From a virus: a stretch of 64,000 nt of DNA. Shown here one piece after another: positions 1-64,000 of the stretch. The notes under the pieces were generated by a model that was not told where the DNA came from, did no database searches, and saw only the letters and a program-made list of their open reading frames with translations. How positions within the stretch are numbered: the first letter of the stretch is position 1; every line of letters starts with the position of its first letter. Made by a program: the position numbers and the translations under genes. The stretch lies in IMG/VR virus record IMGVR_UViG_3300037010_001386, positions 1 through 64,000 of that record. The stretch is one strand, 5' to 3'.

Positions 1-46
1 ATTTCATTATCTCTCGATATTTTTCTTTTGAAAATTTATAGTTCAT
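1..46 (-). CDS. Partial small ORF running off the left edge
   Basis: An ATG on the minus strand at 46 follows an A-rich stretch typical of starts here and stays open for 15 codons to the window edge (begins MNYKFSKEKYREI). It is the next leftward gene after the Dam-like gene. Too little remains to assign a function. Confidence 0.45.
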   Translation of the reverse strand, partial: MNYKFSKEKYREIMK

Positions 47-76
47 TTTTTTAAGATGTATCACAATAATTTTAAT

Positions 77-598
77 TTAATTATTTAATTTTGATTTCAG
101 ATGAGAATTAAAAATAACTATCATTAATGGTTTAATATATCCAACCTTTCCTTTTGGAATATCTGCCTTTGTCCCGTCATCGTTTCCAAAATTAAATCCT
201 TGTTTTGGTTTTTCTAAAAATCTAATTTCAACATTTGGTCTTGTTGAATTTTTCTTTTTATCCCAAATCCATTTATGAAAATATTTCGTATGTGTAGAAG
301 CAGGAAGCAACATCACTGATAAACATTTTTCTGTTGCACATTTTTCAACAAAATTTCCTATGTGCATATCAAACATCGGATGACAATATACAACTTCACC
401 AGTCCAATCTTTATCCAAACAAGAATTTTCAGCGGTATAATATTTAGGTAAAAGATGATTTTTATCAGAAGCACAAGCATCTAAAGTAAAATTAAACTCT
501 TTACTTAAATCTGCCCAAATATCTTCTGGAGTTCTCAAATACATATAAATTTTACTTGTCATAAAAGAGAGTGTATTTTTGGCAATATTCCTTTTCAT
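77..598 (-). CDS. Phage Dam-like DNA N6-adenine methyltransferase homologue, degenerate catalytic motif
   Basis: 173 residues with the layout of the small phage DNA N-6-adenine-methyltransferase (Dam) family: TPEDIWADLSKEF near the N-terminus, FTLDACASDKNHLLPKYYT, then DWTGEVVYCHPMF and VMLLPASTHTKYFHKWIW. The family normally has CNPPY where this protein has CHPMF, so the (N/D)PP(Y/F) catalytic motif is lost. I infer reduced or absent methyltransferase activity, or a changed role such as SAM or DNA binding. Last complete gene of the leftward early operon, starting in the usual AAAAATATG context. An inner start at residue 13 is possible. Confidence 0.75.
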   Translation of the reverse strand: MKRNIAKNTLSFMTSKIYMYLRTPEDIWADLSKEFNFTLDACASDKNHLLPKYYTAENSCLDKDWTGEVVYCHPMFDMHIGNFVEKCATEKCLSVMLLPASTHTKYFHKWIWDKKKNSTRPNVEIRFLEKPKQGFNFGNDDGTKADIPKGKVGYIKPLMIVIFNSHLKSKLNN

Positions 599-602
599 AT
601 TT

Positions 603-812
603 TTAATTTTCTGTTTTATTTTCCCAGTAAAATGTATCTTTTAAATTATCCTTATCTTTACCCACGAATATGTATGCTACCCCAGTCCAGTTTCGTAATG
701 CTTGCCAAAATCGTTGTTCAGAATGAGCTTTGCAGTATGCAACAAAAGAGTCGAGCAATTCGTTTGTTTCTTTTTCTCTTAATTCTTTTTCTATTTTCTG
801 TTGTGTTCTCAT
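603..812 (-). CDS. Small phage protein, unknown function
   Basis: 69 residues from the ATG at 812 (MRTQQKIEKELREKE), chosen because it lies just after the stop of the upstream gene; a longer reading from 881 would overlap that gene heavily. The N-terminus is helical and charged. The C-terminus has RFWQALRNWTGVAYIFVG, an aromatic pattern I associate with small phage proteins of unknown role. It sits 4 nt before the Dam-like gene, so it is probably co-transcribed. Confidence 0.6.
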   Translation of the reverse strand: MRTQQKIEKELREKETNELLDSFVAYCKAHSEQRFWQALRNWTGVAYIFVGKDKDNLKDTFYWENKTEN

Positions 813-817
813 TTTAA

Positions 818-1153
818 TTAATTTGTAAATAACCCAACTTGTGGTTTCATACTCTCTCTCGACCTTTCCACTGCCACCCAATAAGCATTCTTTGGCGAAT
901 AGTCATTTCTGAGAGCTTCTTCATACCATTCATTCCATAACGGCGGAATATGTGCATACCAATATATTGCAGGATTTTTGCTATCGTGCCAACCAACAAT
1001 CTTGAATGCGTTCTTATGTGTCAGATCATATACACGAGCTCCAATCCTTGCCAATCCTAAATGATTATTTCCATAAACATATTCCATTATTTCAATTGTG
1101 GAATGTGGCAAATTATCGCTTAAAAGTTCTTGAATTTTTTGTGTTTGAGACAT
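818..1153 (-). CDS. Winged-helix-like small phage protein
   Basis: 111 residues. The first 70 look like a winged helix: a helical start (QKIQELLSDNLPHSTIEIMEYVYG), then a recognition-helix-like RIGARVYDLTHKNAFKIVG and a wing ending in WHDSKNPAIYWY. The tail is aromatic and basic. Probable DNA-binding early regulator; the target is unknown. Member of the leftward cluster 1-1890 driven by the promoter at 1938-1982. Confidence 0.5.
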   Translation of the reverse strand: MSQTQKIQELLSDNLPHSTIEIMEYVYGNNHLGLARIGARVYDLTHKNAFKIVGWHDSKNPAIYWYAHIPPLWNEWYEEALRNDYSPKNAYWVAVERSRESMKPQVGLFTN

Positions 1154-1162
1154 ATTTTTGAT

Positions 1163-1519
1163 TTAATTTTTTACGATCTGTTCTAATTGTTTTTGTAATA
1201 CTTCTATTTGTTTTTTAATTTCTGTAATTTTATATTCTTTGTTTCCTGCTTCAATCTCATCTCTGTGTTTTTTCAAAAACTCAATCATTTCTTTCCACTC
1301 TCCTTGAGCTGATGAATACCAAACTCTTTCATTTGCACTCTCCAAATTATCAATAACTTCGTCAATATCGTCACCTTCAATTTCATATTCTGGATGGATA
1401 TTGGTGCTTTTAATTTTTTCATTTAACTCATTAAAAACGACAATATGGCAACTGATACTATCCTGACTGGGGTCTGCGAAATTGAAGCGTCCAACTCTTG
1501 AATAATATTCTAATCTCAT
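1163..1519 (-). CDS. Hypothetical protein with C-terminal coiled coil
   Basis: 118 residues, not recognised. The N-terminal half is mixed alpha/beta and acidic (EYEIEGDDIDEVIDNLE). From about residue 70 it becomes highly charged and coiled-coil-like (KKQIEVLQKQLEQIVKN at the end). Starts in AAAAATATG context, 10 nt before the wHTH gene. Confidence 0.6.
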   Translation of the reverse strand: MRLEYYSRVGRFNFADPSQDSISCHIVVFNELNEKIKSTNIHPEYEIEGDDIDEVIDNLESANERVWYSSAQGEWKEMIEFLKKHRDEIEAGNKEYKITEIKKQIEVLQKQLEQIVKN

Positions 1520-1533
1520 ATTTTTAATTTCTT

Positions 1534-1707
1534 TTATTTTGATTTTTCTAATAACTTTTTACATAATTTATCATATTCAATCATCAGATTATTTAATTTA
1601 ATATCCACGAATAAAATTTCTCTCTCTAAATCAACTTTTTTATTCTGTAGAATTTCATTTTCCTTTTGCCAATCTGCTATTTTTGCTAATAATTCTTTTT
1701 TGTTCAT
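1534..1707 (-). CDS. Small coiled-coil protein
   Basis: 57 residues (MNKKELLAKIADWQKENEIL...), almost entirely heptad-like and charged, with a basic end (CKKLLEKSK). It is preceded at about 1724-1731 by AAAGGTCA, a variant of the leader motif seen before many genes here, 17 nt upstream of the ATG, which supports the start. Function unknown. Confidence 0.6.
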   Translation of the reverse strand: MNKKELLAKIADWQKENEILQNKKVDLEREILFVDIKLNNLMIEYDKLCKKLLEKSK

Positions 1708-1757
1708 TTGTTCTCTTTTCTATTGACCTTTTTTCTATTTTTATTTCTTTAATCAAA

Positions 1758-1889
1758 TTATATAATCATTGCAAATACAAAACCTATTAAAGCACCAAAC
1801 AATATCGCAAATAATCCTTCGTTAAAATCTGATTTATCTTCTGTAAGATATCCAAACCCATTAACTTCTTTCATTCTATATTTTTTCAT
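1758..1889 (-). CDS. Small single-TM membrane protein (paralogue of 11358-11492)
   Basis: 43 residues. MKKYRMKEVNGFGYL, an acidic stretch, then one hydrophobic segment (LFAILFGALIGFVFAMII) running to the C-terminus. The gene at 11358-11492 encodes a clear paralogue with the same MKKY(K/R)xKE(V/I)(N/D)G start, acidic middle and terminal TM. AAAGGTCG lies at 1917-1924 and the promoter at 1938-1982, so this is the first gene of its transcript. Role unknown; a small inner-membrane effector is possible. Confidence 0.6.
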   Translation of the reverse strand: MKKYRMKEVNGFGYLTEDKSDFNEGLFAILFGALIGFVFAMII

Positions 1890-1937
1890 TTTCTTATATT
1901 TAAATTAATTTGTTGCCGACCTTTAATTTATAATTTA

Positions 1938-1982
1938 ATTATATACTATTATTTTTTAGATTGCAAGTGATAGTTATGCACA
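1938..1982 (-). promoter_or_regulatory. Early leftward promoter with upstream DnaA-box-like site
   Basis: On the minus strand: TTATGCACA-type site (1974-1982), 7 nt, TTGCAA (-35, 1961-1966), a 17-nt spacer and TATAAT (-10, 1938-1943). AAAGGTCG follows at 1917-1924. The box, 7-nt gap and -35 are identical at 12450-12471 and at 22692-22713 on the other strand. Confidence 0.8.
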
Positions 1983-1987
1983 GGCAA

Positions 1988-2013
1988 AAAAAGGGACTTT
2001 TTAAAGTCCCTTA
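1988..2013 (-). terminator. Rho-independent terminator of the HNH-like gene
   Basis: The palindrome AAGGGACTTTTTAAAGTCCC (from 1991) reads on the minus strand as a stem-loop followed by a run of T. It lies 6 nt past the stop of the gene at 2019-2240 and just before the next leftward promoter, separating two transcripts. Confidence 0.85.
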
Positions 2014-2018
2014 ACATA

Positions 2019-2240
2019 TTATTTAACTTCCAATTCGTTTGGTTCGTCTGAAGGAGGTTTCCACCAATCCTTCCATAAAATTTGACAACACTCTTCAAAT
2101 GAACCTGCGTTGCTGAAAAGCAAATGATATGCTCTGTGTTGATTTTCTGGCTTCTCTAAAAGAAACCATGTCTTTCCCCGACTCTTTGGAGGGACATGAT
2201 GAATGGTTATTCTGTCTTCCCTTCTAACTTTCTTTTTCAT
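2019..2240 (-). CDS. Small HNH-like protein with its own transcription unit
   Basis: 73 residues: basic start (MKKKVRREDR), then ITIHHVPPKSRGKTW, reminiscent of the beta-strand HHxxPRSRGG core of HNH proteins, followed by ENQHRAYHLLFSNAGSFEECCQILWKDWW. I recall similar tiny HxxPxSRGG...WHxLFxN proteins from Patescibacteria; this was not checked. Unlike nearly all other genes here it has a textbook ribosome-binding site (AGGAGGTG about 7 nt before the ATG). It is a monocistron with its own promoter (2428-2455), a long structured leader (2264-2407) and a terminator, so it looks like a separately regulated or recently acquired unit. Confidence 0.6.
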   Translation of the reverse strand: MKKKVRREDRITIHHVPPKSRGKTWFLLEKPENQHRAYHLLFSNAGSFEECCQILWKDWWKPPSDEPNELEVK

Positions 2241-2263
2241 AGCACACCTCCTATTCTTATTAA

Positions 2264-2407
2264 TTAAACAGAGTATCTTAGTTCCGAGTCATACTTACCT
2301 AATCAATTTTAAAAAACAATTATATGGAAAACTTTATTTTATTTTACATTCCATTGTTGAACTAATTGATTTTCGAGTATGACCCAGAGTTAAGATACAC
2401 TGTTTAA
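2264..2407 (-). repeat. Long imperfect inverted repeat forming the leader of the HNH-like gene
   Basis: Arms of 32 nt at 2264-2295 and 2376-2407 are inverted copies with 5 differences, two of which still form G-U pairs in the minus-strand RNA. The interior holds further complementary pieces (AATCAATT / AATTGATT and TGGAA / TTCCA). On the minus strand it is transcribed between the promoter at 2428-2455 and the AGGAGG site. It could be a structured regulatory leader or a MITE-like insertion with TTAAACAG termini. Confidence 0.65.
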
Positions 2408-2427
2408 ATTTTTAATGTTCTGCATTC

Positions 2428-2455
2428 AGTATAGCACACTTAAAAAAAATTGCAA
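2428..2455 (-). promoter_or_regulatory. Leftward promoter, TTGCAA / TATACT type
   Basis: Minus strand TTGCAA (2450-2455), a 16-nt T-rich spacer ending GTGTGC, then TATACT (2428-2433). Almost the same sequence, including the T-run, is found at 20536-20563. No DnaA-like box precedes it. Confidence 0.75.
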
Positions 2456-2463
2456 GTCCTATT

Positions 2464-2697
2464 TTACAAAGCGATATTTAATTCTTCTAACATTTTCAAA
2501 TATCTAATCTTATCTTCATCTGGCATTGTTTTAGAGGGAAAACTATTAGCTAAACCACTAATAGTGGTAACCCTTGAATCAAATGCATTCTGTCCGTCTA
2601 TTTTTTTTAACAAAAAACTAATAAATTGCATACCACCTGCATCTTTAACTTTTGTATTTGCATCTATTTTAAGTTCTAAATATTCTTCGTTAGTCAT
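2464..2697 (-). CDS. Hypothetical early protein
   Basis: 77 residues, not recognised; mostly helical (MTNEEYLELKIDANTK at the start, DEDKIRYLKMLEELNIAL at the end). Its start overlaps the stop of the OB-fold gene by 8 nt, so it is translationally linked to a predicted DNA-binding protein. Last gene of the terminase/replication transcript. Confidence 0.6.
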   Translation of the reverse strand: MTNEEYLELKIDANTKVKDAGGMQFISFLLKKIDGQNAFDSRVTTISGLANSFPSKTMPDEDKIRYLKMLEELNIAL

Positions 2698-2962
2698 TTA
2701 TTTGATAAATATTTTCTATTATTAAAGTTGGATAATATTTGTCATCAATTACTCTACCCCTTAATCTGCCATTTAATATTACTGTTGAACCAATTGATGG
2801 CATTTTTTCATCTCCATAATATACAAATGCTAATGTATCATTATATTTTTTTCCACTTACTTCAATAATAACATTTGAATAATTGATGCCATTATTCGTT
2901 CGACCTTTTGTTGTATTTATAATTTTTCCGATAACTTCAATGTGATTTATTTTATTGTTCAT
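2690..2962 (-). CDS. Probable OB-fold (SSB/PriB-like) protein
   Basis: 90 residues with the strand pattern of a single OB fold: HIEVIGKIINTTKGR, INYSNVIIEVSG, DTLAFVYYGDE, IGSTVILNGRLRGR, YYPTLIIENI. This resembles bacterial SSB/PriB cores (IGxTVILxGRLRxR in particular) but lacks the acidic C-terminal tail. I infer single-stranded DNA binding. The phage has a second candidate ssDNA-binding protein at 8537-9160. Confidence 0.6.
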   Translation of the reverse strand: MNNKINHIEVIGKIINTTKGRTNNGINYSNVIIEVSGKKYNDTLAFVYYGDEKMPSIGSTVILNGRLRGRVIDDKYYPTLIIENIYQIND

Positions 2963-2982
2963 ATTTTTATTTTATATTTTTT

Positions 2983-5190
2983 TTAAAAAGTCAATCTTTT
3001 AACATAAGGAGGATCTTCTGAATGTGCTTCACTATGTTCTTTTTCTCTATTTTCACCTATTCTTTCGTTATCGCTTTCTGTTATTGCTTCCAAATCTAAT
3101 TGTAAATCTTGATTTTCTGTTTGTTGTGTTTCTGGAATTTTTTTAACTCCTGTTATACTAGGAACGCTTAATGTTTTACCACCAGATTGTCTTAATTCGC
3201 TAAAAGCAAACCATAAACTCATTAATCCATCGCCAGTATGTCCATCTGGAAATTTTCTCATTTCATTTATTAACTGAGATGAAATTTGTATTGTTCTTGG
3301 ATCTGATAAATCATAAGGAATGACTAATTTACCATTTTCTGCTATGATAGCCAAACTATTTACACCCAATGTAGAATCATTTTTTTCACCACCAGTAACA
3401 TAAGACCTTGTAGGTATTCCAGCATCTTGTAAATCAATAGCCATCGCTTTTTGATATGCGTTAGATTCTACTCTAATTCCAACTGCATGATATATTTTAT
3501 CCCATTCTATTGCTAAATCTCTAACATATTTAGGAGTAAATTGTGGAAGTTTTCCTCGTTCCATATTTAATAAAACATAATCTCCCGGATTTATTAAAGG
3601 AACAATAGAATTTCTAACACGACCCATTGCACTCAATGCATTATCATCTCCTTTTTCAGATGCCGCCAAATCCAATCCTAAACATATGAGTTCAAAATCT
3701 ATTCCCTTTGGCATTTCTGTGCTTAATCTTAAAGAAGCTCCTTTCTTTTTTGCATTATCTAACCAATTTTCTTTGAATAACTGATTTGGTCTGTTTGCTG
3801 GATTACACATTCTCATTCTTTCAAATGAATATGAATCTGCCATTCTTTCTAAATAAAGGTCTCCGTAATTAAACATTTGTGGAAATAACAATTCTACCCC
3901 ATCATCCATTTCTTTTTTGTGTTGTTGATAAAATTCTTCTGAGTCTTTTATTCTTTTTTCCTGTGATAATTCACTTTGTCCTAACGATTCATCTGTTCTT
4001 ATTTTAGCCCATTCTTGCCATAATTCTTGATTATTTGCTTCGTGTAATATTGCAGGTAATACTTTTTTATAATCAAATTGTGGGTCTTTAAGAAATGACA
4101 TCATTAAATCATCTTCGTGCCAAATATTACCTAATGCAATTAAACGACCATCAGAACTTTGTCCTTTTATTGCAACTGGCATAACAGTAGTTCGAACCCA
4201 AGATTTAGTTTTTTCTCTTGATTCTTCTGTCTGCGTATTATCTTGTGTGCATAAATCATCAAGAATTATAATATCTGCTCTTTTACCTACAATAGCACCA
4301 CCAAGACCTATTGCACGAATTGTTGGATCTTTTAATTGTGTAGAAGATCTATCTATTGTCAATGCTTCAGAATTCCACTTTTCTTCTTTTTTCATAATTT
4401 TTCTCATTTTAGGAATAACGCCTTTTCCCCTTGGATCAATCCACTTTGACCAATTTTGATATTCTTTATTATTTTCTATGTTATCCATTATCTGTGTTAC
4501 AAACAATGAAGCCATTTCGCTGGTGCTTGATACGAGAAGAATTCTTATATTATGATTTAATGCCATTTGCCATAATGGAAATCCTACAGATAAATGAGTA
4601 GAATTATGAGAAACTATACCATTTGCAAAAAAGTTTTCATTATCTTCTACTTGAATATCTATCATTTCCTCTTTTTCTTTCGTTTCTATTGAAACTATTT
4701 TATCCCATAAAAGTTCATCTGATTGTAATATTCTCAAATAATCATTATATGTAATATCTTTTGCTTGTTTGTATCCATCAGAAGTTAATAATCTATGGTC
4801 AGGACTTACTTTTATAAAATTGCCTGTTTTTGTTTTAAACGCAATAACATCTTTCAATCCAACATTATCTTTCCATAAAACATTCTTTTTTTCAATTTCC
4901 CCTTCTTTATTTACAGAATATACAACATCGCCAACCATAATATCAGATAGTTTTTTAATTCCCTTATCTGTTAAAATATCGCTATCAATAGAAAGACATT
5001 TTCCATTACCACGACCTAATGCGATTGCTAATTTATAATATAATTTATTAGAAATAATATCATCTATTTCATTTAGAAAATCTGGATTATCATATCCCAT
5101 AACATCCTCCATAAATACTCTAAAGTATTTTTCTATAGATTTATATCTTAAATTATATTGTTCAGGTTGTAGAATCGTTAGTTCCGTCAT
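2983..5190 (-). CDS. terL: Terminase large subunit interrupted by a mini-intein
   Basis: 735 residues. The packaging ATPase is split at its Walker A motif: GRGNGK (59-64) is followed by an intein (65-196) and then STHLSVGFPLW. Without the intein the protein is 603 residues, a normal TerL size. Further hallmarks are ILLVSSTSEMASLF, Walker B ADIIILDDLC, and the C-terminal RNase H-like nuclease (ICLGLDLAASEKGDDNAL, later ESNAYQKAM and DGLMSLWFAF). It translocates DNA into proheads and cuts it. The start overlaps the probable TerS gene by 29 nt. The gene lies in the leftward early arm, far from the portal. Confidence 0.93.
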   Translation of the reverse strand: MTELTILQPEQYNLRYKSIEKYFRVFMEDVMGYDNPDFLNEIDDIISNKLYYKLAIALGRGNGKCLSIDSDILTDKGIKKLSDIMVGDVVYSVNKEGEIEKKNVLWKDNVGLKDVIAFKTKTGNFIKVSPDHRLLTSDGYKQAKDITYNDYLRILQSDELLWDKIVSIETKEKEEMIDIQVEDNENFFANGIVSHNSTHLSVGFPLWQMALNHNIRILLVSSTSEMASLFVTQIMDNIENNKEYQNWSKWIDPRGKGVIPKMRKIMKKEEKWNSEALTIDRSSTQLKDPTIRAIGLGGAIVGKRADIIILDDLCTQDNTQTEESREKTKSWVRTTVMPVAIKGQSSDGRLIALGNIWHEDDLMMSFLKDPQFDYKKVLPAILHEANNQELWQEWAKIRTDESLGQSELSQEKRIKDSEEFYQQHKKEMDDGVELLFPQMFNYGDLYLERMADSYSFERMRMCNPANRPNQLFKENWLDNAKKKGASLRLSTEMPKGIDFELICLGLDLAASEKGDDNALSAMGRVRNSIVPLINPGDYVLLNMERGKLPQFTPKYVRDLAIEWDKIYHAVGIRVESNAYQKAMAIDLQDAGIPTRSYVTGGEKNDSTLGVNSLAIIAENGKLVIPYDLSDPRTIQISSQLINEMRKFPDGHTGDGLMSLWFAFSELRQSGGKTLSVPSITGVKKIPETQQTENQDLQLDLEAITESDNERIGENREKEHSEAHSEDPPYVKRLTF
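4603..4998 (-). other. Mini-intein inside TerL (residues 65-196)
   Basis: About 132 residues: Cys1 (CLSIDSDILTDKG), block B-like GNFIKVSPDHRLLT with the conserved His, and a C-terminal ENFFANGIVSHN with penultimate His and terminal Asn, followed by +1 Ser. There is no homing endonuclease domain. Removal rejoins GRGNGK to STH, restoring the P-loop, so terminase ATPase activity should depend on splicing. Confidence 0.93.
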
Positions 5191-5644
5191 TTTTTTCTTG
5201 TTCTATTAATATTTTTTCCATATTCCTTCCAATTTTACCATATACAACAAAATGCATATCTTCTGGTGTAAAGTCGCCATCTCCAAATTTAGAACTTAAA
5301 GAATTTAATTGATTAAACAGCATAATAATATAATCTGTTTTATCTTTTTCTGTAAATTTGTAATTTGTTTCTCTTGCTTGTGTTTCTTTAATTTTTCTGC
5401 GTAACCATTCTTTTTGCAATTCAATTTCATCTTTATGGTCTACTGCCCATTTCTCTTTTGCTTTTTTAATAAGTAAACCAGCAAGTTCAGGACTAACATT
5501 TAATTGTTTTGCAATAACGCCTATATGAAACTCCAATTCTTCTGGAATACTTTTTGCCAGTTCATCTATAATTCTTTCTTTTACTTCTGGCTTTAGATTG
5601 CCATTATTCAATCTATCGTCTTGTGTTACTATTGATAATTTCAT
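5162..5644 (-). CDS. Probable terminase small subunit
   Basis: 160 residues directly upstream of, and overlapping, terL, the classical position of terS. The middle has an HTH-like segment (FHIGVIAKQLNVSPELAGLLIKKAKEKW), then a long charged helix and an acidic end. The assignment rests mainly on position and the helical/HTH character, not on a recognised family. It would bind the packaging site and load TerL. Confidence 0.55.
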   Translation of the reverse strand: MKLSIVTQDDRLNNGNLKPEVKERIIDELAKSIPEELEFHIGVIAKQLNVSPELAGLLIKKAKEKWAVDHKDEIELQKEWLRRKIKETQARETNYKFTEKDKTDYIIMLFNQLNSLSSKFGDGDFTPEDMHFVVYGKIGRNMEKILIEQEKNDGTNDSTT

Positions 5645-5928
5645 ATTGTTTCCATGTAAAGTTTATAAACATTTTTTTCATCTCCTAACCAATACCATCC
5701 ATTTTCTTTTTCTGCTTGTATATTACCATTTTTACTTATTATAACATCTTCTATATGATAGATATTTAACACATAATCGTTTTCATTCTTTTCATATCTA
5801 CTTGATTTTTTATTTTTTTGCTCTTTTTTATTATGTGGTAATTTTATATTATTTTTAAATACGAATCTTACATCGGAAGAAAATTCAGTATCTTTATCTA
5901 CAATTAATTTACCAATAATTTGTTTCAT
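5641..5928 (-). CDS. Hypothetical protein
   Basis: 95 residues from the ATG at 5928 (MKQIIGKLIVDKDTEFSS), preferred over 5943 because it directly follows the upstream stop in AAAAATATG context. Beta-rich ends flank a very basic lysine/asparagine linker (KKEQKNKKSSRYEKNEND). Overlaps the probable terS gene by 4 nt. Function unknown. Confidence 0.55.
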   Translation of the reverse strand: MKQIIGKLIVDKDTEFSSDVRFVFKNNIKLPHNKKEQKNKKSSRYEKNENDYVLNIYHIEDVIISKNGNIQAEKENGWYWLGDEKNVYKLYMETI

Positions 5929-5932
5929 ATTT

Positions 5933-6445
5933 TTAATTTTCACATTCTCCTATTTTATGTCTTAATCCACATATAGAACATATTTCATATTTTTGAAATG
6001 AATGTTCGTGTCCATCTTCCTGTGTATGTTTTCCAAGCAATCCATTTATTTCTTCTTTCCAATCCATCGGTGTTGCAACTCTTGCTATATCAATTAATTT
6101 TTCTGCTTGTTCTTTATTATTTGCAACTTTAACTATATCTGATAATCTGGTAAATGGCAATGCGAGTAATTCAGTAAAATTAAATTTAAAATCATCTACA
6201 AGTTTATGTTTAATTTTTATTAATTTATCCGCCCAAGCTCTCGTATAATGTATTTCTGGGTCTGATAAATATCCCGCCCAAGATCCATCTTCTTGTCCAA
6301 GCGATTCTTTATAAAGTTCAGCATCTCTTATCTCTTCTAATATTGAAGCTTGTTTAGATATAGAATCTCTTATAATTTTTTCATTATTTTTCAATTCCTG
6401 TGATAAGTAAAAAGCTCTTTCTCCTCTTTGTTCTTTTGTTTCCAT
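5933..6445 (-). CDS. Helical protein with C-terminal zinc-knuckle-like motif
   Basis: 170 residues. Long helical body (RAFYLSQELKNNEKIIRDS..., WAGYLSDPEIHYTRAWADKLIKI) and a C-terminal CSICGLRHKIGEC that could bind Zn. It sits between the primase-type gene and the packaging genes. No family recognised; a phage replication or recombination accessory role would be a guess. Confidence 0.55.
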   Translation of the reverse strand: METKEQRGERAFYLSQELKNNEKIIRDSISKQASILEEIRDAELYKESLGQEDGSWAGYLSDPEIHYTRAWADKLIKIKHKLVDDFKFNFTELLALPFTRLSDIVKVANNKEQAEKLIDIARVATPMDWKEEINGLLGKHTQEDGHEHSFQKYEICSICGLRHKIGECEN

Positions 6446-6451
6446 ATATTT

Positions 6452-7159
6452 TTAATTATTTAATAATAATACCGACTCTTTAAATGTTTTGTTTTGTGTT
6501 TCCATAATATACGATATAGTATTCCATGTTCTTCCACAACCAAAACAATGTAATGTATTATTTTTCTTATTCCACGACATTGATGGTGTCTTTTCATTAT
6601 GTGCAAAACACTTCATAAAACCTCTTCTGTTTAATTGAACTAATTGATTAAATGGATATTTCTCTGCTCTCTCTATTTGTTCTTTTGTTATCTTATTTGT
6701 TGTAATATCACTTTTTAACCATTTAAGTTCTTTTCTAAATCTTTCTAACATTAACTTTCTTTGTTTTATGTATGTATTTCCCCATATTATTGCCTGTAAA
6801 AATACACGAGTTAATATTGAATATCCTTTTTTCTTAAAATCAATCATATCATTTTCATAATCAAATAATTCTTTTTCAATTGTTTTAATAGATGTTTCAA
6901 GATAATTTATTCTTCGTTCATTTGCAAATTCTTTATTCTCCTCTATGAATTCTTGAATTCCCTTTTTTACAATTGGCATTATTGTTGATTGATAATAATC
7001 TTGTTCTTTACTGGTATTCAAAACATCTATCCAATCCAACTCTTCCAACTGATTAAACTCTTCATCACTAATGTTTAATATACCATATTTCGTAAATAAA
7101 TGCAATATATGATGATATGCTGGTATTGTATTATATTTATTCCAAATAGTATTTATCAT
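6452..7159 (-). CDS. CHC2 zinc-finger protein (primase zinc-binding domain only)
   Basis: 235 residues. The C-terminal 60 carry a DnaG-type CHC2 zinc ribbon: KCFAHNEKTPSMSW...LHCFGCGRTWNTISYIM, ending in FKESVLLLNN. There is no TOPRIM or catalytic domain here. The N-terminal 170 residues are helical and unfamiliar. It overlaps the helicase gene by 4 nt, so I infer a primosome role: template recognition for a primase supplied by the host or encoded elsewhere. Confidence 0.75.
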   Translation of the reverse strand: MINTIWNKYNTIPAYHHILHLFTKYGILNISDEEFNQLEELDWIDVLNTSKEQDYYQSTIMPIVKKGIQEFIEENKEFANERRINYLETSIKTIEKELFDYENDMIDFKKKGYSILTRVFLQAIIWGNTYIKQRKLMLERFRKELKWLKSDITTNKITKEQIERAEKYPFNQLVQLNRRGFMKCFAHNEKTPSMSWNKKNNTLHCFGCGRTWNTISYIMETQNKTFKESVLLLNN

Positions 7160-7992
7160 AGTGTTATTTCGTCTAATGTTTTATCATATTCTGTCGATTG
7201 CTCTATCAATTCACCATTTACAAAATCAAGTTTAACATAGCTCCCCAACGATCCAGTTCTTCTATCTTTAGATACAATAACAAGCGTTTTACCGCTAAAA
7301 TCATATTGTCTTGTATCTTGATTAAGTTTTCTTTCTCTCCAAACAATAAGAACCTTATCAGATTCTTGTGCTACGAAAGAAGAATCTCTTAAATCTGATT
7401 CAGTGGGAGCGACATCGTATCTCGTTTTTGTCATATGAGCCATTAGAAAAATAGTTATTTCTCTATCAACTGCAAATCTTTTTAAATCACGAATAACAGA
7501 ACCTACTTCGATAGATGAATTTCTATTTATTTTTTCCATATCTACCAAATAATGAAGATGGTCTATAAATACTGCTTTTACTTTTGGATATTTTATCATA
7601 GATTCATCAATTCTATCTTGCATCCATTTCCAATCTCTATCTTTTAATTTTCTCGGTAAATAAAATATCTTTGCTTTTGCAAATTTTTCAAACATCTGAG
7701 ATGGAATAACTTCATAGGAAAACCAAAGAGATTCTATTCCTTTTTCTTCAAAATTCTTTGTTAAACTATGAGAAAATGTTGTTTTCCCTTGACCAGTTGG
7801 TCCGCTGATAGTTATTAATTCTCCTACTTGAAATCCATCTATAAATTTATCCAATGATTGAATACCAGAAGAAAATCCAAATGCTTTTAACGAACCAGAT
7901 TCATCAAGTTCTTTTTTGAATTCCACAGAAGAAATGACTTTATCTTCTCCGTCATAACTTGCTAATTCGATTTCCTTATTTATGTCAATCAT
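7156..7992 (-). CDS. DnaB-like replicative helicase (RecA-fold ATPase domain)
   Basis: 278 residues, equivalent to the C-terminal ATPase of DnaB without the N-terminal primase-binding domain. Seen: GIQSLDKFIDGFQVGELITI, Walker A GPTGQGKT, Walker B AVFIDHLHYL, then LMAHMTKTR and LRDSSFVAQESDKVLIVWRE, the DnaB/RadA-type sensor region. It should unwind the fork. Operon order ssDNA-binding protein, unknown, helicase, CHC2 protein supports a compact replisome cassette. Confidence 0.85.
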   Translation of the reverse strand: MIDINKEIELASYDGEDKVISSVEFKKELDESGSLKAFGFSSGIQSLDKFIDGFQVGELITISGPTGQGKTTFSHSLTKNFEEKGIESLWFSYEVIPSQMFEKFAKAKIFYLPRKLKDRDWKWMQDRIDESMIKYPKVKAVFIDHLHYLVDMEKINRNSSIEVGSVIRDLKRFAVDREITIFLMAHMTKTRYDVAPTESDLRDSSFVAQESDKVLIVWRERKLNQDTRQYDFSGKTLVIVSKDRRTGSLGSYVKLDFVNGELIEQSTEYDKTLDEITL

Positions 7993-8519
7993 AACAAATT
8001 TATATATTTAACTAATGTTGATATTTGCCAATCCCACTTATACATTTTTAATGATTTATCATCGTATGCTTTACTATCTGCTATTTCTATCAATTTTGGT
8101 ATATCTTTAAATTCAACACAATCTGCAATTTGTTTAGCAAATGGCAAATCCCTTAAAAATTGAGTCATTGCCATATCTTTTGTTGCAAATTCAAATGTAT
8201 ATCCATATTGGTCTCTTAATGCTTTTTTCTTTTGTTTTCCTTTCCAATATAATGCAACAATATACTTTTCCACTGAAATACCTTTCCCTTTATTTATAAG
8301 ATATTTCCAGCCGTAAGTATTTTCTGTTAAATTATATTCATCTTTTATAAATTCTTTTTCTTTCAGTTCATTAAGAGTTTCTTGATTCTTTTTGAATGTA
8401 TCAGTTTTATCGATTATTTTATTTCTAACTATTTTTTCTTTTTTTGAAATAAAATGTCTTTTATCTAATAATTCAACAACTGCTTCTGCTATTTTTTGAA
8501 TCTCAATTTCTTCAAGCAT
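7989..8519 (-). CDS. Hypothetical protein in replisome cassette
   Basis: 176 residues from the ATG at 8519 (MLEEIEIQKIAEAVVELL), preferred over the TTG at 8534. Charged helical N-terminus, then YGWKYLINKGKGISVEKYIVALYWKGK and an aromatic C-terminus. It sits between the ssDNA-binding protein and the helicase and overlaps the latter by 4 nt. By position it could be a helicase loader, but no AAA+ motifs are visible, so function is unassigned. Confidence 0.55.
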   Translation of the reverse strand: MLEEIEIQKIAEAVVELLDKRHFISKKEKIVRNKIIDKTDTFKKNQETLNELKEKEFIKDEYNLTENTYGWKYLINKGKGISVEKYIVALYWKGKQKKKALRDQYGYTFEFATKDMAMTQFLRDLPFAKQIADCVEFKDIPKLIEIADSKAYDDKSLKMYKWDWQISTLVKYINLL

Positions 8520-8536
8520 ATTTATAAAAAACAAAT

Positions 8537-9160
8537 TTATAATTCTAAATCTAAATCATCTAACTCTGTAATATCCTCTCCTTTTGTTGTATCTGATTTT
8601 TCTCCTAAAACTTTTGCACGAGCCTTATCTTTTCTGAGTTTAACATAATCCGCTATTGATATTTTTTTACTGAGTTCATTTAATATATCTTGGCTTAATT
8701 CACCGCTTTTATCTTTTGGAACTGGTGTTGTTTGATAATCAACTTCCTTTGTTCCTGCGTTTGTTGCGTTGATAATTATATCATACGGCATTGGCAATTC
8801 TGTAAATCCCCATATTTCATCACGTTGTAAATTATCAATAGCACTTGTTACCTTATATGGAAATTCTGCAATTTGTATTTCTTCAACAATATTTCCATCT
8901 ACTACATTGCTTTTATTTAATAAATATACAACATTTTTTAACGATGCCTTTGGGTCGGATTCACTATGAAATGGACATCCGTTTTTTATACCAAAACAAA
9001 CTATAGATTGATTTTTAACTCTATGTATTGCTATAGGTGTTCCACCACTTAATATTCTAACTCTATTCTTACCTTCTTTGAAATGAAAATAATCGTTTTT
9101 ATTATAATTATTTTTTATTCCATATTCTTCTTGAATGTTATCATTTTGTTCTTTAAACAT
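8537..9160 (-). CDS. Probable phage single-stranded DNA-binding protein (gp32/gp2.5-like)
   Basis: 207 residues. Typical phage ssDNA-binding layout: KNRVRILSGGTPIAIHRV, a Cys/His-containing segment (IVCFGIKNGCPFHSE), a beta-rich core (EEIQIAEFPYKVTSAIDNL) and an acidic C-terminal tail ending DITELDDLDLEL. Such tails recruit replication partners. Located at the head of the helicase/primase cassette. Confidence 0.7.
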   Translation of the reverse strand: MFKEQNDNIQEEYGIKNNYNKNDYFHFKEGKNRVRILSGGTPIAIHRVKNQSIVCFGIKNGCPFHSESDPKASLKNVVYLLNKSNVVDGNIVEEIQIAEFPYKVTSAIDNLQRDEIWGFTELPMPYDIIINATNAGTKEVDYQTTPVPKDKSGELSQDILNELSKKISIADYVKLRKDKARAKVLGEKSDTTKGEDITELDDLDLEL

Positions 9161-9178
9161 TTTTTTAATTTATTATTT

Positions 9179-9364
9179 TTATTTATTAACATCTTTTGGA
9201 ATATCTAATATCTGCATTCCAATTTTTATATTCCATTCGCCATTTTCACCAGGAACAAATTGTGGAAATGAGACAATATCTATTCCATATTTATCAACCA
9301 ATGCTTTGTATTCTTTCATAAATTCCTCTTTCTTATTTACATCTTCCTTTTGTTTTTCCTTCAT
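9179..9364 (-). CDS. Small hypothetical protein
   Basis: 61 residues (MKEKQKEDVNKKEEFMKEYKAL...), charged helix followed by DIVSFPQFVPGENGEWNIKIGMQIL. AAAGGTCG at 9391-9398 precedes the start by 26 nt, so the start is well supported. Upstream of the ssDNA-binding gene in the same direction; role unknown. Confidence 0.55.
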   Translation of the reverse strand: MKEKQKEDVNKKEEFMKEYKALVDKYGIDIVSFPQFVPGENGEWNIKIGMQILDIPKDVNK

Positions 9365-9420
9365 ATTATTTTTTATTTTATTTATTTTTTCGACCTTTGT
9401 TTAGTTATAACCATTTTTTA

Positions 9421-10062
9421 TCAAACATGATTTCTTATTTTCAATGGTCTAATTTTATAGTCTCCAAGCACATACTGATTTTTCCAATAATTAGAACCAG
9501 TTTTATTTGTAATATTAGTAATCTTTCCTGTGTCATCTCCACCAATAAACCAACCTTTAGTAAATGACGCATTTTCACAAATCCAAGCATTACTACAAAC
9601 CTGAGCATCACCAGAAACCCGAGCATCACCATATACCCAAGCATCATTATAAATCCGAGCTTTGCCAGCAATATAAGCATTGCCAGAAATCCAAGCATTA
9701 TCATAAACCCAAGCGTTACCACAAACCCTAGCGTTACCAACAACTCGAGCATTGCCAGAAACCATAGCATATTCATATACCCAAGCATCATCATAAATCC
9801 AAGCATTACCATAAATATGAGCATTGCCAGAAATTCGAGCGTGACCAGCAATACGAGCATTATCATAGACATAAGCATTACCATAAACACAAGCATTGCT
9901 AGAAATCCAAGCATTATCTTCCTGACTAAGATTTTCTTCTTTCTCTATATATCCACCCAAATCTCCTTTAGTTACATTTCCAAAACTTCTTTCTGCTTTT
10001 ATTTGAAATAATGTTGTTCCAAATAATTCTTTTTTATTTTTTGTTATTGAATATTTTTTCAT
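9421..10062 (-). CDS. Hexapeptide-repeat beta-helix protein, copy 1
   Basis: 213 residues. Conserved N-cap (MKKYSITKNKKELFG, FGNVTKGDLGGYIEKEENL), then about 17 imperfect six-residue repeats of the type xxNA(W/R)(V/I) (for example SGNARVVGNARVCGNAWV), the hallmark of a left-handed beta-helix, and a conserved C-cap (SFTKGWFIGGDDTGKITNI). The second gene at 10518-11087 keeps both caps but has a different repeat order and number. I infer a surface or binding protein evolving by 18-bp repeat shuffling. A long out-of-frame ORF over the repeats is a shadow. Confidence 0.75.
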   Translation of the reverse strand: MKKYSITKNKKELFGTTLFQIKAERSFGNVTKGDLGGYIEKEENLSQEDNAWISSNACVYGNAYVYDNARIAGHARISGNAHIYGNAWIYDDAWVYEYAMVSGNARVVGNARVCGNAWVYDNAWISGNAYIAGKARIYNDAWVYGDARVSGDAQVCSNAWICENASFTKGWFIGGDDTGKITNITNKTGSNYWKNQYVLGDYKIRPLKIRNHV

Positions 10063-10103
10063 TTTCTTATATTTTTGACCTTTTAAATAATGGATATGTT
10101 TTT

Positions 10104-10150
10104 ATTATATACTAACCTTTTTAAATTGCAAGTGCATAAATTGTGTATAA
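10104..10150 (-). promoter_or_regulatory. Early leftward promoter with DnaA-like boxes
   Basis: Minus strand TTATACACA (10142-10150), a degenerate TTATGCAC copy next to it, TTGCAA (10126-10131), a 16-nt spacer and TATAAT (10104-10109). AAAGGTCA at 10077-10084 precedes the beta-helix gene. Confidence 0.75.
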
Positions 10151-10175
10151 AATTACACCAGTTTTTTGATTAATT

Positions 10176-10397
10176 TTAATCTATATGAAACATTTCATCT
10201 CCACCCACAAACTTTCTTTCTTTTGTTTCCCCTAATTTAGCTAAAACATTTCCTTTTTTATCAACCAAATAACAAACCCTTTGTATCGGATTATCCGATG
10301 TCCCATTTCCCTCATTAACTTCCACTTTTATAACTTCAATTACTTTACAGCTTCTAAATCTTGAAAATAATTCTTTGTTTTCTGTTTCTTCTTTCAT
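10176..10397 (-). CDS. Small hypothetical protein
   Basis: 73 residues (MKEETENKELFSRFRSCKVIEVIKVEVNEG...). Predicted mostly beta, with RVCYLVDKKGNVLAKLGE in the middle. It lies between the two beta-helix genes and in the same direction. Not recognised. Confidence 0.55.
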   Translation of the reverse strand: MKEETENKELFSRFRSCKVIEVIKVEVNEGNGTSDNPIQRVCYLVDKKGNVLAKLGETKERKFVGGDEMFHID

Positions 10398-10401
10398 ATT
10401 T

Positions 10402-10461
10402 TTATTTGTTTTTACTAATTGGAATTTCTATATATTGTATTTTTTGTTTTTTATTTTTCAT
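10402..10461 (-). CDS. Possible 19-residue peptide
   Basis: A very short ORF (MKNKKQKIQYIEIPISKNK) in AAAAAATATG context, preceded by a variant leader motif AAAGATCG (10488-10495). Only leader position and context support it; it may simply be leader sequence. Confidence 0.25.
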   Translation of the reverse strand: MKNKKQKIQYIEIPISKNK

Positions 10462-10517
10462 ATTTTTTTATTTTAATTAGATTCTAACGATCTTTGTTTA
10501 GTTATAACCATTTTTTA

Positions 10518-11087
10518 TCAAATATGATTTTTTATTTTTAATGGTCTAATTTTATAGTCTCCAATCACATATTGATTTTTCCAATAGTTAGAACCAGTTT
10601 CGCTTGTAATATTAGTAATCTTTCTTGTGTCATCTCCACCAATAAACCAACCTTTAGTAAATGACGCATTTTCACAAATACGAGTATCACCAAAAACACG
10701 AGTATTGCCAGAAATTCGAGCATTACCATAAATCCAAGCATTATCAGAAATACAAGCATTGCCAGAAACCATAGCATATTTACAAATACAAGCATTATCA
10801 GAAACCCAAGCATTGCCAGAAACACAAGCATTATCAGAAACCCAAGCATTGCCAGAAATATAAGCATTGCCAGAAACACAAGCATTGCCAAAAACCCAAG
10901 CATTGCCAGAAACACAAGCATTATCAGAAACCCAAGCGTCCCCATCTTGGCTGAGATTTTCTACTTTCTTTATCCAACCACCCAAGTCTCCTTTCTTTAC
11001 ATTTCCAAAACTCTTTTCTGCTTTTATTTGAAATAATGTTATTCCAAATAATTCTTTTTTATTTTTTGTTAGTGAATATTTTTTCAT
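10518..11087 (-). CDS. Hexapeptide-repeat beta-helix protein, copy 2
   Basis: 189 residues, paralogue of 9421-10062. N-cap (FGNVKKGDLGGWIKKVENL) and C-cap (SFTKGWFIGGDDTRKITNI, then YKIRPLKI) are nearly identical. The middle carries about 13 six-residue turns (SGNAWVSDNACVSGNAWVSD type). DNA beyond the genes is also duplicated, including TTTAGTTATAACC 3' of each gene. The two copies are therefore a segmental duplication whose repeat cores have since diverged. Confidence 0.75.
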   Translation of the reverse strand: MKKYSLTKNKKELFGITLFQIKAEKSFGNVKKGDLGGWIKKVENLSQDGDAWVSDNACVSGNAWVFGNACVSGNAYISGNAWVSDNACVSGNAWVSDNACICKYAMVSGNACISDNAWIYGNARISGNTRVFGDTRICENASFTKGWFIGGDDTRKITNITSETGSNYWKNQYVIGDYKIRPLKIKNHI

Positions 11088-11314
11088 AGTTTTATTTTAT
11101 TTTCTAAATATTTATATAATTTATCAGCAAATTGTTCAAAAAACGATTCATCTAAAGAATGTTCAATCCCAAAAGCTACCGACTCACCATCACTATTAAC
11201 TGCCATAATATATATACTACCATCCAGTATCTTTCCCACTCTAATTTCTATCGATTCACAATAATCACATACTGAATCATTATTCTTTTCTTTATTATTC
11301 TTTTCTTTTCTCAT
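11084..11314 (-). CDS. Small hypothetical protein
   Basis: 76 residues. Very basic/asparagine-rich first 14 residues, then VCDYCESIEIRVGKI with a CxxC pair and a helical end (FFEQFADKLYKYLENKIKL). Its stop overlaps the start of beta-helix copy 2 by 4 nt, so it is translationally coupled. Function unknown. Confidence 0.55.
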   Translation of the reverse strand: MRKEKNNKEKNNDSVCDYCESIEIRVGKILDGSIYIMAVNSDGESVAFGIEHSLDESFFEQFADKLYKYLENKIKL

Positions 11315-11357
11315 AGTTTTATTTTTCGTATTTTTTTATTTTCTTAAACACGCAAAT

Positions 11358-11492
11358 TTATAATAAAATCATTACAAAGAAAAAACCAATAAAAATACCA
11401 AAAACTATACTGGCTATTATTTCTTTCCAGTCTGACTCTTCTGGAGCTAACCAACCCACACCATCAATTTCTTTTATTTTATATTTTTTCAT
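11358..11492 (-). CDS. Small single-TM membrane protein (paralogue of 1758-1889)
   Basis: 44 residues: MKKYKIKEIDGVGWL, acidic PEESDW, then a terminal hydrophobic segment (IIASIVFGIFIGFFFVMILL). It shares start, length and topology with the protein at 1758-1889. Directly upstream lies the pseudoknot-forming leader (11511-11559), so its translation may be regulated. Confidence 0.6.
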   Translation of the reverse strand: MKKYKIKEIDGVGWLAPEESDWKEIIASIVFGIFIGFFFVMILL

Positions 11493-11510
11493 ATTTTTCT
11501 AATTTATTTT

Positions 11511-11559
11511 CTATGAGGGGAAAGCTCGGCAGCATACCCCCCATAGAAAGCCGACCTTT
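11511..11559 (-). promoter_or_regulatory. Predicted H-type pseudoknot leader containing the AAAGGTCG motif
   Basis: On the minus strand AAAGGTCGGC (11550-11559) is followed by a 10-bp hairpin (CTATGGGGGG 11537-11546 with CCCCTCATAG 11511-11520, one G-U). Its 16-nt loop contains GCCGAGCTTT (11521-11530), which pairs with the AAAGGTCGGC at 9 of 10 positions. The ATG of the small membrane protein follows 18 nt later. The geometry fits a regulatory pseudoknot; no known riboswitch class was recognised. Confidence 0.6.
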
Positions 11560-11567
11560 GTTTTTTT

Positions 11568-11747
11568 TTATTTTTTATTTGCTTGAACTATTCCAACTAT
11601 TGAATATGCTATCAAATACATTATCGCTATAATTCCCCAACCTATTGCTGATTCGTAATCGTTGATATTATCAAACGCACCCACAAAGAACCACGACAAA
11701 ACTGATAATACCAATCCTGTAATACCCATAACCTTTAATGTTTTCAT
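11568..11747 (-). CDS. Small two-TM membrane protein
   Basis: 59 residues with two hydrophobic segments (VMGITGLVLSVLSWFFVGAF and GWGIIAIMYLIAYSIVGIV) separated by a short acidic loop. AAAGGTCG lies at 11773-11780, 25 nt before the ATG. It is followed by another small membrane protein gene. Holin-like topology, but it sits in the early arm, so function is open. Confidence 0.6.
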   Translation of the reverse strand: MKTLKVMGITGLVLSVLSWFFVGAFDNINDYESAIGWGIIAIMYLIAYSIVGIVQANKK

Positions 11748-11778
11748 TTTTTTGTTTATTAAATTAGTTTACCGACCT

Positions 11779-11865
11779 TTATTCTAATTGTGTTATTATT
11801 AAATTATTTTTTGTTAAATCGTGTTCAATCATATTCATACTCATATAAGTGCATTTATATTTCAT
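11779..11865 (-). CDS. Possible 28-residue peptide
   Basis: Short ORF (MKYKCTYMSMNMIEHDL...), whose stop overlaps the leader motif of the next gene. It is supported only by an ATG in AT-rich leader context. Confidence 0.25.
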   Translation of the reverse strand: MKYKCTYMSMNMIEHDLTKNNLIITQLE

Positions 11866-11919
11866 AATATTATTTATTTAACTTACAAACATTTATTCTA
11901 TTATTATTTGTTTATTTAT

Positions 11920-12369
11920 TTATTCTGCATTATCCCATTCTGCTTTGAGTTGTGAACGAATATCTAATTCTTTACTTTTAAAAAATGTTTTTCCTCCATC
12001 TTCTGTGATAAATACATTATCTCTTGATAATTCATATTTTGCTTTCTTTCCAAGTTTGTCAAAGTTTATTTTCAAGTAAGCAAAAGTATTTCCATTGTCA
12101 TCTGTAATTATTTTTGGTCTATTGGCAAATCCCTCTCTTGCAATAAAATCTTTCATTTTAAAGACATCTAAGTCGTGAATATCAGCTAAAACTCCTTCTC
12201 CTTTAGGTTTTATATTCTGTTTAGTTTTAATATAAGTATCTGGATATTTTTCAAAAAAAGTATATCCGCCAGCTACTTGTGTGTAATCTTGTTCTTTCAA
12301 TATTTCCATATTCGCCCATTCATCAAAACTCATCCCAGATGCTTTTGCTTTTAAGATTGATTCATTCAT
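11920..12369 (-). CDS. Hypothetical early protein
   Basis: 149 residues, first gene of the transcript from the 12428-12471 promoter, with AAAGGTCG at 12406-12413. The N-terminus reads MNESILKAKASGMSFDEWANM, followed by mixed alpha/beta sequence with VFITEDGGKTFFKSKE near the end. No catalytic motif seen. First in an early operon, it may be a host-takeover or regulatory protein, which is inference. Confidence 0.6.
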   Translation of the reverse strand: MNESILKAKASGMSFDEWANMEILKEQDYTQVAGGYTFFEKYPDTYIKTKQNIKPKGEGVLADIHDLDVFKMKDFIAREGFANRPKIITDDNGNTFAYLKINFDKLGKKAKYELSRDNVFITEDGGKTFFKSKELDIRSQLKAEWDNAE

Positions 12370-12427
12370 TTTTTTATTTTCTTTATATTAATTATTTTCT
12401 TGTGCCGACCTTTTAATTTATACTTTA

Positions 12428-12471
12428 ATTATAGCATACTATTTTTAGATTGCAAGTGATAGTTATGCACA
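12428..12471 (-). promoter_or_regulatory. Early leftward promoter with DnaA-box-like site
   Basis: Minus strand TTATGCACA (12463-12471), 7 nt, TTGCAA (12450-12455), a 16-nt spacer and TATAAT (12428-12433), then AAAGGTCG. Box, gap and -35 are identical to those of the 1938-1982 promoter. Confidence 0.8.
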
Positions 12472-12489
12472 GGCTGTTTTTTGCATAAT

Positions 12490-12560
12490 AGTTAATGAAT
12501 GTTAGGTTAAATATTACTTCCAGTAACAATATGCGTTAAATGTTACTTGTTATGTTACTT
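12490..12560 (-). repeat. GTTA/GTAAC-rich short repeats upstream of an early promoter
   Basis: Between the metallophosphoesterase stop and the early promoter, TTAAATATTACTT and TTAAATGTTACTT form a 13-nt direct repeat (one difference), accompanied by further GTTAC/GTAAC half-sites. The placement suggests an operator array or mini-iterons. Confidence 0.4.
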
Positions 12561-12565
12561 TTAAC

Positions 12566-13702
12566 TTATACAATGATTGGTGTTACCATTGTTTTTGAAG
12601 CATACTTTCTATTTACCAAGAAGAATGCTTGTTGCGGTCTTTCATATGGAGCTTTTATACTTATTGCATAAGAATTATATCCTATCAGAGAACCATTTGA
12701 AACGAAGTTTCCAGCGTCAATATATTGATGGAAGTGTCCGAATACATCTAAATCTACTCTTTCGTGTAGCGGAGATTTTTCTTTATTCCACTGGTCTATT
12801 GCTTTATTTACTGGAATATATATTCCTCCTATTCCACCACCATATTTTATAAAATGTCCGTGATGCAATCTAACTGTATATTTATCCCATAAATTAATAT
12901 ATGAATGATATGCTTCTGATACTATAAAACTTATTCTTTTTTCATCTTTGAAAATTGAAGCTATATTGTGATACATATAATTTTCAATAGAGTTTTCTGC
13001 TTCAGTTGCTATTCTTTGTTTATCTGTCATTCTGCCGTGATTACCCGAAGCACATACTACTTTTAATTCTGCGTCTGTGTGTTCTAATAAAAAGTTTATA
13101 CCCGAAACTATTAAATCTTGTGCTTGTCTTATCGCCGAGACATTTCCTATCAAGTTTGATTCTTTTGCGTCATCGTGTATTGTATTATTGATAAAATCTC
13201 CTAACAGAGCAAGAACTATCACCTTGATTTGAGTGTCTCTTCTTAAAATATCCCATAATCTTTGTCCGCCCGAAAAGAAATTGATTGCTCTTGTTTTTGC
13301 TATTTCTGGTGTGAATTTATTTAATCCATTTACCTGTTCCTCATCTACTCTTTCCCCAATATGCCAATCTGACGCCACCATAAAAGCGACTGATTCTGAA
13401 TTACCCGAAGGTATTTTAGGTTCAATCTTAAATATCTGCGGAGTTTTTGCTAAATTGATTGCCAGTTCTTTCATATCTTCCGCCGTTTTAACCCTTTCTT
13501 CAAGTTCTTTTATTATATCAGCATATTCTGCGTTTTCTTTTTGTAATAGATTTTTATTGTTTTTGATGCTCTGTTTTACCATTTCCATTTTATAGAGACT
13601 TCTTAATTCATCTCTTGTCATTCCATAAATTTCAAATGGGAATCTTTTATTTAAAGCATCATATGGAGTTTCTAACAACTCTTTGATTGAAATCTTTTTC
13701 AT
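12566..13702 (-). CDS. Calcineurin-like metallophosphoesterase (SbcD/Mre11-type core)
   Basis: 378 residues. The first 90 are helical/coiled coil (LRSLYKMEMVKQSIKNNKNL...). The metal-binding motifs of the superfamily follow in order: SDWHIG, LLGDFIN, SGNHGR, HHGH and FGHFHQ. A complete two-metal site is therefore visible. Phage relatives are usually annotated as DNA-repair exonuclease or phosphoesterase; I infer a nucleic-acid nuclease. AAAGGTCG at 13718-13725 lies 15 nt upstream of the ATG. Confidence 0.8.
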   Translation of the reverse strand: MKKISIKELLETPYDALNKRFPFEIYGMTRDELRSLYKMEMVKQSIKNNKNLLQKENAEYADIIKELEERVKTAEDMKELAINLAKTPQIFKIEPKIPSGNSESVAFMVASDWHIGERVDEEQVNGLNKFTPEIAKTRAINFFSGGQRLWDILRRDTQIKVIVLALLGDFINNTIHDDAKESNLIGNVSAIRQAQDLIVSGINFLLEHTDAELKVVCASGNHGRMTDKQRIATEAENSIENYMYHNIASIFKDEKRISFIVSEAYHSYINLWDKYTVRLHHGHFIKYGGGIGGIYIPVNKAIDQWNKEKSPLHERVDLDVFGHFHQYIDAGNFVSNGSLIGYNSYAISIKAPYERPQQAFFLVNRKYASKTMVTPIIV

Positions 13703-13756
13703 CTTGTTAATTTATAACGACCTTTCTATACATCTTTTTTAATTTAATAATATGAT

Positions 13757-14059
13757 TTAAATTTCTTCTGGCCTTAATGCTTTATCATCTATATAATAAT
13801 CAGCAACCATTTTTTCCATTGATATTGCGTGATATTTTACATTATTTTTCTTAAGCCATTTTCTTGTCGCATCATATAAATCATCAGTTCTTGAAGTATG
13901 AATTATAATTAAATTATGTTTATAAAGTTCGTTTATCTTTTTAATTATATCTTTTCTGGGTTTTGCTGTTAATGCTTGTTTTATATTCCAAGATGTTTTT
14001 TGCGTTAATGTTTTATCTAAATCAACCGCTATTATTTTTAAATGTAAATTATTTTTCAT
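13757..14059 (-). CDS. HAD-family phosphatase
   Basis: 100 residues from the ATG at 14059, which overlaps the stop of the nuclease gene; longer readings run into that gene. HAD motifs: IIAVDLDKTLT (catalytic Asp pair), IIHTSR (motif II), a following Lys, and DYYIDDKA (motif IV). The minimal size lacks a cap domain. It may be a nucleotide or polynucleotide 3'-phosphatase in DNA repair, or a sugar-phosphate phosphatase. Confidence 0.8.
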   Translation of the reverse strand: MKNNLHLKIIAVDLDKTLTQKTSWNIKQALTAKPRKDIIKKINELYKHNLIIIHTSRTDDLYDATRKWLKKNNVKYHAISMEKMVADYYIDDKALRPEEI

Positions 14060-15110
14060 CTTTAAATCCATTAATCCATTGTTTAAGAGGCAAACACCCG
14101 AAGAATACTTTTTTATCTGTTTCATAATCAGTAGGAACATAAAGCACTTCTAAGTTATTAGGAACTTTGCGAAATTCGTGTGTTGTTTTATCGTATATTT
14201 CTCTTTCTGTTGTTTTAGGAAGTCTAACTAAAATCCTTTCGTCAAAGTTAATTCCATAATTTTCAAATGCCGCCTGATACCCTGCTGTTTGCAAATAATA
14301 ATCTTCTGAAAAATGTGTTGCAAATTTAAAATCAATTAATGCAAGTTTTCTATCTTTCATAACAGCAACGGCATCAAGTGTTCCTGCATAACCATATTCA
14401 AGATTACAAACTCTCGCCTCGGATAAAATTGGATATTCAACATTATCATAATACCAATCAAGATATTGAGAGATTGGTCTTTCTAATAAATCAGTTGGAG
14501 GTTCTGGATAATTATATTTTATCCTTTCTTCTTTTGTTAATTCATTATATCTTTTATGTTCAACTCCAATCTTATTTTTTCTTATTTCTGCAAGTGTAAA
14601 TTCAGATAACCATAAATGTCCTTTTGTTCCATCTGCTAATGCTTCTTTACTTTTTCTTGAAGGAGCACCCTTTGCCTCTTTTAAGAATTCTATCCATTGT
14701 GCTTCTATCGTTTTCTTTACATTGCCATCTTTATCTAAAACAGGACTAAATGATTTTATTTTTTCAAGAATTTCTTTTGCTCGTTCTTTTTCTTGTTCTT
14801 CATTTTCATAATCTGTATATCCGAGAAATTTTACAGCCTCTTTTGCACCCCAAGCAGACAACCAATCTTTTGGAACAATAGAAGACACAGTAGAAACACC
14901 CTGAAGCCATTTTCCATCAACTGTTGTATATATATGATTTTCTTCATCAAAACGACACAACTTCATCATATCTAATACAGCATTCTGTATTTTATCTTTT
15001 AATTTCCATTTAGCAAGAACTTCTTCTGCGTGTTGTGGACAAACATTTTGAAATGGTCCGCCAATGAATTCTTCTCCTCCTACTTCACAAATTTTCTTTT
15101 TTTGTTCCAT
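14049..15110 (-). CDS. PD-(D/E)XK nuclease (RecB/Cas4-like)
   Basis: 353 residues. An N-terminal region with CEVGG...CPQH may bind metal. The C-terminal half carries the nuclease core: EARVCNLEYGYAGTLDAVAVMKDRKLALIDFKF (D, then DFK), followed by YYLQTAGYQAAFENYG, the QxxxY helix. Such phage exonucleases resect DNA ends. It overlaps the HAD gene and abuts the clamp gene, so recombination/replication is the likely context. Confidence 0.8.
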   Translation of the reverse strand: MEQKKKICEVGGEEFIGGPFQNVCPQHAEEVLAKWKLKDKIQNAVLDMMKLCRFDEENHIYTTVDGKWLQGVSTVSSIVPKDWLSAWGAKEAVKFLGYTDYENEEQEKERAKEILEKIKSFSPVLDKDGNVKKTIEAQWIEFLKEAKGAPSRKSKEALADGTKGHLWLSEFTLAEIRKNKIGVEHKRYNELTKEERIKYNYPEPPTDLLERPISQYLDWYYDNVEYPILSEARVCNLEYGYAGTLDAVAVMKDRKLALIDFKFATHFSEDYYLQTAGYQAAFENYGINFDERILVRLPKTTEREIYDKTTHEFRKVPNNLEVLYVPTDYETDKKVFFGCLPLKQWINGFKDEK

Positions 15111-15111
15111 A

Positions 15112-16206
15112 TTATTTTATTATTGGTTTAATAATATATATATATTTATCATCTGTGTTTTGTTTCATTATTACAGGCGAGTTTTCATCATTGAATCCCA
15201 TAATTACATTTTCAGATGTTGTAACATCTAAAAAGTTCATTATAAATTTACTATTAAATGCAACTTCAAATGGATCTGATTCTATTACTGCATCTATTGT
15301 ATATTTATTATGACCTAATCCCTTATCGCTTGAACTATCTAATTCAACATTTCTTTCTTTTATATTAAAAGTAATTTCATTATTTACTTGTTCAAACACA
15401 CTGACAAGTTTAATCGCTTTTTGTAAATTTTCTCTATTAAATGTTATTGTTTTACTTGATTTTTCTGGTATTAATGCATCATATTCTGGAAAGTTGCCTT
15501 CTGCCAATCTAGAAATAATCTTTGTATTTTTAATAACAAACATTATCTGTTTATCGTTAAAAATAATTTTTACATTATCACCACCTTGATATCCTATAAT
15601 ACGAACAACCTCTTTAATTGTCGCAGATGGAACTAATATAATTTCTTTTATATCTACATCTTTTAATTCTATCGTTTTTTCTGAAAGTCTATAACCATCA
15701 GTAGATGCTAATTTAAGTTTGTTTAATTCAAATTTAAATAAAACACTTTCAAATTCTACTCTATTATAATTTGTCGTGCTTATTGATTGTAATACCTGAT
15801 TAAACGATTGTTTCAATAAAGAACTATCTATATCTAATACATTTTTACTTTTTATTAATTCAAATTCTGGAAATTCTTCAACTGGATTATTGCTTATTTT
15901 TGCATTATAATTATCAGCAGATAATGATATTGAATTTTCATCTGTTTCTATTGAAATATTATCGCTTTGTAAGTTTGATAAAATACCAGATAGTAAATTA
16001 AATGGTATTAATACTTTACCAGATTCATCAACCTTTCCTTGCGTCAAATGAATTGTATTAATTTCCATATCTGTTGTTTTAAAAAAAATACCAACATCAT
16101 TTGCTTCTATTAAAACATTTTGCAAAATAGGCAAATTTGTTTTTATTGATTTTTTTACTATTTCTACCGCATCTTTTATGTTACTTTTTAATATTTTTAT
16201 TTTCAT
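15112..16206 (-). CDS. dnaN: DNA polymerase sliding clamp (beta subunit)
   Basis: 364 residues, full length for DnaN, with the family start (ILKSNIKDAVEIVKKSI, LPILQNVLIEA) and three repeated clamp domains. The end (MKQNTDDKYIYIIKPIIK) matches the usual conserved C-terminal region. It would tether a polymerase; no polymerase gene is in this window. The -10 box lies 6 nt before the ATG, so the mRNA should be leaderless. Confidence 0.93.
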   Translation of the reverse strand: MKIKILKSNIKDAVEIVKKSIKTNLPILQNVLIEANDVGIFFKTTDMEINTIHLTQGKVDESGKVLIPFNLLSGILSNLQSDNISIETDENSISLSADNYNAKISNNPVEEFPEFELIKSKNVLDIDSSLLKQSFNQVLQSISTTNYNRVEFESVLFKFELNKLKLASTDGYRLSEKTIELKDVDIKEIILVPSATIKEVVRIIGYQGGDNVKIIFNDKQIMFVIKNTKIISRLAEGNFPEYDALIPEKSSKTITFNRENLQKAIKLVSVFEQVNNEITFNIKERNVELDSSSDKGLGHNKYTIDAVIESDPFEVAFNSKFIMNFLDVTTSENVIMGFNDENSPVIMKQNTDDKYIYIIKPIIK

Positions 16207-16212
16207 ATTTTT

Positions 16213-16241
16213 ATTATATACCCTATTAAATTAAATTGCAA
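16213..16241 (-). promoter_or_regulatory. Leaderless promoter of dnaN
   Basis: Minus strand TTGCAA (16236-16241), 17-nt spacer, TATAAT (16213-16218), then AAAAAT and the dnaN ATG at 16206. Transcription starting 7 nt past the -10 would begin on the start codon itself. Confidence 0.8.
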
Positions 16242-16407
16242 GTCTATTTCGTGATTTCTGTAGAATCTTTTTTATACTCTTATTTATATAAACTATCGTT
16301 GATTTTTCTTTTCCTATAACATTACCATGCATATCTCTAATAAGTCTTGGTCTTAATAAAGATTCTTTTAAATAATTCTTATAAGTTTTAATTTTAACTT
16401 TTTTCAT
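16231..16407 (-). CDS. Small basic protein
   Basis: 58 residues (MKKVKIKTYKNYLKESLLRPRLIRDMHGNV...), strongly basic, ending KKILQKSRNRLAI. The dnaN -35 box lies within its last codons, so coding and promoter sequence overlap. It may bind nucleic acid; not recognised. Confidence 0.55.
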   Translation of the reverse strand: MKKVKIKTYKNYLKESLLRPRLIRDMHGNVIGKEKSTIVYINKSIKKILQKSRNRLAI

Positions 16408-16411
16408 ATTT

Positions 16412-16756
16412 TTAAAATGATATTTTTGAATATTCTTCTAAAAATTCATCTAAACTATGTGCTAATATATAAATACCACCAGCTTCTTCTAATCTATTTT
16501 GAAATTCTATTTGTTTATCTGATTGCTTACCTTTTGTTGCTTTTACCTCTATTCCAATATATTTTCCACTACCTTGCTGAATTAAAATTACATCAGGACT
16601 GCCAACATATCCAAATCTTGTAAATCTTTTTTTGCCATTATATTCAGATACAACAGCTCCAACATTATTGCGATAAAAAAATTCGTGATTTTTTGCAAGC
16701 CAGTCCATTATTTCTTTCTGAACATCTTTTTCACTTTGTATTATTTTTTTACTCAT
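16412..16756 (-). CDS. VRR-NUC-type nuclease
   Basis: 114 residues matching the VRR-NUC fold: QKEIMDWLAKN, FYRNNVGAVVSEYNGK, then GYVGSPDVILIQQGSGKYIGIEVKATKGKQSDKQ. The GSPD...EVK motif provides the PD-(D/E)XK catalytic Asp, Glu and Lys, and the trailing KQ is family-typical. Phage members are thought to resolve branched DNA. The start overlaps the small upstream ORF's stop. Confidence 0.85.
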   Translation of the reverse strand: MSKKIIQSEKDVQKEIMDWLAKNHEFFYRNNVGAVVSEYNGKKRFTRFGYVGSPDVILIQQGSGKYIGIEVKATKGKQSDKQIEFQNRLEEAGGIYILAHSLDEFLEEYSKISF

Positions 16757-16883
16757 TTATTAATAAATCAATTAATTTTTCTAACAAATCAAATTTTGTC
16801 AATGTTGGATATTCTATTTCGCTATATATTTCATATCCAAATTGTTTGTCATTTTCTATTTTTTGTAATTTGCTTTTTTTCAT
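16749..16883 (-). CDS. Small acidic protein, 44 residues
   Basis: MKKSKLQKIENDKQFGYEIYSEIEYP..., helical end LLEKLIDLLINE. A TATAAT lies 3 nt upstream of the ATG, so it may be translated from a near-leaderless mRNA. Its stop overlaps the VRR-NUC start by 8 nt, consistent with coupling. A TTATTCACA site at 16921-16929 lies further upstream. Confidence 0.5.
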   Translation of the reverse strand: MKKSKLQKIENDKQFGYEIYSEIEYPTLTKFDLLEKLIDLLINE

Positions 16884-16932
16884 TATATTATAACTATTTA
16901 GAAAATGTAATAAAATAACCTGTGAATAACTA

Positions 16933-17793
16933 TTATTTTTTAAATACTAAAATATATTCATGCACTCTAACTGATTTTCTATTTGATTCAAACTGCCCAC
17001 TTCTGCTTGCCGCTATACCTGCAGCACCCCAAAATATTAATTCATCCCATAAATGAAAACCTACTTTTTTTGCAAGACGAACTGTATCTCCGTTAAAGTG
17101 AACAAGATTTCCTTGTTTGTCTCTAAAGTTTCCGACAACCCATACTGCAAACGAACCAGGTTTTAATGCATCATATGTTACTTCCAAAGAACGCTTAATA
17201 CCATTCAAAAATGCTTCATATGTAGGAAGATTACTTAAATCTCCTTGTAAAAGTGAATACTTTTCCAAATCATAATAAGGAGGACAGGTATATGAAAAAT
17301 CATATGCATTAGATTCTACTCCATATTCTTGACAATCCGCACACACCATTACAAAATTGCTATTTAACTTTTTCTGTTGTTCTTTTATTCTATCAACTTC
17401 TTCCTGTCTAATTTCAACGCCCAAATATTTATGCCCCATCGATGTAGCAATAAACCCTCTAGTGCCACCACCACCAAATGGATCAAAAATATCTGCATTC
17501 TGAGGACAATATGCAGATAAAATCATTTGAGCAAGATGAGGATTAAAAATACTTACATCGTATTTACTACCCATTAACGACATCTTTTTACCAACAAGTT
17601 CTCTCGTTTCTCCATCATCTCCTATAATATCTTTTAATTTTTTAACAATAGTCCAATCAGGTTTCCAAATACTAATAGGAAGAAATCCAATTCTATCCAT
17701 CATTGATAATTTTTTAACTTCTTTTCCAAACAAATCATGCTCAATTGCAATATTGTCAAGATTTTTATTAAACAATTCATCTTTATTTTCCAT
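16933..17793 (-). CDS. Site-specific DNA methyltransferase (amino-MTase, TCPPY motif)
   Basis: 286 residues. The SAM-binding motif I is IFDPFGGGGTRGFIA (about residues 110-125), followed by YLGVEIRQEEVDR. The catalytic motif IV is TCPPYYDLEKYS. Motif I precedes motif IV, the alpha/gamma order. TCPPY is closest to (T/S)PPY-type N4-cytosine or N6-adenine enzymes. No restriction gene accompanies it, so self-protection against host restriction is likely. Confidence 0.85.
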   Translation of the reverse strand: MENKDELFNKNLDNIAIEHDLFGKEVKKLSMMDRIGFLPISIWKPDWTIVKKLKDIIGDDGETRELVGKKMSLMGSKYDVSIFNPHLAQMILSAYCPQNADIFDPFGGGGTRGFIATSMGHKYLGVEIRQEEVDRIKEQQKKLNSNFVMVCADCQEYGVESNAYDFSYTCPPYYDLEKYSLLQGDLSNLPTYEAFLNGIKRSLEVTYDALKPGSFAVWVVGNFRDKQGNLVHFNGDTVRLAKKVGFHLWDELIFWGAAGIAASRSGQFESNRKSVRVHEYILVFKK

Positions 17794-17866
17794 TTGTTTT
17801 TTTAATATAATTTATAATTATGTTTTTATTATTACTTTTTTAATCATTCTATATATTTTATTTTCA

Positions 17867-18064
17867 TTATCGTAAAAATCCTCGTGGATCAATTTTTTTT
17901 GGTTTAATATTAAATCTTTTTCCAATCTCTATTGCTTTTTTATTTGCATAATCGGTGTAACGAGTAACTATTTCAAGTGCTTTACTATATGTTATTTCGT
18001 CTCTGAAAAGCAATTCTCTTGCATTTAATGAATCGTTATAAAGTTGTTCCATTTCTTGTTCCAT
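17867..18064 (-). CDS. Small conserved-looking phage protein
   Basis: 65 residues (MEQEMEQLYNDSLNARELLFRDEITYSKALEIVTRY...PKKIDPRGFLR). Helical with a basic terminus; I recall phage proteins with the KPxKIDPxGFLR ending but know no function. The -10 box is 6 nt upstream of the ATG, giving a leaderless mRNA. Confidence 0.65.
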   Translation of the reverse strand: MEQEMEQLYNDSLNARELLFRDEITYSKALEIVTRYTDYANKKAIEIGKRFNIKPKKIDPRGFLR

Positions 18065-18070
18065 GATGAT

Positions 18071-18126
18071 ATAATAACATACTTAATTATTAAAAGCAAG
18101 TAAGAAAGTGCATAACCTGTGCATAA
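18071..18126 (-). promoter_or_regulatory. Leaderless early promoter with DnaA-like boxes
   Basis: Minus strand TTATGCACA (18118-18126) plus a degenerate TTATGCACT, TTGCTT (18094-18099), 17-nt spacer, TATTAT (18071-18076), 6 nt, then the ATG at 18064. The box touches the stop region of the neighbouring methyltransferase gene. Confidence 0.7.
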
Positions 18127-19131
18127 CTATTTTAATTTTGATAATACTTGTTTATATACTCTATATGCAACTTGTGCCATCATAATAGGGGGAACACTCA
18201 TTCCAATAACATATTGAGAATGTTGACCGCAATAATTATAGTCAAGAGGAAAACTTCCTATCAATGAAATCGATTCATCATCTACTAATGTTTTTTCGTC
18301 AATCCAATAACGATTTATATCAGTTGTTATAGTATTGCTAGGATTATTAAGATTAAGCATAACATCTCCGTATCTATTCTTTGAGTAATGCTGTGTTTCT
18401 TTTTTATTCTTTCCTTTTACAAAATCTTTTATAGGAATAATATCTTCGTCAAAATACATATCTATATTTGGTGATTTATTAAATAAATCGTCAGTTTCTA
18501 TCTTTTTAGATAAATCTTTTCTAATTGCTATAAAAAATACTCTTTCTCGTGCTTGTGGAACTCCCATTGTTTTTGAATTTAAAAGATAATATTTAACAAC
18601 ATAACCTGCTTCATCGAATTCTTTTAATATCCTCTTTACATATTTTACAGCATTTCCCATTAATAAACCCTTAACATTTTCAGCTATAACTACTTTAGGT
18701 TGAAGTTTTTTTGCCAAATCTATGAAATCAAAAAATAATGTATCAAGAACCTGATTAGACTGTCCTTCTCTAAACTTCTTTTCTTTACCCCAATCTTTTT
18801 CTCTATTACCTGCCATAGAAAAATTAGAACACGGAGGGCTACCATCAAGAACATCCAGATTATATAATTCTTCAGGTAAATCATCTCTATCTTTCATTGT
18901 TTTAATACCATCTAATATATAATATTTAGGATGATGATTTGCTTCATAAATCTCTTGCATTCTTGGGTCTATATCTTCTGCACCAATTACATTATAACCC
19001 GCCAGTTTATAACCCATACTTGACCCACCACCACATGAAAATGTGGAGAATACAGTACATCCATGTTTTTCTATTCCTGGTGCAGGATATCCATCTGATA
19101 TTTTCCATTTATAATTAAATTTATGCATCAT
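18127..19131 (-). CDS. DNA (cytosine-5) methyltransferase
   Basis: 334 residues with the m5C-MTase order: motif I TVFSTFSCGGGSSMGYKLAG, motif IV GSPPCSNFSMAG with the catalytic Cys, motif VI AENVKGLL, motif VIII QARERVFFIA and a C-terminal motif X-like ISLIGSFP...YCGQHSQYVIGMSVPP. All core catalytic motifs look intact. It should protect phage DNA from restriction. Own promoter at 19154-19200. Confidence 0.9.
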   Translation of the reverse strand: MMHKFNYKWKISDGYPAPGIEKHGCTVFSTFSCGGGSSMGYKLAGYNVIGAEDIDPRMQEIYEANHHPKYYILDGIKTMKDRDDLPEELYNLDVLDGSPPCSNFSMAGNREKDWGKEKKFREGQSNQVLDTLFFDFIDLAKKLQPKVVIAENVKGLLMGNAVKYVKRILKEFDEAGYVVKYYLLNSKTMGVPQARERVFFIAIRKDLSKKIETDDLFNKSPNIDMYFDEDIIPIKDFVKGKNKKETQHYSKNRYGDVMLNLNNPSNTITTDINRYWIDEKTLVDDESISLIGSFPLDYNYCGQHSQYVIGMSVPPIMMAQVAYRVYKQVLSKLK

Positions 19132-19153
19132 ATTTTATATTTACTCACATCTA

Positions 19154-19200
19154 ATTATACTATAACTATTTATAAAATGCAATCCATAACCTGTGCATAA
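19154..19200 (-). promoter_or_regulatory. Early leftward promoter with DnaA-box-like site
   Basis: Minus strand TTATGCACA (19192-19200), 9 nt, TTGCAT (19177-19182), 17-nt spacer and TATAAT (19154-19159), upstream of the cytosine methyltransferase start at 19131. Confidence 0.75.
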
Positions 19201-19213
19201 CTATAATGTGTTA

Positions 19214-19381
19214 TTAATTATGTTTCTGTTTGTATTTACTTTTAAAGGAATGAAATGTTTTTGCATTTGACCCATTATCAATAACTAAAATATCACTATC
19301 ACTACTTTGTAATAAAAAATTAATAATTTGAGCTGTTATCTCAAATTGATTCAAGTAAGATACTATCGATGTTATCTTCAT
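19214..19381 (-). CDS. 55-residue fragment resembling the N-terminus of a GT2 glycosyltransferase
   Basis: MKITSIVSYLNQFEITAQIINFLLQSSDSDILVIDNGSNAKTF... has the first-strand and (V/I)(D)NGS signature of a GT-A fold, as in the complete enzyme at 27877-28683 (IVLIDNNSQDET). It stops far short of a full domain, so it is either a truncated relic or a small co-opted protein. Its ATG overlaps the RNase H stop (ATGA), suggesting coupling. Confidence 0.5.
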   Translation of the reverse strand: MKITSIVSYLNQFEITAQIINFLLQSSDSDILVIDNGSNAKTFHSFKSKYKQKHN

Positions 19382-19785
19382 ATTTTTTTTAACAAATTTA
19401 ATTTTTCAATAAAAAATCCAGCTTGATTTTTTTCTCTTGGAACCCATACCATTTTGAAATTTACAAATGATTTAATTCTATTGATTTCAGATATTATTGA
19501 TAAAACTAAATTTTTATCATTTAATTTTTTGCCTACTTTCCCACTCATTACCCAAGCAAGATTATTTTTACTATCAGTTCTTATTTCAACATTTTTTATA
19601 TTATTATTTTTACACCATAATAGAGCTTCTTTAACTGCAATAAGTTCTGCTATATTATTAGAACCACCATCTACTCTTTTATCTATAATAATATTTCCAT
19701 TTTCATTTGTAACTACAGAGATCATTTTACGAAAAGAAATGTCTTTTTGATTATTACTACATCCACCATCTGTGTATAATATCAT
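19378..19785 (-). CDS. RNase HI-like protein
   Basis: 135 residues with MILYTDGGCSNN (first Asp), NNIAELIAVKEAL (Glu), VEIRTDSKNNL (second Asp) and KMVWVPREKNQAG. This is a type I RNase H fold removing RNA from RNA-DNA hybrids. The fourth acidic residue, normally in N(x)xAD, is replaced (NQAG), which can lower but need not abolish activity. First gene of the leftward arm next to the divergent region. Confidence 0.85.
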   Translation of the reverse strand: MILYTDGGCSNNQKDISFRKMISVVTNENGNIIIDKRVDGGSNNIAELIAVKEALLWCKNNNIKNVEIRTDSKNNLAWVMSGKVGKKLNDKNLVLSIISEINRIKSFVNFKMVWVPREKNQAGFFIEKLNLLKKI

Positions 19786-19891
19786 TTTCTTAATTTTTAT
19801 TGTTTACTGAATTTACTGTTTTTACTTATATAAAGTTTTTGTTTTAAAAAAATAAAAAAATTTTTGAATTTTTTTTAAATTCATTCTTTCA

Positions 19892-19938
19892 TTTTCATAG
19901 TTTTCCTAGTTTTCTTGATTTTCATAGTTTTCCTAGTT
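19892..19938. repeat. Tandem 27-bp-period direct repeat
   Basis: TTTTCATAGTTTTCCTAGTT occurs at 19892-19911 and again at 19919-19938. It lies in the gene-free leader upstream of the RNase H start. It could be an operator pair or a translated AAAACTATGAAAA-type leader. Confidence 0.6.
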
Positions 19939-20088
19939 AAAATATATCTTTTTTATTGATTTTAACTATCCTTTGGTATATTATTTGCTTTTTAAGACAA
20001 CCCCATTCCTTTTTTTGGAAGGAATTTGTTTTAAAAAAATATGAATGGTAATTCAAATGAATATATTATTGGATTTATTTTAGGATAG

Positions 20089-20529
20089 CATAAAAATCAG
20101 TTAACTAATTTAAAAACTAATTAATTGATTTTTATGTTTGTGCTTTAGCAGTTTGAAGATGGTTCAAGAGTTCTATCACCGTCTCTATAAAATTACTTAT
20201 ATTCCTGCCGTCCCCATAGTATTTCTACTACTCTGATTTCGCATAAAAGTTGCACATCCTTTTTATTGCGATTTTGATGTTGCTGGTGTTGTTGCGTCGC
20301 AGAGCATCTACCCCTCAGGGTTTTACCAATAATATATAGAATTCTATTATTTTCATTTCATCTTAACCCAGACCTTGGGCAATGTATCTTCTCTAACGAT
20401 TCGCATACTTACAATTCAGATATATCAGATACAACGATTCAGAGGTGAATTCACAATAATCCTCATTCTCGATGAAACATAGTGTAGTCGAACACTACAC
20501 TTTATTTTCTATGTTTTTTTAATTTTCTT
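20089..20529 (-). ncRNA. Candidate structured noncoding RNA in the divergent region
   Basis: About 440 nt without a convincing ORF on either strand, visibly GC-richer than the surroundings, and read leftward from the promoter at 20536-20563. The 5' part folds as a 14-bp bulged hairpin (GTGTAGT/ACTACAC nested in AAACATA/TATGTTT, 20475-20516). Internal hairpins include ACCC-TGAG-GGGT and TTGAA-CCATC-TTCAA. The 3' part is a long imperfect palindrome (20089-20136, CATAAAAATCA / TGATTTTTATG). A second hairpin (19997-20029) lies beyond. No known RNA family was recognised. A decayed transposon is the main alternative. Confidence 0.5.
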
Positions 20530-20535
20530 AATTGC

Positions 20536-20563
20536 AGTATAGCACTTCTAAAAAAAATTGCAA
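20536..20563 (-). promoter_or_regulatory. Promoter of the candidate ncRNA
   Basis: Minus strand TTGCAA (20558-20563), a T-rich 16-nt spacer ending AGTGC, and TATACT (20536-20541). It closely matches the promoter at 2428-2455, yet no gene lies downstream for more than 700 nt. Confidence 0.75.
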
Positions 20564-20727
20564 GTTCTATCATTTCTGGTTTTTTTCATATTTACATTAT
20601 ACTATTTTTTTGCATTTTTTTTGAATGCTATTATGCTTTAGATGACAGTTCCTGCACATTATCATTTAAAAGGATAATTTTAGCAAAAGGTTACACTTTT
20701 TATTTCTTTTACTATGTATTTTAAATG

Positions 20728-20770
20728 ATATAGTAAGTGCCTTTACTATATTACTCTACTGATATAGTAA
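20728..20770. promoter_or_regulatory. Operator-like inverted repeat plus third half-site
   Basis: ATATAGTAA (20728-20736) and its exact inverse TTACTATAT (20743-20751) are separated by 6 nt, and another ATATAGTAA lies at 20762-20770. It sits in the gene-free divergent region about 90 nt upstream of the lysis-gene promoter, as expected of a repressor operator. The rest of 20570-20830 shows no gene. Confidence 0.6.
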
Positions 20771-20832
20771 GATAAAATGTCTGTTTATCCTATAAAATAA
20801 AGGATTTTATGGTTATTTACTAAATGGATTAT

Positions 20833-20860
20833 TAAAAAAAGTGCATTTTTTGTGTATAAT
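20833..20860 (+). promoter_or_regulatory. Late-type leaderless promoter of the lysis genes
   Basis: GTGCATTTTTTGTGTATAAT element (from 20841) with the extended -10 TGTGTATAAT; TATAAT at 20855-20860 is followed by 6 nt and the ATG at 20867. The same element precedes portal and other structural genes. Confidence 0.85.
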
Positions 20861-20866
20861 ATAGAT

Positions 20867-21691
20867 ATGGAAACAAATAATATGATTAACTTAGGAGCAA
20901 AAGAAAGACCACGAGACGACAGAGATTATAAACTCGGTCAGATTCAAGCGCCAATTCAAATACCCGAAACTTACTTGCCTGATTATTCTTGGATTATTCC
21001 TTTGAGAAATTATCAAGGGCATTTACCAACCTGTTCTGCAAACGCAGATACTCATTTAAGAATGGTTATGGATTATGACCCGCTTCTGCCACCGCCGAAA
21101 TATAATCCGAGATTTAATTGGATTGAATTCAAGATTTTAGATTCTTATCCTTTGGAAGATGGAACAGATATGAGAACGATTTTCAAAGCAAATCAGAATA
21201 ATGGATTCTGTGATTATAATTTGCTTGATAATGATATTACTTTACCTCTGACTACATACTCTGACCCGAGCGTATTAAATCAAACAATAGTTCAAAATGC
21301 TTTGCCAAGAAGAATACAATCTTATGCTTTTGGAGAGACGGATTATAATTCTTTGGCTCAACATATTTATCAAAATAAAGCCGTATTGCTTTTAATTAAA
21401 TGCGATGATGGATTTTGGGGAACAGAAACTCCTACTTTTACAACAGGTAAATATGGACATTTTGTGTGTGCAATAGGATATGACCCAGTAAAAGGTATAA
21501 TGATAATTGATTCAGCTGACCCGAATTATGCAATCAAGTTTATCGCTCCGCAGTATTTATCGTTTGTGATAGAAAGCGGAACAATGGTTGAACTCCCGCC
21601 GACGAAAGAAACTCTTATGACAAAATTGATAGCATATTTACAGCTATTGGTAGGTTTGCTTAAAAAGAAATTAGGTGGTAAAATAAATTAA
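20867..21691 (+). CDS. Papain-like cysteine peptidase, probable lysis enzyme
   Basis: 274 residues from the ATG at 20867; the GTG at 20852 lies on the promoter -10 and is rejected. C1A-like catalytic elements: YQGHLPTCSANA (Gln oxyanion and Cys), KYGHFVCAIGYD (His) and DSADPNYA (Asp/Asn region). The C-terminus is an amphipathic or hydrophobic helix (MTKLIAYLQLLVGLLKKKLGGK) that could bind membrane. Next to a holin-like gene, it is probably an endolysin-like cell-wall or cell-surface peptidase. Confidence 0.75.
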   Translation: METNNMINLGAKERPRDDRDYKLGQIQAPIQIPETYLPDYSWIIPLRNYQGHLPTCSANADTHLRMVMDYDPLLPPPKYNPRFNWIEFKILDSYPLEDGTDMRTIFKANQNNGFCDYNLLDNDITLPLTTYSDPSVLNQTIVQNALPRRIQSYAFGETDYNSLAQHIYQNKAVLLLIKCDDGFWGTETPTFTTGKYGHFVCAIGYDPVKGIMIIDSADPNYAIKFIAPQYLSFVIESGTMVELPPTKETLMTKLIAYLQLLVGLLKKKLGGKIN

Positions 21692-21714
21692 AAGGTCGTT
21701 TAATAAATAAAACA

Positions 21715-21900
21715 ATGAATTATTCACTTTTAAGAAGTAAAACATTTTGGACAATTGTGTTTATGTTTGTCTTTAATGGTTTTGTAGCAATCAGTTCTAA
21801 AATACCAGCGGATTATGTATTAGCAATAAATGCTATTTTAACAGCAGTTGCAAGTATTTTCCATTTACAGACTGGACAAAGCACTGATGGTAGTAATTAG
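21715..21900 (+). CDS. Holin-like small membrane protein
   Basis: 61 residues with two hydrophobic segments (TFWTIVFMFVFNGFVAIS and YVLAINAILTAVASIFHL) and a short polar tail. It follows the peptidase by 23 nt, with AAAGGTCG at 21691-21698, 16 nt before the ATG. Size, topology and neighbours fit a class II holin; no sequence family was recognised. Confidence 0.65.
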   Translation: MNYSLLRSKTFWTIVFMFVFNGFVAISSKIPADYVLAINAILTAVASIFHLQTGQSTDGSN

Positions 21901-21980
21901 TTTTAAAAACAGGAACAACAAAAACAAATCAATCGTATACCAATCGTTTAATAATCGTATAATTTAGGAATTATAAAAAG

Positions 21981-22000
21981 TTGCAAAATATTGGTATAAT
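21981..22000 (+). promoter_or_regulatory. Late-type promoter upstream of the lysozyme-like gene
   Basis: TTGCAAAATATTGGTATAAT, an extended -10 (TGGTATAAT) with the same AT-rich 8-nt gap as the late element. It is followed by a roughly 60-nt leader holding two tiny ORFs (MRYDIDDFARNY and MISQEIIDIITR) before the ATG at 22060. Confidence 0.5.
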
Positions 22001-22059
22001 ATAGATGAGGTATGATATTGATGATTTCGCAAGAAATTATTGATATTATCACTCGATAA

Positions 22060-22560
22060 ATGAAAAACAAAATATGGTCGATGGGGTTGAATGTTGTTAT
22101 TACTGGCTTTTTCATATTAACTATTTCGTGCATTTTAATAAAATTTAAATGTGCGGATGCAAGTGTTGATACACATGTGCCTACGATAGTAACATTCTCA
22201 ACCAAAGACTCAATTAGTTCTTCATCAATTAAGGATTATTTGATTGATGAGACAAAATTGTTTGGATTAGATACAAATGTTGTTATCTGGATTGTATCTA
22301 AAGAAAGTCAATTTGATCCAAACAAGCAGGGTGACGATAATATTTGTAATAATATCAATAGTATTAATTATAAAAAGAGAACTGTCAGTAGAGGTCTTTT
22401 TCAAATTTCGTCTTGCTATCATCCAGAGATTTCTGATGCGTGTGCATATAATATAAAATGTGCAACGCAATGGAGTTTGCAACATATGGCTGACGGATAT
22501 ATTAACGAATGGTCTACTTATAGGTTTAGAAATTTGTGGTATAAAGATTTCCCAAATTAA
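22060..22560 (+). CDS. Membrane-anchored lytic transglycosylase-like protein
   Basis: 166 residues. One N-terminal TM/signal anchor (VVITGFFILTISCILI), then an SLT/lysozyme-like domain: WIVSKESQFDPNKQG with the catalytic Glu and RGLFQISSCYHP, the GLxQI motif, followed by WSLQHMADGYINEW. It should cleave peptidoglycan on the outer face of the membrane. Third gene of the lysis cluster. Confidence 0.8.
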   Translation: MKNKIWSMGLNVVITGFFILTISCILIKFKCADASVDTHVPTIVTFSTKDSISSSSIKDYLIDETKLFGLDTNVVIWIVSKESQFDPNKQGDDNICNNINSINYKKRTVSRGLFQISSCYHPEISDACAYNIKCATQWSLQHMADGYINEWSTYRFRNLWYKDFPN

Positions 22561-22565
22561 AAAAC

Positions 22566-22594
22566 TTGCATTTTAAATTAATATACGTTAATAT
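22566..22594 (+). promoter_or_regulatory. Promoter of a short transcript
   Basis: TTGCAT (22566-22571), 17-nt spacer, TAATAT (22589-22594), then AAGGTCG within the first nucleotides of the predicted RNA. Confidence 0.6.
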
Positions 22595-22599
22595 ATTTA

Positions 22600-22683
22600 A
22601 GGTCGAACAAATAAACATACGTGAGGTGTATGTGATTAATAAGAAGGAGATTCCCACTAATAAAAAGTGGGATTTTCTTTTTC
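22600..22683 (+). ncRNA. Candidate small RNA (about 80 nt)
   Basis: A promoter at 22566-22594 and a terminator at 22652-22682 bracket a transcript with no gene. It carries the AAGGTCG leader motif, a hairpin ACATAC-GTGAGGT-GTATGT and a purine-rich AAGAAGGAGA stretch directly before the terminator stem. The exposed AAGGAG could mimic or pair with ribosomal or mRNA sites. A four-codon GTG ORF is present but unconvincing. Confidence 0.5.
22652..22682 (+). terminator. Rho-independent terminator
   Basis: TCCCAC (22652-22657), a 9-nt loop, GTGGGA (22667-22672), then TTTTCTTTTT. A textbook intrinsic terminator. Confidence 0.85.
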
Positions 22684-22691
22684 AATTGACC

Positions 22692-22735
22692 TGTGCATAA
22701 CTATCACTTGCAATTAAAATCAAATAATGTATAAT
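22692..22735 (+). promoter_or_regulatory. DnaA-box-type leaderless promoter on the plus strand
   Basis: TGTGCATAA (22692-22700), 7 nt, TTGCAA (22708-22713), 16-nt spacer, TATAAT (22730-22735), 6 nt, then the ATG at 22742. The first three elements are identical to the early leftward promoters. Confidence 0.8.
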
Positions 22736-22741
22736 ATAATT

Positions 22742-23203
22742 ATGAAACATAAAATATTTGTATTTGTTGTTTTAATCTTAATATTAATTTTACTTTATAA
22801 AATAAATATTTTGAACGAAACAAAGAAAACGCAGAAAGAAGAAAATGTATTACAAAATAAAATAGCAGAAATGAAATCAGATGCACTTGCGAGTTTGCGT
22901 AATTGCGAAGCAAATGGATATAAAGTAGATGACGCACCTATTATTTTAGATAGCAATAGAAAAATGAGTATTGGATTATATATGTTTCAAACTGCAACAA
23001 TTCAGTTTTATTACAAAACATTATATAATAAAGATATCACAACAAAACAAGCAGTTCTTATTGCATTAGATGAAAATTCATCTACACAACTTGCGTCAGA
23101 TATATTATTTACAACAACAAAGTCATCTAAAAATTGGTTTAATTGTTCTAAAAAAATTAAACTGCAAAATAAAGTAGATTTAATAAAACAATTAGAAAAC
23201 TAA
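22742..23203 (+). CDS. Membrane-anchored lysozyme-like protein
   Basis: 153 residues from the ATG at 22742 (22727 lies on the -10 box). N-terminal TM (IFVFVVLILILILLY), coiled linker, then SLRNCEANGY with a candidate catalytic Glu, SIGLYMFQTATIQFY (GLxQF-like) and a terminal NWFNCSKKI. I recall lysozyme-like proteins from Patescibacteria with the same CE...GxxQ...W.CSKK layout. Probably a second peptidoglycan enzyme; its early-type promoter suggests a role other than final lysis. Confidence 0.6.
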   Translation: MKHKIFVFVVLILILILLYKINILNETKKTQKEENVLQNKIAEMKSDALASLRNCEANGYKVDDAPIILDSNRKMSIGLYMFQTATIQFYYKTLYNKDITTKQAVLIALDENSSTQLASDILFTTTKSSKNWFNCSKKIKLQNKVDLIKQLEN

Positions 23204-23249
23204 AATGAAAGAATTAAAGTAATACCAGAAAAACTAATATAATAAAGAC

Positions 23250-23278
23250 TTGCTTTTCGCAAAAATATGTGCTACACT
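23250..23278 (+). promoter_or_regulatory. Promoter of recA
   Basis: TTGCTT (23250-23255), 17-nt spacer ending ATGTGC, TACACT (23273-23278). The spacer contains a TTGC-N-GCAA inverted repeat overlapping the -35, like the promoter at 28688-28716. Confidence 0.75.
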
Positions 23279-23294
23279 TTAATTAAATAAAAAT

Positions 23295-24326
23295 ATGGCA
23301 AAAAAAAATGTAGATGATAAAAAAGGGATAGAAGCATTACTTTCTGGATTGCGTAAAAAATTTGGAGATGAATCATTAACTATATTTGATAGCACAAAAA
23401 TTGAAAAAGTAGATGTTATATCTACTGGTTCTTATGCGGTAGATAGAGCATTGATGGTTGGCGGTTTGCCACGAGGAAGAATAACAGAAATATTCGGACC
23501 AGAAAGTTCTGGAAAAACTACATTAGCATTAAGTGTATGTGCTCAAGCACAAAAAAATAAAAATAGTTTTGTTGCATATATTGATGTGGAAAATGCTCTT
23601 GATAAAGATAGAGCATTTCAATTAGGAGTGGATTTGAAAAGAATGATTATTAGTCAACCACAAAGTGCAGAAGAAGCATTAAATGTTTTATTGGGATTGG
23701 TAGAATCTGGTGAATTTGATGTTGTTGTTGTAGATTCTGTTGCAGCATTAGTTCCTAATGTAGAAGCGGAAGGAAATATAGGAGATATGACAATGGGATA
23801 TATGGCGAAAATGATGGCTCAAACATTGCGTAAATTGACACCAGTTTTGGCAAAAACAAAAACAGTTGTTATTTTTATAAATCAAATCAGAATGAAAATA
23901 GGAGGTGGTGTTTTTATGGGTAATCCAGAAACAACACCAGGCGGAAAAGCATTGCCATACGCAGCATCTATTAGAATAGACATTAGAAGAATTGGAACTG
24001 TAAAAGACGGAGAGGTTGCTATTGGAAATAATGTTCGTGCAAAAATAGTTAAAAATAAAGTTGGACCACCATATAGAACTGCAGAATTCTTTTTATTATA
24101 TGATAAAGGAATATCATACGAAACAGATGTATTTAGTGTTGCATTGAATGAGGGTATTATACGAAAAGAAGGACATTCTTATTTCTTAGATGAAGAAAAA
24201 ATAGCAACAAGTTCAAAAAGTGCAATGGCTGAATTTCAAACAAATCCAGAATTAGTAAAAAAGGTTGTTGATTTATTGGATAAAAATAAAAAACAAAAAA
24301 TAGACGAAAACGATGAGAACATTTAA
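23295..24326 (+). CDS. recA: RecA recombinase
   Basis: 343 residues, near full length for bacterial RecA. Walker A GPESSGKT (68-75), Walker B VVVVDSVAALVP, then MAQTLRKLTPVLAKTKTVVIFINQIRMKIG and TPGGKALPYAASIRIDIR, all diagnostic of RecA rather than UvsX. It should drive homologous recombination and circularisation or repair. It overlaps the next gene by 14 nt and has its own promoter. Confidence 0.95.
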   Translation: MAKKNVDDKKGIEALLSGLRKKFGDESLTIFDSTKIEKVDVISTGSYAVDRALMVGGLPRGRITEIFGPESSGKTTLALSVCAQAQKNKNSFVAYIDVENALDKDRAFQLGVDLKRMIISQPQSAEEALNVLLGLVESGEFDVVVVDSVAALVPNVEAEGNIGDMTMGYMAKMMAQTLRKLTPVLAKTKTVVIFINQIRMKIGGGVFMGNPETTPGGKALPYAASIRIDIRRIGTVKDGEVAIGNNVRAKIVKNKVGPPYRTAEFFLLYDKGISYETDVFSVALNEGIIRKEGHSYFLDEEKIATSSKSAMAEFQTNPELVKKVVDLLDKNKKQKIDENDENI

Positions 24327-24675
24327 AACTGGTGCTACAAGAGATGACGCAGAAAATAAAATAGATTATGAAGGTTTTTTATCTCCAAAGGTATTAGAAA
24401 GATACGGGAAATATATGCTTAAACATCAAATTCAATCGGACGGACAATTAAGGGCTTCTGATAATTGGCAAAAAGGCATAGATAAATCAGCTTATGTAAA
24501 ATCTCTAATCAGACATACAATACAATTTTGGGGCGTAGAAAGAGGCGAAGAGATGCGAGATGATAAAGGAAATCTCATTGATAAACAAGAAGCTTTATGT
24601 GCTATTTTATTCAATGCGATGGGCTATTTATATGAAGATTTAAAAGAAAAAAATATATGCAAAAAAAGGGATTAA
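24313..24675 (+). CDS. dATP/dGTP diphosphohydrolase N-terminal-domain protein
   Basis: 120 residues: FKTGATRDDAENKIDYEGFLSPKVLERYGKYM, QSDGQLRASDNWQKGI, YVKSLIRHTIQFWGVERGEE and EALCAILFNAMGYLYED. This is the phage family related to MazZ, which supports 2-aminoadenine genomes by removing dATP/dGTP. No PurZ homologue lies in this window, so Z-DNA cannot be inferred; a nucleotide-pool or MazG-like role is safer. Overlaps recA and the next methyltransferase. Confidence 0.75.
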   Translation: MRTFKTGATRDDAENKIDYEGFLSPKVLERYGKYMLKHQIQSDGQLRASDNWQKGIDKSAYVKSLIRHTIQFWGVERGEEMRDDKGNLIDKQEALCAILFNAMGYLYEDLKEKNICKKRD

Positions 24676-25928
24676 AAATTCTCAGTCTCTTTGATGGAAT
24701 GTCGGTCGCACAGCAAGCATTAAAAAATGCAGGGATTAAAGTTGATGCTTATTATGCCAGTGAGATTGACCCATACGCAATAGCAACGACACAGAGCAAT
24801 TTTCCTGATACAATACAATTAGGAGATGTTAAAGATTTAGCTAACGAATTAGAAAAGATAAATAGGGAATGGACAAAAGACATAGATTTAATGATTGGTG
24901 GCAGTCCGTGCCAAGATTTATCAATTGCCAAGAAAGGCAGAGAAGGATTAAATGGTTCTCGCTCAGGATTATTCTGGGATTATGTTCGTATTCTCAAAGA
25001 AGTTAAACCAAAGTATTTTATATTAGAGAATGTTAATTCAATGCCAAAAGAAGCAAAAGAACTTATAACAGAAACTTTATGGGGAATTGAACCTGTTATG
25101 ATAAATGCTGCTTTAGTTTCTGCTCAAAATAGGAAGCGTCTATTCTGGGTGGGCAAACTGGACGAATTCGGAACTTATAAGAAAGTGGAAATACTACAGC
25201 CAGAGGATAAAGGTATTTTACTGAAAGATATTTTAGAAGAGAATGTTGATGAAAAATATATTTTAAATGATAGTACGATAAAAGAACTTCATAGAACTTC
25301 TTATGGTGCGAAAGAAGTTCAAACAAAGGCGAATACAATCCGCATAGGTTCTTTCAATTCGGGCGGTCAAGCTGATAGAGTGTATTCTACTAATGGAAAA
25401 TCTACAACTTTATCAGCAAATGGTGGTGGCAGGGGTGCAAAGACAGGATTATATCAAATCGGTTATATTGATGGAAAAAATTATCAGGGTAAAAGAGTTT
25501 ATTCCACTGAAGGAAAATCTGTGACACTTCAAGCGGGAACATCTGCTGGTGGTGAATATGGACAAAGAACTGGGTTATATTACATTTCAAAGACTGGAGT
25601 TAAAAGTGAAATTGTGGGTAATAAATTGCTGAATAGCGAAAATAAAACACACCAACAAGATTTATTGCAAAATACCGAAGGCAAATGTAGGACAATACCA
25701 GCTGGTACACACGGTTCAACTCCTCATCTATTAAAAACAATAATGTCAGATAATACAATCCGCAAACTAACTCCGATAGAATGTCTCAGATTACAATCAA
25801 TGCCAGACGATTATTTTGATAAAGCAATTTATAAAGGGAAACCAATATCAAATAGTCAAAGATATAAAATGGTAGGAAACGCTTTTAATTGTAAAGTCGT
25901 AGAACATATAATTAGATCTTTAAAATAA
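24657..25928 (+). CDS. DNA (cytosine-5) methyltransferase
   Basis: 423 residues. Motif I LSLFDGMSVAQQALKNAG, YYASEIDPYA, motif IV GGSPCQDLSIAKKG (catalytic Cys), motif VI ENVNSMP, motif VIII AQNRKRLFWVG, then a glycine-rich variable recognition region with repeated Y(S)TxGKS(T/V)TL elements, and a C-terminal LTPIECLRLQSMPDDYF...YKMVGNAF. Intact phage-type m5C enzyme. Start overlaps the diphosphohydrolase-domain gene by 19 nt. Confidence 0.92.
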   Translation: MQKKGLKILSLFDGMSVAQQALKNAGIKVDAYYASEIDPYAIATTQSNFPDTIQLGDVKDLANELEKINREWTKDIDLMIGGSPCQDLSIAKKGREGLNGSRSGLFWDYVRILKEVKPKYFILENVNSMPKEAKELITETLWGIEPVMINAALVSAQNRKRLFWVGKLDEFGTYKKVEILQPEDKGILLKDILEENVDEKYILNDSTIKELHRTSYGAKEVQTKANTIRIGSFNSGGQADRVYSTNGKSTTLSANGGGRGAKTGLYQIGYIDGKNYQGKRVYSTEGKSVTLQAGTSAGGEYGQRTGLYYISKTGVKSEIVGNKLLNSENKTHQQDLLQNTEGKCRTIPAGTHGSTPHLLKTIMSDNTIRKLTPIECLRLQSMPDDYFDKAIYKGKPISNSQRYKMVGNAFNCKVVEHIIRSLK

Positions 25929-25932
25929 AACT

Positions 25933-26193
25933 ATGAAACTTTTAATAGACGAAATAAACAGAAAAGCAATGATAGAATTCAATCACGATGATTTTGTTAT
26001 TATTCCATCAGATGACGAATCAAAGGGAGATTATGCTTTGGCGTGGAAAATAGATAGAAGTTATTCTGGTAAAGATTCAGATATTGGAAGTCCTGCTATT
26101 TATATTACAGAAGATGAAGCTAAAAAATTAAAGTCGATTTTAGATGGATTGGATTTGCCAGATTATTTTTACGAATATGAAAACAATAGATGA
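25933..26193 (+). CDS. Hypothetical protein between methyltransferases
   Basis: 86 residues, acidic, beginning MKLLIDEINRKAMIEFNHDDF and ending DLPDYFYEYENNR. No motif recognised. It starts 5 nt after one methyltransferase and overlaps the next, so it is co-translated with modification genes. Confidence 0.6.
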   Translation: MKLLIDEINRKAMIEFNHDDFVIIPSDDESKGDYALAWKIDRSYSGKDSDIGSPAIYITEDEAKKLKSILDGLDLPDYFYEYENNR

Positions 26194-27487
26194 ATTTAAA
26201 AATAAAATAATTTGTGGTGATTGTATTGATGTAATGAAGGAAATAGATGATAATTCTATTGATACAATAGTAACTGACTCTCCTTATGGATTATCTTTTA
26301 TGGGTAAGGAGTGGGATAATTTTGGCACAGATTTAAGAAAGTTTCAAGAGTGGACAAGGTTATGGGCTGTTGAAGCTATAAGAGTAGCAAAACCTGGAGC
26401 AACTATGCTTTGTTTTGGTGGAACACGCACTTGGCATCGGTTAGCTTGTGGGTTAGAAGACGCTGGGTGGCAAATAAAAGATACTGTGATGTGGTTATAT
26501 GGACAAGGATTTCCAAAATCGTTGGATATTGGAAAAGGTGTGGATAAGTTACAAGGAAATAAGAGAGAAGTTATTGGGAGTAAAACTTATGGTTATCAGG
26601 TATCAATTTCTAAAAGTAGAGTAGAACAGGGGTATAGACCAAATCTTACAAATTCAACGAATGAAGTTATTATTAATAAAGGTAATTCCGAATGGGAAGG
26701 ATATGGAACCGCTCTTAAACCAGCTTGGGAACCAATAATAATGGCGATGAAACCGAATGAAGGTTCTTATGTCAACAATGCGTTGAAATGGGGGGTAGCA
26801 GGGCTGAATATAGATGAAAGTAGAATAAATCATAATGAAAATTTAGCAGTAGAAAGAAACGAAAATAAAAAATTAGACACACAAGGACAGGGTTGGGGAT
26901 TTAAAGCAGTCAGTAGAGGTAATCAAGGTCGTTTCCCGTCAAATTTAATTTTAGAATGTACTTGTGATAATGTGATAGAAGGGAGAGAGGAAGTAAAAGA
27001 ACCAGAAGAAGTGAAAGGTGGAATATGGCATAAGTCAGAAGACAAACCAGCAGGGAGAACTTATAAAGGGACTAGAACAATTCATACAAATCCAGAGTGT
27101 CCTTGTTATATGTTAGATGAACAACAAAAAGGTGTCTCTCGTTTCTTCTATATAGCGAAAGTAAGTAAAAGCGAAAGGAATATGGGGTGCGAGGCGTTGG
27201 AGGACAAAGAAGGAATAAGAACAAATGTTTCAAGAGAAAACGAAAATAAAAAAATTTCAGCAAGAAAAAACAACCACCCAACAGTCAAACCTTTGAAACT
27301 TATGGAATATCTTGTTAGATTAGTAACTCCTCCAAATGGGATAGTATTAGACCCATTTTTAGGTTCAGGAACAACGGCAATGGCTTGCAAAGCGGAGGGA
27401 TTTAATTTTATTGGAATAGAAAAAGAACCTGAATATGTTAAAATCGCTGAAGCAAGAATTAAAGCAATACCAAAAAAACTAATATAA
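26177..27487 (+). CDS. Site-specific DNA methyltransferase (beta class, DSPY motif)
   Basis: 436 residues from the ATG at 26177 (KTIDEFKNKIICGDCIDVM); 26144 would overlap the upstream gene more. Motif IV TDSPYGLSFMGKEWDN precedes motif I, which lies near the C-terminus (VLDPFLGSGTTAMACKAEGFNFIGIEK) after HPTVKPLKLMEYL: the beta-class order. Phage enzymes of this type methylate adenine N6 or cytosine N4. The long middle is the target recognition domain. Confidence 0.9.
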   Translation: MKTIDEFKNKIICGDCIDVMKEIDDNSIDTIVTDSPYGLSFMGKEWDNFGTDLRKFQEWTRLWAVEAIRVAKPGATMLCFGGTRTWHRLACGLEDAGWQIKDTVMWLYGQGFPKSLDIGKGVDKLQGNKREVIGSKTYGYQVSISKSRVEQGYRPNLTNSTNEVIINKGNSEWEGYGTALKPAWEPIIMAMKPNEGSYVNNALKWGVAGLNIDESRINHNENLAVERNENKKLDTQGQGWGFKAVSRGNQGRFPSNLILECTCDNVIEGREEVKEPEEVKGGIWHKSEDKPAGRTYKGTRTIHTNPECPCYMLDEQQKGVSRFFYIAKVSKSERNMGCEALEDKEGIRTNVSRENENKKISARKNNHPTVKPLKLMEYLVRLVTPPNGIVLDPFLGSGTTAMACKAEGFNFIGIEKEPEYVKIAEARIKAIPKKLI

Positions 27488-27492
27488 ATTTA

Positions 27493-27861
27493 ATGAAAAG
27501 ATCTCGAAACAATTTTGATACAGAACAGATTGCTAAATATTATGTAGACGCTACTGCTTGTTGGTGGTGTCAAATAACAAAACCTAATGACGAACTTCAT
27601 TGGAATTATGGAAATGCTCTTCATCATATTTTAGGGAGAAGAGGACATTTTAATAATTCAATTTTAAACTCTTTCTTTATTAATAATGAAAAATGCCATA
27701 TACCAAATCATCCAATATTAATGAAAAAAGAAAATCAAATAAAAATGTTAGAAAAAACATTACAATGGTTATATGAGCATAATTATGTTATGAATGATGA
27801 TGATTATGGTTTTATAGAAGAACATAAAGATTATTATGAGTCTATTTTAAAAATGGATTAG
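27493..27861 (+). CDS. HNH-endonuclease-like protein
   Basis: 122 residues: ATACWWCQ (CxxC), then LHWNYGNALHHILGRRGHFNNSILNSFFINNEKCHIPNH, a His-rich HNH-like core with HH(I)LGR, Asn and a distal Cys/His. The C-terminus is helical (LEKTLQWLYEHNYV). Probable metal-dependent nuclease, downstream of the methyltransferases; whether it acts in packaging, homing or restriction is unknown. Confidence 0.65.
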   Translation: MKRSRNNFDTEQIAKYYVDATACWWCQITKPNDELHWNYGNALHHILGRRGHFNNSILNSFFINNEKCHIPNHPILMKKENQIKMLEKTLQWLYEHNYVMNDDDYGFIEEHKDYYESILKMD

Positions 27862-27876
27862 GAATTTTAGTAAAAA

Positions 27877-28683
27877 ATGAAAAAAATATCAGTTATAATA
27901 CCGTGTTTGGGATTATGGAATGAATATACAAAACAATGTATAGATAGTTTGTATTCTGATAAAAATAAATTATCTATTGTTTTAATAGATAATAATAGCC
28001 AAGATGAAACTGCAATTGAATTTGCTAAATTAAAAGATACAGATAAGAAAGAATATCATTATATTCATAACGATAATAATAATGGTTGTTCTTCTGCGTG
28101 GAATCAGGGAATAAAATATGATAAAGCAGATTATTATTTTGTTATAAATAATGATACTTTATTTAATAAATATGCAATAGATAACTTGGTTGATTATTTA
28201 GATTCTGCTGATAATACGATAGTTATGGCGACTTGTTGTGATATGAGAGATAGTATTAAACCGCAAGAAATTATTAATTTAGAAAAAATAATTGGTATAG
28301 AAAATAAAGAATTGCCAGATTTTTCTGCGTTTATGATTAGTCAGAATTGTATAGATAAAGTTGGTTGGTTTGACGAGGGATTTTCTTATTTTGGAAAGGC
28401 TTATTTTGAGGATAATGATTTTGCGTTGCGTATTAAATTATCTAATTTATTAGCAATGAATATTTCTGATGCTCCTTATTATCATTTTGGGTCAAAGACA
28501 CAGAGTGTTGTTTCTGCTGGATTTGAGATAAATCATAAATACTTTAAATTGAAATGGGGCTGTGATACTGATTATGTAGGCTGTTATAAAAATCCATTTA
28601 ATGATGTAAAAAATGATTTAAAATGGGTATGGCAAAATGAGACACAAGAAGCAAGAGATAGTATATGCAAATTGTTGCATTAA
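27877..28683 (+). CDS. GT2-family glycosyltransferase
   Basis: 268 residues. GT-A fold motifs: SVIIPCLGLWNEYTKQCIDSLY, IVLIDNNSQDET, NNGCSSAWNQGI, YYFVINNDTLF (DxD position as NDT), later WFDEGFSYFGKAYFEDNDFALRI, the acceptor/ED motif. Likely transfers a sugar to a phage or host-surface acceptor. One of three or four glycosyltransferase-type genes on this phage. Confidence 0.85.
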   Translation: MKKISVIIPCLGLWNEYTKQCIDSLYSDKNKLSIVLIDNNSQDETAIEFAKLKDTDKKEYHYIHNDNNNGCSSAWNQGIKYDKADYYFVINNDTLFNKYAIDNLVDYLDSADNTIVMATCCDMRDSIKPQEIINLEKIIGIENKELPDFSAFMISQNCIDKVGWFDEGFSYFGKAYFEDNDFALRIKLSNLLAMNISDAPYYHFGSKTQSVVSAGFEINHKYFKLKWGCDTDYVGCYKNPFNDVKNDLKWVWQNETQEARDSICKLLH

Positions 28684-28687
28684 GGAC

Positions 28688-28716
28688 TTGCTTTTTGCAA
28701 AAAAGTGTGCTAAACT
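28688..28716 (+). promoter_or_regulatory. Promoter preceding the pre-portal genes
   Basis: TTGCTT (28688-28693), 17-nt spacer, TAAACT (28711-28716). TTGCTTTTTGCAA forms an inverted repeat over the -35. Closely matches the recA promoter. Confidence 0.7.
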
Positions 28717-28729
28717 GAAATAGTTAAAT

Positions 28730-29284
28730 ATGAATGAAAAAACAGAAAGTGAGTTATTAACAAAAAGTTCAGAGATTTTAGAAAATTCAAATAAAATAAT
28801 AGCTCTTTTGAATGATTTTAAAAAGAGCAATGAAATGAAATCTATGGAAATGCTTTCGTGGGCAAAGCAATTTCATATAATGTTAGAATCTGAATATGCA
28901 AAAGGAGCACAGGGTAATGTGTTCGCTATTTTGTTTCTTAATAAAAATACAGAAGAAAGGAGATTAATTCAGGTCGTTGCAAGTGATTTTGAAAAGGCTT
29001 ATGCGTTATCCATTAGGGCTATAAATGGGTCGATGGATAGTCCTCCATCTGATTGGGTAATAGAAACTTATACAAAACAATCAGTTCCAATAGATGAAAA
29101 ATTATTAGAAAATATAAATAAAAAAGTAAATAATATAGAAAGACCTCTTGAATCTTACATTAATTCATTAGAACTTGCAAGAGACAGATGGGCGAGAGGC
29201 ATTACACAAAAAAAAGTAATAAATGTAATAATAAAAAAAATAAAAAAATATGGAAGAGAAAAATATGCAATATCCGTGGATTAA
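28730..29284 (+). CDS. Hypothetical protein
   Basis: 184 residues, not recognised. Helical N-terminus (KSSEILENSNKIIALLNDFKKS), beta-rich middle (GNVFAILFLNKNTEERRLIQVVASD) and a helical, basic C-terminus. First gene of the block running to the portal; overlaps the next by 35 nt. Confidence 0.6.
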   Translation: MNEKTESELLTKSSEILENSNKIIALLNDFKKSNEMKSMEMLSWAKQFHIMLESEYAKGAQGNVFAILFLNKNTEERRLIQVVASDFEKAYALSIRAINGSMDSPPSDWVIETYTKQSVPIDEKLLENINKKVNNIERPLESYINSLELARDRWARGITQKKVINVIIKKIKKYGREKYAISVD

Positions 29285-30038
29285 TACAGTAGCTCCTGAA
29301 CAAAAGGTTGCTATTATTGTTCCTTTATACGGATATTTTAAAGATTTAAAAGAGAGAGAACTTGGAAAGGATACGCTAGAATTATTAGCAAGAGATTTGC
29401 AAACATCTTCTGTTAAAAATTATATTATATTTGTAGCAGAAAGTAAAAGACTTACAAAAGATGTTAAAAACTTTTTAACAGTTAAATTTGCAAGTGGAAA
29501 TGTTAAAGCAATAGAAGTTGAAGAGTTTGCTTCATATAATCAATATATAGAAGAGGGAATAGATTGTGCGTTGAATGATACAGATGCCAATTTTATTGTT
29601 GTTGCTAATCCGTGGATAACATTAAGAAGCGGAGAGATAGATGGATTAATAGGTAAATTGAATATAGGAGATGCAAGTATTATTAGCGGATTTGATGTTA
29701 GGTCAATTGGTGTTAGTGATGAAGAATTTGATGGATATGTTTTTCCAGCACCAAGAGCTATGCCAGGATTTAATTATAATTTCTGGGGAACAACAAGACA
29801 AATGGCTCAGATGTTTAGTATAGATATTGATTTCAAAACTAGATATTTTACAGAAGACGATTTTTATCAGACATTTGTTCGTAATAATTTTGTAACAGAA
29901 ACAAGTCAATATTTCCCAATATATACATTACCAGTTGATTGGAAAATTTTAGAATCTGAAAAAGATTTCTTTGAAGATGGACAGCGATTTATAGATAAAT
30001 GGCATTTTATGCCAGAAAAAGTAATAAAAAGAGATTAA
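29250..30038 (+). CDS. GT-A-fold (glycosyltransferase-like) protein
   Basis: 262 residues. KVAIIVPLYGYFKDLKERELG at the N-terminus and NDTDANFIVVANPWITLRSGEID in the middle resemble the nucleotide-sugar half of GT2 enzymes, though the DxD is replaced by ANPW. C-terminal aromatic segments (FNYNFWGTTRQMAQMF) follow. It may be inactive or divergent. Position next to the portal region is shared with structural genes. ATG at 29265 is an alternative start. Confidence 0.5.
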   Translation: MEEKNMQYPWINTVAPEQKVAIIVPLYGYFKDLKERELGKDTLELLARDLQTSSVKNYIIFVAESKRLTKDVKNFLTVKFASGNVKAIEVEEFASYNQYIEEGIDCALNDTDANFIVVANPWITLRSGEIDGLIGKLNIGDASIISGFDVRSIGVSDEEFDGYVFPAPRAMPGFNYNFWGTTRQMAQMFSIDIDFKTRYFTEDDFYQTFVRNNFVTETSQYFPIYTLPVDWKILESEKDFFEDGQRFIDKWHFMPEKVIKRD

Positions 30039-30039
30039 A

Positions 30040-30825
30040 ATGAAAAAAGAGCTAATTAAAAAGGAAGATAAAGTAATAAAAGTTCCAGACGATGCAGATG
30101 TTAAAAATATGGGTATTAATGCAATAACTGGAGAACCTTTTATTATTCCAAAAGATAATGACGAATGGATTAAAAATAGAGAGATAGATAAAGATGGTTC
30201 ATCTATTATCATTACCCCAAGTGGAAAAAAACTTGAACTTAAAAGAAGAGGAGTTGACGCTAAAGAACTTGGTGCAATTATGTTAAGCGATGATTTAACA
30301 AAAGATGAAAAGAATAAAGCAGTTAGTCAGTATATTGCACAGGAATTTTCAGATAATGGAATGTTTGTTGCTGAGATATTTCAATCTCGTGGCACTTATA
30401 CAAAAGAAGCAAGACATTTTTATTCGCAGATGAGGTTTGATTTTGAGAATTTTGCTGGTATATTTCAAAGATTTTTAGAAGATAGAGCAAAATCAATTAT
30501 AAAATTACTTGAATTATCAAAAAGCGAGATTGAAAAGATAATAAAAGATTTGCCAAAAGTTAAAGGAGATATTCACGAAGCACTTTTGAAATCTGGGATA
30601 ATAATGGAAAAGTCGCAAGAAATCTTATTAGAATTTGCAATTGCTTGTTTAAATGAGTCTGATGCATTGAAAGATGGAATAGATAGACTAACAAAAGAAA
30701 GAGAAAGATTAAAGGGTGGCGGTAGTTACATTTCTAAAAATGGAAATGTTTACAATCTTAATGATATAGATATTGCAGAAGTGGTTCAAAAAGAATGGGA
30801 AGAAAATCAAAAAAATAATAAATAA
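30040..30825 (+). CDS. Hypothetical, mostly helical protein
   Basis: 261 residues, unrecognised. Beta-rich N-terminal third (NAITGEPFIIPKDNDEWI, SSIIITPSGKKLELKRRG), then long helices (FYSQMRFDFENFAGIFQRFLED, KLLELSKSEIEKIIKDL). Starts 2 nt after the previous gene. Possibly a virion-assembly accessory by position. Confidence 0.6.
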   Translation: MKKELIKKEDKVIKVPDDADVKNMGINAITGEPFIIPKDNDEWIKNREIDKDGSSIIITPSGKKLELKRRGVDAKELGAIMLSDDLTKDEKNKAVSQYIAQEFSDNGMFVAEIFQSRGTYTKEARHFYSQMRFDFENFAGIFQRFLEDRAKSIIKLLELSKSEIEKIIKDLPKVKGDIHEALLKSGIIMEKSQEILLEFAIACLNESDALKDGIDRLTKERERLKGGGSYISKNGNVYNLNDIDIAEVVQKEWEENQKNNK

Positions 30826-30829
30826 AAAT

Positions 30830-31057
30830 ATGACAAAAGAAGACGAAATAGTTTTTGGTAAAGTATTTTTAGAAAAACAGATAGAAGAGGCAAAAGAAAA
30901 TTTGTTAAAATTAAAATTACAAGAAAGATATTTAAATTATAAATATGCATCTGCAAAATCTGGGAAGCCAAATATCGAAGAGAATTTAAAATATATCTCA
31001 CGGTCGATTGATGATATAAAAGATTTTATAGATTATCTAAAATTATTAGAACAATAA
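30830..31057 (+). CDS. Small coiled-coil protein
   Basis: 75 residues from the ATG at 30830 in AAAAATATG context; an earlier in-frame ATG lies inside the upstream gene and is rejected. Charged helix throughout (KQIEEAKENLLKLKLQERYLNY; SIDDIKDFIDYLKLLEQ). Possible small scaffold or TerS-like protein; unassigned. Confidence 0.55.
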   Translation: MTKEDEIVFGKVFLEKQIEEAKENLLKLKLQERYLNYKYASAKSGKPNIEENLKYISRSIDDIKDFIDYLKLLEQ

Positions 31058-31059
31058 TT

Positions 31060-31410
31060 ATGGCACAGAATGAAAAAAAATTAAAAACATATTTTTTATG
31101 TGAAGCGTGTGGGAAATATCATCCAGAAGATGAATGTGAAGAAGTGTATATTAAAATTATTAAAGGGAAGAATTGTGTTCTTAATCTTAGTAAGGATTAT
31201 ACATTTACATCGAAAGATGATGCAATATCTCACATAACAACACCAGAACAGGATTTGAAACAAGATATGTCGATAAATAAAAGTATTATACCATCTGGAT
31301 TAAAAAAACGACACGCAGGAGGGGATATTCCATTGATTCCAGCAGCAGGAAATGGAAATGGAGCAAGAGGGAATATTTCACCTGCAAGTGTTTTTACACC
31401 TCCAGTTTAA
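31060..31410 (+). CDS. Zinc-ribbon-like small protein
   Basis: 116 residues. N-terminal FLCEACGKYHPEDECEE could bind zinc (CxxC, H, C). Middle beta-rich, C-terminus low-complexity glycine/proline (GGDIPLIPAAGNGNGARGN). Starts 2 nt after the previous stop. Function unknown. Confidence 0.55.
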   Translation: MAQNEKKLKTYFLCEACGKYHPEDECEEVYIKIIKGKNCVLNLSKDYTFTSKDDAISHITTPEQDLKQDMSINKSIIPSGLKKRHAGGDIPLIPAAGNGNGARGNISPASVFTPPV

Positions 31411-31414
31411 AAAT

Positions 31415-31987
31415 ATGACAAAAAAACACGCACCGATTGAAAAATTAAGAGAGGCAAAAAAAGAGGCTGATAGGTTGATGATTGACAAGTATAAGGTAAG
31501 AGCGAAAGAAAGTGTCATCGATACTATTGAAGCTACACATGGAGAAGTTACACTTCCTGGCATACCATCTTATTTACCATTTCCTTGGACAATAAATGCA
31601 ACGAGAAGGATTTTATACGACATAGCAAGATTGTGGCAATTACATACAGAAAAAGAAAATTTAAAATCAGAAGATGTAACAGAGTTTTTTAAATTCGTAT
31701 TAAATGAACTTCGAGAAACTACTGGCATAATAGAACAACTTATGGCAAAAACAGTTAGAGATAAAAAGTTTGATACACGTTATTTACATCAAAGAGAGGC
31801 TGTAGCTGGTGTAAAGAAATTTCTTGTTGATAGTTTTGCCGTATCTGTTTTAGAAAAACAAAATTCATCAGTTTCTGATTATTTGGAATGGTTTTTTGAT
31901 TGGACAGATTCTTTACTTGCAAAATATGCGGAACGATCTAGGTCGATAGATGGTAAGACAAAAAGTGGAATAATATTACCTAAATAA
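31415..31987 (+). CDS. Hypothetical protein upstream of portal
   Basis: 190 residues from the ATG at 31415 (MTKKHAPIEKLREAKKEADRLM). A charged helix, then a conserved-looking LPGIPSYLPFPWTINATRRILYDIARLWQ and further helices. The stop overlaps the next ATG by 1 nt. Unrecognised; may take part in head assembly. Confidence 0.6.
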   Translation: MTKKHAPIEKLREAKKEADRLMIDKYKVRAKESVIDTIEATHGEVTLPGIPSYLPFPWTINATRRILYDIARLWQLHTEKENLKSEDVTEFFKFVLNELRETTGIIEQLMAKTVRDKKFDTRYLHQREAVAGVKKFLVDSFAVSVLEKQNSSVSDYLEWFFDWTDSLLAKYAERSRSIDGKTKSGIILPK

Positions 31988-32256
31988 TGCAAGAATGGCA
32001 GAATGTAAATATTGATAATATTTCTTTAGAAGATGCAGATGAAATGGATTTGCCTTTACAGGATTTGGATTCTACAATAAATGTAGAGATGTTCATTTTT
32101 AGTATAAAAAACAGAGATTTGGTGAAAATCTTATTATTAAGAGCACTTGGATTAAGTCATAAGGAGATTATAAAGATTATCAATATAAATAATAATGTAT
32201 ATTATTCGTTACTGAATGAACTTAAAAAGGAGTTCATTGCATTTATGGACTATTAA
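31987..32256 (+). CDS. HTH-like small protein (sigma region-4-like)
   Basis: 89 residues. An acidic first half, then FSIKNRDLVKILLLRALGLSHKEIIKIININNNVYYSLLNELKKEF, whose LGLSHKEI...NVYYSLLNEL pattern resembles the sigma factor region 4 / LuxR-type helix-turn-helix. It lies directly before the portal gene and its late promoter. It could regulate late promoters or be a small terminase-like DNA binder. Confidence 0.5.
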   Translation: MQEWQNVNIDNISLEDADEMDLPLQDLDSTINVEMFIFSIKNRDLVKILLLRALGLSHKEIIKIININNNVYYSLLNELKKEFIAFMDY

Positions 32257-32283
32257 AAAAATAGTGCATTTTTTGTGTATAAT
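32253..32283 (+). promoter_or_regulatory. Late promoter of the portal gene
   Basis: A-run, then GTGCATTTTTTGTGTATAAT with TATAAT at 32278-32283, ATTAAGATA and the ATG at 32298. The element is identical to that at 20841-20860. Confidence 0.85.
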
Positions 32284-32297
32284 TAAGATATAAAATT

Positions 32298-34784
32298 ATG
32301 AATTCTCAAAACGGGGATAATTTAAAAAAATTGGTTACTGGCAATGTTTTAATGGACGAATACATACAGAAGTCAGATTCTGAACGCATAAGTCAAGAGC
32401 GTTCTTTTGCGTTTACTAAAAGGAAAAGATTGTCTTATTCAATAGAAAAGGGTCTTTCAAAGCCAGGACTTGTATCATACGATGTTTTACGCAGAATAGT
32501 TAGGTCTGTTCACGCAGCAAGAATATGCGTTAATGTTTTAAAAGATAAGGTTGCAAAAACAAAGTGGGTCATACAACCTATTAATCCAAGAGAAAAAGTT
32601 GACCCAGAAAAAATAAAACAAGTTGAAAATTTGTTTAAGTATCCAAATCCATCAGAATCGTTTAGAACATTATTGGATAAGATAATGGAAGATTTGCTTT
32701 CTCTTGATACTGTTTTTATTGAAAAAGTTAGATATAATGATGGGACACTTGCTGGATTATTTTATTGCGATGCGGCAACAATAAGACCAGTTTTTAATGA
32801 AAAAGGAGAACAAGATGTTATCGTTCCATTACCAGATAAAAATGGAGGAGTAAAGAAATTACCAGTTTCTTATGTTCAAATAGAAAATGCAAGTCCTTAT
32901 GGAGGTGCTACATCTGGTAACGTTGTAGCAGCATGGCCTAAAAAAGATATGGTTCATTTCAATATGCATCCACAGGGCAATATGGAAAATTTTGGATATG
33001 GACTTTCACCGATTGAAAGCGTGTTGGGCGTTATAACAAATATTTTAAATGCAGATAATTACAATAGCACTTATTTTCAAGAAGGTGCATTCCCACCAGC
33101 TATTATACAATTAAAAGCAAATATTGACCCTCGTGAACTTGAAAATCTCAGAGAATATTTATATTCAGAACTTAATGGACAATTCCATAGACCAGCAGTA
33201 TTTGCAGGAGATATGGATATGGATGTAAAAGATTTGAAAACATTGACGCAGAGAGATATGCAGTTTATGGATTATATGACATTTATGTTAAAATTGCTTG
33301 CTGCGGCATTTGGTTTATCAGGACAGGATGTTGGATTATCTGGTGATATAAATAGCACAGATTCTAATGTTCAAAAAGATTTATCACAAGCAAAAGGATA
33401 TGGTGCATTACTTACTTTATTACAAGAGGAATTTAATCAACAAATTATTTGGAAAGATTTTGGATATACAGATATAGAATTTGCGTGGATAAATCCAGAC
33501 ACAGAAGATCCAAAAGAAAATGTAGCTGTTTATGATACTTCGCTTAGAAATGGTTCGCTTACATTAAATGAAGTTAGGAAAAGTTTAGGAAAAGAACCTT
33601 ATGGGGCTTGGGCTGATATTCCTATGGTTTTAGGTGCGATGGGATATACACCTATTATGCCAAAATCAGATGCTGCGAAACCAGAAGGAGAAGACGAGGA
33701 AGAAACTCATTCAGATTCTGATTTTGTGGGAATGGAAAAACCAATGAAAGAACAAGCGATAGAAGATGATAGCAATTTAGAAAATACAACAACAGAAGAA
33801 ATACATAAAAGTATTTTGACTCCAGATGGTTATGAAACTTATGTTGATGATCGTGGATATGGACAGCCATTTATATTTTATAAGATTTTAACAGGAGAAG
33901 GATATGTTATTAAACCTCCTGTTGCAGTAAATTTAGATAGTCAAATAATGGAAGAAAAATTGACACATAAATTGGCAGATGAAGGATTGAGAGTAAATCC
34001 TGTAACAAGAATGACATTGGCAGATATTGAAACAAAATTATTAACATCAGATACTTTAAGAAAGCAGTTTAACGATTATGTAGAAATGGCACCAGCTTAC
34101 GATAGTAAAAAATGGTCAGCTACTTTTGGCAATAGCAGAAAGTATCCTTATTATTCTGTTAGTAAATTTATAGATGGAAGAAGTTTGAAAGATCCTTTAC
34201 TTATAAAGGATATGCAAAGAGTTCCACAGGATTACAAACAAGCAATTAAAGAATTAGCTGATTTATGGTTAGCTGAAAAGAAATATGTTTTAGGCGATAG
34301 ACGAGCAGACCAAGTATTATTTACTCCAGATAAACATATTATGGCATTTGATTTTCAATTCGAGGGCAATAAAAACAGATGGAAGAGTACAAAGGATTCA
34401 TACGCAAACGCACTGAAACCAATACCAGAACTTTATAATTTATTTATAGAATTGACAAATCAGAACAAAGAGTCTGTTGTTAAAAAGATAAAGAATATAT
34501 TTAAAAAAGATGCATTAGAAAGTCCTACTAATGAGTATTTTGCTTTCGGAACGCTTGTGAATGGCGATGTAAAGTTTAAGGAAAATGTAAAAAAAGTTTT
34601 TGACAAAAAATCAGAGGATATTTTAATCGATAATGGTTTTACAGAATTGAGTTTTATGTATGATTTTAATACTGCTCAAAAGATTTTATCTGATTATGTA
34701 ACAAAAAATCCAAAAGCATATGGTGGTATATTCATAAAAGAAGATGAGAGAGGGCTGATGTATTGTATATACACTAAACAATAA
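32298..34784 (+). CDS. Portal protein fused to a kinase-like domain
   Basis: 828 residues. Residues 1-455 read as an HK97-type portal: YDVLRRIVRSVHAARICVNVLKDKVA, LLSLDTVFIEKV, WPKKDMVHFNMHPQG, GYGLSPIESVLGVI, then AAAFGLSGQDVG and LRNGSLTLNEVRKSLG. After an acidic linker (456-500) comes a domain of about 230 residues with phosphotransferase features: GEGYVIKPP (candidate Lys539), hinge-like VSKFIDGRSL (621-630), catalytic-loop-like LGDRRADQVLF (665-675) and AFDFQFEG (683-690). A small C-terminal domain (745-828) ends the protein. The portal forms the DNA entry vertex; the kinase-like part is an unusual addition. Confidence 0.85.
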   Translation: MNSQNGDNLKKLVTGNVLMDEYIQKSDSERISQERSFAFTKRKRLSYSIEKGLSKPGLVSYDVLRRIVRSVHAARICVNVLKDKVAKTKWVIQPINPREKVDPEKIKQVENLFKYPNPSESFRTLLDKIMEDLLSLDTVFIEKVRYNDGTLAGLFYCDAATIRPVFNEKGEQDVIVPLPDKNGGVKKLPVSYVQIENASPYGGATSGNVVAAWPKKDMVHFNMHPQGNMENFGYGLSPIESVLGVITNILNADNYNSTYFQEGAFPPAIIQLKANIDPRELENLREYLYSELNGQFHRPAVFAGDMDMDVKDLKTLTQRDMQFMDYMTFMLKLLAAAFGLSGQDVGLSGDINSTDSNVQKDLSQAKGYGALLTLLQEEFNQQIIWKDFGYTDIEFAWINPDTEDPKENVAVYDTSLRNGSLTLNEVRKSLGKEPYGAWADIPMVLGAMGYTPIMPKSDAAKPEGEDEEETHSDSDFVGMEKPMKEQAIEDDSNLENTTTEEIHKSILTPDGYETYVDDRGYGQPFIFYKILTGEGYVIKPPVAVNLDSQIMEEKLTHKLADEGLRVNPVTRMTLADIETKLLTSDTLRKQFNDYVEMAPAYDSKKWSATFGNSRKYPYYSVSKFIDGRSLKDPLLIKDMQRVPQDYKQAIKELADLWLAEKKYVLGDRRADQVLFTPDKHIMAFDFQFEGNKNRWKSTKDSYANALKPIPELYNLFIELTNQNKESVVKKIKNIFKKDALESPTNEYFAFGTLVNGDVKFKENVKKVFDKKSEDILIDNGFTELSFMYDFNTAQKILSDYVTKNPKAYGGIFIKEDERGLMYCIYTKQ

Positions 34785-34792
34785 AAAATAAT

Positions 34793-35089
34793 ATGGACCC
34801 ATTACGCAATGTAAAAACAACAATTATTCCTCTTAATGTAGCAAATACAGAGTATTCTTTTTTCTTACCAGATGAAACAAAACAGATTTCGTTTGGATTA
34901 AGGACTGCGGGTGCTTATTTATATTATTCGTGGCAATCTGGGCAGGTTCCATCTAATAATGGTGCATATATAACATTACTTCCTGGAAGTTCTATTGAAA
35001 TTAGTGAAATGAATTTATTGGGTGGTAAAACAATATATTTTTCAACAGATACAGATTCTCAGATTGTGGAAATGGAAGTATGGAATTAA
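34793..35089 (+). CDS. Small beta-rich protein, possible decoration or fibre-base protein
   Basis: 98 residues, beta-sheet type throughout (TTIIPLNVANTEYSFFLPDET, FGLRTAGAYLYYSWQSGQ, ITLLPGSSIEIS). Lies between portal and fibre genes. Not recognised; a structural role is inferred from place and composition. Confidence 0.55.
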   Translation: MDPLRNVKTTIIPLNVANTEYSFFLPDETKQISFGLRTAGAYLYYSWQSGQVPSNNGAYITLLPGSSIEISEMNLLGGKTIYFSTDTDSQIVEMEVWN

Positions 35090-35107
35090 AACATTAAGAT
35101 AAACAAT

Positions 35108-37537
35108 ATGAAGATTAATCCTAATTATTGGATATTACAAGGTAATCAGTTAAAACCATCTAATCCTAATTGGTCTGTTTGGGGTGAGGGTTCTGTTTTG
35201 TGGGGCTCTATAACTGGCACACTTTCTAATCAGACTGACCTACAATCAGCTCTCAATGGGCTTGTTCCTTACTCAGGAGCAAATAAGAACTTATCAATGG
35301 GAAATTATAATGTTTCTGCTCTGGGATTAACTTCTACTAATCTTACCGTTGATACAAGCACTCTTTATGTAGATAGCGTCAATCATAGATTGGGGATTGG
35401 GACGACAAGTCCCGGTACGACGCTGCATGTCGTTGGAACTTTTCGCCTCGCAAGTAATGGTTCTAATTTTGTAAATATAACCAATTCTAATGTAGGAAGT
35501 GGTTCTATCTCAATACCAAATCTTGCTGGTGTTGATGTATTTGATGTATTAGGCACAGCTCAAACATTTACTGCCACAAAAACATTTTCAAATAGTACAT
35601 ATTCCGCACTTTTTACTGGTGGCAATGTCGGGATTGGAACAACAGCACCAAGAGCAAATTTTGAAGTAGATGGATCAGTTTGGTTGAAAACACATTTAGC
35701 AGATGATGCGGAAACTCTTATTATTGAACCAAACACAAGTGCAAATGCTGTTCAATTAAGAACCTATGTGGCAGCTGGAAACATAATCATAGGTAACAAC
35801 TCTAATAATGTTTTATTAGCTACGGGTTCTGGCAATGTGGGCATCGGAATGACATCGCCAACTTCTCAGCTTACTCAAAAATCTACTACTGCTTTACAAA
35901 GCGCTCCATTAGGTAGTCAATTATTATCAACATCTAACTGGACGACAACAGGTTGGACTGGTGATTTCGTTAACGGATTTACTCATACAACAGGAAATAC
36001 GACAGCACTGACCAACACATTAGCGGCAACTTCTGGCAATTTATATCAAATCTCATTTACGGTTACAAATAGAACTGCTGGTTCATTTACAATTAGTTTC
36101 GGAAGCGTAACATCAGGTAGTTATACAGCAACAAATGCGTGGGGAGTAAAAGCAACAGGAACAGGAACGCTATCTATTACACCAACTAGTGATTTCAATG
36201 GGACAATAGTAATAGGTATTCAACAAATTACAGGAATATATTCGCCTATTTATGCTATTCAAGATAACACTGGTGCTAATAATATTGAAATTAGAAGCAG
36301 TTTAAATTCGCTTAATAATCTATTTATTGGTAAAAACACTGGAGGTCATAATACGACTGGTTCCAGTAATACATTTATAGGAGCTAACTCAGGGGCATAC
36401 AACACCACAGGAAACAACAACACAGCTAATGGATATGCTTCTTTCAACTCCAATACCACAGGAGGATATAACACAGCAAATGGATATGGATCTCTCAACA
36501 ACAACACAACAGGTAACTACAATACAGCTAATGGATTTTATTCCCTCTACTATAACACAACAGGAAACTACAATACAGCAAATGGTGTAAGCACACTCCA
36601 AGCCAACACTACGGGGGTATATAATACAGCCGATGGTATGAACGCACTTTCCTCAAACACTACGGGAAGCAGTAATACAGCTAATGGGGCAAGTGCATTA
36701 TCATCCAACAACACAGGGTCTAATAATGTAGCCAATGGAGTAAGCGCTCTCTATTCCAACACCACAGGCACTAGCAATACAGCTAATGGATATTATTCTC
36801 TAAATTCCAATACTACAGGTAACTATAATACCGCATTAGGTTATTATTCTGGTCGTTTTATTGCTGATGGAGCAACAGGCAACGCTACATCAACTAATTC
36901 TATATATTTAGGAGCAAATACAAAAGCATTAGCCAGTGGAGATACAAATGAAATAGTAATAGGTTATAACGCAACAGGGTTAGGTTCAAATACGGCTGTT
37001 TTAGGGAATAGTTCAATTGTTACCACTGCTTTATATGGAAATGTCGGCGTTGGAACGACAACGCCACATGACAAATTAGATGTAAACGGAGTAATAAGTT
37101 CAGGATACACTGCTGGTAATGGTGAAATTAGAATGTATCAGAATAATAATCAAGATGGTATTTATGTTGCGTTAAAAACCGATACTACGAATAAAAAAAG
37201 TGGATTATTTAGAAGTAATACCAATTTTTTCAATTATTATGACACAAATACTGGTGATACTGTATTAGATGCTACTTTTGCTAGTAGTTCTGACATCTTT
37301 AAGATACAAGGTGTTGAAAAAATGAGAATAGCAAATAACGGCAATGTCGGTATTGGAACTACTACACCAAATTACCAATGTCATATCAATGGCACATTAG
37401 GATTTACACCTGGAAGCTCCGTGACACCAGCTAATAATGGTGATATAGTTATAGAAGCAACGAGCAACACATCAGTTACTATAAAATTAAAAGGTTCTGA
37501 TGGTGTTGTAAGAAGTGTTGCACTTACACTATCATAA
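35108..37537 (+). CDS. Fibre/adhesin-like protein with YadA-head-like repeats
   Basis: 809 residues. Several VGIGTT(A/S/T)P trimeric-fibre turns, a jelly-roll-like middle (NWTTTGWTGDFVNGFTHTTG...), then about nine 17-residue repeats of the type NTTGNYNTANGYGSLNN (415-575), the pattern of trimeric adhesin heads, and a further VGIGTTTP stretch at the C-terminus. Likely a trimeric tail or head fibre binding the host surface. It lacks an S74 chaperone at its end. Unusually placed between portal and capsid genes. Confidence 0.75.
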   Translation: MKINPNYWILQGNQLKPSNPNWSVWGEGSVLWGSITGTLSNQTDLQSALNGLVPYSGANKNLSMGNYNVSALGLTSTNLTVDTSTLYVDSVNHRLGIGTTSPGTTLHVVGTFRLASNGSNFVNITNSNVGSGSISIPNLAGVDVFDVLGTAQTFTATKTFSNSTYSALFTGGNVGIGTTAPRANFEVDGSVWLKTHLADDAETLIIEPNTSANAVQLRTYVAAGNIIIGNNSNNVLLATGSGNVGIGMTSPTSQLTQKSTTALQSAPLGSQLLSTSNWTTTGWTGDFVNGFTHTTGNTTALTNTLAATSGNLYQISFTVTNRTAGSFTISFGSVTSGSYTATNAWGVKATGTGTLSITPTSDFNGTIVIGIQQITGIYSPIYAIQDNTGANNIEIRSSLNSLNNLFIGKNTGGHNTTGSSNTFIGANSGAYNTTGNNNTANGYASFNSNTTGGYNTANGYGSLNNNTTGNYNTANGFYSLYYNTTGNYNTANGVSTLQANTTGVYNTADGMNALSSNTTGSSNTANGASALSSNNTGSNNVANGVSALYSNTTGTSNTANGYYSLNSNTTGNYNTALGYYSGRFIADGATGNATSTNSIYLGANTKALASGDTNEIVIGYNATGLGSNTAVLGNSSIVTTALYGNVGVGTTTPHDKLDVNGVISSGYTAGNGEIRMYQNNNQDGIYVALKTDTTNKKSGLFRSNTNFFNYYDTNTGDTVLDATFASSSDIFKIQGVEKMRIANNGNVGIGTTTPNYQCHINGTLGFTPGSSVTPANNGDIVIEATSNTSVTIKLKGSDGVVRSVALTLS
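36354..36835 (+). repeat. 51-bp tandem repeats inside the fibre gene
   Basis: About nine in-frame units of 51 bp centred on AACACNACAGG...AATACAGC(T/A)AATGG encode the adhesin-head repeats. Synonymous variation between units suggests an old array still able to recombine. Confidence 0.8.
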
Positions 37538-37563
37538 TAAAGGTCGTAAAAAATAATAAAAAT

Positions 37564-37785
37564 ATGAATTACATCGCAAAACAAATTAATCAAGAAGGAA
37601 TGGGCAATGACTATTATGAATTATTTACACCAGTTGAAATGACTGGGGTAGATGGAACAACGGTCGAAGTATTGCAAAGTATTGGAACTTATTCCTTATC
37701 AGACTTAAATGCTCAGAGGCAAAATTACTTAGACCAAATAAATAGTATTGAAGAAAAAATTACAGCTATAAATAACTTAAAATAA
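37564..37785 (+). CDS. Small fibre-associated protein
   Basis: 73 residues: beta-rich start (YYELFTPVEMTGVDGTTVEVLQSIG), then a coiled coil (LNAQRQNYLDQINSIEEKITAI). Directly follows the fibre gene with AAAGGTCG at 37539-37546. Such short beta-plus-coil proteins often attach to or chaperone fibres; inference only. Confidence 0.6.
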   Translation: MNYIAKQINQEGMGNDYYELFTPVEMTGVDGTTVEVLQSIGTYSLSDLNAQRQNYLDQINSIEEKITAINNLK

Positions 37786-37811
37786 AAAATAGTGCATTTT
37801 TTGTGTATAAT
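37784..37811 (+). promoter_or_regulatory. Late promoter
   Basis: GTGCATTTTTTGTGTATAAT copy with TATAAT at 37806-37811, followed by AAAGGTCT (37820-37827) and the ATG at 37852. Confidence 0.85.
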
Positions 37812-37851
37812 TAAATTATAAAGGTCTAAAAAATTAATCAATAATAAAAAT

Positions 37852-38001
37852 ATGATAATCAAATTGAAATTAGATGATAAGTTCTACGAAGGAGAAATCA
37901 ACGAAGTTGCACAACCAGAAATTGTTACTCCGACAGAAGAAACAACAGCGGAAGTCGCAGATGAACCAATAGTGGAATCGGAGGTAGTTGATGCAGAGTA
38001 G
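37852..38001 (+). CDS. Small acidic protein, 49 residues
   Basis: MIIKLKLDDKFYEGEINEVAQPEIV... then a Glu/Val/Thr-rich tail ending DAE. It has its own late promoter and leader motif and is followed by a strong hairpin, so it forms a separate short transcript. Acidic proline/glutamate tails occur in capsid accessory proteins; function unknown. Confidence 0.65.
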   Translation: MIIKLKLDDKFYEGEINEVAQPEIVTPTEETTAEVADEPIVESEVVDAE

Positions 38002-38009
38002 GGTATTGT

Positions 38010-38066
38010 ATGCGAGGGTCTGTTCTATTTATAAAATATATTTTTTTTAACAACAGACCCTCGTAT
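38010..38066 (+). terminator. 15-bp perfect hairpin after the small acidic gene
   Basis: ATGCGAGGGTCTGTT (38010-38024) pairs with AACAGACCCTCGTAT (38052-38066; one G-U) around a 27-nt AT-rich loop. There is no T-run after it, so it may be a factor-assisted terminator, an RNase III site or an mRNA stabiliser before the next late promoter. Confidence 0.7.
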
Positions 38067-38077
38067 TTCAGAGATAT

Positions 38078-38105
38078 AAAAAATAGTGTATTTTTTCTAT
38101 ATAAT
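38078..38105 (+). promoter_or_regulatory. Late promoter, variant
   Basis: AAAAAATAGTGTATTTTTTC then TATAAT (38100-38105), ATTAAGATA-like downstream sequence, ATG at 38118. Differs from consensus at GTGTAT for GTGCAT. Confidence 0.75.
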
Positions 38106-38117
38106 TAAGATAACAAA

Positions 38118-38357
38118 ATGAAAAAGTTAATGTCGGGCGAAACAAGTATAACAATTCAGGTATTACTGACAATTATCAGTGGAATTGCGATTGGAATATT
38201 TACTGCGATTAGTTATGTGAATTCACAAATATCCCCAGTTGCAGCAGAAACACAAGCAAACTCACAAGCAATCGCAGGAATGCAAAGCGATATATCTTGG
38301 GTTAAACAAGCACTTCAAGCTCAAGGATTTTCTCCTAAAGGTCAACAAATCAATTAA
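38118..38357 (+). CDS. Small membrane-anchored protein with coiled coil
   Basis: 79 residues: one TM near the N-terminus (VLLTIISGIAIGIFTAISYV), then a helical tail (AETQANSQAIAGMQSDISWVKQAL). Resembles spanin- or holin-like accessory proteins in topology, and the protein at 57054-57311 has the same plan. Confidence 0.55.
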   Translation: MKKLMSGETSITIQVLLTIISGIAIGIFTAISYVNSQISPVAAETQANSQAIAGMQSDISWVKQALQAQGFSPKGQQIN

Positions 38358-38361
38358 ATAA

Positions 38362-38880
38362 ATGTTTGAAATAATTTGGAAATCGTTACAGGTAAATAAA
38401 GACACGTTAGATGAAGTTATTGAAGAGATTAATCGTGAGATTAGTCGTATTAGTGCAAATCGTATTCCATATTTAACTGGTCGTGCATTAAAAAAGGAAC
38501 TCGTTCGTGTTCAAGAATTAAGAAATCAACGAGATATTATTAAAAAGAAATTTGGAACAGCTACTCCGAAAAATTCTGCAGATAATGAAATTGATGAAAC
38601 TGATAAAGATATGGGTGTAGAAAATGCTGGAAATATACCAGTATCTTTGTTAGCTCGTCAAGACCTTTCAGAAACTGAAAAATCTGAAGATTATGTAACT
38701 GGTGATTATATACATTTATATAATAAACGAGCAAAAATTAAATGGAGGGATGGACATGGAAACTATCAAGTAGAGTTTTTAGATGGAAAGGATAAGGGAA
38801 AAACAATGATAGTGCCAGAAAACGAGATAGACAAAATGATTTCAAAAAATATAGATTTAATAATAAAAAAATATGAATAA
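38362..38880 (+). CDS. Hypothetical protein sharing an LLARQDL motif with the capsid protein
   Basis: 172 residues. Helical N-terminal half (LDEVIEEINREISRISANRI), linker, then IPVSLLARQDLSETEK, which matches IPSGLLARQDLEST near the N-terminus of the major capsid protein. The C-terminal part is an SH3-like barrel (AKIKWRDGHGNYQVEFLDGKDKGKTMIVPE). It may mimic or contact the capsid protein during assembly. Overlaps the giant gene by 8 nt. Confidence 0.6.
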   Translation: MFEIIWKSLQVNKDTLDEVIEEINREISRISANRIPYLTGRALKKELVRVQELRNQRDIIKKKFGTATPKNSADNEIDETDKDMGVENAGNIPVSLLARQDLSETEKSEDYVTGDYIHLYNKRAKIKWRDGHGNYQVEFLDGKDKGKTMIVPENEIDKMISKNIDLIIKKYE

Positions 38881-41800
38881 ATTATTCAAAATGTTGTTAA
38901 GAAAAACAAGTGACGGCACAGAAGAAGAGGATGCGTTAAAAAGTGCTGATTTAACTTGTTGGGTTCAAAATGCTAATGATTTATATGAACAAGGTAAATC
39001 ATATAATTATATTATATCAGATTTACAAACGAAAGGAGTATCGCCAAGTGATATTGCAATAGTAATGGATTTATTCCAGCAAATGGTTGGTGACGAAGGA
39101 ATTGTAAAATCTAATGTAGAAAAGATTATAAGACACGAAGGAAATGAATGGGTTTTATATTCTCACGAAGGAAAGGTATTAGGAAGACATCCTACAAAGG
39201 AAAGTGCAGAAGGACAAGAGGCGGCAGTTCAAGCAAATAAATCACAGGTTAAAAAAGGATTAAGTTATGACGAATGGGAAGAAAAAGTTATTGAAGAATT
39301 AGCAAAACTTTTAGATGCACCTATTTCAGATATACAAGGTATTATTATGTTGCAATCTTTCATTTTAGACAGAGAATGGGCAAAAGATACTGACCCTAAA
39401 AAAGTTGCTCAACTTATTGAAAGAGCTTCAATTGTTCATAGGTCACAAAAAGAATTAAGCCGTGACGAATGGGAAGAAAAAGTTATTGAAGAAGTAGCAA
39501 AATTTTTTGGTATATCTATTTCAGATGCACAAGGTATTGTTATGATACAACCTTTCATTTTACAGAAAGAATGGGTAAAAGATACTGATCCTGAAAAAGT
39601 CGCTCAACTTATTGAAAGAGCTGCGACAATTCATAGGTCACAAGATGAAACATCTACAGAAAAAGATATAGTTGATTATCTTGATAAAAGTTTTTCAGAT
39701 GATAGTGTAATAACAGTCGCTGTTGTAAAAGAGAAAATTCGTAAAGCATTTCCAGAGATTAAATCAGATTGGTCAGTTGGAGTATTGGCTAGTTTATGGA
39801 TTGATAGACAGAGATTGAATAAAGCGTTTCCATCGTTATCATCTAATATTACAAAAAATCTTACTGATGTAAGAGTTGCAGAAAAACTTTTGACAGAGGA
39901 AGAATCTATTAAAACCTATTTGCATTTAGATGGCGATGATTTGTCAGGGAATCCGCAATATATTAAGGAAGTAAGTAAACTTAGTCGTTTTGGCGTAGGT
40001 CCAGATGTTATGAGAATATTAGAGGATGCAGGTCATCATTCATTGGTTAAAGTGCTTATGAGTTTAGGTTCTCCAAGCCCTGCTATTCAGAAATCATCAT
40101 TTAACGTTACAAAGAATGCTAATGATGATGAAAGAGTTGCAGAAAGATTAATGGCAGATGAAACAAGAATTAATAATGATTTACATATACAAGGCGGAGA
40201 CCGTTCAAATGATCCACAATATATTGATAGAATAAAGAGAATTAATCGTTCGGGAATTAATCCAAATGTTATGGCAATATTGGAGGACGAGAATTATCAT
40301 TCATTGGTTTCAGTGCTTATGAGTTTAGGAGCACCAAGACCTGCAAATAAAGTTCGCAGAGGAGGAATAGATGATGATGAACTATGGGGAAAATCTCAAG
40401 ATGTTACCAATAAATCAATTGAAAAAAGTAGAATTCCAGAACGAACCATTATGATTGCTTCGCTAGATGAAATGGATTATATACAAATGGGAGTTAAACA
40501 AGAAACTCCAACTAGTTGGATTGATTCCAATGGGAATGTCTGGCCAAAAAGCGAATACAAGTTTGTTGAAGAATTGAAACCTGTAAAAAAGGATGATACT
40601 ACCAATAAATCAATTCCCAATCGAACAGAACAAGCAAAAGTATTAATAAATGTTGACCACGATCTTCGGGTTAAACTTGGATTTTTTGATGGAAAAAGCA
40701 TGAATGATCCTAGGAACTGGAATGAATACAAACAAGAATTAAGTGAAAGATTTGTTGGAAATGTTTCTCAAGAAACTTTATCAGATTTAAAGGATAGTGG
40801 TTATAATTCGTTAGTATTGGCATTGAAAGAATTAGGTAGAATAAGTAAATCTCAAGATGTTACCAATAAAGGAATTTATAATAAAACAGAACAAGCACAA
40901 GTATTAATAAATCTTGACTACTATCTTCGGATTAAATTTGGATTTTTCGAGGGAAAAAGCATTAAGGATCCCAAAATCTGGAATGAATACAAACGAAAAT
41001 TAGGTGAAATGTTTGTTGGAAATGTTTCTCAAGAAACTTTATCAGACTTAAAAGATAATGGTCGTGATTGGTTAATATTGGCGTTGAAAGAATTGGGTAG
41101 AATAAGTAAATCTCAAGATAATGTTACCAATAATACAGAAAAGGATTTAAAGACATCGCTTGGCGTTCAAAGACATAACAATAGAATGGATAATATTTGG
41201 AATGATGCAAAAGAACTTGAGCGTAAGCGTGTTGCGGCAGGTGAAGAACCAAATCCAAGTCTTACCAGCCCAGAAGAAGCTGCAAAGTACGGATGGGTGC
41301 CAGTTAAAATAGATGGATATAATAGGTATCAGAGAAAAGCACAGAAATCACAGGATAATGTTACTAATAAATCATTTGAAAAAGGATCTAGATATACCAT
41401 TGTTAGAAGAACTTTTGAAGCAGAAAAATATCCAAAAGGTAGTGCAGAGAGAGCAAAATTAAATGAAAATCCTTTAACTAGTGAATATGCACATTCATAT
41501 AAATATGCAGTAGTTGATGGAAGTGGAGAATCTATGGAGGAGTTTTATAGTAAAACAGATGCTCAGAATTGGATTGATGCTCATACAAAAAATACTACTA
41601 ATAAATCATTTGAAAATCCAACAGCAGAAGGAGAACGATTAATGATTATTGATAATGAAATTTGGGATAAATTTGGATTTAGAAGCGGAAGCGATGTAGA
41701 TAAGAACTGGAATAAATATAAACAGGCAGTAAATGAAAAAGTTCATGGAAAAGTTTCTAAAGAAACTTGGGAAGATTTGGAAGATAATAATTATCACTCA

Positions 41801-44224
41801 ATGATAAAAGCATTGAATGAATTGGGCAAGTTAGAAAAATCACAAATTCAAAAAGGAAGTCTTTCGTATGGCGTTGAAGGAGAAATACAATTAGAGGCTG
41901 AAAATAATTTTGGACCATATTCAACAAGACGAGAGGTTGAAAATAATGTTAAATCTGCAATAAGGGATATGTTTAATTGGGTCAAAGATAAAGATGACTT
42001 AAAAAAACTTAAAGAAGTTTCAAATAATCCATCTAAAATAAAAGATATTGTTGATTCAATTTGCGAAGATTCGGATATTACAAAAACAGAGAAATCTCAA
42101 GTAGAAAAAGCAGATGATTCAAATTCTCTTAGAGCAGTAAATGCACGAAAACTTTATACAGCACAACAGATTCATTCAAAATATGCAGGGAAGTTTGTAG
42201 ATTTCTATCCTTATTATCATGATTATTGGAATGATAAAACTAATCGGTATGAAACTGTTTATGAGGTAAGAGGAGTAAGTAGCAAGGAGAGAGAGAATTA
42301 TCGACCAGCAGAAGACATTGGTAAGTCTATAGAAAAAGCTCGAACAATTGGTGCTCATTGGAAAGGAGAGATAAAAAGGATTATGGCACAGGGCAAGAAG
42401 CAGGGTATTGAAAATATTAATCAGATGAAAGATTTTGTTTATGACAAACTTCCACAGGAAGCATTTGACACATGGGAAAGTGCATACTCGGAAATCGGTA
42501 ATTTAGTTCATGAATATTGGGATAGTATTCCAGATTCTCGACCAAGTTATATGAAAGCACAGGGCGATCATTTTTATTTTGGCGAGCGGGTTGATTTCAT
42601 ATTTGGTGATAATAACAGAGCGACAGGAAAAATTATTAGTCTTTGGAGGTCACGAGATAGACAAGCACTTGCAATTAAAAGCGATGAAACTGGTAAGATA
42701 TATGAGTATTGGTCTGATGATCCTAAAGTGATTAAGCTCAAGAAATCTCAATTAAAAAAAGGAACTTTTGATTCTGATATAAAAGAAGAAGAGGAAGGTT
42801 CAGAACATTATGAAGACCTTGCAAATAAATATCCAGAATTTAGTTCAGAGTTTAATGAAATGGCTCAACAGGAATTGGGACATAAAAAGAACCTTGAAGA
42901 AATGAAGAATAAATTAGATGCGACAGAAACTACAAAGTCAAGACAAGATATTAACGATTATATAGATGATTATTATCGTGGCGGAGATCATCATTCTGAA
43001 GCAGAAAAAATAACAAATATTCTTTTTGATAATCCGAGTCTAGAAAAGGATTTAGAAAAAATAGGGAATGAATTTGATGTCAGCCATTATGTTGAGAGTT
43101 ATTTAGATAGAACCTATAAAAAGAAATCTTCTTCTGAAATTAGAAAAACAACATGGGACGTGACTGTTGAATATGCGGATGCAAAAGATGGATATAAAAG
43201 AAAGAAACAGACATTTAGATTAAATATAGCAGGAGATCCTGTATATGAATGGAGAGACGCATTGAGCATGAAAGTTGGACCATTAGAATTTGCACGTTTT
43301 ACAGATACACATGTCGTTAAATATGATATGCCTTTTTTTGGAACGAGAAAATCAATTTCGAATGATGAGCAAGATGATACTACAGAAAAAGCAACAATGT
43401 ATACTGGATACAAATGTAAATTATGTGGAGAAGAGTTTTTTCCATATACAGACCAACAGTTATCATCGCATCTTAAGAATAAACATCCACAACAATATAA
43501 AGAACTTCAAGATGCTGAAGATAATTACGAAGATTTAATGTTATGGGATTTCTTTACAAAGTTTAAGAGACTTCTGAAATCACAACCATTAAAAGTAACA
43601 GATGCAGAGATCCGAGATTTTTTAGGACAGAATAGTGATATTCATGATGTTGAAAAACTAATTAATATGGTTATGCAGAAATTTAATTTTCATCGTAGTG
43701 GAGCCATTGATCAGGTTTGGGACTTTATAGAAGATGTTATTCCTCCAGAGAGACGACATCTTTATAAATCTCAATTAGTATCAAAAGCAATAGATGGTTT
43801 TATTAACAAGTATGAAAAAAGTGCTGTTACAGACGAAATAGCTCGACAATTACGAACTCTTGGATGGAAAGGACCAATTGTATCTACTGGTAGTAATTCA
43901 GTTAAAGTTAATAATGGATTAAAAGGTGTTACTATAACTTATAACGAAGGAAGTGATTTATATGATTTAGTTCCTTATGACGCAACTAACGGATTGAAAT
44001 ATGGTAGTCGTATTAGCGATATATATGCAGATGATTTGGTATCAACTATTGACAGATTAATATCACAGACGAGTAAATCACAAGTATCAAAAACAATAGA
44101 TAATATTTTTGATAAATACGAAACAATACAAAAGCCAGGAGCATCGCATTCTATAACCAATAAGGGAATATTAGAATCAAGGATTGATAGAAATGGTAAT
44201 ATAAAGCATAAATGGGAAGATTAA
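38873..44224 (+). CDS. 1783-residue modular KSQ-linked protein (candidate internal virion polyprotein)
   Basis: Built from short domains joined by linkers with KSQ or RSQ, often KSQDVTNKS (at about 123, 190, 256, 507, 659, 746, 825, 989, 1074, 1291, 1569, 1632, 1735). Seen: an HEGNEWVLYSHEGKVLGRHP unit (88-107); a 60-residue tandem pair (133-192, 199-257); five copies of a 70-residue helical module (about 333-400, 421-487, 586-656, 672-745, 918-988), also present once in the neighbouring protease gene; a ferritin-like EEEEGSEHYEDLANKYPEF...ELGHKKN segment (1304-1345); and a C2H2 finger (C1515, C1518, H1533, H1538). Placed between portal and protease, it may be packaged and cleaved. Function unknown. 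Confidence 0.7.
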   Translation: MNKLFKMLLRKTSDGTEEEDALKSADLTCWVQNANDLYEQGKSYNYIISDLQTKGVSPSDIAIVMDLFQQMVGDEGIVKSNVEKIIRHEGNEWVLYSHEGKVLGRHPTKESAEGQEAAVQANKSQVKKGLSYDEWEEKVIEELAKLLDAPISDIQGIIMLQSFILDREWAKDTDPKKVAQLIERASIVHRSQKELSRDEWEEKVIEEVAKFFGISISDAQGIVMIQPFILQKEWVKDTDPEKVAQLIERAATIHRSQDETSTEKDIVDYLDKSFSDDSVITVAVVKEKIRKAFPEIKSDWSVGVLASLWIDRQRLNKAFPSLSSNITKNLTDVRVAEKLLTEEESIKTYLHLDGDDLSGNPQYIKEVSKLSRFGVGPDVMRILEDAGHHSLVKVLMSLGSPSPAIQKSSFNVTKNANDDERVAERLMADETRINNDLHIQGGDRSNDPQYIDRIKRINRSGINPNVMAILEDENYHSLVSVLMSLGAPRPANKVRRGGIDDDELWGKSQDVTNKSIEKSRIPERTIMIASLDEMDYIQMGVKQETPTSWIDSNGNVWPKSEYKFVEELKPVKKDDTTNKSIPNRTEQAKVLINVDHDLRVKLGFFDGKSMNDPRNWNEYKQELSERFVGNVSQETLSDLKDSGYNSLVLALKELGRISKSQDVTNKGIYNKTEQAQVLINLDYYLRIKFGFFEGKSIKDPKIWNEYKRKLGEMFVGNVSQETLSDLKDNGRDWLILALKELGRISKSQDNVTNNTEKDLKTSLGVQRHNNRMDNIWNDAKELERKRVAAGEEPNPSLTSPEEAAKYGWVPVKIDGYNRYQRKAQKSQDNVTNKSFEKGSRYTIVRRTFEAEKYPKGSAERAKLNENPLTSEYAHSYKYAVVDGSGESMEEFYSKTDAQNWIDAHTKNTTNKSFENPTAEGERLMIIDNEIWDKFGFRSGSDVDKNWNKYKQAVNEKVHGKVSKETWEDLEDNNYHSMIKALNELGKLEKSQIQKGSLSYGVEGEIQLEAENNFGPYSTRREVENNVKSAIRDMFNWVKDKDDLKKLKEVSNNPSKIKDIVDSICEDSDITKTEKSQVEKADDSNSLRAVNARKLYTAQQIHSKYAGKFVDFYPYYHDYWNDKTNRYETVYEVRGVSSKERENYRPAEDIGKSIEKARTIGAHWKGEIKRIMAQGKKQGIENINQMKDFVYDKLPQEAFDTWESAYSEIGNLVHEYWDSIPDSRPSYMKAQGDHFYFGERVDFIFGDNNRATGKIISLWRSRDRQALAIKSDETGKIYEYWSDDPKVIKLKKSQLKKGTFDSDIKEEEEGSEHYEDLANKYPEFSSEFNEMAQQELGHKKNLEEMKNKLDATETTKSRQDINDYIDDYYRGGDHHSEAEKITNILFDNPSLEKDLEKIGNEFDVSHYVESYLDRTYKKKSSSEIRKTTWDVTVEYADAKDGYKRKKQTFRLNIAGDPVYEWRDALSMKVGPLEFARFTDTHVVKYDMPFFGTRKSISNDEQDDTTEKATMYTGYKCKLCGEEFFPYTDQQLSSHLKNKHPQQYKELQDAEDNYEDLMLWDFFTKFKRLLKSQPLKVTDAEIRDFLGQNSDIHDVEKLINMVMQKFNFHRSGAIDQVWDFIEDVIPPERRHLYKSQLVSKAIDGFINKYEKSAVTDEIARQLRTLGWKGPIVSTGSNSVKVNNGLKGVTITYNEGSDLYDLVPYDATNGLKYGSRISDIYADDLVSTIDRLISQTSKSQVSKTIDNIFDKYETIQKPGASHSITNKGILESRIDRNGNIKHKWED

Positions 44225-44250
44225 AAAAAATAACATAATTTTAGTATAAT
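44223..44250 (+). promoter_or_regulatory. Late promoter of the protease/scaffold gene
   Basis: A-run, AACATAATTTTAGTATAAT with TATAAT at 44245-44250; the ATG at 44259 follows by 8 nt, so the leader is one or two nucleotides. A divergent copy of the late element. Confidence 0.65.
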
Positions 44251-44258
44251 TAAAGTAT

Positions 44259-46340
44259 ATGAACAAGATAATCGCAACGTTTAATGGAAATACACCATTT
44301 AAGTTTTTTATAGAAAAAGCTGAATCATTTAATCCAGAAGATTATAATGGCGAATGGGTTATTTATGGATGTGCTTCTTCTACAAACACAGACCACGATC
44401 AAGAAAAAATGGCTCCTCAAGCATTGGAGCAAATGGCAGAGATAATCAACAAGCAACCAATACCGCTTAGATATGAACATCAAAAAGATGAAAATTCTAT
44501 TATAGGAAAAGTATTTGAAGCAAGTGTTGATGCTCGTAATAAATTGATGATTAAAGCACAACTTGATAAAACAAATCCTATTGCAAAAGTATTATGGGAC
44601 GGAATTATATCAGGTTCAAAAATGGGATTTTCAGTAGGAGGAAGAGTAGTTCAAGCGGCGAGAGAATTAGTGGAGGGAATAGGTAAAAAGATTAGAACAT
44701 TTTATAAAGTAGATGTCGATGAAGTTTCAGTAACTCCTCGACCATCTAATTTTGATGCGTGGATGGTAAATCATTCTTTCGCTAAATCAATATCGGAGGC
44801 AAGCACATATAGAGATAATTTTAGTTTCTATGGTGCATTTTTAAGAGACAATCCCGGATTAGATTATTTGGCAGTGATTGAAAAATCAATACCAGATAAA
44901 GATTGGATAAAGGTCGATAGTAACATACAAAATAAAAAAATGAAAATAATTAAAACAAGCAGAACTTCAACGGAAACAGAAGAAACAACACCATTTGTTG
45001 AAACAACAGAAACAGATTCATATGGTAAAACATCTCCAGATCTAATGGCAGAAGCAAGAAAATTAATGAAAATTAATGATGAAATTTATAATAAACTTGG
45101 AATTAAAAGTGAAAAAGATTTAGATGATAACTGGGATAAATATCAACAAGCAGTAAGTAGTAAAGTTAATGGAAAAATTTCTAAAGAAGTAATGAAATAT
45201 CTATTAGATAATCGTTATTATGCAATAGTAAGTGCATTATTTCATTTGAATAAGATAGAAAAATCTCAGTCTCAGGAAGATGAAACATCAGAAACGACAG
45301 AAGAAAAAGAAAATTCTACCATTGATGAATTAATAACTTCTGATAAAAGTATTCCAGAAACATCTGATACTGAAACGACAACAAAAGAAACATCAGATAC
45401 TGAAACAACAACAAAGGAAGAAGATGAAGAAACTGTAACCTCAAAATCGTATGTTGATGAAGTAGTTGGAAATCTTAAAAAGGAACTTGATTCCAAGTTC
45501 AGCGATGTACTTGGCGTTTTAAAAGCCATTAAGAAATCTATTGATACTACCGACACAACAGACGAAACAACTGAAAAAGATGAATCAGAAACAACATCTG
45601 AAACAGAAAAAGATATAGATGATGAATCTGAAACAACTGAAAAAGATGAAACTGAAACAACAAATGAAACAACAAAAGGTTTTACAACTTCTACAACAGA
45701 AAAAGATGTAGACGATGAAACAACTTCTACAACAGAAAAAGATGTAGACGATGAAACAACATCTACAACATCTGAAGCTAAAAAAGCATTTAGCAGAAAA
45801 TCATCTTCAACAGAATCTACAACAACAAAAGCAGAAGAAACAATTTCTGAAACTTTTGAAACAACCGATTCTGACACAACAGATTCTGATGAAACAACAA
45901 CATCTGATACAACTGATTCAACTACAAATGATTATGGTGCTGAATATGTAATTCCAGATGTAAATGAAGCAATGAAATCTGCAAGAGCGATGGGAATAAA
46001 TCCATTAGATGCTTTTGTATATGCTTTAACAAAGCATATCAAACAATTCGAGAATAAAATAATGGAAAAGAATAATACAAGAATTGTTGGATTAGCAAAT
46101 GAAGTTGCTACTATAATTAGAAACGATAAGACCATTCAAAAATCTATCAAAGGATGGATGAATGAACCAATCGCTCCTAAATCAGTAGCGTTTGGAGTTC
46201 CTTACATTAAAGAAAGAAACGGAGATTTATTTAGATTAACACCTATTAATAAATCAGAAGACGAAGAGTTAAGGAAATCATTTGTTGGTAAGAGTTTCAA
46301 AGAACTTTATCAAGCAAAATATTCAACTACATTGGAATAA
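44259..46340 (+). CDS. Prohead protease fused to scaffold-like region
   Basis: 693 residues. Residues 30-180 match the HK97/S78 prohead protease: NGEWVIYGCASSTNTDHDQE, PLRYEHQKDE (His74) and SKMGFSVGGR (Ser125). Then comes one copy of the helical module shared with the giant protein (about 264-330, ending KSQSQ), a long Thr/Glu/Asp-rich linker with repeats ETTSTTEKDVDD, and a C-terminal helical region (PDVNEAMKSARAMGINPLDAF) as in scaffolds. It should cleave scaffold and capsid precursors. An internal start at 44940 could give the scaffold alone. Confidence 0.88.
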   Translation: MNKIIATFNGNTPFKFFIEKAESFNPEDYNGEWVIYGCASSTNTDHDQEKMAPQALEQMAEIINKQPIPLRYEHQKDENSIIGKVFEASVDARNKLMIKAQLDKTNPIAKVLWDGIISGSKMGFSVGGRVVQAARELVEGIGKKIRTFYKVDVDEVSVTPRPSNFDAWMVNHSFAKSISEASTYRDNFSFYGAFLRDNPGLDYLAVIEKSIPDKDWIKVDSNIQNKKMKIIKTSRTSTETEETTPFVETTETDSYGKTSPDLMAEARKLMKINDEIYNKLGIKSEKDLDDNWDKYQQAVSSKVNGKISKEVMKYLLDNRYYAIVSALFHLNKIEKSQSQEDETSETTEEKENSTIDELITSDKSIPETSDTETTTKETSDTETTTKEEDEETVTSKSYVDEVVGNLKKELDSKFSDVLGVLKAIKKSIDTTDTTDETTEKDESETTSETEKDIDDESETTEKDETETTNETTKGFTTSTTEKDVDDETTSTTEKDVDDETTSTTSEAKKAFSRKSSSTESTTTKAEETISETFETTDSDTTDSDETTTSDTTDSTTNDYGAEYVIPDVNEAMKSARAMGINPLDAFVYALTKHIKQFENKIMEKNNTRIVGLANEVATIIRNDKTIQKSIKGWMNEPIAPKSVAFGVPYIKERNGDLFRLTPINKSEDEELRKSFVGKSFKELYQAKYSTTLE
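44940..46340 (+). CDS. Predicted separate scaffold protein from an internal start
   Basis: In frame with the protease gene (Met228), preceded by AAAGGTCG (44909-44916), 23 nt, and AAAAAAATG: exactly the leader arrangement seen before stand-alone genes here. The product (466 residues) would hold the shared module, the acidic repeat linker and the C-terminal helical region without the protease, like lambda Nu3 within C. Confidence 0.5.
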   Translation: MKIIKTSRTSTETEETTPFVETTETDSYGKTSPDLMAEARKLMKINDEIYNKLGIKSEKDLDDNWDKYQQAVSSKVNGKISKEVMKYLLDNRYYAIVSALFHLNKIEKSQSQEDETSETTEEKENSTIDELITSDKSIPETSDTETTTKETSDTETTTKEEDEETVTSKSYVDEVVGNLKKELDSKFSDVLGVLKAIKKSIDTTDTTDETTEKDESETTSETEKDIDDESETTEKDETETTNETTKGFTTSTTEKDVDDETTSTTEKDVDDETTSTTSEAKKAFSRKSSSTESTTTKAEETISETFETTDSDTTDSDETTTSDTTDSTTNDYGAEYVIPDVNEAMKSARAMGINPLDAFVYALTKHIKQFENKIMEKNNTRIVGLANEVATIIRNDKTIQKSIKGWMNEPIAPKSVAFGVPYIKERNGDLFRLTPINKSEDEELRKSFVGKSFKELYQAKYSTTLE

Positions 46341-46350
46341 AAAAAATAAT

Positions 46351-46443
46351 GGTAGGGAATTGGAACTCCCGAACCTAAAAGCCTATCTGAGACCAACGTC
46401 TATGAAGAAGGAAGCCTCTAAAAATGGCAAATTCTATTGGTAA
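46351..46443 (+). ncRNA. Candidate structured RNA resembling the 3' end of an IS605 tnpB / omega-RNA
   Basis: In a 213-nt gap before the capsid gene, GGTAGGGAATTGGAACTCCC, AGACCAACGTCT (hairpin) and TATGAAGAAGGAAGCCTC recall, from memory, the conserved 3' region of TnpB-associated omega-RNAs. One frame also reads ...YLRPTSMKKEAS..., like TnpB C-termini, and ends with TAA at 46441-46443. No tnpB or tnpA lies here. Alternatively this is a capsid mRNA leader structure of unknown type. The rest of the gap to 46553 shows no gene. Confidence 0.4.
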
Positions 46444-46553
46444 TGTTTTTATGGTCGATACATTTAAGTTCGCTTGTTTATATCTACATTAAGTTGTTAT
46501 ATAAATGAGATAAGGACAAAGCCAATTGTTATTAGTACATTTACAACAAAATT

Positions 46554-47597
46554 ATGAAAGAAATTAGTGCTTTAGAAAAAGCATTAGGAAGGATAGAAAA
46601 GGATGTTAATGTTTCGTTCGCTGGACCAATTCCATCAGGATTATTGGCACGTCAAGATTTGGAGTCGACATTAGTCGTGCTCTCAGATCGTCTTACGCCA
46701 TTTCGTGATAGAGTTAGTCGTGAACAAGGACAGGGCAATGCCCATCTTTGGAATCAAAGAACAAGACTTGACACCATTTCTAAAGGACCTGCAGGACTGG
46801 TAAATTTGTTTTATGCTGATGGAAACATTCCAAATCAGAATGACCCAGCATATGTTCAAAAATCAGCTGCATACAAATACCTTGGTCAGACTGCGGTAAT
46901 TACTGGCCCGATGATTGCATCAGGTAGGTCTTACATTGATATGGAGGCGGAAGTTGCCGAGGCAGCTTTACGTGCCGTTATACAATGTGAGGAATGGGCT
47001 GATTTCAAAGCATCATCGTCTGTCAATTCATTGGCATATGATGGTTTTGATGCTCAGTTAACAACTGCGGTCATTGATAATACAGGAAATACTTTAACAT
47101 CTACAGGACTTACAATCCCTGCATTCGACTCAGTCATAAAGGCTACTCGTAATCAGGGCAATACTAAAGTAGATGCTATCTATCTCTCGTATGGTCTTCA
47201 AACATTAGTAAATCAGATAATCTCAGGACAAGCTCGTTACTTCGTTCAACCTGACGGTGGACGAGGAACGACTTTGGCAGCTGGTGACAATGTCGTCAGC
47301 TATATGAGTCCTTTGGGAAGTGTTCCTATTATAGGAGATTTCTTCTGCAATCCGACTTTGCCATATCCTTATGATGCGGCTGGTTCGTCTGATGTTTCAG
47401 GTAGTCCACTTTCTGATGTTTACTTCTTAAGACACGATTCGCTTGGAAATGAGATGGTTGATTTGATGCCAATAGGACGCACAGAACTTGCAAAAATTGC
47501 AGACTCAGTTCGTTTCTATATTAACGAATACACAGTTTTGGCTTTGAAAGCTGAACCTTGGAATGGCATTTTATTGAACGTCGCAGATCCTGCATAA
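46554..47597 (+). CDS. Major capsid protein (HK97 fold)
   Basis: 347 residues. A short N-terminal helical part (LEKALGRIEKDVN, IPSGLLARQDLES), then an HK97-like body with ITGPMIASGRSYIDMEAEVAEAALRAV, an E-loop/P-domain pattern and a C-terminal YINEYTVLALKAEPWNGILLNV. Position after the protease/scaffold gene is diagnostic. Its codons are visibly GC-richer (GTCGTCAGC, GGCCCG) than its neighbours, in keeping with high expression or a different origin. Confidence 0.85.
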   Translation: MKEISALEKALGRIEKDVNVSFAGPIPSGLLARQDLESTLVVLSDRLTPFRDRVSREQGQGNAHLWNQRTRLDTISKGPAGLVNLFYADGNIPNQNDPAYVQKSAAYKYLGQTAVITGPMIASGRSYIDMEAEVAEAALRAVIQCEEWADFKASSSVNSLAYDGFDAQLTTAVIDNTGNTLTSTGLTIPAFDSVIKATRNQGNTKVDAIYLSYGLQTLVNQIISGQARYFVQPDGGRGTTLAAGDNVVSYMSPLGSVPIIGDFFCNPTLPYPYDAAGSSDVSGSPLSDVYFLRHDSLGNEMVDLMPIGRTELAKIADSVRFYINEYTVLALKAEPWNGILLNVADPA

Positions 47598-47621
47598 TCG
47601 TTCTTAAAATAAATATAACTT

Positions 47622-47684
47622 GTGGCAGTGAGAGATTGAGTGGTTCTTCCGAGCCTACTCAATCTCTGCTGGAAGCATTGTCAC
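47622..47684 (+). terminator. 25-bp hairpin 3' of the capsid gene
   Basis: GTGGCAGTG (47622-47630), AGAGATTGAGT (47631-47641) and GGTTC (47642-47646) form a continuous 5' arm around a TTCC loop. They pair with GAGCC (47651-47655), ACTCAATCTCT (47657-47667) and CATTGTCAC (47676-47684). A one-nt and an 8-nt bulge (GCTGGAAG) lie on the 3' side. There is no T-run, so mRNA stabilisation, RNase III processing or attenuation of downstream genes is more likely than intrinsic termination. Confidence 0.7.
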
Positions 47685-47694
47685 TAAAAATAAC

Positions 47695-48894
47695 ATGATA
47701 GTAAAAATAATAGATAAAAGAGTAAGTGCTATTTTATGGAAAAATAAATATCTGCCAACAAATGTAGATATAGATTTATCGGTAAGTGATATATTGCATT
47801 TCTCTAGAAGGAATCCAATAGAATTTAATATACCAACAATTGATTATAATCCTGAAACATGGAAGAATAAACAATTTGTTTTAATAGGGGACGCTGATTC
47901 TACCAGTGGTTTTGGTAATTGCACGACTAATTTAATAACGCAATCTATTAAAAATAAATACGATATTAGATGGATTGGAAAACAATACGAAGTTCCACAA
48001 TTAACGAGATATAATTATCAAGATATATCAACTGATATGGGTGTGGTATTCCACGAACAACCAAAACAAGAATGGCTAACTTTACCATTCCAGAAAAAAC
48101 TTGCAATTGTTCCATTTGAAACAACTCGTATTCCAAAATCTTGGGTTTATAAAATAAACTCACTTGATGCAATAATGGTTCCTTGTAGTCAGAATGTGCA
48201 AATGATGAAAGATTCTGGTGTAACTATTCCTATTGAAGAAATAAGATGGGGTGTGAATACAAAAGAATTTCCATTATTAAAAAGAAATAATAAGTATTTT
48301 ACATTTGGACAAATGGGTGCTTTATCATTAAGAAAAGGAACTGATACTTTAATTAGTGCTTTCAAGAAAGCATTTCCTATAGAAGAATATCCAAATGTTA
48401 GATTATTATTAAAAACATCAAACGATGGTTTTTTATTTGAGACAAAAGACGATAGAATAAAAGTGCAAATAGGAAAATTCAATAAAAAAGAATTATTAGA
48501 TAATTTCTTACAGCAAATAGATTGTTTTGTATTTCCTACAAGAGGTGAAGGTGCTGGACTTCCTCCATTAGAAGCAATGGCTACTGGATTGCCAGTTATC
48601 TGCACAGATTGGTCTGGTCCAAAAGATTATCTTCCAATTGATTATACATATTGGCTTAAATATAAAATGGTTCCTGCTACAGATTTTAGCAAGAAAATAT
48701 ATAAAGAACCTTGCGGAGATTGGGCTGAACCAGATGAAGAGCATTTAATAGAACTTATGCGATATTGCTATAATAATCAAGATGAAGCAAAAAAGATGGG
48801 AGAACTTGGCTCTAAATGGGTTCATAAAAATATGACATGGGATAAAAATATACATTTATTCTTTGATGTTCTTAATAAGTATTTTAAAAAATAG
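47695..48894 (+). CDS. GT4-family glycosyltransferase next to the capsid gene
   Basis: 399 residues. The C-terminal half is a typical GT-B nucleotide-sugar domain: FTFGQMGALSLRKGTDTLI, VRLLLKTSND, FVFPTRGEGAGLPPLEAMATGLPVICTDWSGPKDYL (EX7E-like element). It lies between capsid and connector genes, just after the large hairpin, so it may decorate capsid or fibre proteins with sugars. It would act in the host cytoplasm. Confidence 0.85.
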   Translation: MIVKIIDKRVSAILWKNKYLPTNVDIDLSVSDILHFSRRNPIEFNIPTIDYNPETWKNKQFVLIGDADSTSGFGNCTTNLITQSIKNKYDIRWIGKQYEVPQLTRYNYQDISTDMGVVFHEQPKQEWLTLPFQKKLAIVPFETTRIPKSWVYKINSLDAIMVPCSQNVQMMKDSGVTIPIEEIRWGVNTKEFPLLKRNNKYFTFGQMGALSLRKGTDTLISAFKKAFPIEEYPNVRLLLKTSNDGFLFETKDDRIKVQIGKFNKKELLDNFLQQIDCFVFPTRGEGAGLPPLEAMATGLPVICTDWSGPKDYLPIDYTYWLKYKMVPATDFSKKIYKEPCGDWAEPDEEHLIELMRYCYNNQDEAKKMGELGSKWVHKNMTWDKNIHLFFDVLNKYFKK

Positions 48895-48913
48895 TGCATA
48901 TTTTCTGTATAAT
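48885..48913 (+). promoter_or_regulatory. Late promoter before the head-tail connector
   Basis: AAAAAATAGTGCATATTTTC, TGTATAAT with TATAAT at 48908-48913, then ATTAAGATA and the ATG at 48928. Confidence 0.85.
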
Positions 48914-48927
48914 TAAGATATAAAACA

Positions 48928-49911
48928 ATGGTAACACCAGATTATGTAAATATTCAAAGTGGAGATTGGGATAGCAATAGTAACAGCACACCAACTGGAG
49001 CTCCTTTCGCATTCGCAAAAGATAATCCTTATATTACAAAAGATTATCTTATATCTACGCCAGAAGCGTTGGGTTTAGGAATTAGTGCTACATCTGCAGA
49101 TGGATTTTATGCGTCTGGAGCATTAGATGCTGTTATATTAGAAGCGAGTGCGATGGTAAATAAGATTTGTCAGAGATATTTTGATGTGCAAACTATTGAT
49201 GAACAAAAAACTCGATTTTCTGTAGCACCTGCAAATCCAGAACTTGTTACTGTATTTTTAAATAATTCTCCATATCAGAAAATTAATTCTATTTACATAC
49301 AAGTATTAAAATGGTTTATACAGATAGATACATCTCCAGAAACGGGATATGTTCAAGATTTTCCTGCAAATGGTTTTTATAAAATAGTTCCTATGTTATC
49401 AAATGCTGGAGCTGGAACTGGATCGCCAATACCATCAGAAATATTAGAAAGACAACCGCTTGGAGTTCTTTGGACAAATTATACATTCGGATTTGGTAAA
49501 AGATTATTATCTTATGGATTAGGAACAGCAGATGGAATAACAAATGTTTATCAAGCATCTTTGGGAAACAGATTATGGGCTCCGAGTCAGGGAGTTAATG
49601 TTTATTTTAACGGAGTATTACAATCTGAATATACAATAGATTATCCAAATGGAAAAGTAACATTCAATACAGCACCAACTGCGGGAACTATTGTTACTGC
49701 AGATTTTACAACAAATGAATCCATACCAGCAGATGTTAGAAGAGCAACATTATTATTAGTAATTGATTTACTTGGAAGAGCTATGCATAATCCACTTGGA
49801 TTAAGTAGCGAGAGTATTTTATCACATAGCGTTAGTTTTGGAGATAGCGTTATAGAAAAAGCAAAACAGATATTGAAACCTTATATCAAAAATACCATAA
49901 AATTATTCTAA
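48928..49911 (+). CDS. Head-tail connector (gp6-like) with an inserted beta domain
   Basis: 327 residues. Helical connector segments at both ends (ALDAVILEASAMVNKICQRYF; ADVRRATLLLVIDLLGRAM) are separated by a beta-rich insertion (SIYIQVLKWFIQI, NVYFNGVLQSEYTIDYPNGKV). HK97 gp6-type adaptors are about a third of this size, so the middle is an addition. It should ring the portal. Its stop overlaps the next start by 1 nt. Confidence 0.65.
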   Translation: MVTPDYVNIQSGDWDSNSNSTPTGAPFAFAKDNPYITKDYLISTPEALGLGISATSADGFYASGALDAVILEASAMVNKICQRYFDVQTIDEQKTRFSVAPANPELVTVFLNNSPYQKINSIYIQVLKWFIQIDTSPETGYVQDFPANGFYKIVPMLSNAGAGTGSPIPSEILERQPLGVLWTNYTFGFGKRLLSYGLGTADGITNVYQASLGNRLWAPSQGVNVYFNGVLQSEYTIDYPNGKVTFNTAPTAGTIVTADFTTNESIPADVRRATLLLVIDLLGRAMHNPLGLSSESILSHSVSFGDSVIEKAKQILKPYIKNTIKLF

Positions 49912-50294
49912 TGACCCCAGACCTTTTTATAGATACTATTTCAGTAAAACGCAGAAAGAATACAACTTCCGCAAGTTTAGATATTTTAAATAATCCTATT
50001 TACGGAGATCCAACGACTTGGGATTTTGTATATACGAATATAAAAGCAAGATTGTTATGGGGTTCTAAAAAAATGATATTTGCAGAAACGGGAGAATTAA
50101 TTAGTCCGAATGGAACTTGTTACATACCAGCTAATATTAAAATACTACCACAAGATCGTATTATAACAGTAGATACTCCTGGCTATAGTAGCAATATAGA
50201 ATATGTTTGCGAATCTGTAATACCGGGATTTTCAATGTTAGGTGGTCCGATAGCATTTTATGAGGTCGAATTAAGCTTACCTATATCAAATTAA
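49911..50294 (+). CDS. Head closure / head-tail joining protein
   Basis: 127 residues, all-beta: DTISVKRRKNT, WDFVYTNIKARLLWGSKKMIF, TCYIPANIKILPQDRIIT and IPGFSMLGGPIAFYEVELSL. Size, fold pattern and order (after the connector) match head-closure proteins of siphophages. Confidence 0.6.
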   Translation: MTPDLFIDTISVKRRKNTTSASLDILNNPIYGDPTTWDFVYTNIKARLLWGSKKMIFAETGELISPNGTCYIPANIKILPQDRIITVDTPGYSSNIEYVCESVIPGFSMLGGPIAFYEVELSLPISN

Positions 50295-50298
50295 AATT

Positions 50299-50766
50299 AT
50301 GAACGAAATACGCAAAGAATCTTTAATAGTAGCATTAAATAAATTTTATCAAGAATTGAAAGATTTGGGTGCAAGTGATTCAGAAACGAAAGATATGATG
50401 GCAGAATTTAAAAAATGGTTTGAACAATCATTAGATTATGACTTGGCTTCTAATCGTGTAATTGATAAATACTTTGGAAAGTCAATGAGTCAAAAAAATC
50501 ATTTTAAAGAATCGTGGAGAACTGAAAAAGGTTTCTTGGGAATTTTTGGAACACCAGAAACTGATAAAATTAGAAGATATATAGATACACAATTATTAAA
50601 TGGCGAAAATCCAGCAGATGTATATAATGCATTGGCAGTGCTTGGAGCAGAACAGATGGGAATTGATGAGAGCACAAAAATGTTAATTAAAATCAAAGAG
50701 ATGGTCGAGGAAGAATATAAAAAGATTGAAGACAAAGGTCTATTAGCTTGGAAAAGAAATGGATAA
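50299..50766 (+). CDS. Hypothetical protein upstream of MuF-like gene
   Basis: 155 residues, helical and charged; contains SLDYDLASNRVIDKYFGK and GTPETDKIRRYIDTQLLNG. It overlaps the MuF-like gene by 8 nt and may be the N-terminal part of a split minor head protein, or a separate connector protein. Confidence 0.55.
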   Translation: MNEIRKESLIVALNKFYQELKDLGASDSETKDMMAEFKKWFEQSLDYDLASNRVIDKYFGKSMSQKNHFKESWRTEKGFLGIFGTPETDKIRRYIDTQLLNGENPADVYNALAVLGAEQMGIDESTKMLIKIKEMVEEEYKKIEDKGLLAWKRNG

Positions 50767-51184
50767 ACAATTTTTAAAATCGTGGATTGATATAACAAGA
50801 TTTGAAAAGAAATTAAATCAGCAAGAAATAAAACAAATCGATAATGACATCGAGAGATTAAAGCCTACAAAAAATTCGTCTGAAATAATAACTTATTTAA
50901 AAAGAAAGTATCCAAAGATAAACGAACAATATGAAGCAGAAAGAGCATTTTGGACAGAAACAAAGAAATTAGATGCTTTAAGAATAAAAGAAGAAGCAAA
51001 AGCGTTGGGAGAGGATTTATTTACGATAGAACCGAATACTGGAGCTTGTGAATTTTGTTTGCAATTTACTCAAAATGGAACAAAGGTATTTAAAGCAAGT
51101 GAATTGTTTTTGAATGGTCGACCAATACCTCCATTACACCCTGGATGTTTTTGTCTTCTAAAACCTTATATCAAAGATGATTAA
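50759..51184 (+). CDS. MuF-like minor head protein (C-terminal domain)
   Basis: 141 residues. Ends with the MuF signature: GACEFCLQFTQNGTKVFKASE and PPLHPGCFCLLKP (CxxC plus HPxCxC, probable metal site). The N-terminal half is a charged helix. MuF proteins are found in the capsid near the portal and are sometimes ejected. Here the protein is unusually short, consistent with a split. Confidence 0.7.
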   Translation: MDKQFLKSWIDITRFEKKLNQQEIKQIDNDIERLKPTKNSSEIITYLKRKYPKINEQYEAERAFWTETKKLDALRIKEEAKALGEDLFTIEPNTGACEFCLQFTQNGTKVFKASELFLNGRPIPPLHPGCFCLLKPYIKDD

Positions 51185-51224
51185 AACTAATTGTAAAGAA
51201 TGTGGCAATATTTAGAACTCCATT

Positions 51225-51695
51225 ATGTTTAAAATAAACGAACAAAAATTAAAAAGAAGTATTGATAATGTAAGTAAAGACATTATTGGTAAGTCGTCAT
51301 CTGAACTCAGAAAGCGAATGGATAGAGTTGCAGAGATTGTTTATAGAACTGCAACAACAAAAAGACCAGATATCAATGCAGTGGGAAGTGGTATTGCACC
51401 AGTTGCAGTTAAAGGTTCTAAAAAGAAACTTGCAGCAATGGGTGCAAGACGAATATCCAATCCAGATGCAAAGTTTGGAGTTCCTGTTAGAACTGGTAAT
51501 TTAAGAAATGCTATTTATAAAGATGTCGAGCAAGATGATAAAAAGATATTAGTAAGAGTATGGGTAGATACAAATAAAGCACCTTATGCAAAAGCAATGG
51601 AATATGGAACATCTCGTGTTGCAGCAAGACCATTTATTAGGCCAGCATTATCTATGAACCAATCGTTAATTGAAAAAATAATAAAAGCAAAATGA
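51225..51695 (+). CDS. HK97 gp10-like tail completion protein
   Basis: 156 residues. The family core VPVRTGNLRNAIYKDVEQDDK, VWVDTNKAPYAKAMEYGTS and RPFIRPALSMN is clear. A basic helical N-terminal region precedes it. It overlaps the next gene by 4 nt. Role: neck/tail joining. Confidence 0.8.
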   Translation: MFKINEQKLKRSIDNVSKDIIGKSSSELRKRMDRVAEIVYRTATTKRPDINAVGSGIAPVAVKGSKKKLAAMGARRISNPDAKFGVPVRTGNLRNAIYKDVEQDDKKILVRVWVDTNKAPYAKAMEYGTSRVAARPFIRPALSMNQSLIEKIIKAK

Positions 51696-52108
51696 TTGAT
51701 ATATTATCACAAACAATTTCAACATTAGTTAATGATGCGACATTGGCAACATTAATGTCCACGACTGTTCCTAATAAAAATATACATTCAGGAAGAGTTG
51801 ATATTATAAAAGAACAACAAAATACATTGGGATTTCCTACTATAGTATTATTACCTATAAGTGAAAACTTTTCAACAGTTCCATTAAATGCAAAACAATC
51901 AACTATACAAATAGATATATGGGGTAGAAATAGCGAATTAGAAGTATTAAATATATATGAAAGATTAATGACATTGCTTAATTATAAAACAGGAGATAAT
52001 AAAGGAACGCATACATTTTGGCAAAGAAGCAATTCATTTACAGAATCATTAGAATCTGGAGAAAACTTATGGAGAATATCAAGTGATATAGTATTATGGA
52101 GTGTTTAA
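51692..52108 (+). CDS. Tail terminator protein
   Basis: 138 residues: ISTLVNDATLATLMSTTVPNK, TIQIDIWGRNSELEVLNIYERLMTLLNY and FWQRSNSFTESLESGENLWRISSDIVLWSV, matching the alpha/beta pattern of siphophage tail terminators. Order (after the gp10-like gene, before the tube) agrees. Confidence 0.7.
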   Translation: MIDILSQTISTLVNDATLATLMSTTVPNKNIHSGRVDIIKEQQNTLGFPTIVLLPISENFSTVPLNAKQSTIQIDIWGRNSELEVLNIYERLMTLLNYKTGDNKGTHTFWQRSNSFTESLESGENLWRISSDIVLWSV

Positions 52109-52134
52109 AAAACAATGCAATTTTTCTGTATAAT
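52106..52134 (+). promoter_or_regulatory. Late promoter of the tail tube gene
   Basis: AAAAAACAATGCAATTTTTC, TGTATAAT with TATAAT at 52129-52134, then AAAGGTCT (52140-52147) and the ATG at 52171. Confidence 0.8.
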
Positions 52135-52170
52135 TAAATAAAGGTCTAAATAAAATAAATTAATAATAAT

Positions 52171-52647
52171 ATGGCATATACAACAGCAGGAATTCCAGAA
52201 TCAAGTTATCTGTTTTTTAATTCAGGTTTCTTAGATTTTGGCAACAAAAGAGTAGTTAATTTGGATAGTTGCAAGATAGATTATAGTGTAAGTGAAGCAT
52301 CTTTTTATGTTCTTAACTCAATAAAGAAAGCAGCACATGCTCGTCATTCTTTAACAGTTACGATAACAGGAAAGACAAAATCATTTCAACCAGCTATAGA
52401 TGCATTATTCTTTGGATCTTCGTCAAATGACGCTACTACAACAATGTATTCAGTGTTAGATGGACAACCAACAGCACAGAATCCAGTTTTGACAGTTTAT
52501 GATCAGGACAATAAAGAATATCAGTATCAAATATACGGAGCATTACTTACAAGATATGGTATCTCAGCAAATCAGGAAGCGTATTCAGAATGGGACTTTA
52601 CATTAGATTGTTTAGATATTCAACTCATAACACCTTTAAACGCTTAA
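52171..52647 (+). CDS. Major tail (tube) protein
   Basis: 158 residues, beta-rich (SYLFFNSGFLDFGNKRVVNLDSCKIDYS, HSLTVTITGKTKSFQPAIDALFFGSS, YSEWDFTLDCLDIQLIT). Its own late promoter, size and place between terminator and chaperones fit the tail tube protein of a siphophage. Confidence 0.75.
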   Translation: MAYTTAGIPESSYLFFNSGFLDFGNKRVVNLDSCKIDYSVSEASFYVLNSIKKAAHARHSLTVTITGKTKSFQPAIDALFFGSSSNDATTTMYSVLDGQPTAQNPVLTVYDQDNKEYQYQIYGALLTRYGISANQEAYSEWDFTLDCLDIQLITPLNA

Positions 52648-52667
52648 TTAATTAATAAATAATAAAT

Positions 52668-53039
52668 ATGGCAGAAGAAAATACATTATTGGATTTAACA
52701 AATCCGCCATTTACATTTAAAATTGGCGATAAAGAATTACAGGTAAAGAAAGCATCGATAGTTCAGATAGAACAATTCTATATTAGAAAAGATGCATTAA
52801 TGAAAAATCCAGAACTAACAGATGAAGTTCGTAGTTTGAAAATGGTATCTTATGCTCTTTTCTTAATAGCAAACGCAGCAGACAAAAGTATTACTGAATC
52901 GTGGATAGAAGAGAATGCGAATAGCGTTAGCAATCCAATTAGTATACTTGCTAAATTGGGTTTTATAGACCCGCTCCAAGCGGAGATGGTAAGCAAAATT
53001 CAGTCGAAATTGATTACAGAAAACAATTCAGTGCAATAA
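52668..53039 (+). CDS. Tail assembly chaperone (gpG-like)
   Basis: 123 residues, helical, starting MAEENTLLDLTNPPFTFKIGDKEL and rich in helices (VEQFYIRKDALMKNPELTDEVRSLKM type). It precedes the tape measure gene and shares its end with a slippery site that allows a GT fusion. Confidence 0.75.
   Translation: MAEENTLLDLTNPPFTFKIGDKELQVKKASIVQIEQFYIRKDALMKNPELTDEVRSLKMVSYALFLIANAADKSITESWIEENANSVSNPISILAKLGFIDPLQAEMVSKIQSKLITENNSVQ
52958..52964 (+). promoter_or_regulatory. -1 ribosomal frameshift site GGGTTTT
   Basis: G GGT TTT lies in the zero frame of the chaperone gene (X XXY YYZ). The -1 frame is closed by a TAA just before the site and open from it to 53206. Confidence 0.85.
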
Positions 53040-53206
53040 CCGCAAGGACAGGATGGACACCAGATCAAATAGGAGCATTGACAAGAGAACAATTAAATGC
53101 ATATATCTGGGCTTGGAATAATGAATCAGTATCACAACCAAGCGATATAACATCTTTCAATGCAATGTTACTGAATAGACAACGATTGGAGTCGGGTAAT
53201 AAATAA
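52964..53206 (+). CDS. Frameshift extension of the tail chaperone (gpT-like part)
   Basis: Read in -1 from the slippery site: YRPAPSGDGKQ...DYRKQFSAITARTGWTPDQIGALTREQLNAYIWAWNN..., ending at 53206 just before the tape measure gene. There is no independent start codon in a good context, so it is made only as a GT fusion, as in lambda-like tails. Confidence 0.82.
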   Translation, partial: YRPAPSGDGKQNSVEIDYRKQFSAITARTGWTPDQIGALTREQLNAYIWAWNNESVSQPSDITSFNAMLLNRQRLESGNK

Positions 53207-53218
53207 TAAAAAAACAAA

Positions 53219-54682
53219 ATGTCTGATTTGGAGATAGGAGTATTATTAGACTATTCGAGTTTAAAATCCCAGTTATCTACAATGATGACTGGGGTAGGAA
53301 AACAATTCCAAAATGTTCTTGGAACTGGTTTAGATTTGAATAAAGCAAGTATGGAATCTTTCAAGACAATGAATTGGTCGCCAATCTTGTCTAAACTTTT
53401 TGCTCCTGCAAATTTGATAGCAATGTTTAGTGCTATGGCAGCATTGGGAATAACATCTGCTATTCAGAATGAACGCAGTGTAACGGATGTTCCAGGTGGT
53501 GCCAATTTAACACCTACTCAAAGAGGTGAAATTACAAAAGCAGCAATGGGAATTTCAGATACTACAGGAATGAATGCATCTGACATAGCGACATCAATAA
53601 TGACATTAAAACCAGCATTGGGAAATAATATAGATGCAACAAATCAATTAGCAATACAAGTAGCAAAAGTAGCTTCAACTACTGGCGATAATTTAGGAAC
53701 ATTATCTGGTGCGTTTGGGGAAATTCTTCAAACTCTTGGAATTACAAATATAGATGATGCAACAGCACTTTTACAATCTTTTGAAAATGCTGCATCACAA
53801 TCAGGTCAACAAGTTTCAACATTAATGGATAGTTGGGAAAATTTTAATCCAAAAGTTAAGGAAGCAAATATTGGACAAAGAGGAATTAATAATGCAATAC
53901 AAGAATTTGGTGCAGCGGTAGAAGGAGCTGGATTGCCAGCGGCAAATGCTGCGTTTACATTATTATTTGATTCTATTACACCTACACAATCTCAAATGGC
54001 ATTTTCTAATCTTGCAGGAGGTGCTAATAAATTAAAACAAGCAGTTGCAGATGGTCAAACTGGCAATGCGTTAAATGGTATTGCAGATGCTGTCAAGAAA
54101 ATGGAAGTTGATGGAAATATAGAGTTATTGAATAGTCAATTTGGAATTACATCGTCTGTTCTTGCTGGAATAGAGGGTAATTTGAATACATGGCCCATAG
54201 ACAAACAAAAAACAATAGATGATGCTTTTAATAATACAAATACAGCAGTAAGACAATTAAACGCTAGTTGGCAAACTTTTAAAAATTTAATAACAGGAGG
54301 ATTTACAGACACAGGATTTATAACCTTTTTGACAACAACAATGACTGATTTGAATAATTTAATTCCTGTAGTAGGCAATGTTAGTAATATGTTTATTTCT
54401 TTATGGAAATTTTTACAAGGTGGATGGTTACCAGATGCGTTAACTGGATTAGGTAAGTTATTTCAAGGAAATCCATTGGGTGATTTTAAAAACGAGACAA
54501 CTATACAATCTGCAAATAATTCTTTATCAACCACAATTGCAGATTCATTAAAAACAATAGCCAAAAATACAGATCCTAATAATCAAAAACCAATTAGTTT
54601 TACACCATCATTTTTTTCATCATCTAATAATGCTTCTTATACATCATTGTCGTTACAAAATGCATTAAATGGAATACACTAA
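53219..54682 (+). CDS. Tape measure protein
   Basis: 487 residues. Helical and Ala/Gly/Thr-rich; SAMAALGITSAIQNE and the TP901-like core (AIQVAKVASTTGDNLGTLSGAFGEIL, LPAANAAFTLLFDSI), with a hydrophobic C-terminal section. It sits after the frameshifted chaperones. At under 500 residues it predicts a short siphophage-like tail (about 70 nm at 1.5 angstrom per residue). Its stop overlaps the next start. Confidence 0.8.
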   Translation: MSDLEIGVLLDYSSLKSQLSTMMTGVGKQFQNVLGTGLDLNKASMESFKTMNWSPILSKLFAPANLIAMFSAMAALGITSAIQNERSVTDVPGGANLTPTQRGEITKAAMGISDTTGMNASDIATSIMTLKPALGNNIDATNQLAIQVAKVASTTGDNLGTLSGAFGEILQTLGITNIDDATALLQSFENAASQSGQQVSTLMDSWENFNPKVKEANIGQRGINNAIQEFGAAVEGAGLPAANAAFTLLFDSITPTQSQMAFSNLAGGANKLKQAVADGQTGNALNGIADAVKKMEVDGNIELLNSQFGITSSVLAGIEGNLNTWPIDKQKTIDDAFNNTNTAVRQLNASWQTFKNLITGGFTDTGFITFLTTTMTDLNNLIPVVGNVSNMFISLWKFLQGGWLPDALTGLGKLFQGNPLGDFKNETTIQSANNSLSTTIADSLKTIAKNTDPNNQKPISFTPSFFSSSNNASYTSLSLQNALNGIH

Positions 54683-56088
54683 TGAATCAATCAATTTTAA
54701 CAAATTGGGCTAACGCAATTCAAAAATACGAAGGATGGTATATAGGTTCTCGTTCTTATAAAAATAATAATCCAGGGAATATTACATATGATGCCGCTAT
54801 TCAATTAGGAATGGTAGGAGTAACAGGAAGCGATGGAGGTTCTCCTAATATGGCTATTTTTGATACATACGAAAATGGATTTGCGGGATTGGAACTTTAT
54901 ATAACAAAAGCGTGTTCTGGAACTTGGGGATTATATCCACCAGGAACAACATTTTTACAATTTTGTAATATCTATGCTGGTAATCCTTCAAATAATTATA
55001 TAAATGGTATTGCAAGTGAAATTGGATGTAATACGAATGATATTATTTCTGCTATATTAAATGGAACATTTTCATCGCAAGGAGAAGCAATTCCAGATTT
55101 AAATCCTGATAGTTTAATAGTAACACCAGCAGTAATAACTCTTGGCGGCGATTCTTCTGATACTTATAAGTTCGTTGTTCAACAAGGAACATACGAAAGA
55201 ACTTGGGTTAGATATACGAATTCAAATGCTATATTAGGAACTGGCGGTCAATATATAAATATGATTGATAATGGCGTTGGAACTAATTCATATACATTTA
55301 CTATTATTTGTAGGAATTGGGATTCAAATTCATCTATTGTAAAAAGTGGTGTTCCTGCTGATTGGAAAACACAAAAAATTAATTTAGAAAAAATTTATGG
55401 ACAAACAGGAACTGCTCATACTTTTATAGACCCATTTGGACAAAATCCACGACAAGGATTGCCAGGTGTATATATAACTAATTTAGAAGAAACTATTGAT
55501 AGTTCTTCCACGCCAGATAGTCCTTGCACTTTATATGCAGTAACTCTTTTACAAGCTCCATTTGGTAGCATTATAGATACTCCAACATTACAAGCAATTC
55601 AACCTCCAGCACCATCTAATTTAATGGCAGTTCCAGTTATTGCTCTTGGATTAGATACTGCAAGTGGAATACAATTATTTGCAATAAAACAAGGTTCATA
55701 TTCAAGAAAATGGTCGAGATATAATAGTAGCACATCTATTCCAGGGAGTCCTAAATGGTTAAGTTATGTAGATTATGGACCTGGAATAAATGAATACGAT
55801 GTAACAATTATTTGCAGAAATTGGGAGCCTACTTCGTTGCCTTATTTATATGGAGTAACTCAATCGTGGGCTCAACAGAAAAGCAGTATAGAAAATATGT
55901 ATAATAAAACAAATACAGCTCATTTCTTTTTAGATGCGTTTGGACAATATCCAACACAAGATTCAACAAAAGGTGTTTATATTGTAAAACTATCAGAATC
56001 AGTTGATGTATCATCTACACCATCAGACCCAGTAACATATTTTGACCTTGTTTTATTACAAACACCACCTGGAGTAAATATAGAATAA
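54682..56088 (+). CDS. Tail protein with lysozyme-like domain and duplicated C-terminal domains
   Basis: 468 residues. Residues 1-135: NAIQKYEGWYIGSRSYKNNNPGNITY...MAIFDTYENGFAGLELYI, the NNPGN...FxTYExG pattern of phage transglycosylase-like domains. Then two copies of a roughly 145-residue domain (about 150-300 and 315-465), each with QG(T/S)Y.R.W.RY, Y.(F/V)TIICRNW, TAH.F.D(P/A)FGQ.P and GVYI..L. Likely a tail-tip protein that opens the cell wall during infection. Confidence 0.7.
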   Translation: MNQSILTNWANAIQKYEGWYIGSRSYKNNNPGNITYDAAIQLGMVGVTGSDGGSPNMAIFDTYENGFAGLELYITKACSGTWGLYPPGTTFLQFCNIYAGNPSNNYINGIASEIGCNTNDIISAILNGTFSSQGEAIPDLNPDSLIVTPAVITLGGDSSDTYKFVVQQGTYERTWVRYTNSNAILGTGGQYINMIDNGVGTNSYTFTIICRNWDSNSSIVKSGVPADWKTQKINLEKIYGQTGTAHTFIDPFGQNPRQGLPGVYITNLEETIDSSSTPDSPCTLYAVTLLQAPFGSIIDTPTLQAIQPPAPSNLMAVPVIALGLDTASGIQLFAIKQGSYSRKWSRYNSSTSIPGSPKWLSYVDYGPGINEYDVTIICRNWEPTSLPYLYGVTQSWAQQKSSIENMYNKTNTAHFFLDAFGQYPTQDSTKGVYIVKLSESVDVSSTPSDPVTYFDLVLLQTPPGVNIE

Positions 56089-56099
56089 ACAAAATTAAA

Positions 56100-56450
56100 A
56101 TGATTGAAATAACATTACAAGACGGAACTACATTAACTGATTTTGATTGGGATGAAATATCTTCAGATACGCTTGTTAATTTTATGGAAAATCAGAAGGT
56201 TGTTAAATTATCTTGGTATCCTATAACAAAAATTAAAGTTACTTATGATAATTTGACAACAACATTGACACCAAATAAAGATGAAAGAGTTTATTTTGGA
56301 TATAAATCAATCGCACAGAAAGTAGATAATGAATTAAAAGAACATATAATAGGTTGCGTGGTTGGAATAGTTAGAAAAGGATTTGTAGTGGAAGAAAACT
56401 TTTTAAGCTCAGTCGACAATGAATTACACGGATTAAAAATAAATAAATAA
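56100..56450 (+). CDS. Small tail-associated protein (paralogue of 59587-59997)
   Basis: 116 residues: LQDGTTLTDFDWDEISSDTLVNFMENQKVVKLSWYPITKIKVTYDN..., ending VVGIVRKGFVVEENFL. The protein at 59587 has the same order (W.E.S..T.V..M...RIV.L..YPVKSIEI; VVGVVRNGKVIEEKF). Function unknown; both copies sit beside receptor-type proteins. Confidence 0.6.
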   Translation: MIEITLQDGTTLTDFDWDEISSDTLVNFMENQKVVKLSWYPITKIKVTYDNLTTTLTPNKDERVYFGYKSIAQKVDNELKEHIIGCVVGIVRKGFVVEENFLSSVDNELHGLKINK

Positions 56451-56451
56451 T

Positions 56452-56643
56452 ATGAATAATATAACAAGTAAAACAATAGTTACAATGACAATTATAAAAG
56501 CGAATGGCAAGATAAAGAATCTTGGTATTGCTTCTGGTGGAACGATAACACAAAAGATTCTTTTCTGGATAAAAGTAAAGATAAATAATATATGTGCATT
56601 AACGGAAAGATTGTTCAAAAAAGGTCGATTAATTAATAAATAA
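56452..56643 (+). CDS. Small basic protein
   Basis: 63 residues (MNNITSKTIVTMTIIKANGKIKNLGIASGG...), basic C-terminus. The leader motif of the next gene, AAAGGTCG (56620-56627), lies within its last codons. Unrecognised. Confidence 0.5.
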   Translation: MNNITSKTIVTMTIIKANGKIKNLGIASGGTITQKILFWIKVKINNICALTERLFKKGRLINK

Positions 56644-56649
56644 AATAAA

Positions 56650-57015
56650 ATGGCAACAGTATTGACAAATACAGGAAGAGCACAGATTATTTCTAGATTG
56701 AATTCATCTATAACAACTCCATATATTGGTTGGGGGACAGGAAGTGGAACATCGGCAGTTACAGATACAACTCTTTTCACAGAAGTAACAGCAGAAAGAG
56801 CAGCGGCAACACAATCAATAGTCACAACGACAGTTACTGGGGATACATTACAAGATGTTGCAACATTAACATCTGTTAATGGTGGAACATATACTAATGT
56901 AGGAACATTTGATGCTTCATCTGCTGGTAATTTATATGTTAAGAAAGACTTTACAGGAGTAGTTCTTAATGCTGGTGATAAAATACAATTCACGATACAA
57001 CTTCAGCAACTCTAA
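56650..57015 (+). CDS. Phage tail fibre-associated protein
   Basis: 121 residues, beta-rich: MATVLTNTGRAQIISRLN, YIGWGTGSGTSAVTDTTLFTE, GTFDASSAGNLYVKKDFTGVVLNAGDKIQFTIQLQ. This layout (GTGxGT...DTTLxxE...R) is common in phage tail-fibre attachment proteins. Confidence 0.7.
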   Translation: MATVLTNTGRAQIISRLNSSITTPYIGWGTGSGTSAVTDTTLFTEVTAERAAATQSIVTTTVTGDTLQDVATLTSVNGGTYTNVGTFDASSAGNLYVKKDFTGVVLNAGDKIQFTIQLQQL

Positions 57016-57053
57016 AAGATAAAGAATTAAAGGTTGTTAAAATAAAATAAAAA

Positions 57054-57311
57054 ATGGATAATTTTGTTCAGACAAATTCCTATCTTACAAACACAACTTT
57101 ACTGGGGGTTGTTGTATTATCATTATTTATAATTCTTCAACTGGTATGGCAGAAAAGAAGTATAAATAGCATTAAAGACAATCACATTCACAGCGTCGCA
57201 GAAACACTTGAAAGAATTGAAAATATATTAAACAGGCAATCCGAAACTCTTTCAGATATTAAAACAGGAATCGAAGTAGTAAAGACAAAATTAAATGGAA
57301 TAGATAAATAA
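57054..57311 (+). CDS. Small TM plus coiled-coil protein
   Basis: 85 residues: one TM (TLLGVVVLSLFIILQLVW), then a coiled coil (VAETLERIENILNRQSETLSDIKTGIEVVKTKL). Leader variant AAAGGTTG at 57029-57036. Same architecture as 38118-38357; may be a holin/spanin-like protein or a membrane docking factor. Confidence 0.55.
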   Translation: MDNFVQTNSYLTNTTLLGVVVLSLFIILQLVWQKRSINSIKDNHIHSVAETLERIENILNRQSETLSDIKTGIEVVKTKLNGIDK

Positions 57312-57314
57312 AAT

Positions 57315-59582
57315 ATGGCAGCTCATTTTACCAAAGACACAAACGGCACACTAACTACAGGACTTGTCGGTTATTGGAAAATGGAGGGCAACTCCAATGA
57401 CTTTTGGGGTTCAAATAATGGTTCGGATACTTCTATTACATACGGGACAAGTTATGGGAAGATAAATCAGGGGGCGAGTTTTAACGGAAGTTCATCTTAC
57501 ATTTCTTTACCAACATTACCTATTGGTTCACAACATATAACTCTTACTGCTTGGATAAAACCTACCGCTAATAGTCACGGCGGAAGAATTATATCACTCT
57601 GGAATGGAGGTTATGGAGTTATATTAGGCATTGACAATACAGCGAATCCGATGAAATTAGGATTTAGTATTAACACTGGCACACGGACTGATGCAAGTGA
57701 GACTACGGGAAGTGTTACACCTGGTGTGTGGAACTTCGTAGCACTTACCTATGATGGTACAAATGTTCGGCTTTATTCGAATGGTGTTAACACACTTACG
57801 GTAGGTCAAACAGGTAATCTTACTCAAGGTAGTTCACATAATTTTGGTATAGCAGAAAACAATGACCCAAATCAAGCATATCTCGGTAGTTTAGATGAAG
57901 TTGGAATTTGGACTAAAGTTCTTTCCGCAACTGAATTTTCTGATCTCTACAACGGCGGAGCTGGGGACACGATGGTAATTTCACAAACATATTATCAAAC
58001 TGTTTTACAGACAGTAACATCAAATGTTATTGCATCTTATGCGAAAGTATTTCCAAAGATTTTACAATCCGTAACATCTAATGTTGTTGCATCTTATGTG
58101 AAAATTTATGTTAAAAAGATTTTACAATCTGTAACAGCCAATCCTATTGTAACACAAAAGACTATTATACAGCCAAGTGTAACAGCAGAATGTTGGGGTG
58201 GTGGAGGAGGAGGTGATGGTTCGTATGGTGGTGGAGGAGGTGGTTATGGAAAGAAAAATAGAATAGTAATTACATCTGGAACTGGTTATACAGTTGTTGT
58301 TGGTGCTGGTGGCGTTGCTGGTTCTAATGGTGCTACTGGTGGTGGTCAAAGTTATTTTATAAATAATACAACAGTTGCTGGTAATGGCGGTGGTGGTGCT
58401 ATTAATGCTGGCGGTGCTGGCGGTGGATATGTTGGTGATATTGGATATTCTGGAGGTTCGGGTGTTTATGGAGGGGGTGGCGGAGCAGGAACAACACAAA
58501 ATGGTAGTAATGCTTCTGGTGGTAGTGGTGGTAATGGCGGTGTATATGGTGGCGGTGGTGGTGGTGGTGAAAATGGTGGTAGTGGTGGCACTGGCGGTGG
58601 TGCATATCTTGGTTATGGTGGTAGTAATGGTGATAGTTCTCCTAATAGTGTTTATGGCAGAGATGGTGCTTTTTTTGGCGGTGGTGGTAGTAGTGGTGTT
58701 GATGCTGCTGGAAATGGTGCTTCTGGTGCTGTTATAATAACTGCTCCAGTTAGAACAATGAATGCAACAGGCGGAACTCATACCATAGTTGGTAGTTTAG
58801 ATGTTTGGGCTTTTACAACTCCTGGAACTTATACTTGGACACCAACACTTTCACAAACATATTATCAAACTGTTTTACAGACAGTAACATCAAATGTTAT
58901 TGTAAATTATATTAGAGTTTCAAAGATTTTACAAAAAGTAACATCTAATGTTATTGCACGTTCTACAATAATACTTTCAAATATTCTTCAGACAGTAACA
59001 GCAAATCCTATTGTAAAAAAATGGACTCCTGCAAATCCAGCAATAACATTTACATATCAAAATAATGGAATAGTTCCAAATTCATTATCTTATTATACAA
59101 CGATAAACACAACATCACAATTGCCAGTTTTGGTAGGAGAAGAAAGTGACCATATAACTATTCGTGTTTATAATAATTATGTAGGTAATATGGGAGCTCC
59201 TGAAATATATAATGTTCAATTTCAAACATTCGATGATTTAACATTTATGTCACAAAGCACACAACCAGTTACACAATGTTGGTTGCATATGAGACAGACT
59301 GGTTTTGGCGAAAATGCATCAAGATATACTCCTGCACTTTATACTGCATATAGCGAAAAAACAGATACTGCTGTTGGTGGTTCATCATCTGCTTATATAC
59401 CATCGTGGGGAAGTGATGGAAGTTCAACTGCTATTATAAGAGCTGGAACAACATCTGATAGAAGTGGATTTGGAACTGGAATGCTAGAATTTGATACTTA
59501 TATTTCAATACCAGTTGGAGCATCTGTTAATAATACTGAATATTCTTTTGTGAATGGAATTATTTATGATTGGAATAACTAA
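57315..59582 (+). CDS. LamG plus glycine-rich receptor-binding-type protein
   Basis: 755 residues. 1-220 is a LamG/concanavalin-like domain (GLVGYWKMEGNSNDF, GASFNGSSSYISLP, WNFVALTYDGTNVRLYSNG, LDEVGIWTKVLSATE). Short YYQTVLQTVTSNVIxxY repeats flank a long poly-glycine domain (about 290-480) in which GGGxGG runs resemble phage adhesin tips with glycine-rich loops. A beta-rich C-terminal domain follows. Likely binds host-surface glycans. Confidence 0.75.
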   Translation: MAAHFTKDTNGTLTTGLVGYWKMEGNSNDFWGSNNGSDTSITYGTSYGKINQGASFNGSSSYISLPTLPIGSQHITLTAWIKPTANSHGGRIISLWNGGYGVILGIDNTANPMKLGFSINTGTRTDASETTGSVTPGVWNFVALTYDGTNVRLYSNGVNTLTVGQTGNLTQGSSHNFGIAENNDPNQAYLGSLDEVGIWTKVLSATEFSDLYNGGAGDTMVISQTYYQTVLQTVTSNVIASYAKVFPKILQSVTSNVVASYVKIYVKKILQSVTANPIVTQKTIIQPSVTAECWGGGGGGDGSYGGGGGGYGKKNRIVITSGTGYTVVVGAGGVAGSNGATGGGQSYFINNTTVAGNGGGGAINAGGAGGGYVGDIGYSGGSGVYGGGGGAGTTQNGSNASGGSGGNGGVYGGGGGGGENGGSGGTGGGAYLGYGGSNGDSSPNSVYGRDGAFFGGGGSSGVDAAGNGASGAVIITAPVRTMNATGGTHTIVGSLDVWAFTTPGTYTWTPTLSQTYYQTVLQTVTSNVIVNYIRVSKILQKVTSNVIARSTIILSNILQTVTANPIVKKWTPANPAITFTYQNNGIVPNSLSYYTTINTTSQLPVLVGEESDHITIRVYNNYVGNMGAPEIYNVQFQTFDDLTFMSQSTQPVTQCWLHMRQTGFGENASRYTPALYTAYSEKTDTAVGGSSSAYIPSWGSDGSSTAIIRAGTTSDRSGFGTGMLEFDTYISIPVGASVNNTEYSFVNGIIYDWNN

Positions 59583-59586
59583 AAAT

Positions 59587-59997
59587 ATGAAAGATAAAAT
59601 AGCAAAACAAATAAAACCTCGTAAAAATAAAATCGATTTAATAGAAGACGGATATTTTCATGTTGTTTTTAATGATAAATCAGAAGCACACGAAAGAGAT
59701 TTTTCGTGGGCTGAAATGTCAGAACATACGATAGTAGATTATATGGGGCAAAAAAGAATTGTTAGATTATGCAAATATCCAGTCAAATCTATTGAAATAA
59801 AACACAGAGATTTAATAACAGAAATTCAACCAGAAAAAGATACTGATAGAGTTTATACATCTATTCGTTCTATAGCAACAAATGGACATCAAAATATTAT
59901 ATTAGGAAGAGTTGTTGGTGTTGTAAGAAATGGAAAAGTTATAGAAGAAAAGTTTATAGGAACAGATGATATAAAGGGAGTAAAATTTAACGAATAA
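59587..59997 (+). CDS. Small tail-associated protein (paralogue of 56100-56450)
   Basis: 136 residues from the ATG at 59587 in AAAAATATG context. Shares the conserved core (FSWAEMSEHTIVDYMGQKRIVRLCKYPVKSIEI...RVVGVVRNGKVIEEKF) with 56100-56450 plus an N-terminal extension. Lies between two large glycine-rich proteins, suggesting each receptor protein has a small partner. Confidence 0.6.
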   Translation: MKDKIAKQIKPRKNKIDLIEDGYFHVVFNDKSEAHERDFSWAEMSEHTIVDYMGQKRIVRLCKYPVKSIEIKHRDLITEIQPEKDTDRVYTSIRSIATNGHQNIILGRVVGVVRNGKVIEEKFIGTDDIKGVKFNE

Positions 59998-60015
59998 TTG
60001 TTATAATAAAGATAT

Positions 60016-63000
60016 ATGGCAAATGTAGTAACATATAATTATACAGGAGGCATACAGACATTCACTGTTCCAAATGGTGTAAATTCTATTACCGCAACAA
60101 TTGCAGGAGCACAAGGAGGAGCTGGTGGATGGACAGCTATAAATGGTGGAACTGCTGGTGCTGGCGGAATTACCAGTGGAACAATTAATGTTACTCCAGG
60201 TCAAATTTTATATATAGTTGTTGGCGGACAAGGAAGCAACGGCATTCAAGTAACTGATGGATATGCTCATTATAGTGGAACTGGTGGTGGTGGAGGTGGA
60301 AAATCTTGGATTTCTTTATCATCCTCGTTTGATTCTAATGTATTATTAGTAGCAGGTGGAGGAGGTGGTGGTGGTAGTAATGGAGACCCAAATACTTTTC
60401 CAAATGCTTATGGTGGTGCTGGTGGTTATCCGAATGGAGGCAAGGGTGGTAATAATGATGGAAGTCATGGGGAACCTGGTGCTGGTGGTGGCGGAGATGG
60501 TTGGTATGGAGGCGGTGGTGGTCCTTCTGCTGGTAGTGTGCCTGTTAGCGGAGGAACTGGCGGAACTCAATCTGCTGGAGGAATATCTGGCGGTGCTTTT
60601 GGTGCTGGTGGTAATGGAGGTCCTGATGGTGGAAATGCTACTTATTATGGAGGCGGATGTGGAGGTGCTGGAGGAGGGACTGTTGGTGCGACAGGACAAA
60701 ATGGATTATCTGGAAGTTATTATATTGCAAGTGGAGGAGGCGGTGGTTCATCTTATGTTGCTACATCAGTTTCAAATCCATCTATTCAACAGGGAGGAAA
60801 TAGCGGAAATGGTTATGCGACAATTTCATATATTGCAACTCCAACTATATCATCTCCGACATCTTCTAATGTTACGCAAACTTCTGCAACATTAAATGCA
60901 AATTTAACATCTACAGGTAGTGATACTTGCACAATTGGATTTTATTGGGGATTAAATCCTGATTCAATGACTAATTGGTTACCTGCTGGAACGACTACAT
61001 CAACTGGCATATTTTCTGCGTCATTAACAGGATTAACAAGTAATACTCCATATTTTTATTATGGATATGCATCTAATAGTGCTGGTAATGCTTCTACATC
61101 AACAAACGACTTTTCTACATTACCGACAATTCCTGCTGTTTCCACACAACCAGTTACTGGACCATTTAATGTAGATGGTGCAATAGCAAATGGGACTATT
61201 TTATCACAAGGACAAGCAACAATAACATCTGCTGGTGTTTGTGTTAGTTCGACAAATCAAACACCTACAACATCGGATACTATTTTTACAACAACGACAA
61301 CATCTGGAGCATTTTCAATTCAGATGACAGGATTAACTGCAAATCAAACTTATTATGTTCGTGCTTATGCAACAAACGCAGGAGGAACTGCTTATGGAAA
61401 TGTTGTTACATTTATAACAGCACAACCAACAATAACATCTATAACACCAAACAACGGAGCTAATACTTCTGTTGTATTTATACAATCAATTACAGGAACA
61501 AATTTTGTTTCTGGATGCACGGTAACTCTTACAAAAACAGGACAATCTAATATAAATGGAACTGGATTTACTTTTACAAATCAAAATACATTATCTAATG
61601 GTTCTTTTAATATAACAGAAGCAACTGCTGGATTATGGAATGTTGTAGTAACAAATCCAGACGGACAATCTTCTACATTATTTAATTTTAATATATCTTC
61701 TTATGTTATAGGAGGAGAACTTATTAAAGTTCAAGCATCTAATTATAAATGGGCAACTGGAACATTATTATCAGCACAACAATCATCTGCTACAAGACCT
61801 TATATAAATTGTCAAATAATTGATAAGGGATTTAGAGAAGTATCCGAACCAATATCTTCTGCTTTTGGTAGTCCTCTTTCTTTGGAATTTGGTAATTCTA
61901 TAAATGCTCCAGACGGAACAATTCTTACAATAGGAAGAGATACAAATGGATATTTAAGATTTGGCAAAATAACAGATGCATCGCAATCATCTCAATGGAG
62001 TTCTTTATATAATGCAACTTCTGGAATTCCAATTGCATCAAATGCTATTTTTTCAAATGGATCAGCAACTCCAATTTCTGCTATATTTCCTAATCCAGCA
62101 ATGAATCCGAGCATAGCAGTTTCTGATTGGATAAATGGAAATTATGTTATTGATATTTATTGGTGGTATACAGATTCCAATGCTAATTTTCAAATAGACC
62201 ATGCAAGGTCAACTGATAGCGGAAATACTTTTGTTGTGGATTATACTTTGCCTAATATCAATATTCCAAATAGCACATTATGTTATTTATGGCTTGTTGC
62301 AGGAAAACCAATTTTTGACCCATCTACTGGTAATGTATCAGCAACTGTTTATTATCTTGATAATTATACAAATTATACATCAAGTAATAAAGCATCTATT
62401 ATAAAATATATAACAAGCAAAACTGGTGTATCTGCATCGTGGGGAACTACTTGGACGCAATTTCCATTATCATTAGATACGCAAGATTGGAATATACATA
62501 GTTTTGATGTTATAACAATTCCAAAAACAGGACAATCATTTAAACAAGGTTCTGTTAGTTATGATGGACACGCAACTTATTTGACTTTTTCTGGCTATCA
62601 TATGACATTAAATAATGCTAAAAATTATGGATTATATATATCAAGAATATATAATTTATCAGGAGATTCTACAATTGCAGATAATGCAGATTATTGGGGC
62701 GAGGCAATTCCTATTATAGAAATACAATCAAATATAGCAAACAATGCAACAAACTTTTATTATCCAACATTTTCATTTGATGGAGAAGAATTGGAATTAG
62801 TAGCAAGAGGAGATGTCGTTACTTCTGTTAATAATAACGGAAGTGCAACAACACAAACATATTATTTTTTATGGAGCTCTGTTGATTTTACAAACTTTAC
62901 ATATCCTTTGCAATTAGTTGATATAAATGGAAAATCATTCCCTAATGCTAATTTACCACAAACAAGTTCTTTTAATTCTTCTTATAGATTAGTTCCACAA

Positions 63001-64000
63001 TCAGTAAAAGGTAACTTTTATGTATTAACAGGAACTTCTTTCGTCTGGCAATTTGAACAAATGAATACAATAGCAGATATATCTAATTATATTATTAGTT
63101 ATAATATAAACGAACAAGTAGCTGGAACATCTTCTATAAGTTTAACAATAGATAATTCTGATTCAAAATGGTATGGAACAAATCCAACAGAATTAGGAGC
63201 ATCTGCAATAGCAAAAGGAAGTTTAATTTATTTAAAACAAGGTTATTGGAACGCAAATGGAAAAGCAGAAGTAGTTCCTAAAAATGTTTTTTATATAAAT
63301 AATATATCACAAAATATATCTGCAACAGAAAATCAGTTAGTCATAACTGGCGTTGATTTGAATTATCTTTTACAATCGCAAACAACTCAATATTCTTATA
63401 CATTTAACGGACCAGATATGTATTATGATATGTTTAATAATACTTCTATGAGTTATTGGAATATCAGTAGTGGCAATTGGACACAAATAGCAAATCCAAA
63501 TTTATCAATAGCAAGTAATGTTTCTCAATCTGGAGCTTATTATCCAACAGGTCTTGGTGGTGTATTTTTGCCATTAACATCTGGAACTCCAAACGCATCA
63601 CCAGTATTAAACGGAACTACACTCGCAACTCTTGCTGGATATATAACAAATAAACAAGAATCAGCGATGAGCATCTGTGCGTATATACCATCAGCAGGAG
63701 AAGTTGATATATACCCATTCTTTATTGATTCAAATAATTATATGAAAATTAGTATAGTTGGTGGTTCTTCTTCATTCACAGTTAATGTTACTGGAAATTG
63801 CAATGGAATTGGAACATCACAAGCTGTTACATATACTGCAAATCAAGCATTACCTGCAAATGTTAATAGTGCAACAAATAAATGGTATCCTATTTTTATA
63901 CATAGAAAATTCTTGCAAGGGAATGCTCCTGTATATACAATTAGTATAGGGGGTAGTCAAACTTCATCTAATAATTCATTCTATAACGTAATAAATAATT
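60016..64000 (+). CDS. Large glycine-rich/FN3/IPT receptor-type protein, incomplete at right edge
   Basis: At least 1328 residues, open to the window end. Starts MANVVTYNYTGGIQTFTVPNGVNSI, then a glycine-rich tip-like domain (AGGGGGGGSNGDPN...) to about residue 255; two fibronectin-III-like domains (YFYYGYASNSAGNAST; YYVRAYATNAGGTAYG); an IPT/TIG-like domain (TSITPNNGANTSVVFIQSI); and an exo-sialidase-like section with an Asp-box (STDSGNTFVV, near 740). Beta-rich domains follow. Probably a tail-tip/baseplate protein with carbohydrate-binding or carbohydrate-cleaving parts. Its true length is unknown. Confidence 0.8.
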   Translation, partial: MANVVTYNYTGGIQTFTVPNGVNSITATIAGAQGGAGGWTAINGGTAGAGGITSGTINVTPGQILYIVVGGQGSNGIQVTDGYAHYSGTGGGGGGKSWISLSSSFDSNVLLVAGGGGGGGSNGDPNTFPNAYGGAGGYPNGGKGGNNDGSHGEPGAGGGGDGWYGGGGGPSAGSVPVSGGTGGTQSAGGISGGAFGAGGNGGPDGGNATYYGGGCGGAGGGTVGATGQNGLSGSYYIASGGGGGSSYVATSVSNPSIQQGGNSGNGYATISYIATPTISSPTSSNVTQTSATLNANLTSTGSDTCTIGFYWGLNPDSMTNWLPAGTTTSTGIFSASLTGLTSNTPYFYYGYASNSAGNASTSTNDFSTLPTIPAVSTQPVTGPFNVDGAIANGTILSQGQATITSAGVCVSSTNQTPTTSDTIFTTTTTSGAFSIQMTGLTANQTYYVRAYATNAGGTAYGNVVTFITAQPTITSITPNNGANTSVVFIQSITGTNFVSGCTVTLTKTGQSNINGTGFTFTNQNTLSNGSFNITEATAGLWNVVVTNPDGQSSTLFNFNISSYVIGGELIKVQASNYKWATGTLLSAQQSSATRPYINCQIIDKGFREVSEPISSAFGSPLSLEFGNSINAPDGTILTIGRDTNGYLRFGKITDASQSSQWSSLYNATSGIPIASNAIFSNGSATPISAIFPNPAMNPSIAVSDWINGNYVIDIYWWYTDSNANFQIDHARSTDSGNTFVVDYTLPNINIPNSTLCYLWLVAGKPIFDPSTGNVSATVYYLDNYTNYTSSNKASIIKYITSKTGVSASWGTTWTQFPLSLDTQDWNIHSFDVITIPKTGQSFKQGSVSYDGHATYLTFSGYHMTLNNAKNYGLYISRIYNLSGDSTIADNADYWGEAIPIIEIQSNIANNATNFYYPTFSFDGEELELVARGDVVTSVNNNGSATTQTYYFLWSSVDFTNFTYPLQLVDINGKSFPNANLPQTSSFNSSYRLVPQSVKGNFYVLTGTSFVWQFEQMNTIADISNYIISYNINEQVAGTSSISLTIDNSDSKWYGTNPTELGASAIAKGSLIYLKQGYWNANGKAEVVPKNVFYINNISQNISATENQLVITGVDLNYLLQSQTTQYSYTFNGPDMYYDMFNNTSMSYWNISSGNWTQIANPNLSIASNVSQSGAYYPTGLGGVFLPLTSGTPNASPVLNGTTLATLAGYITNKQESAMSICAYIPSAGEVDIYPFFIDSNNYMKISIVGGSSSFTVNVTGNCNGIGTSQAVTYTANQALPANVNSATNKWYPIFIHRKFLQGNAPVYTISIGGSQTSSNNSFYNVINN

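Follow-up and report, generated by a model that had tools for sequence, protein, structure and literature searches.

Does a phage whose genes mostly lack a Shine-Dalgarno (SD) sequence mark its translation starts in some other way? This question is raised by IMG/VR virus record IMGVR_UViG_3300037010_001386, of which we analysed positions 1 to 64,000 (the 64,000-nt window). The original prediction was that a motif, AAAGGTC(G), recurs upstream of start codons at a distance too long for an SD sequence, and that it may serve as a translation enhancer, a standby site or an RNA-processing signal. We first asked whether the motif is real, then at which level it acts, then where else it occurs, and finally what might read it.

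An octamer enriched upstream of start codons

AAAGGTC occurs 21 times in the window, compared to 7.33 ± 2.59 times in shuffled sequences, and the full octamer AAAGGTCG occurs 12 times, compared to 0.85 times. None of 100 shuffles reached either count. On the sense strand, 14 of the 21 AAAGGTC copies lie 10-40 nt upstream of a start, whereas randomly shifted starts give 0.42 on average and at most 4 in 5000 trials. AAAGGTC is also the most start-enriched heptamer (26-fold). SD-like sequence is not enriched upstream of starts (3% vs 11% in a control window), and most other genes have A-rich leaders (AATAAAAATATG). One ORF, 2019-2240(-), which matches no family, has a strong SD (AGGAGGTG) before its ATG, which is odd in a genome without SD. 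These data eliminate chance as an explanation, and the predicted observation is confirmed, with nearly all of its coordinates exact.

On the minus strand, AAAGGTCG is found at 1917-1924 (27 nt before ATG 1889 and 13 nt after a TATAAT box), 9391-9398 (26 nt before ATG 9364), 11773-11780 (25 nt before ATG 11747), 12406-12413 (36 nt before ATG 12369, after a TTGCAA/TATAAT promoter) and 13718-13725 (15 nt before ATG 13702 of an exonuclease gene). AAAGGTC(A), in full AAAGGTCA, is found at 1725-1731 (16 nt before ATG 1707) and 10077-10083 (13 nt before ATG 10062 of a beta-solenoid protein gene). The latter gene, 9421-10062(-), and a related beta-solenoid gene, 10518-11087(-), share near-identical DNA stretches (AAAGGTTGGTTTATTGGTGG...), which suggests duplication or recombination. 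On the plus strand, AAAGGTCG is found at 21691-21698, where it overlaps the stop of gene 20852-21691 (16 nt before ATG 21715), at 37539-37546, directly after the stop of gene 35108-37537 (17 nt before ATG 37564), and at 56620-56627 (22 nt before ATG 56650). AAAGGTC(T) is found at 37820-37826 (24 nt before ATG 37852, after a TATAAT box) and 52140-52146 (23 nt before ATG 52171, 5 nt after a TATAAT box). The predicted variants read TAAGGTCG at 22598, AAAGATCG at 10488(-) and AAAGGTTG at 57029-57036(+), the last 17 nt before ATG 57054.

Two convincing copies had been missed, both inside the end of an upstream gene: 38337-38343(+) (AAAGGTCA) lies in gene 38118-38357, 17 nt before ATG 38362, and 50734-50740(+) (AAAGGTCT) lies in gene 50299-50766, 17 nt before ATG 50759. 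A further AAAGGTCG at 860-867(-), 47 nt before ATG 812, is a doubtful member. The copy at 2901(-) inside the 2690-2962 coding sequence and three antisense copies (3855, 38662(-) and 49920(-)) look like chance. Spacings in the window are 13-36 nt.

Two more copies fit the pattern and are informative as to the level of action. AAAGGTCG at 44909-44916(+) lies inside ORF 44259-46340, followed by an A-rich leader and, 23 nt downstream, by an in-frame ATG at 44940. The N-terminal part of this ORF is a prohead protease (Peptidase_S78 in residues 35-167, E 7e-8), fused to a long, acidic, repeat-rich, scaffold-like part, and a major head protein follows. The internal ATG would start a predicted nested scaffold protein of 466 residues (44940-46340), beginning with MKIIKTSRTS. 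At 11552-11559(-), a 13-bp hairpin (z -4.0) separates AAAGGTCG from ATG 11492 and leaves the motif unpaired. Since other copies directly follow stop codons or lie inside upstream genes with no promoter next to them, the signal appears to act on RNA, in translation initiation and with elastic spacing, rather than as part of a promoter.

Some copies nevertheless lie 5-20 nt after a TATAAT box. A promoter-like family, CACTTGCAAT...TATAAT, occurs at 1969(-), 10134(-), 12458(-) and 22705(+), and three of these four sites lie before motif leaders. Another repeated promoter-like sequence, TGCATTTTTTGTGTATAATTAAGAT, stands before plus-strand genes, some nearly leaderless, at 20842, 32265, 37793, 48895, 52116 and 38087. 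Since the promoters are TTGCAA/TATAAT-like, we inferred that a Bacteroidota host could be set aside. One ORF of about 1811 codons (60016 to about 65451) crosses the window end into the adjoining locus L009, and is therefore missing from the plain ORF list.

Other phages and Paceibacteria

Close relatives of the phage were not found by searching IMG/VR with the terminase or a promoter pattern, INPHARED with the terminase protein (only remote hits) or the DNA of ORF 38873-44224, or genome contigs with the portal. UvsX relatives are remote and lack the enrichment. We therefore scanned IMG/VR for the leader pattern itself, which returned 105 loci, of which about 29 are rich in the motif. In these, 69 copies lie upstream of 436 called genes (window -46 to -9), compared to 1.6 expected, at 14-43 nt from the ATG, and nearly all single-base variants are rare. 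Since each locus had been selected by one hit, we also counted the copies beyond it: 71, with 17 loci holding three or more. The same scan with the permuted motif AAAGCTGG gave 4 and none. Some window proteins match these loci at 48-71% identity over parts.

A similar scan of bacterial genomes returned 92 stretches. Of the 80 examined, about a third are in Patescibacteria, most in Paceibacteria-type lineages (Nealson-, Staskawicz-, Wolfe-, Azam-, Gribaldo- and Taylorbacteria), and the rest look like chance. A phylum-wide search for the strict leader found only a few rich genomes, which directed us to the class. Octamer counts in whole host genomes against the reversed motif were uninformative because that control is itself biased. 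The genes behind the motif encode GroES, type IV pilins, and secreted and surface proteins. In some groES leaders (loci L221 and L334), the motif fills the spacer of what looks like a CIRCE operator (TTAGCACTC-AAAGGTCGT-...TGCTAA). One Paceibacteria genome, G332 (390 kb read), contains 11 leader copies compared to 0.33 expected. A terminase about 50% identical to that of the window lies in a contig of another Paceibacteria assembly, G456, which also encodes a relative of the phage UvsX/RecA; that contig lacks the motif. The host of this phage is therefore inferred.

Comparison with host 16S rRNA gave a result that the original prediction had not foreseen. In 20 Paceibacteria genomes read, the anti-SD sequence CCUCC after helix 45 is replaced by A+T-rich sequence, with the helix-45 region otherwise conserved (e.g., 16S loci L287, L292 and L338), for example GGAATAATTAAAC (genome G055), GGATTAATTAATT (G057) and GGATCACTACATTTC (G332). 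Motif-rich hosts whose 16S 3′ end could be read have lost the anti-SD. The genomes G036, G173, G281 and the Roizmanbacteria genome G040 keep CACCTCC. Across the class, 93 genomes with the canonical tail have 0.39 strict motif leaders per genome and none has three or more, while 122 genomes with 16S but no canonical tail have 1.42 and 26 have three or more (p = 8.5e-9). These counts were tabulated by hand, the test has no correction for phylogeny or G+C, and a genome counts as lacking the tail whenever the pattern failed. We found no report of anti-SD loss in these bacteria in the open-access papers searched, although prior description, for instance in work on CPR ribosomes (PMC9297842), cannot be excluded. 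Most CPR also lack Era, which binds GAUCACCUCC (PMC10582724).

How the motif may be read

The most likely explanation, in which we are fairly confident, is that AAAGGUCG is a cis-acting translation-initiation element in the mRNA leaders of Paceibacteria that have lost the anti-SD, and of phages that use the same leader grammar, including this one. The sequences themselves establish that the motif is near-invariant, that it lies about 13-43 nt before the AUG in an A-rich, G-poor leader, that it occurs with or without a neighbouring promoter, after stop codons, inside upstream genes and before an internal in-frame start, that it is shared with host groES, pilin and secreted-protein genes, and that it is commoner where the anti-SD is gone. 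By contrast, an increase in translation of the downstream gene, the mechanism, the separate scaffold product and the identity of the host are inferred, in the absence of expression data. In this view, the motif would raise ribosome recruitment for a subset of genes by holding the mRNA at the exit side of the 30S subunit while the A-rich leader feeds the AUG into the P site. The broad spacing and the minimum of about 13 nt fit a tether upstream of the SD position. Only about 16 of 86 window genes carry the motif, so it is not needed for every start. The original interpretation is thus partly supported: the enhancer or standby reading holds, and the proposed comparisons with shuffled sequence, host leaders and other phages came out positive, but RNA processing is less likely, though not excluded, and the motif is not phage-specific but a signal of a host clade.

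As to the reader, a protein, either a host RNA-binding activator or a Paceibacteria-specific ribosomal protein, is a tentative possibility that we rank slightly above rRNA; the effect on translation would be the same. All eight bases are near-invariant, AAA as strictly as GGUCG, which is more than pairing to rRNA needs, and the spacing is broad. On the other hand, such a protein is hypothetical, and the match to an exposed rRNA loop would be a coincidence.

This loop is the apical loop of 16S helix 26 on the platform (U-R-U-C-G-A-C-C), which exposes CGACC, complementary to GGUCG, and is near-invariant in the class. In eukaryotes, helix 26 of 18S rRNA lies at the mRNA exit and pairs with Gtx and HCV RNA (PMC6316650), and helix 26 makes base-paired contacts between ribosomes in L. 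lactis 100S particles (PMC5620043). A contact at this position would fit a tether 13-43 nt upstream, with AAA perhaps packing along the helix-26 stem. We consider this contact possible but doubtful. The complement is only 5 nt long, and such complements are easily found by chance; the invariant AAA is not explained by CGACC; A at position 9, which could extend the pairing, is depleted in phage leaders; and the loop is the same in relatives that keep the anti-SD. No covariation could be shown: the loop hardly varies, and genome G640, with the loop UCGGCC, keeps AAAGGTCG, which wobble pairing would allow but which is no test of the contact. No 8-nt complement is conserved in 16S rRNA: a full complement was seen only near the helix-44 tip of G055, and none was found in the region of genome G678 that holds 16S and 23S landmarks. 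The tRNA variable loop AGGUC also resembles the motif, which we treat as coincidence. If the helix-26 contact were real, which is unlikely on present evidence though not excluded, a bacterial clade that lost the anti-SD would have replaced it with another rRNA-mRNA contact, and its phages would use the same signal.

A role in RNA processing or stability is unlikely. A conserved GTCGAYT stands 20-50 nt after helix 45 in most anti-SD-less genomes (L287, L288, L292, L338, L339 and others), often behind a small hairpin and mainly where the anti-SD is lost, and it may be a processing site or an extended 16S end. Since it shares GTCG with the motif, a nuclease or 5′-end factor could recognize GUCG in leaders and also mature the 16S 3′ end. 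However, a cut at 44909 would split the protease coding sequence, the AAAGG half is absent from the rRNA site, and a processing site need not sit 13-43 nt before an AUG. An SD variant matched to a changed 16S tail is very unlikely: although the motif starts with AAAGG and the tails are changed, these are A+T-rich without a complement (CAATTAAAC, TTAATTAATT and so on), GTCGAYT pairs only through wobbles and varies without co-change while the motif does not, and the spacing is too long and too broad. A transcriptional element (initially transcribed sequence, operator or pause site) is least likely, since copies without a promoter follow stop codons or lie inside coding sequence, and the distance to the -10 box, where there is one, varies.

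Relation to known initiation signals

How bacteria without a usable anti-SD choose their starts is an open question, and Patescibacteria are a large, mostly uncultured part of bacterial diversity. The octamer, of which we found no description in the open-access literature searched, provides a concrete signal with a position, a set of genes, a host group and a possible rRNA partner. It would improve the prediction of gene starts in Patescibacteria and their phages, offers a sequence mark for assigning phage contigs to these hosts, and reveals nested genes such as the predicted scaffold.

Like the SD sequence, the motif is a short conserved leader sequence that marks translation starts, but it sits 13-43 nt instead of about 5-10 nt from the AUG with loose spacing, and the tails of the 20 Paceibacteria genomes read lack both CCUCC and any complement of it. 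Start-associated sequences (SAS) of Cluster K mycobacteriophages (PMC3203893) are likewise repeated in one orientation before many phage genes and proposed to act in translation initiation. However, SAS is 13 bp long, contains AGGAG, lies 3-7 bp from the start and is absent from the host, whereas this motif contains no AGGAG, lies 13 nt or more upstream and is shared with host genes. Non-SD initiation in Bacteroidota and other taxa without CCUCC (PMC10783764) also involves A-rich leaders, but the text of that survey does not name Patescibacteria, and we encountered no similar octamer in it. The epsilon sequence of T7 gene 10 and similar enhancers are non-SD leader sequences thought to pair with 16S rRNA away from the 3′ tail, but with another sequence and another 16S site. 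The helix-26-pairing elements of eukaryotes (the 9-nt Gtx/FGF2 element and HCV IRES IIId; PMC6316650) recruit ribosomes through complementarity to the small subunit at the mRNA exit and have experimental support, while the bacterial case rests on sequence only. Finally, in lambda C/Nu3 an in-frame internal start within the prohead-protease gene gives the scaffold; the arrangement at 44259-46340 matches this pattern, with the difference that the predicted internal start is marked by AAAGGTCG and not by an SD.

Follow-up and report, generated by a model that had tools for sequence, protein, structure and literature searches.

The window analysed here, the first 64,000 nucleotides of the IMG/VR virus record IMGVR_UViG_3300037010_001386, carries a giant open reading frame (38873-44224; this and all other features below are on the plus strand) that raises the question of what a 1783-aa protein, divided by short (K/R)SQ linkers, would do among the head genes of a virus. 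A first-pass annotation had counted about a dozen such linkers, placed the protein between portal and protease, and proposed that it is packaged into the prohead and cut there. Its reading of the sequence was confirmed: the protein contains 11 KSQ and 2 RSQ, where 2000 shuffles of the same protein gave a mean of 0.56 KSQ (maximum 4) and of 0.85 [KR]SQ (maximum 5), and the dipeptide KS occurs 32 times vs. 14.6 expected. The giant gene does lie between the portal and protease genes, but not alone, since 98-aa, fibre-like and 172-aa genes are found there too, the last overlapping it by 8 nt. Searches of viral contigs, phage records and the PDB with the whole giant protein turned up no relative and no full-length homologue, and a Pfam, PHROG and NCBIfam scan revealed no enzyme domain above cut-off.

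The protein is built of modules. Five copies of one helical module, described as 70 residues long, are indeed present and measure about 75 aa each (aa 326-405, 414-495, 583-659, 670-746 and 915-989 in alignment A5). Copies 1 (39848-40087) and 2 (40112-40357) are divergent, with just 23-24% identity to copy 5, and copy 2 lacks the K-S end. Copy 3 (40619-40849) runs from K579|SI to K659|SQ, copy 4 (40880-41110) ends at K746|SQ and copy 5 (41615-41839) extends from K911|SF to K989|SQ, as judged from alignment A5 together with homologue searches (copies 3 and 5) and [KR]SQ positions (copies 3 and 4). The sixth copy that had been reported in the protease/scaffold protein was also recovered by homologue search (45036-45278; 43% identity, E 1e-20, alignment A5), and ends in EKSQ. 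AlphaFold2 predicts five helices for copy 5 (pLDDT 92.6), with the KSQ beyond the fold in a low-confidence tail. This fold had no match in the PDB (best E 5.3), and the module alignment was too divergent to serve for a scan of the collection.

Between and around these copies lie further small domains, several of them bounded by K-S. Residues 80-123 (IIRHEGNEWVLYSHEGKVLGRHPTKESAEGQEAAVQANK; 39110-39241), flanked by K79|SN and K123|SQ, are 55-62% identical to proteins encoded just upstream of the protease in two related loci (L046 and L014) and match phrog_3684 (E 5.8e-7). They are followed by a tandem pair, claimed to have 60-residue units, whose units are in fact 65 aa each (aa 126-190 and 191-255; 39248-39637) and both end in HRSQ. 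Residues 990-1074 (41840-42094) occupy exactly the interval from K989|SQ to K1074|SQ and are 54% identical to residues 260-333 of the equivalent protein of locus L040; aa 1152-1215 (42326-42517), beginning at K1151|SI, are 54% identical to residues 154-216 of that same protein, in which the order of modules differs. The suggestion of a ferritin-like stretch was borne out by a two-helix module running from K1291|SQ to K1355|SR (aa 1292-1355; 42746-42937): a profile built from 10 homologues matches PDB 1vjx (E 8e-10), and E13, Y20, E41 and H44 of its E-x6-Y and E-x2-H motifs are invariant in the 10 sequences (alignment A6). This helical pair thus has the E and ExxH ligands of a ferritin-like di-iron site, and is predicted to bind metal. 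The proposed C2H2 finger (aa 1510-1540, CKLCGEEFFPYTDQQLSSHLKNKH; 43400-43492) has the canonical C-x2-C...H-x4-H pattern, but its Pfam score of 12.2 bits is far under the 27-bit cut-off, and we refer to it as C2H2-like. Module edges in the giant lie a median of 4.5 residues from the nearest KS, vs. 19.9 for random sites (p 0.0004), while the disorder context of its KS sites had no measurable excess over that of other lysines (p 0.48).

Relatives in IMG/VR place the giant in a wider setting. In 45 loci that contain a capsid gene, the position ahead of the prohead protease is usually taken by a variable, reshuffled, modular gene, usually of 145-583 aa, which we call head cargo. A search for the giant's modules in relatives, of the kind that the first-pass annotation had advised for the helical one, gave significant matches only in this cargo class and in the window's protease, and in none of 554 other proteins. 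When the longest gene directly upstream of the protease was taken from each locus, 17 of 25 such genes had the capsid N-arm motif (0 of the 554 others), which was also found, in four further loci, one gene further away or in a shorter ORF. It should be noted that taking the longest directly upstream gene is an unbiased choice, replacing an earlier regex-defined class that held two chance matches (L022_17188 and L069_12670), and that near-identical loci (L006/L009, L016/L017, L029/L030/L035) make some counts too high. Enrichment of K-S is 1.9-2.2x for the protease, the cargo and the giant vs. 0.87x in other proteins, and the reverse SK is not enriched. The L040 cargo combines three of the giant's modules with an N-arm element and FKDFWK in one protein, and the L033 protein stops with one copy of the 70-aa module, at the point where K|SQ would come next. 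What is conserved is K-S and not KSQ as such, and the P2' residue, mostly Q in the giant, is I or V at the best-conserved sites elsewhere. As whole proteins, the cargo proteins have no covering family in Pfam, PHROGs or NCBIfam, and the capsid profile had no match in 84,980 prokaryote genomes.

Two short elements recur in the cargo proteins: an FxxxWK motif, which the C-terminus of the scaffold has too, and the sequence AGPxPxSLLARQDLE, which copies the N-arm of the capsid protein. Both also occur in the giant's 172-aa neighbour (38362-38880; weak homologues in L020 and L025), which has an N-terminal FEIIWK|S, the N-arm element AGNIPVSLLARQDL and the C-terminus SKNIDLIIKKYE. In a scan of the giant itself, the N-arm element was absent, and so was any canonical FxxxW motif. 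The idea that the 70-residue module is the prohead-targeting signal was not supported, as the proteases of relatives lack this module and the family-wide elements are FxxxWK and the N-arm copy. These comparisons support indirectly the assignment of the giant to a modular head-operon family that has sequence elements in common with capsid and scaffold proteins.

A related lysine signature is found at three junctions of the head proteins themselves. The window's protein downstream of the giant (44259-46340) is a prohead protease (residues ~1-170; phrog_1028 head maturation protease, E 1e-6) fused to an acidic, Thr-rich scaffold-like region with AKSI/EKSIP junctions and a C-terminal SFKELYQAKYS motif. 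H74, S125 (GFSVGG) and E155 are invariant in 23 sequences, the conserved His and Ser being those predicted for a serine-type prohead protease. At the protease-scaffold junction, K is present in 32 of 33 sequences and KS in 30, the next residue being I in 16 and V in 14. The portal protein (32298-34784; Pfam Phage_portal, 1.6e-35) is joined by HK|SIL to a C-terminal domain that has no sequence relative in Pfam or the PDB and is predicted to adopt a kinase fold; here K[SATK][IV] is kept in about 23 of 26 sequences, as counted by eye. The major capsid protein (46554-47597; phrog_752) begins ..IEK16|DVNVSFAGPIPSGLLARQDLE, and its relatives have K in 35 of 35 N-termini, with V or I two residues later. 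K-[S/A/T]-[I/V] thus recurs with hardly an exception at the start of the capsid protein, where portal meets kinase and where protease meets scaffold, all of them points where a prohead protease would be expected to cut. This recurrence supports the first-pass interpretation indirectly. The capsid protein of Listeria phage A511 is cut between Lys23 and Ser24, which we take as a lead only. HK97 is cut at K103/S104, with Leu as the next residue (PMC10275583). We also considered the P1 capsid protein (mature N-terminus SVAAEM) as a K|S precedent and ruled it out; it is a counter-example, because the residue before its mature N-terminus is Glu.

The explanation we prefer, at slightly less than even confidence, is that the giant is a head-cargo polyprotein, recruited to the prohead and cut by the protease at K|S into small internal proteins, and that it belongs to a modular cargo family that changes fast and is encoded between portal and prohead protease; no larger member of it was seen. 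The shared elements, the conserved Lys junctions and the Lys|Ser cut of HK97 make such a polyprotein plausible, and it is from these that we infer packaging and cleavage. The growing prohead would draw in cargo via the elements common to the scaffold C-terminus (FxxxWK) and the capsid N-arm; the giant would probably enter with its element-bearing 172-aa partner, or via the module common to the scaffold-protease. After shell assembly, the protease would cut behind Lys in K|[S/A/T], trimming the N-terminus of the capsid protein, separating the kinase from the portal and the scaffold from the protease, and opening the giant's K|S linkers. Some ten to fifteen small domains would be freed within the head in this way, and a number of them may reach the host along with the DNA. 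The roles of the individual modules are likewise inferred. A fuller version, in which a partner mimicking capsid arm and scaffold tail brings in the giant, the scaffold-fused protease cuts it at no fewer than a dozen K|S sites into at least ten co-injected proteins, and the same protease frees the portal kinase, is possible rather than probable. Counting against a polyprotein are the absence of N-arm and FxxxW from the giant, the prevalence of Q at P2', the biased codons of its linkers, the ordinary disorder context of its KS sites, the fact that no full-length homologue was found, and the Glu-directed cutting of T4, SPN3US and P1. Ordinary trypsin proteomics would be blind to K|S processing, because ends left behind Lys resemble those made by trypsin itself. 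Overall, the first-pass interpretation is partly supported.

The serines of all 13 [KR]SQ in the giant are encoded by TCA or TCT, although AGY makes up 36% of its serines, and two linkers (aa 507 and 659) have 18 identical nucleotides (AAATCTCAAGATGTTACC). With this bias, some of the 13 linkers probably arose as DNA copies of others and not independently. Such copying is what would be expected if the giant were packaged yet uncut, as an internal core or ejection protein whose K-S linkers are flexible joints and seams of shuffling and duplication, kept since homologous linkers recombine. Modules are exchanged between phages, as L040 illustrates, and polyvalent proteins can be delivered uncut, as with the N4 vRNAP (PMC5512222). 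We nevertheless consider an uncut giant unlikely, since K-S is enriched across unrelated modules, proteins and phages, there with mixed serine codons, and the conserved K-x-[IV] at the protease-scaffold, portal and capsid positions are no duplication seams.

Alternatively, the protease might cut after Glu in the QDLE|G/S element, processing capsid and small cargo in the manner of T4 and P1 and leaving the giant's KSQ intact. The P1 capsid is cut in this way (..AMLE|SVAAEM; PMC9024508), and a small residue follows QDLE in the capsid and most cargo. However, conservation of the element extends over about 15 residues, which resembles a binding surface more than a short protease site, and neither the portal nor the protease junction has it; in a by-eye alignment, the distantly related capsids of Twort and Enterococcus phage 156 read REILDD/REFLDD there, without Glu, and keep K-S/K-G ahead of the arm. 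Cutting after Glu is accordingly improbable in our view. We regard as about equally improbable that the giant, expressed late, serves host takeover or conflict and sits in the head operon by chance: late operons can hold accessory genes, ferritin-like and finger-like modules are not structural types, and the giant lacks both candidate targeting elements, but its modules recur solely in head-cargo genes and the protease, and one protein, the L040 cargo, unites three of them with FKDFWK and an N-arm element.

How would a K|S-cut polyprotein compare with known systems? T4 IPI-III and Alt are non-shell proteins that co-assemble with the prohead via a short terminal targeting sequence, are processed by the phage protease gp21 and are ejected with the DNA (PMC9026906); co-assembly and processing, and possibly ejection, are proposed for the giant as well. 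The T4 proteins differ in coming from separate small genes and losing a propeptide of ~10 residues by cleavage after L/I-X-E (PMC9026906), whereas the giant would be one multi-module precursor with K|S sites, in a family with an N-arm copy inside the cargo. That its gene neighbours the protease gene within the head operon is a feature chosen for comparison with the T4 internal proteins and SPN3US, not a formal T4 requirement. To our knowledge, HK97 has no cargo polyprotein. The likeness to HK97 lies in the Lys|Ser site of its gp4 protease just ahead of the capsid arm, and the difference in that its own capsid protein is cut there (PMC10275583). SPN3US and phiKZ have abundant internal head proteins that the prohead protease (gp245) cuts, some of them at multiple positions, but after A-X-E, mostly removing N-terminal propeptides, and with no chain of modules (PMC10052503). 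Polyvalent proteins, including P1 DdrB, are large, multidomain, often encoded in head operons, reshuffled and predicted to be injected (PMC5512222, Iyer et al. 2017). The giant, too, has several disparate domains in one head-operon polypeptide. Polyvalent proteins, however, have recognisable enzyme domains, often with a self-processing zincin-like metallopeptidase (PMC5512222); our Pfam, PHROG and NCBIfam scan found no catalogued catalytic domains above cut-off in the giant, which has small repeated helical and predicted metal-binding modules, and linkers resembling a prohead protease site. Its ferritin-like module recalls encapsulated ferritin, a two-helix protein with a similar spacing (E32/Y39/E62/H65), and a short peptide likewise retains the cargo of encapsulins inside a shell of HK97 fold, though in a bacterial compartment and with a C-terminal localisation peptide (PMC5012862).

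Phages are known to pack and inject proteins that are encoded as a few separate genes. The giant is probably an unusual extreme of this co-packing of extra proteins with DNA. If the polyprotein reading is true, interchangeable modules strung together and released by a protease would offer a general way of loading cargo: whatever domain came to lie between two K|S linkers of the pre-protease slot would be packed and freed. For uncultured phages across a wide group, the analysis also predicts that the protease is specific for K|[S/A/T]-[I/V], and it offers two short candidate targeting elements, the capsid-arm peptide and the FxxxWK of the scaffold tail. In four loci (L042, L043, L063 and L064), an FxxxW-type N-terminus is fused directly to the protease.

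The predicted head-cargo protein encoded at 38873-44224 (+), 1783 residues long (hereafter the giant), contains 11 KSQ and 2 RSQ motifs, against a mean of 0.56 KSQ and a maximum of 4 in shuffled sequences (n=2000). This bears out the KSQ-linked modular architecture proposed in the first-pass annotation, and the elements it listed were recovered: a ~75-residue module in six copies (five in the giant, one in the protease), a tandem 65-residue pair that ends HRSQ, a ferritin-like stretch and, weakly, a C2H2 finger. A model of the ~75-residue module, built from seven copies, is of high confidence (pLDDT 92.6) and entirely helical, with KSQ in a low-confidence tail beyond the last helix, and has no fold match among solved structures. 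A profile of ten ferritin-like cargo copies matches ferritin-like diiron proteins in the PDB (1vjx, E 8e-10); in their alignment E-x6-Y and E-x2-H are invariant in all ten, spaced like E32, Y39, E62 and H65 of encapsulated ferritin (PMC5012862). This module is a two-helix unit that would have to pair, and its iron binding is putative.

About 60 related IMG/VR contigs were recruited with capsid protein, protease and portal-domain queries. The slot before the protease is usually occupied by one variable modular gene, commonly of 145-583 aa, here called cargo. The giant's significant matches among all proteins of these loci lie solely in cargo genes and the window's protease, with 0 in 554 other proteins, so the modules do occur in other phage genomes; one relative (L040) has three of them in changed order. 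Because matches are confined and reordered in this way, the giant is, by sequence, an overgrown member of the cargo family. No full-length relative of it was found in the phage records or viral contigs searched, and no Pfam, PHROGs or NCBIfam entry covers the entire family. Two relatives (L006:1636-2166, L009:7711-8241) have, between the cargo and protease genes, an ORF of 177 aa that is rich in Arg/Lys and contains NGFKKG repeats; it may be an insert resembling a homing endonuclease.

Several observations bear on whether K|S is a cleavage site. The KS dipeptide is enriched 1.9-2.2x in protease, cargo and giant (0.87 in other proteins), while the reverse order, SK, shows no enrichment in the same comparison. 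In the giant, the median distance from a homology-defined module edge to a KS is 4.5 residues, vs. 19.9 from random positions (p 0.0004). Lys, a small residue and Ile/Val are nearly invariant at three unrelated junctions: the capsid N-terminus (K in 35/35), the portal-kinase linker (about 23/26) and the protease-scaffold linker (K 32/33, KS 30, I or V next in 30/30). Herelleviridae (SPO1/Twort) capsid proteins are distant relatives of the capsid family found here, a match made with relative L041 (the virus record is ~67-kb); in those proteins, aligned by eye, the capsid Lys site corresponds to K-S-Y in Twort and K-G-F in Enterococcus phage 156. Together with HK97 cleavage at K103/S104 (PMC10275583), the enrichment, edge placement and conserved junction Lys make K|S plausible as an HK97-type site, although cleavage is established in HK97 and predicted here. 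In contrast, the proteases of T4 (L/I-X-E; PMC9026906), SPN3US (A-X-E; PMC10052503) and P1 (LE|SV; PMC9024508) cut after Glu.

The second residue past the candidate cut (P2') is mostly Q in the giant. Every [KR]SQ serine in it is encoded by TCA or TCT, a hint that the linkers were in part duplicated together with the modules. Trypsin likewise cuts after Lys; K|S ends would be indistinguishable from its own, so a different protease or labelling of N-termini is indispensable here. For gp245, the published study was able to rely on semi-tryptic searches because gp245 cuts after Glu (PMC10052503).

Two short elements are shared across the head genes. In cargo proteins FxxxW/Y followed by K lies around residue 4 and close to the C-terminus; in the protease-scaffold protein it stands 14-18 residues before the end in 24/36 (strict pattern; more counting variants such as FQDYFK). 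The capsid N-terminus, with consensus K[S/T/A/D/N]V[DN]xSFAGPxPxSLLARQDLE, has a copy in cargo: 17/25 genes directly upstream of the protease carry it, 4 more loci have it either one gene further off or within a shorter ORF, and no other genes of the related loci carry it. Capsid LLS for LLA occurs in two paired phages only, and the cargo element of both likewise reads LS. In L042, L043, L063 and L064 the protease itself bears a fused FxxxW-type N-terminus, and L039 has the N-arm element within its protease gene. The window's 172-aa protein carries both elements (FEIIWK; AGNIPVSLLARQDL), and neither was found in the giant.

We think that cargo would join the scaffold during assembly via the FxxxWK motif and arm element, and that the protease would then cut at K|S sites, freeing modules inside the head; that they are injected is a guess, by analogy with T4, P1 and polyvalent proteins. 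The giant's recruiting contact is perhaps the adjoining 172-aa protein (38362-38880, +), whose gene lies immediately 5' and overlaps by 8 nt. The 12-residue motif SK-x-ID-xxx-KYE at the C-terminal end of that protein (SKNIDLIIKKYE) recurs twice near the giant's C-terminus (~aa 1637-1649 and 1738-1749; SKAIDGFINKYE, SKTIDNIFDKYE) and is a possible link between the two. Alternatively, the contact is perhaps the module common to giant and scaffold; the address-label role first proposed for this ~75-residue module loses weight, because the proteases of relatives do not have the module. Phage proteins that are packaged, processed and injected are already known; a chain of interchangeable modules that is cut by a protease and mimics the capsid arm was not found described in the literature searched.

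The surrounding genes form a head operon. Upstream lies the portal (Pfam 1.6e-35), whose C-terminal ~230 residues (33819-34568) have a predicted protein-kinase fold (pLDDT 84.9). The top 50 Foldseek hits are nearly all protein/lipid kinases, at modest TM-scores of ~0.4, and 12 relatives all keep K32, E45, D160 and D178, whose positions resemble those of kinase catalytic residues. In about 26 related phages this domain is tied to the portal by a conserved K-[S/A/T]-[I/V] linker; the domain is missing from some relatives, and others add a MuF-like one. On the 3' side are the prohead protease (44259-46340, +; phrog_1028; H74, S125, E155 invariant in 23 sequences), with a fused scaffold-like tail rich in Thr/Glu, and the capsid gene (46554-47597, +; phrog_752). 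Directly 3' of the latter is a ~400-aa glycosyltransferase (47695-48894; Pfam Glycos_transf_1, 2.5e-17; also GT4-conflict), and several relatives (L005-L010) have a similar-sized gene there. Between portal and cargo genes, 35108-37537 encodes a protein that resembles a fibre or spike and has numerous NTTGNYNTANG-type repeats; L009/L010 encode at the same position a protein of 1109 aa, one region of which matches it. In another relative (L024:1-810 and 3492-4085), this part of the operon encodes long proteins with SPSLSPS repeats.
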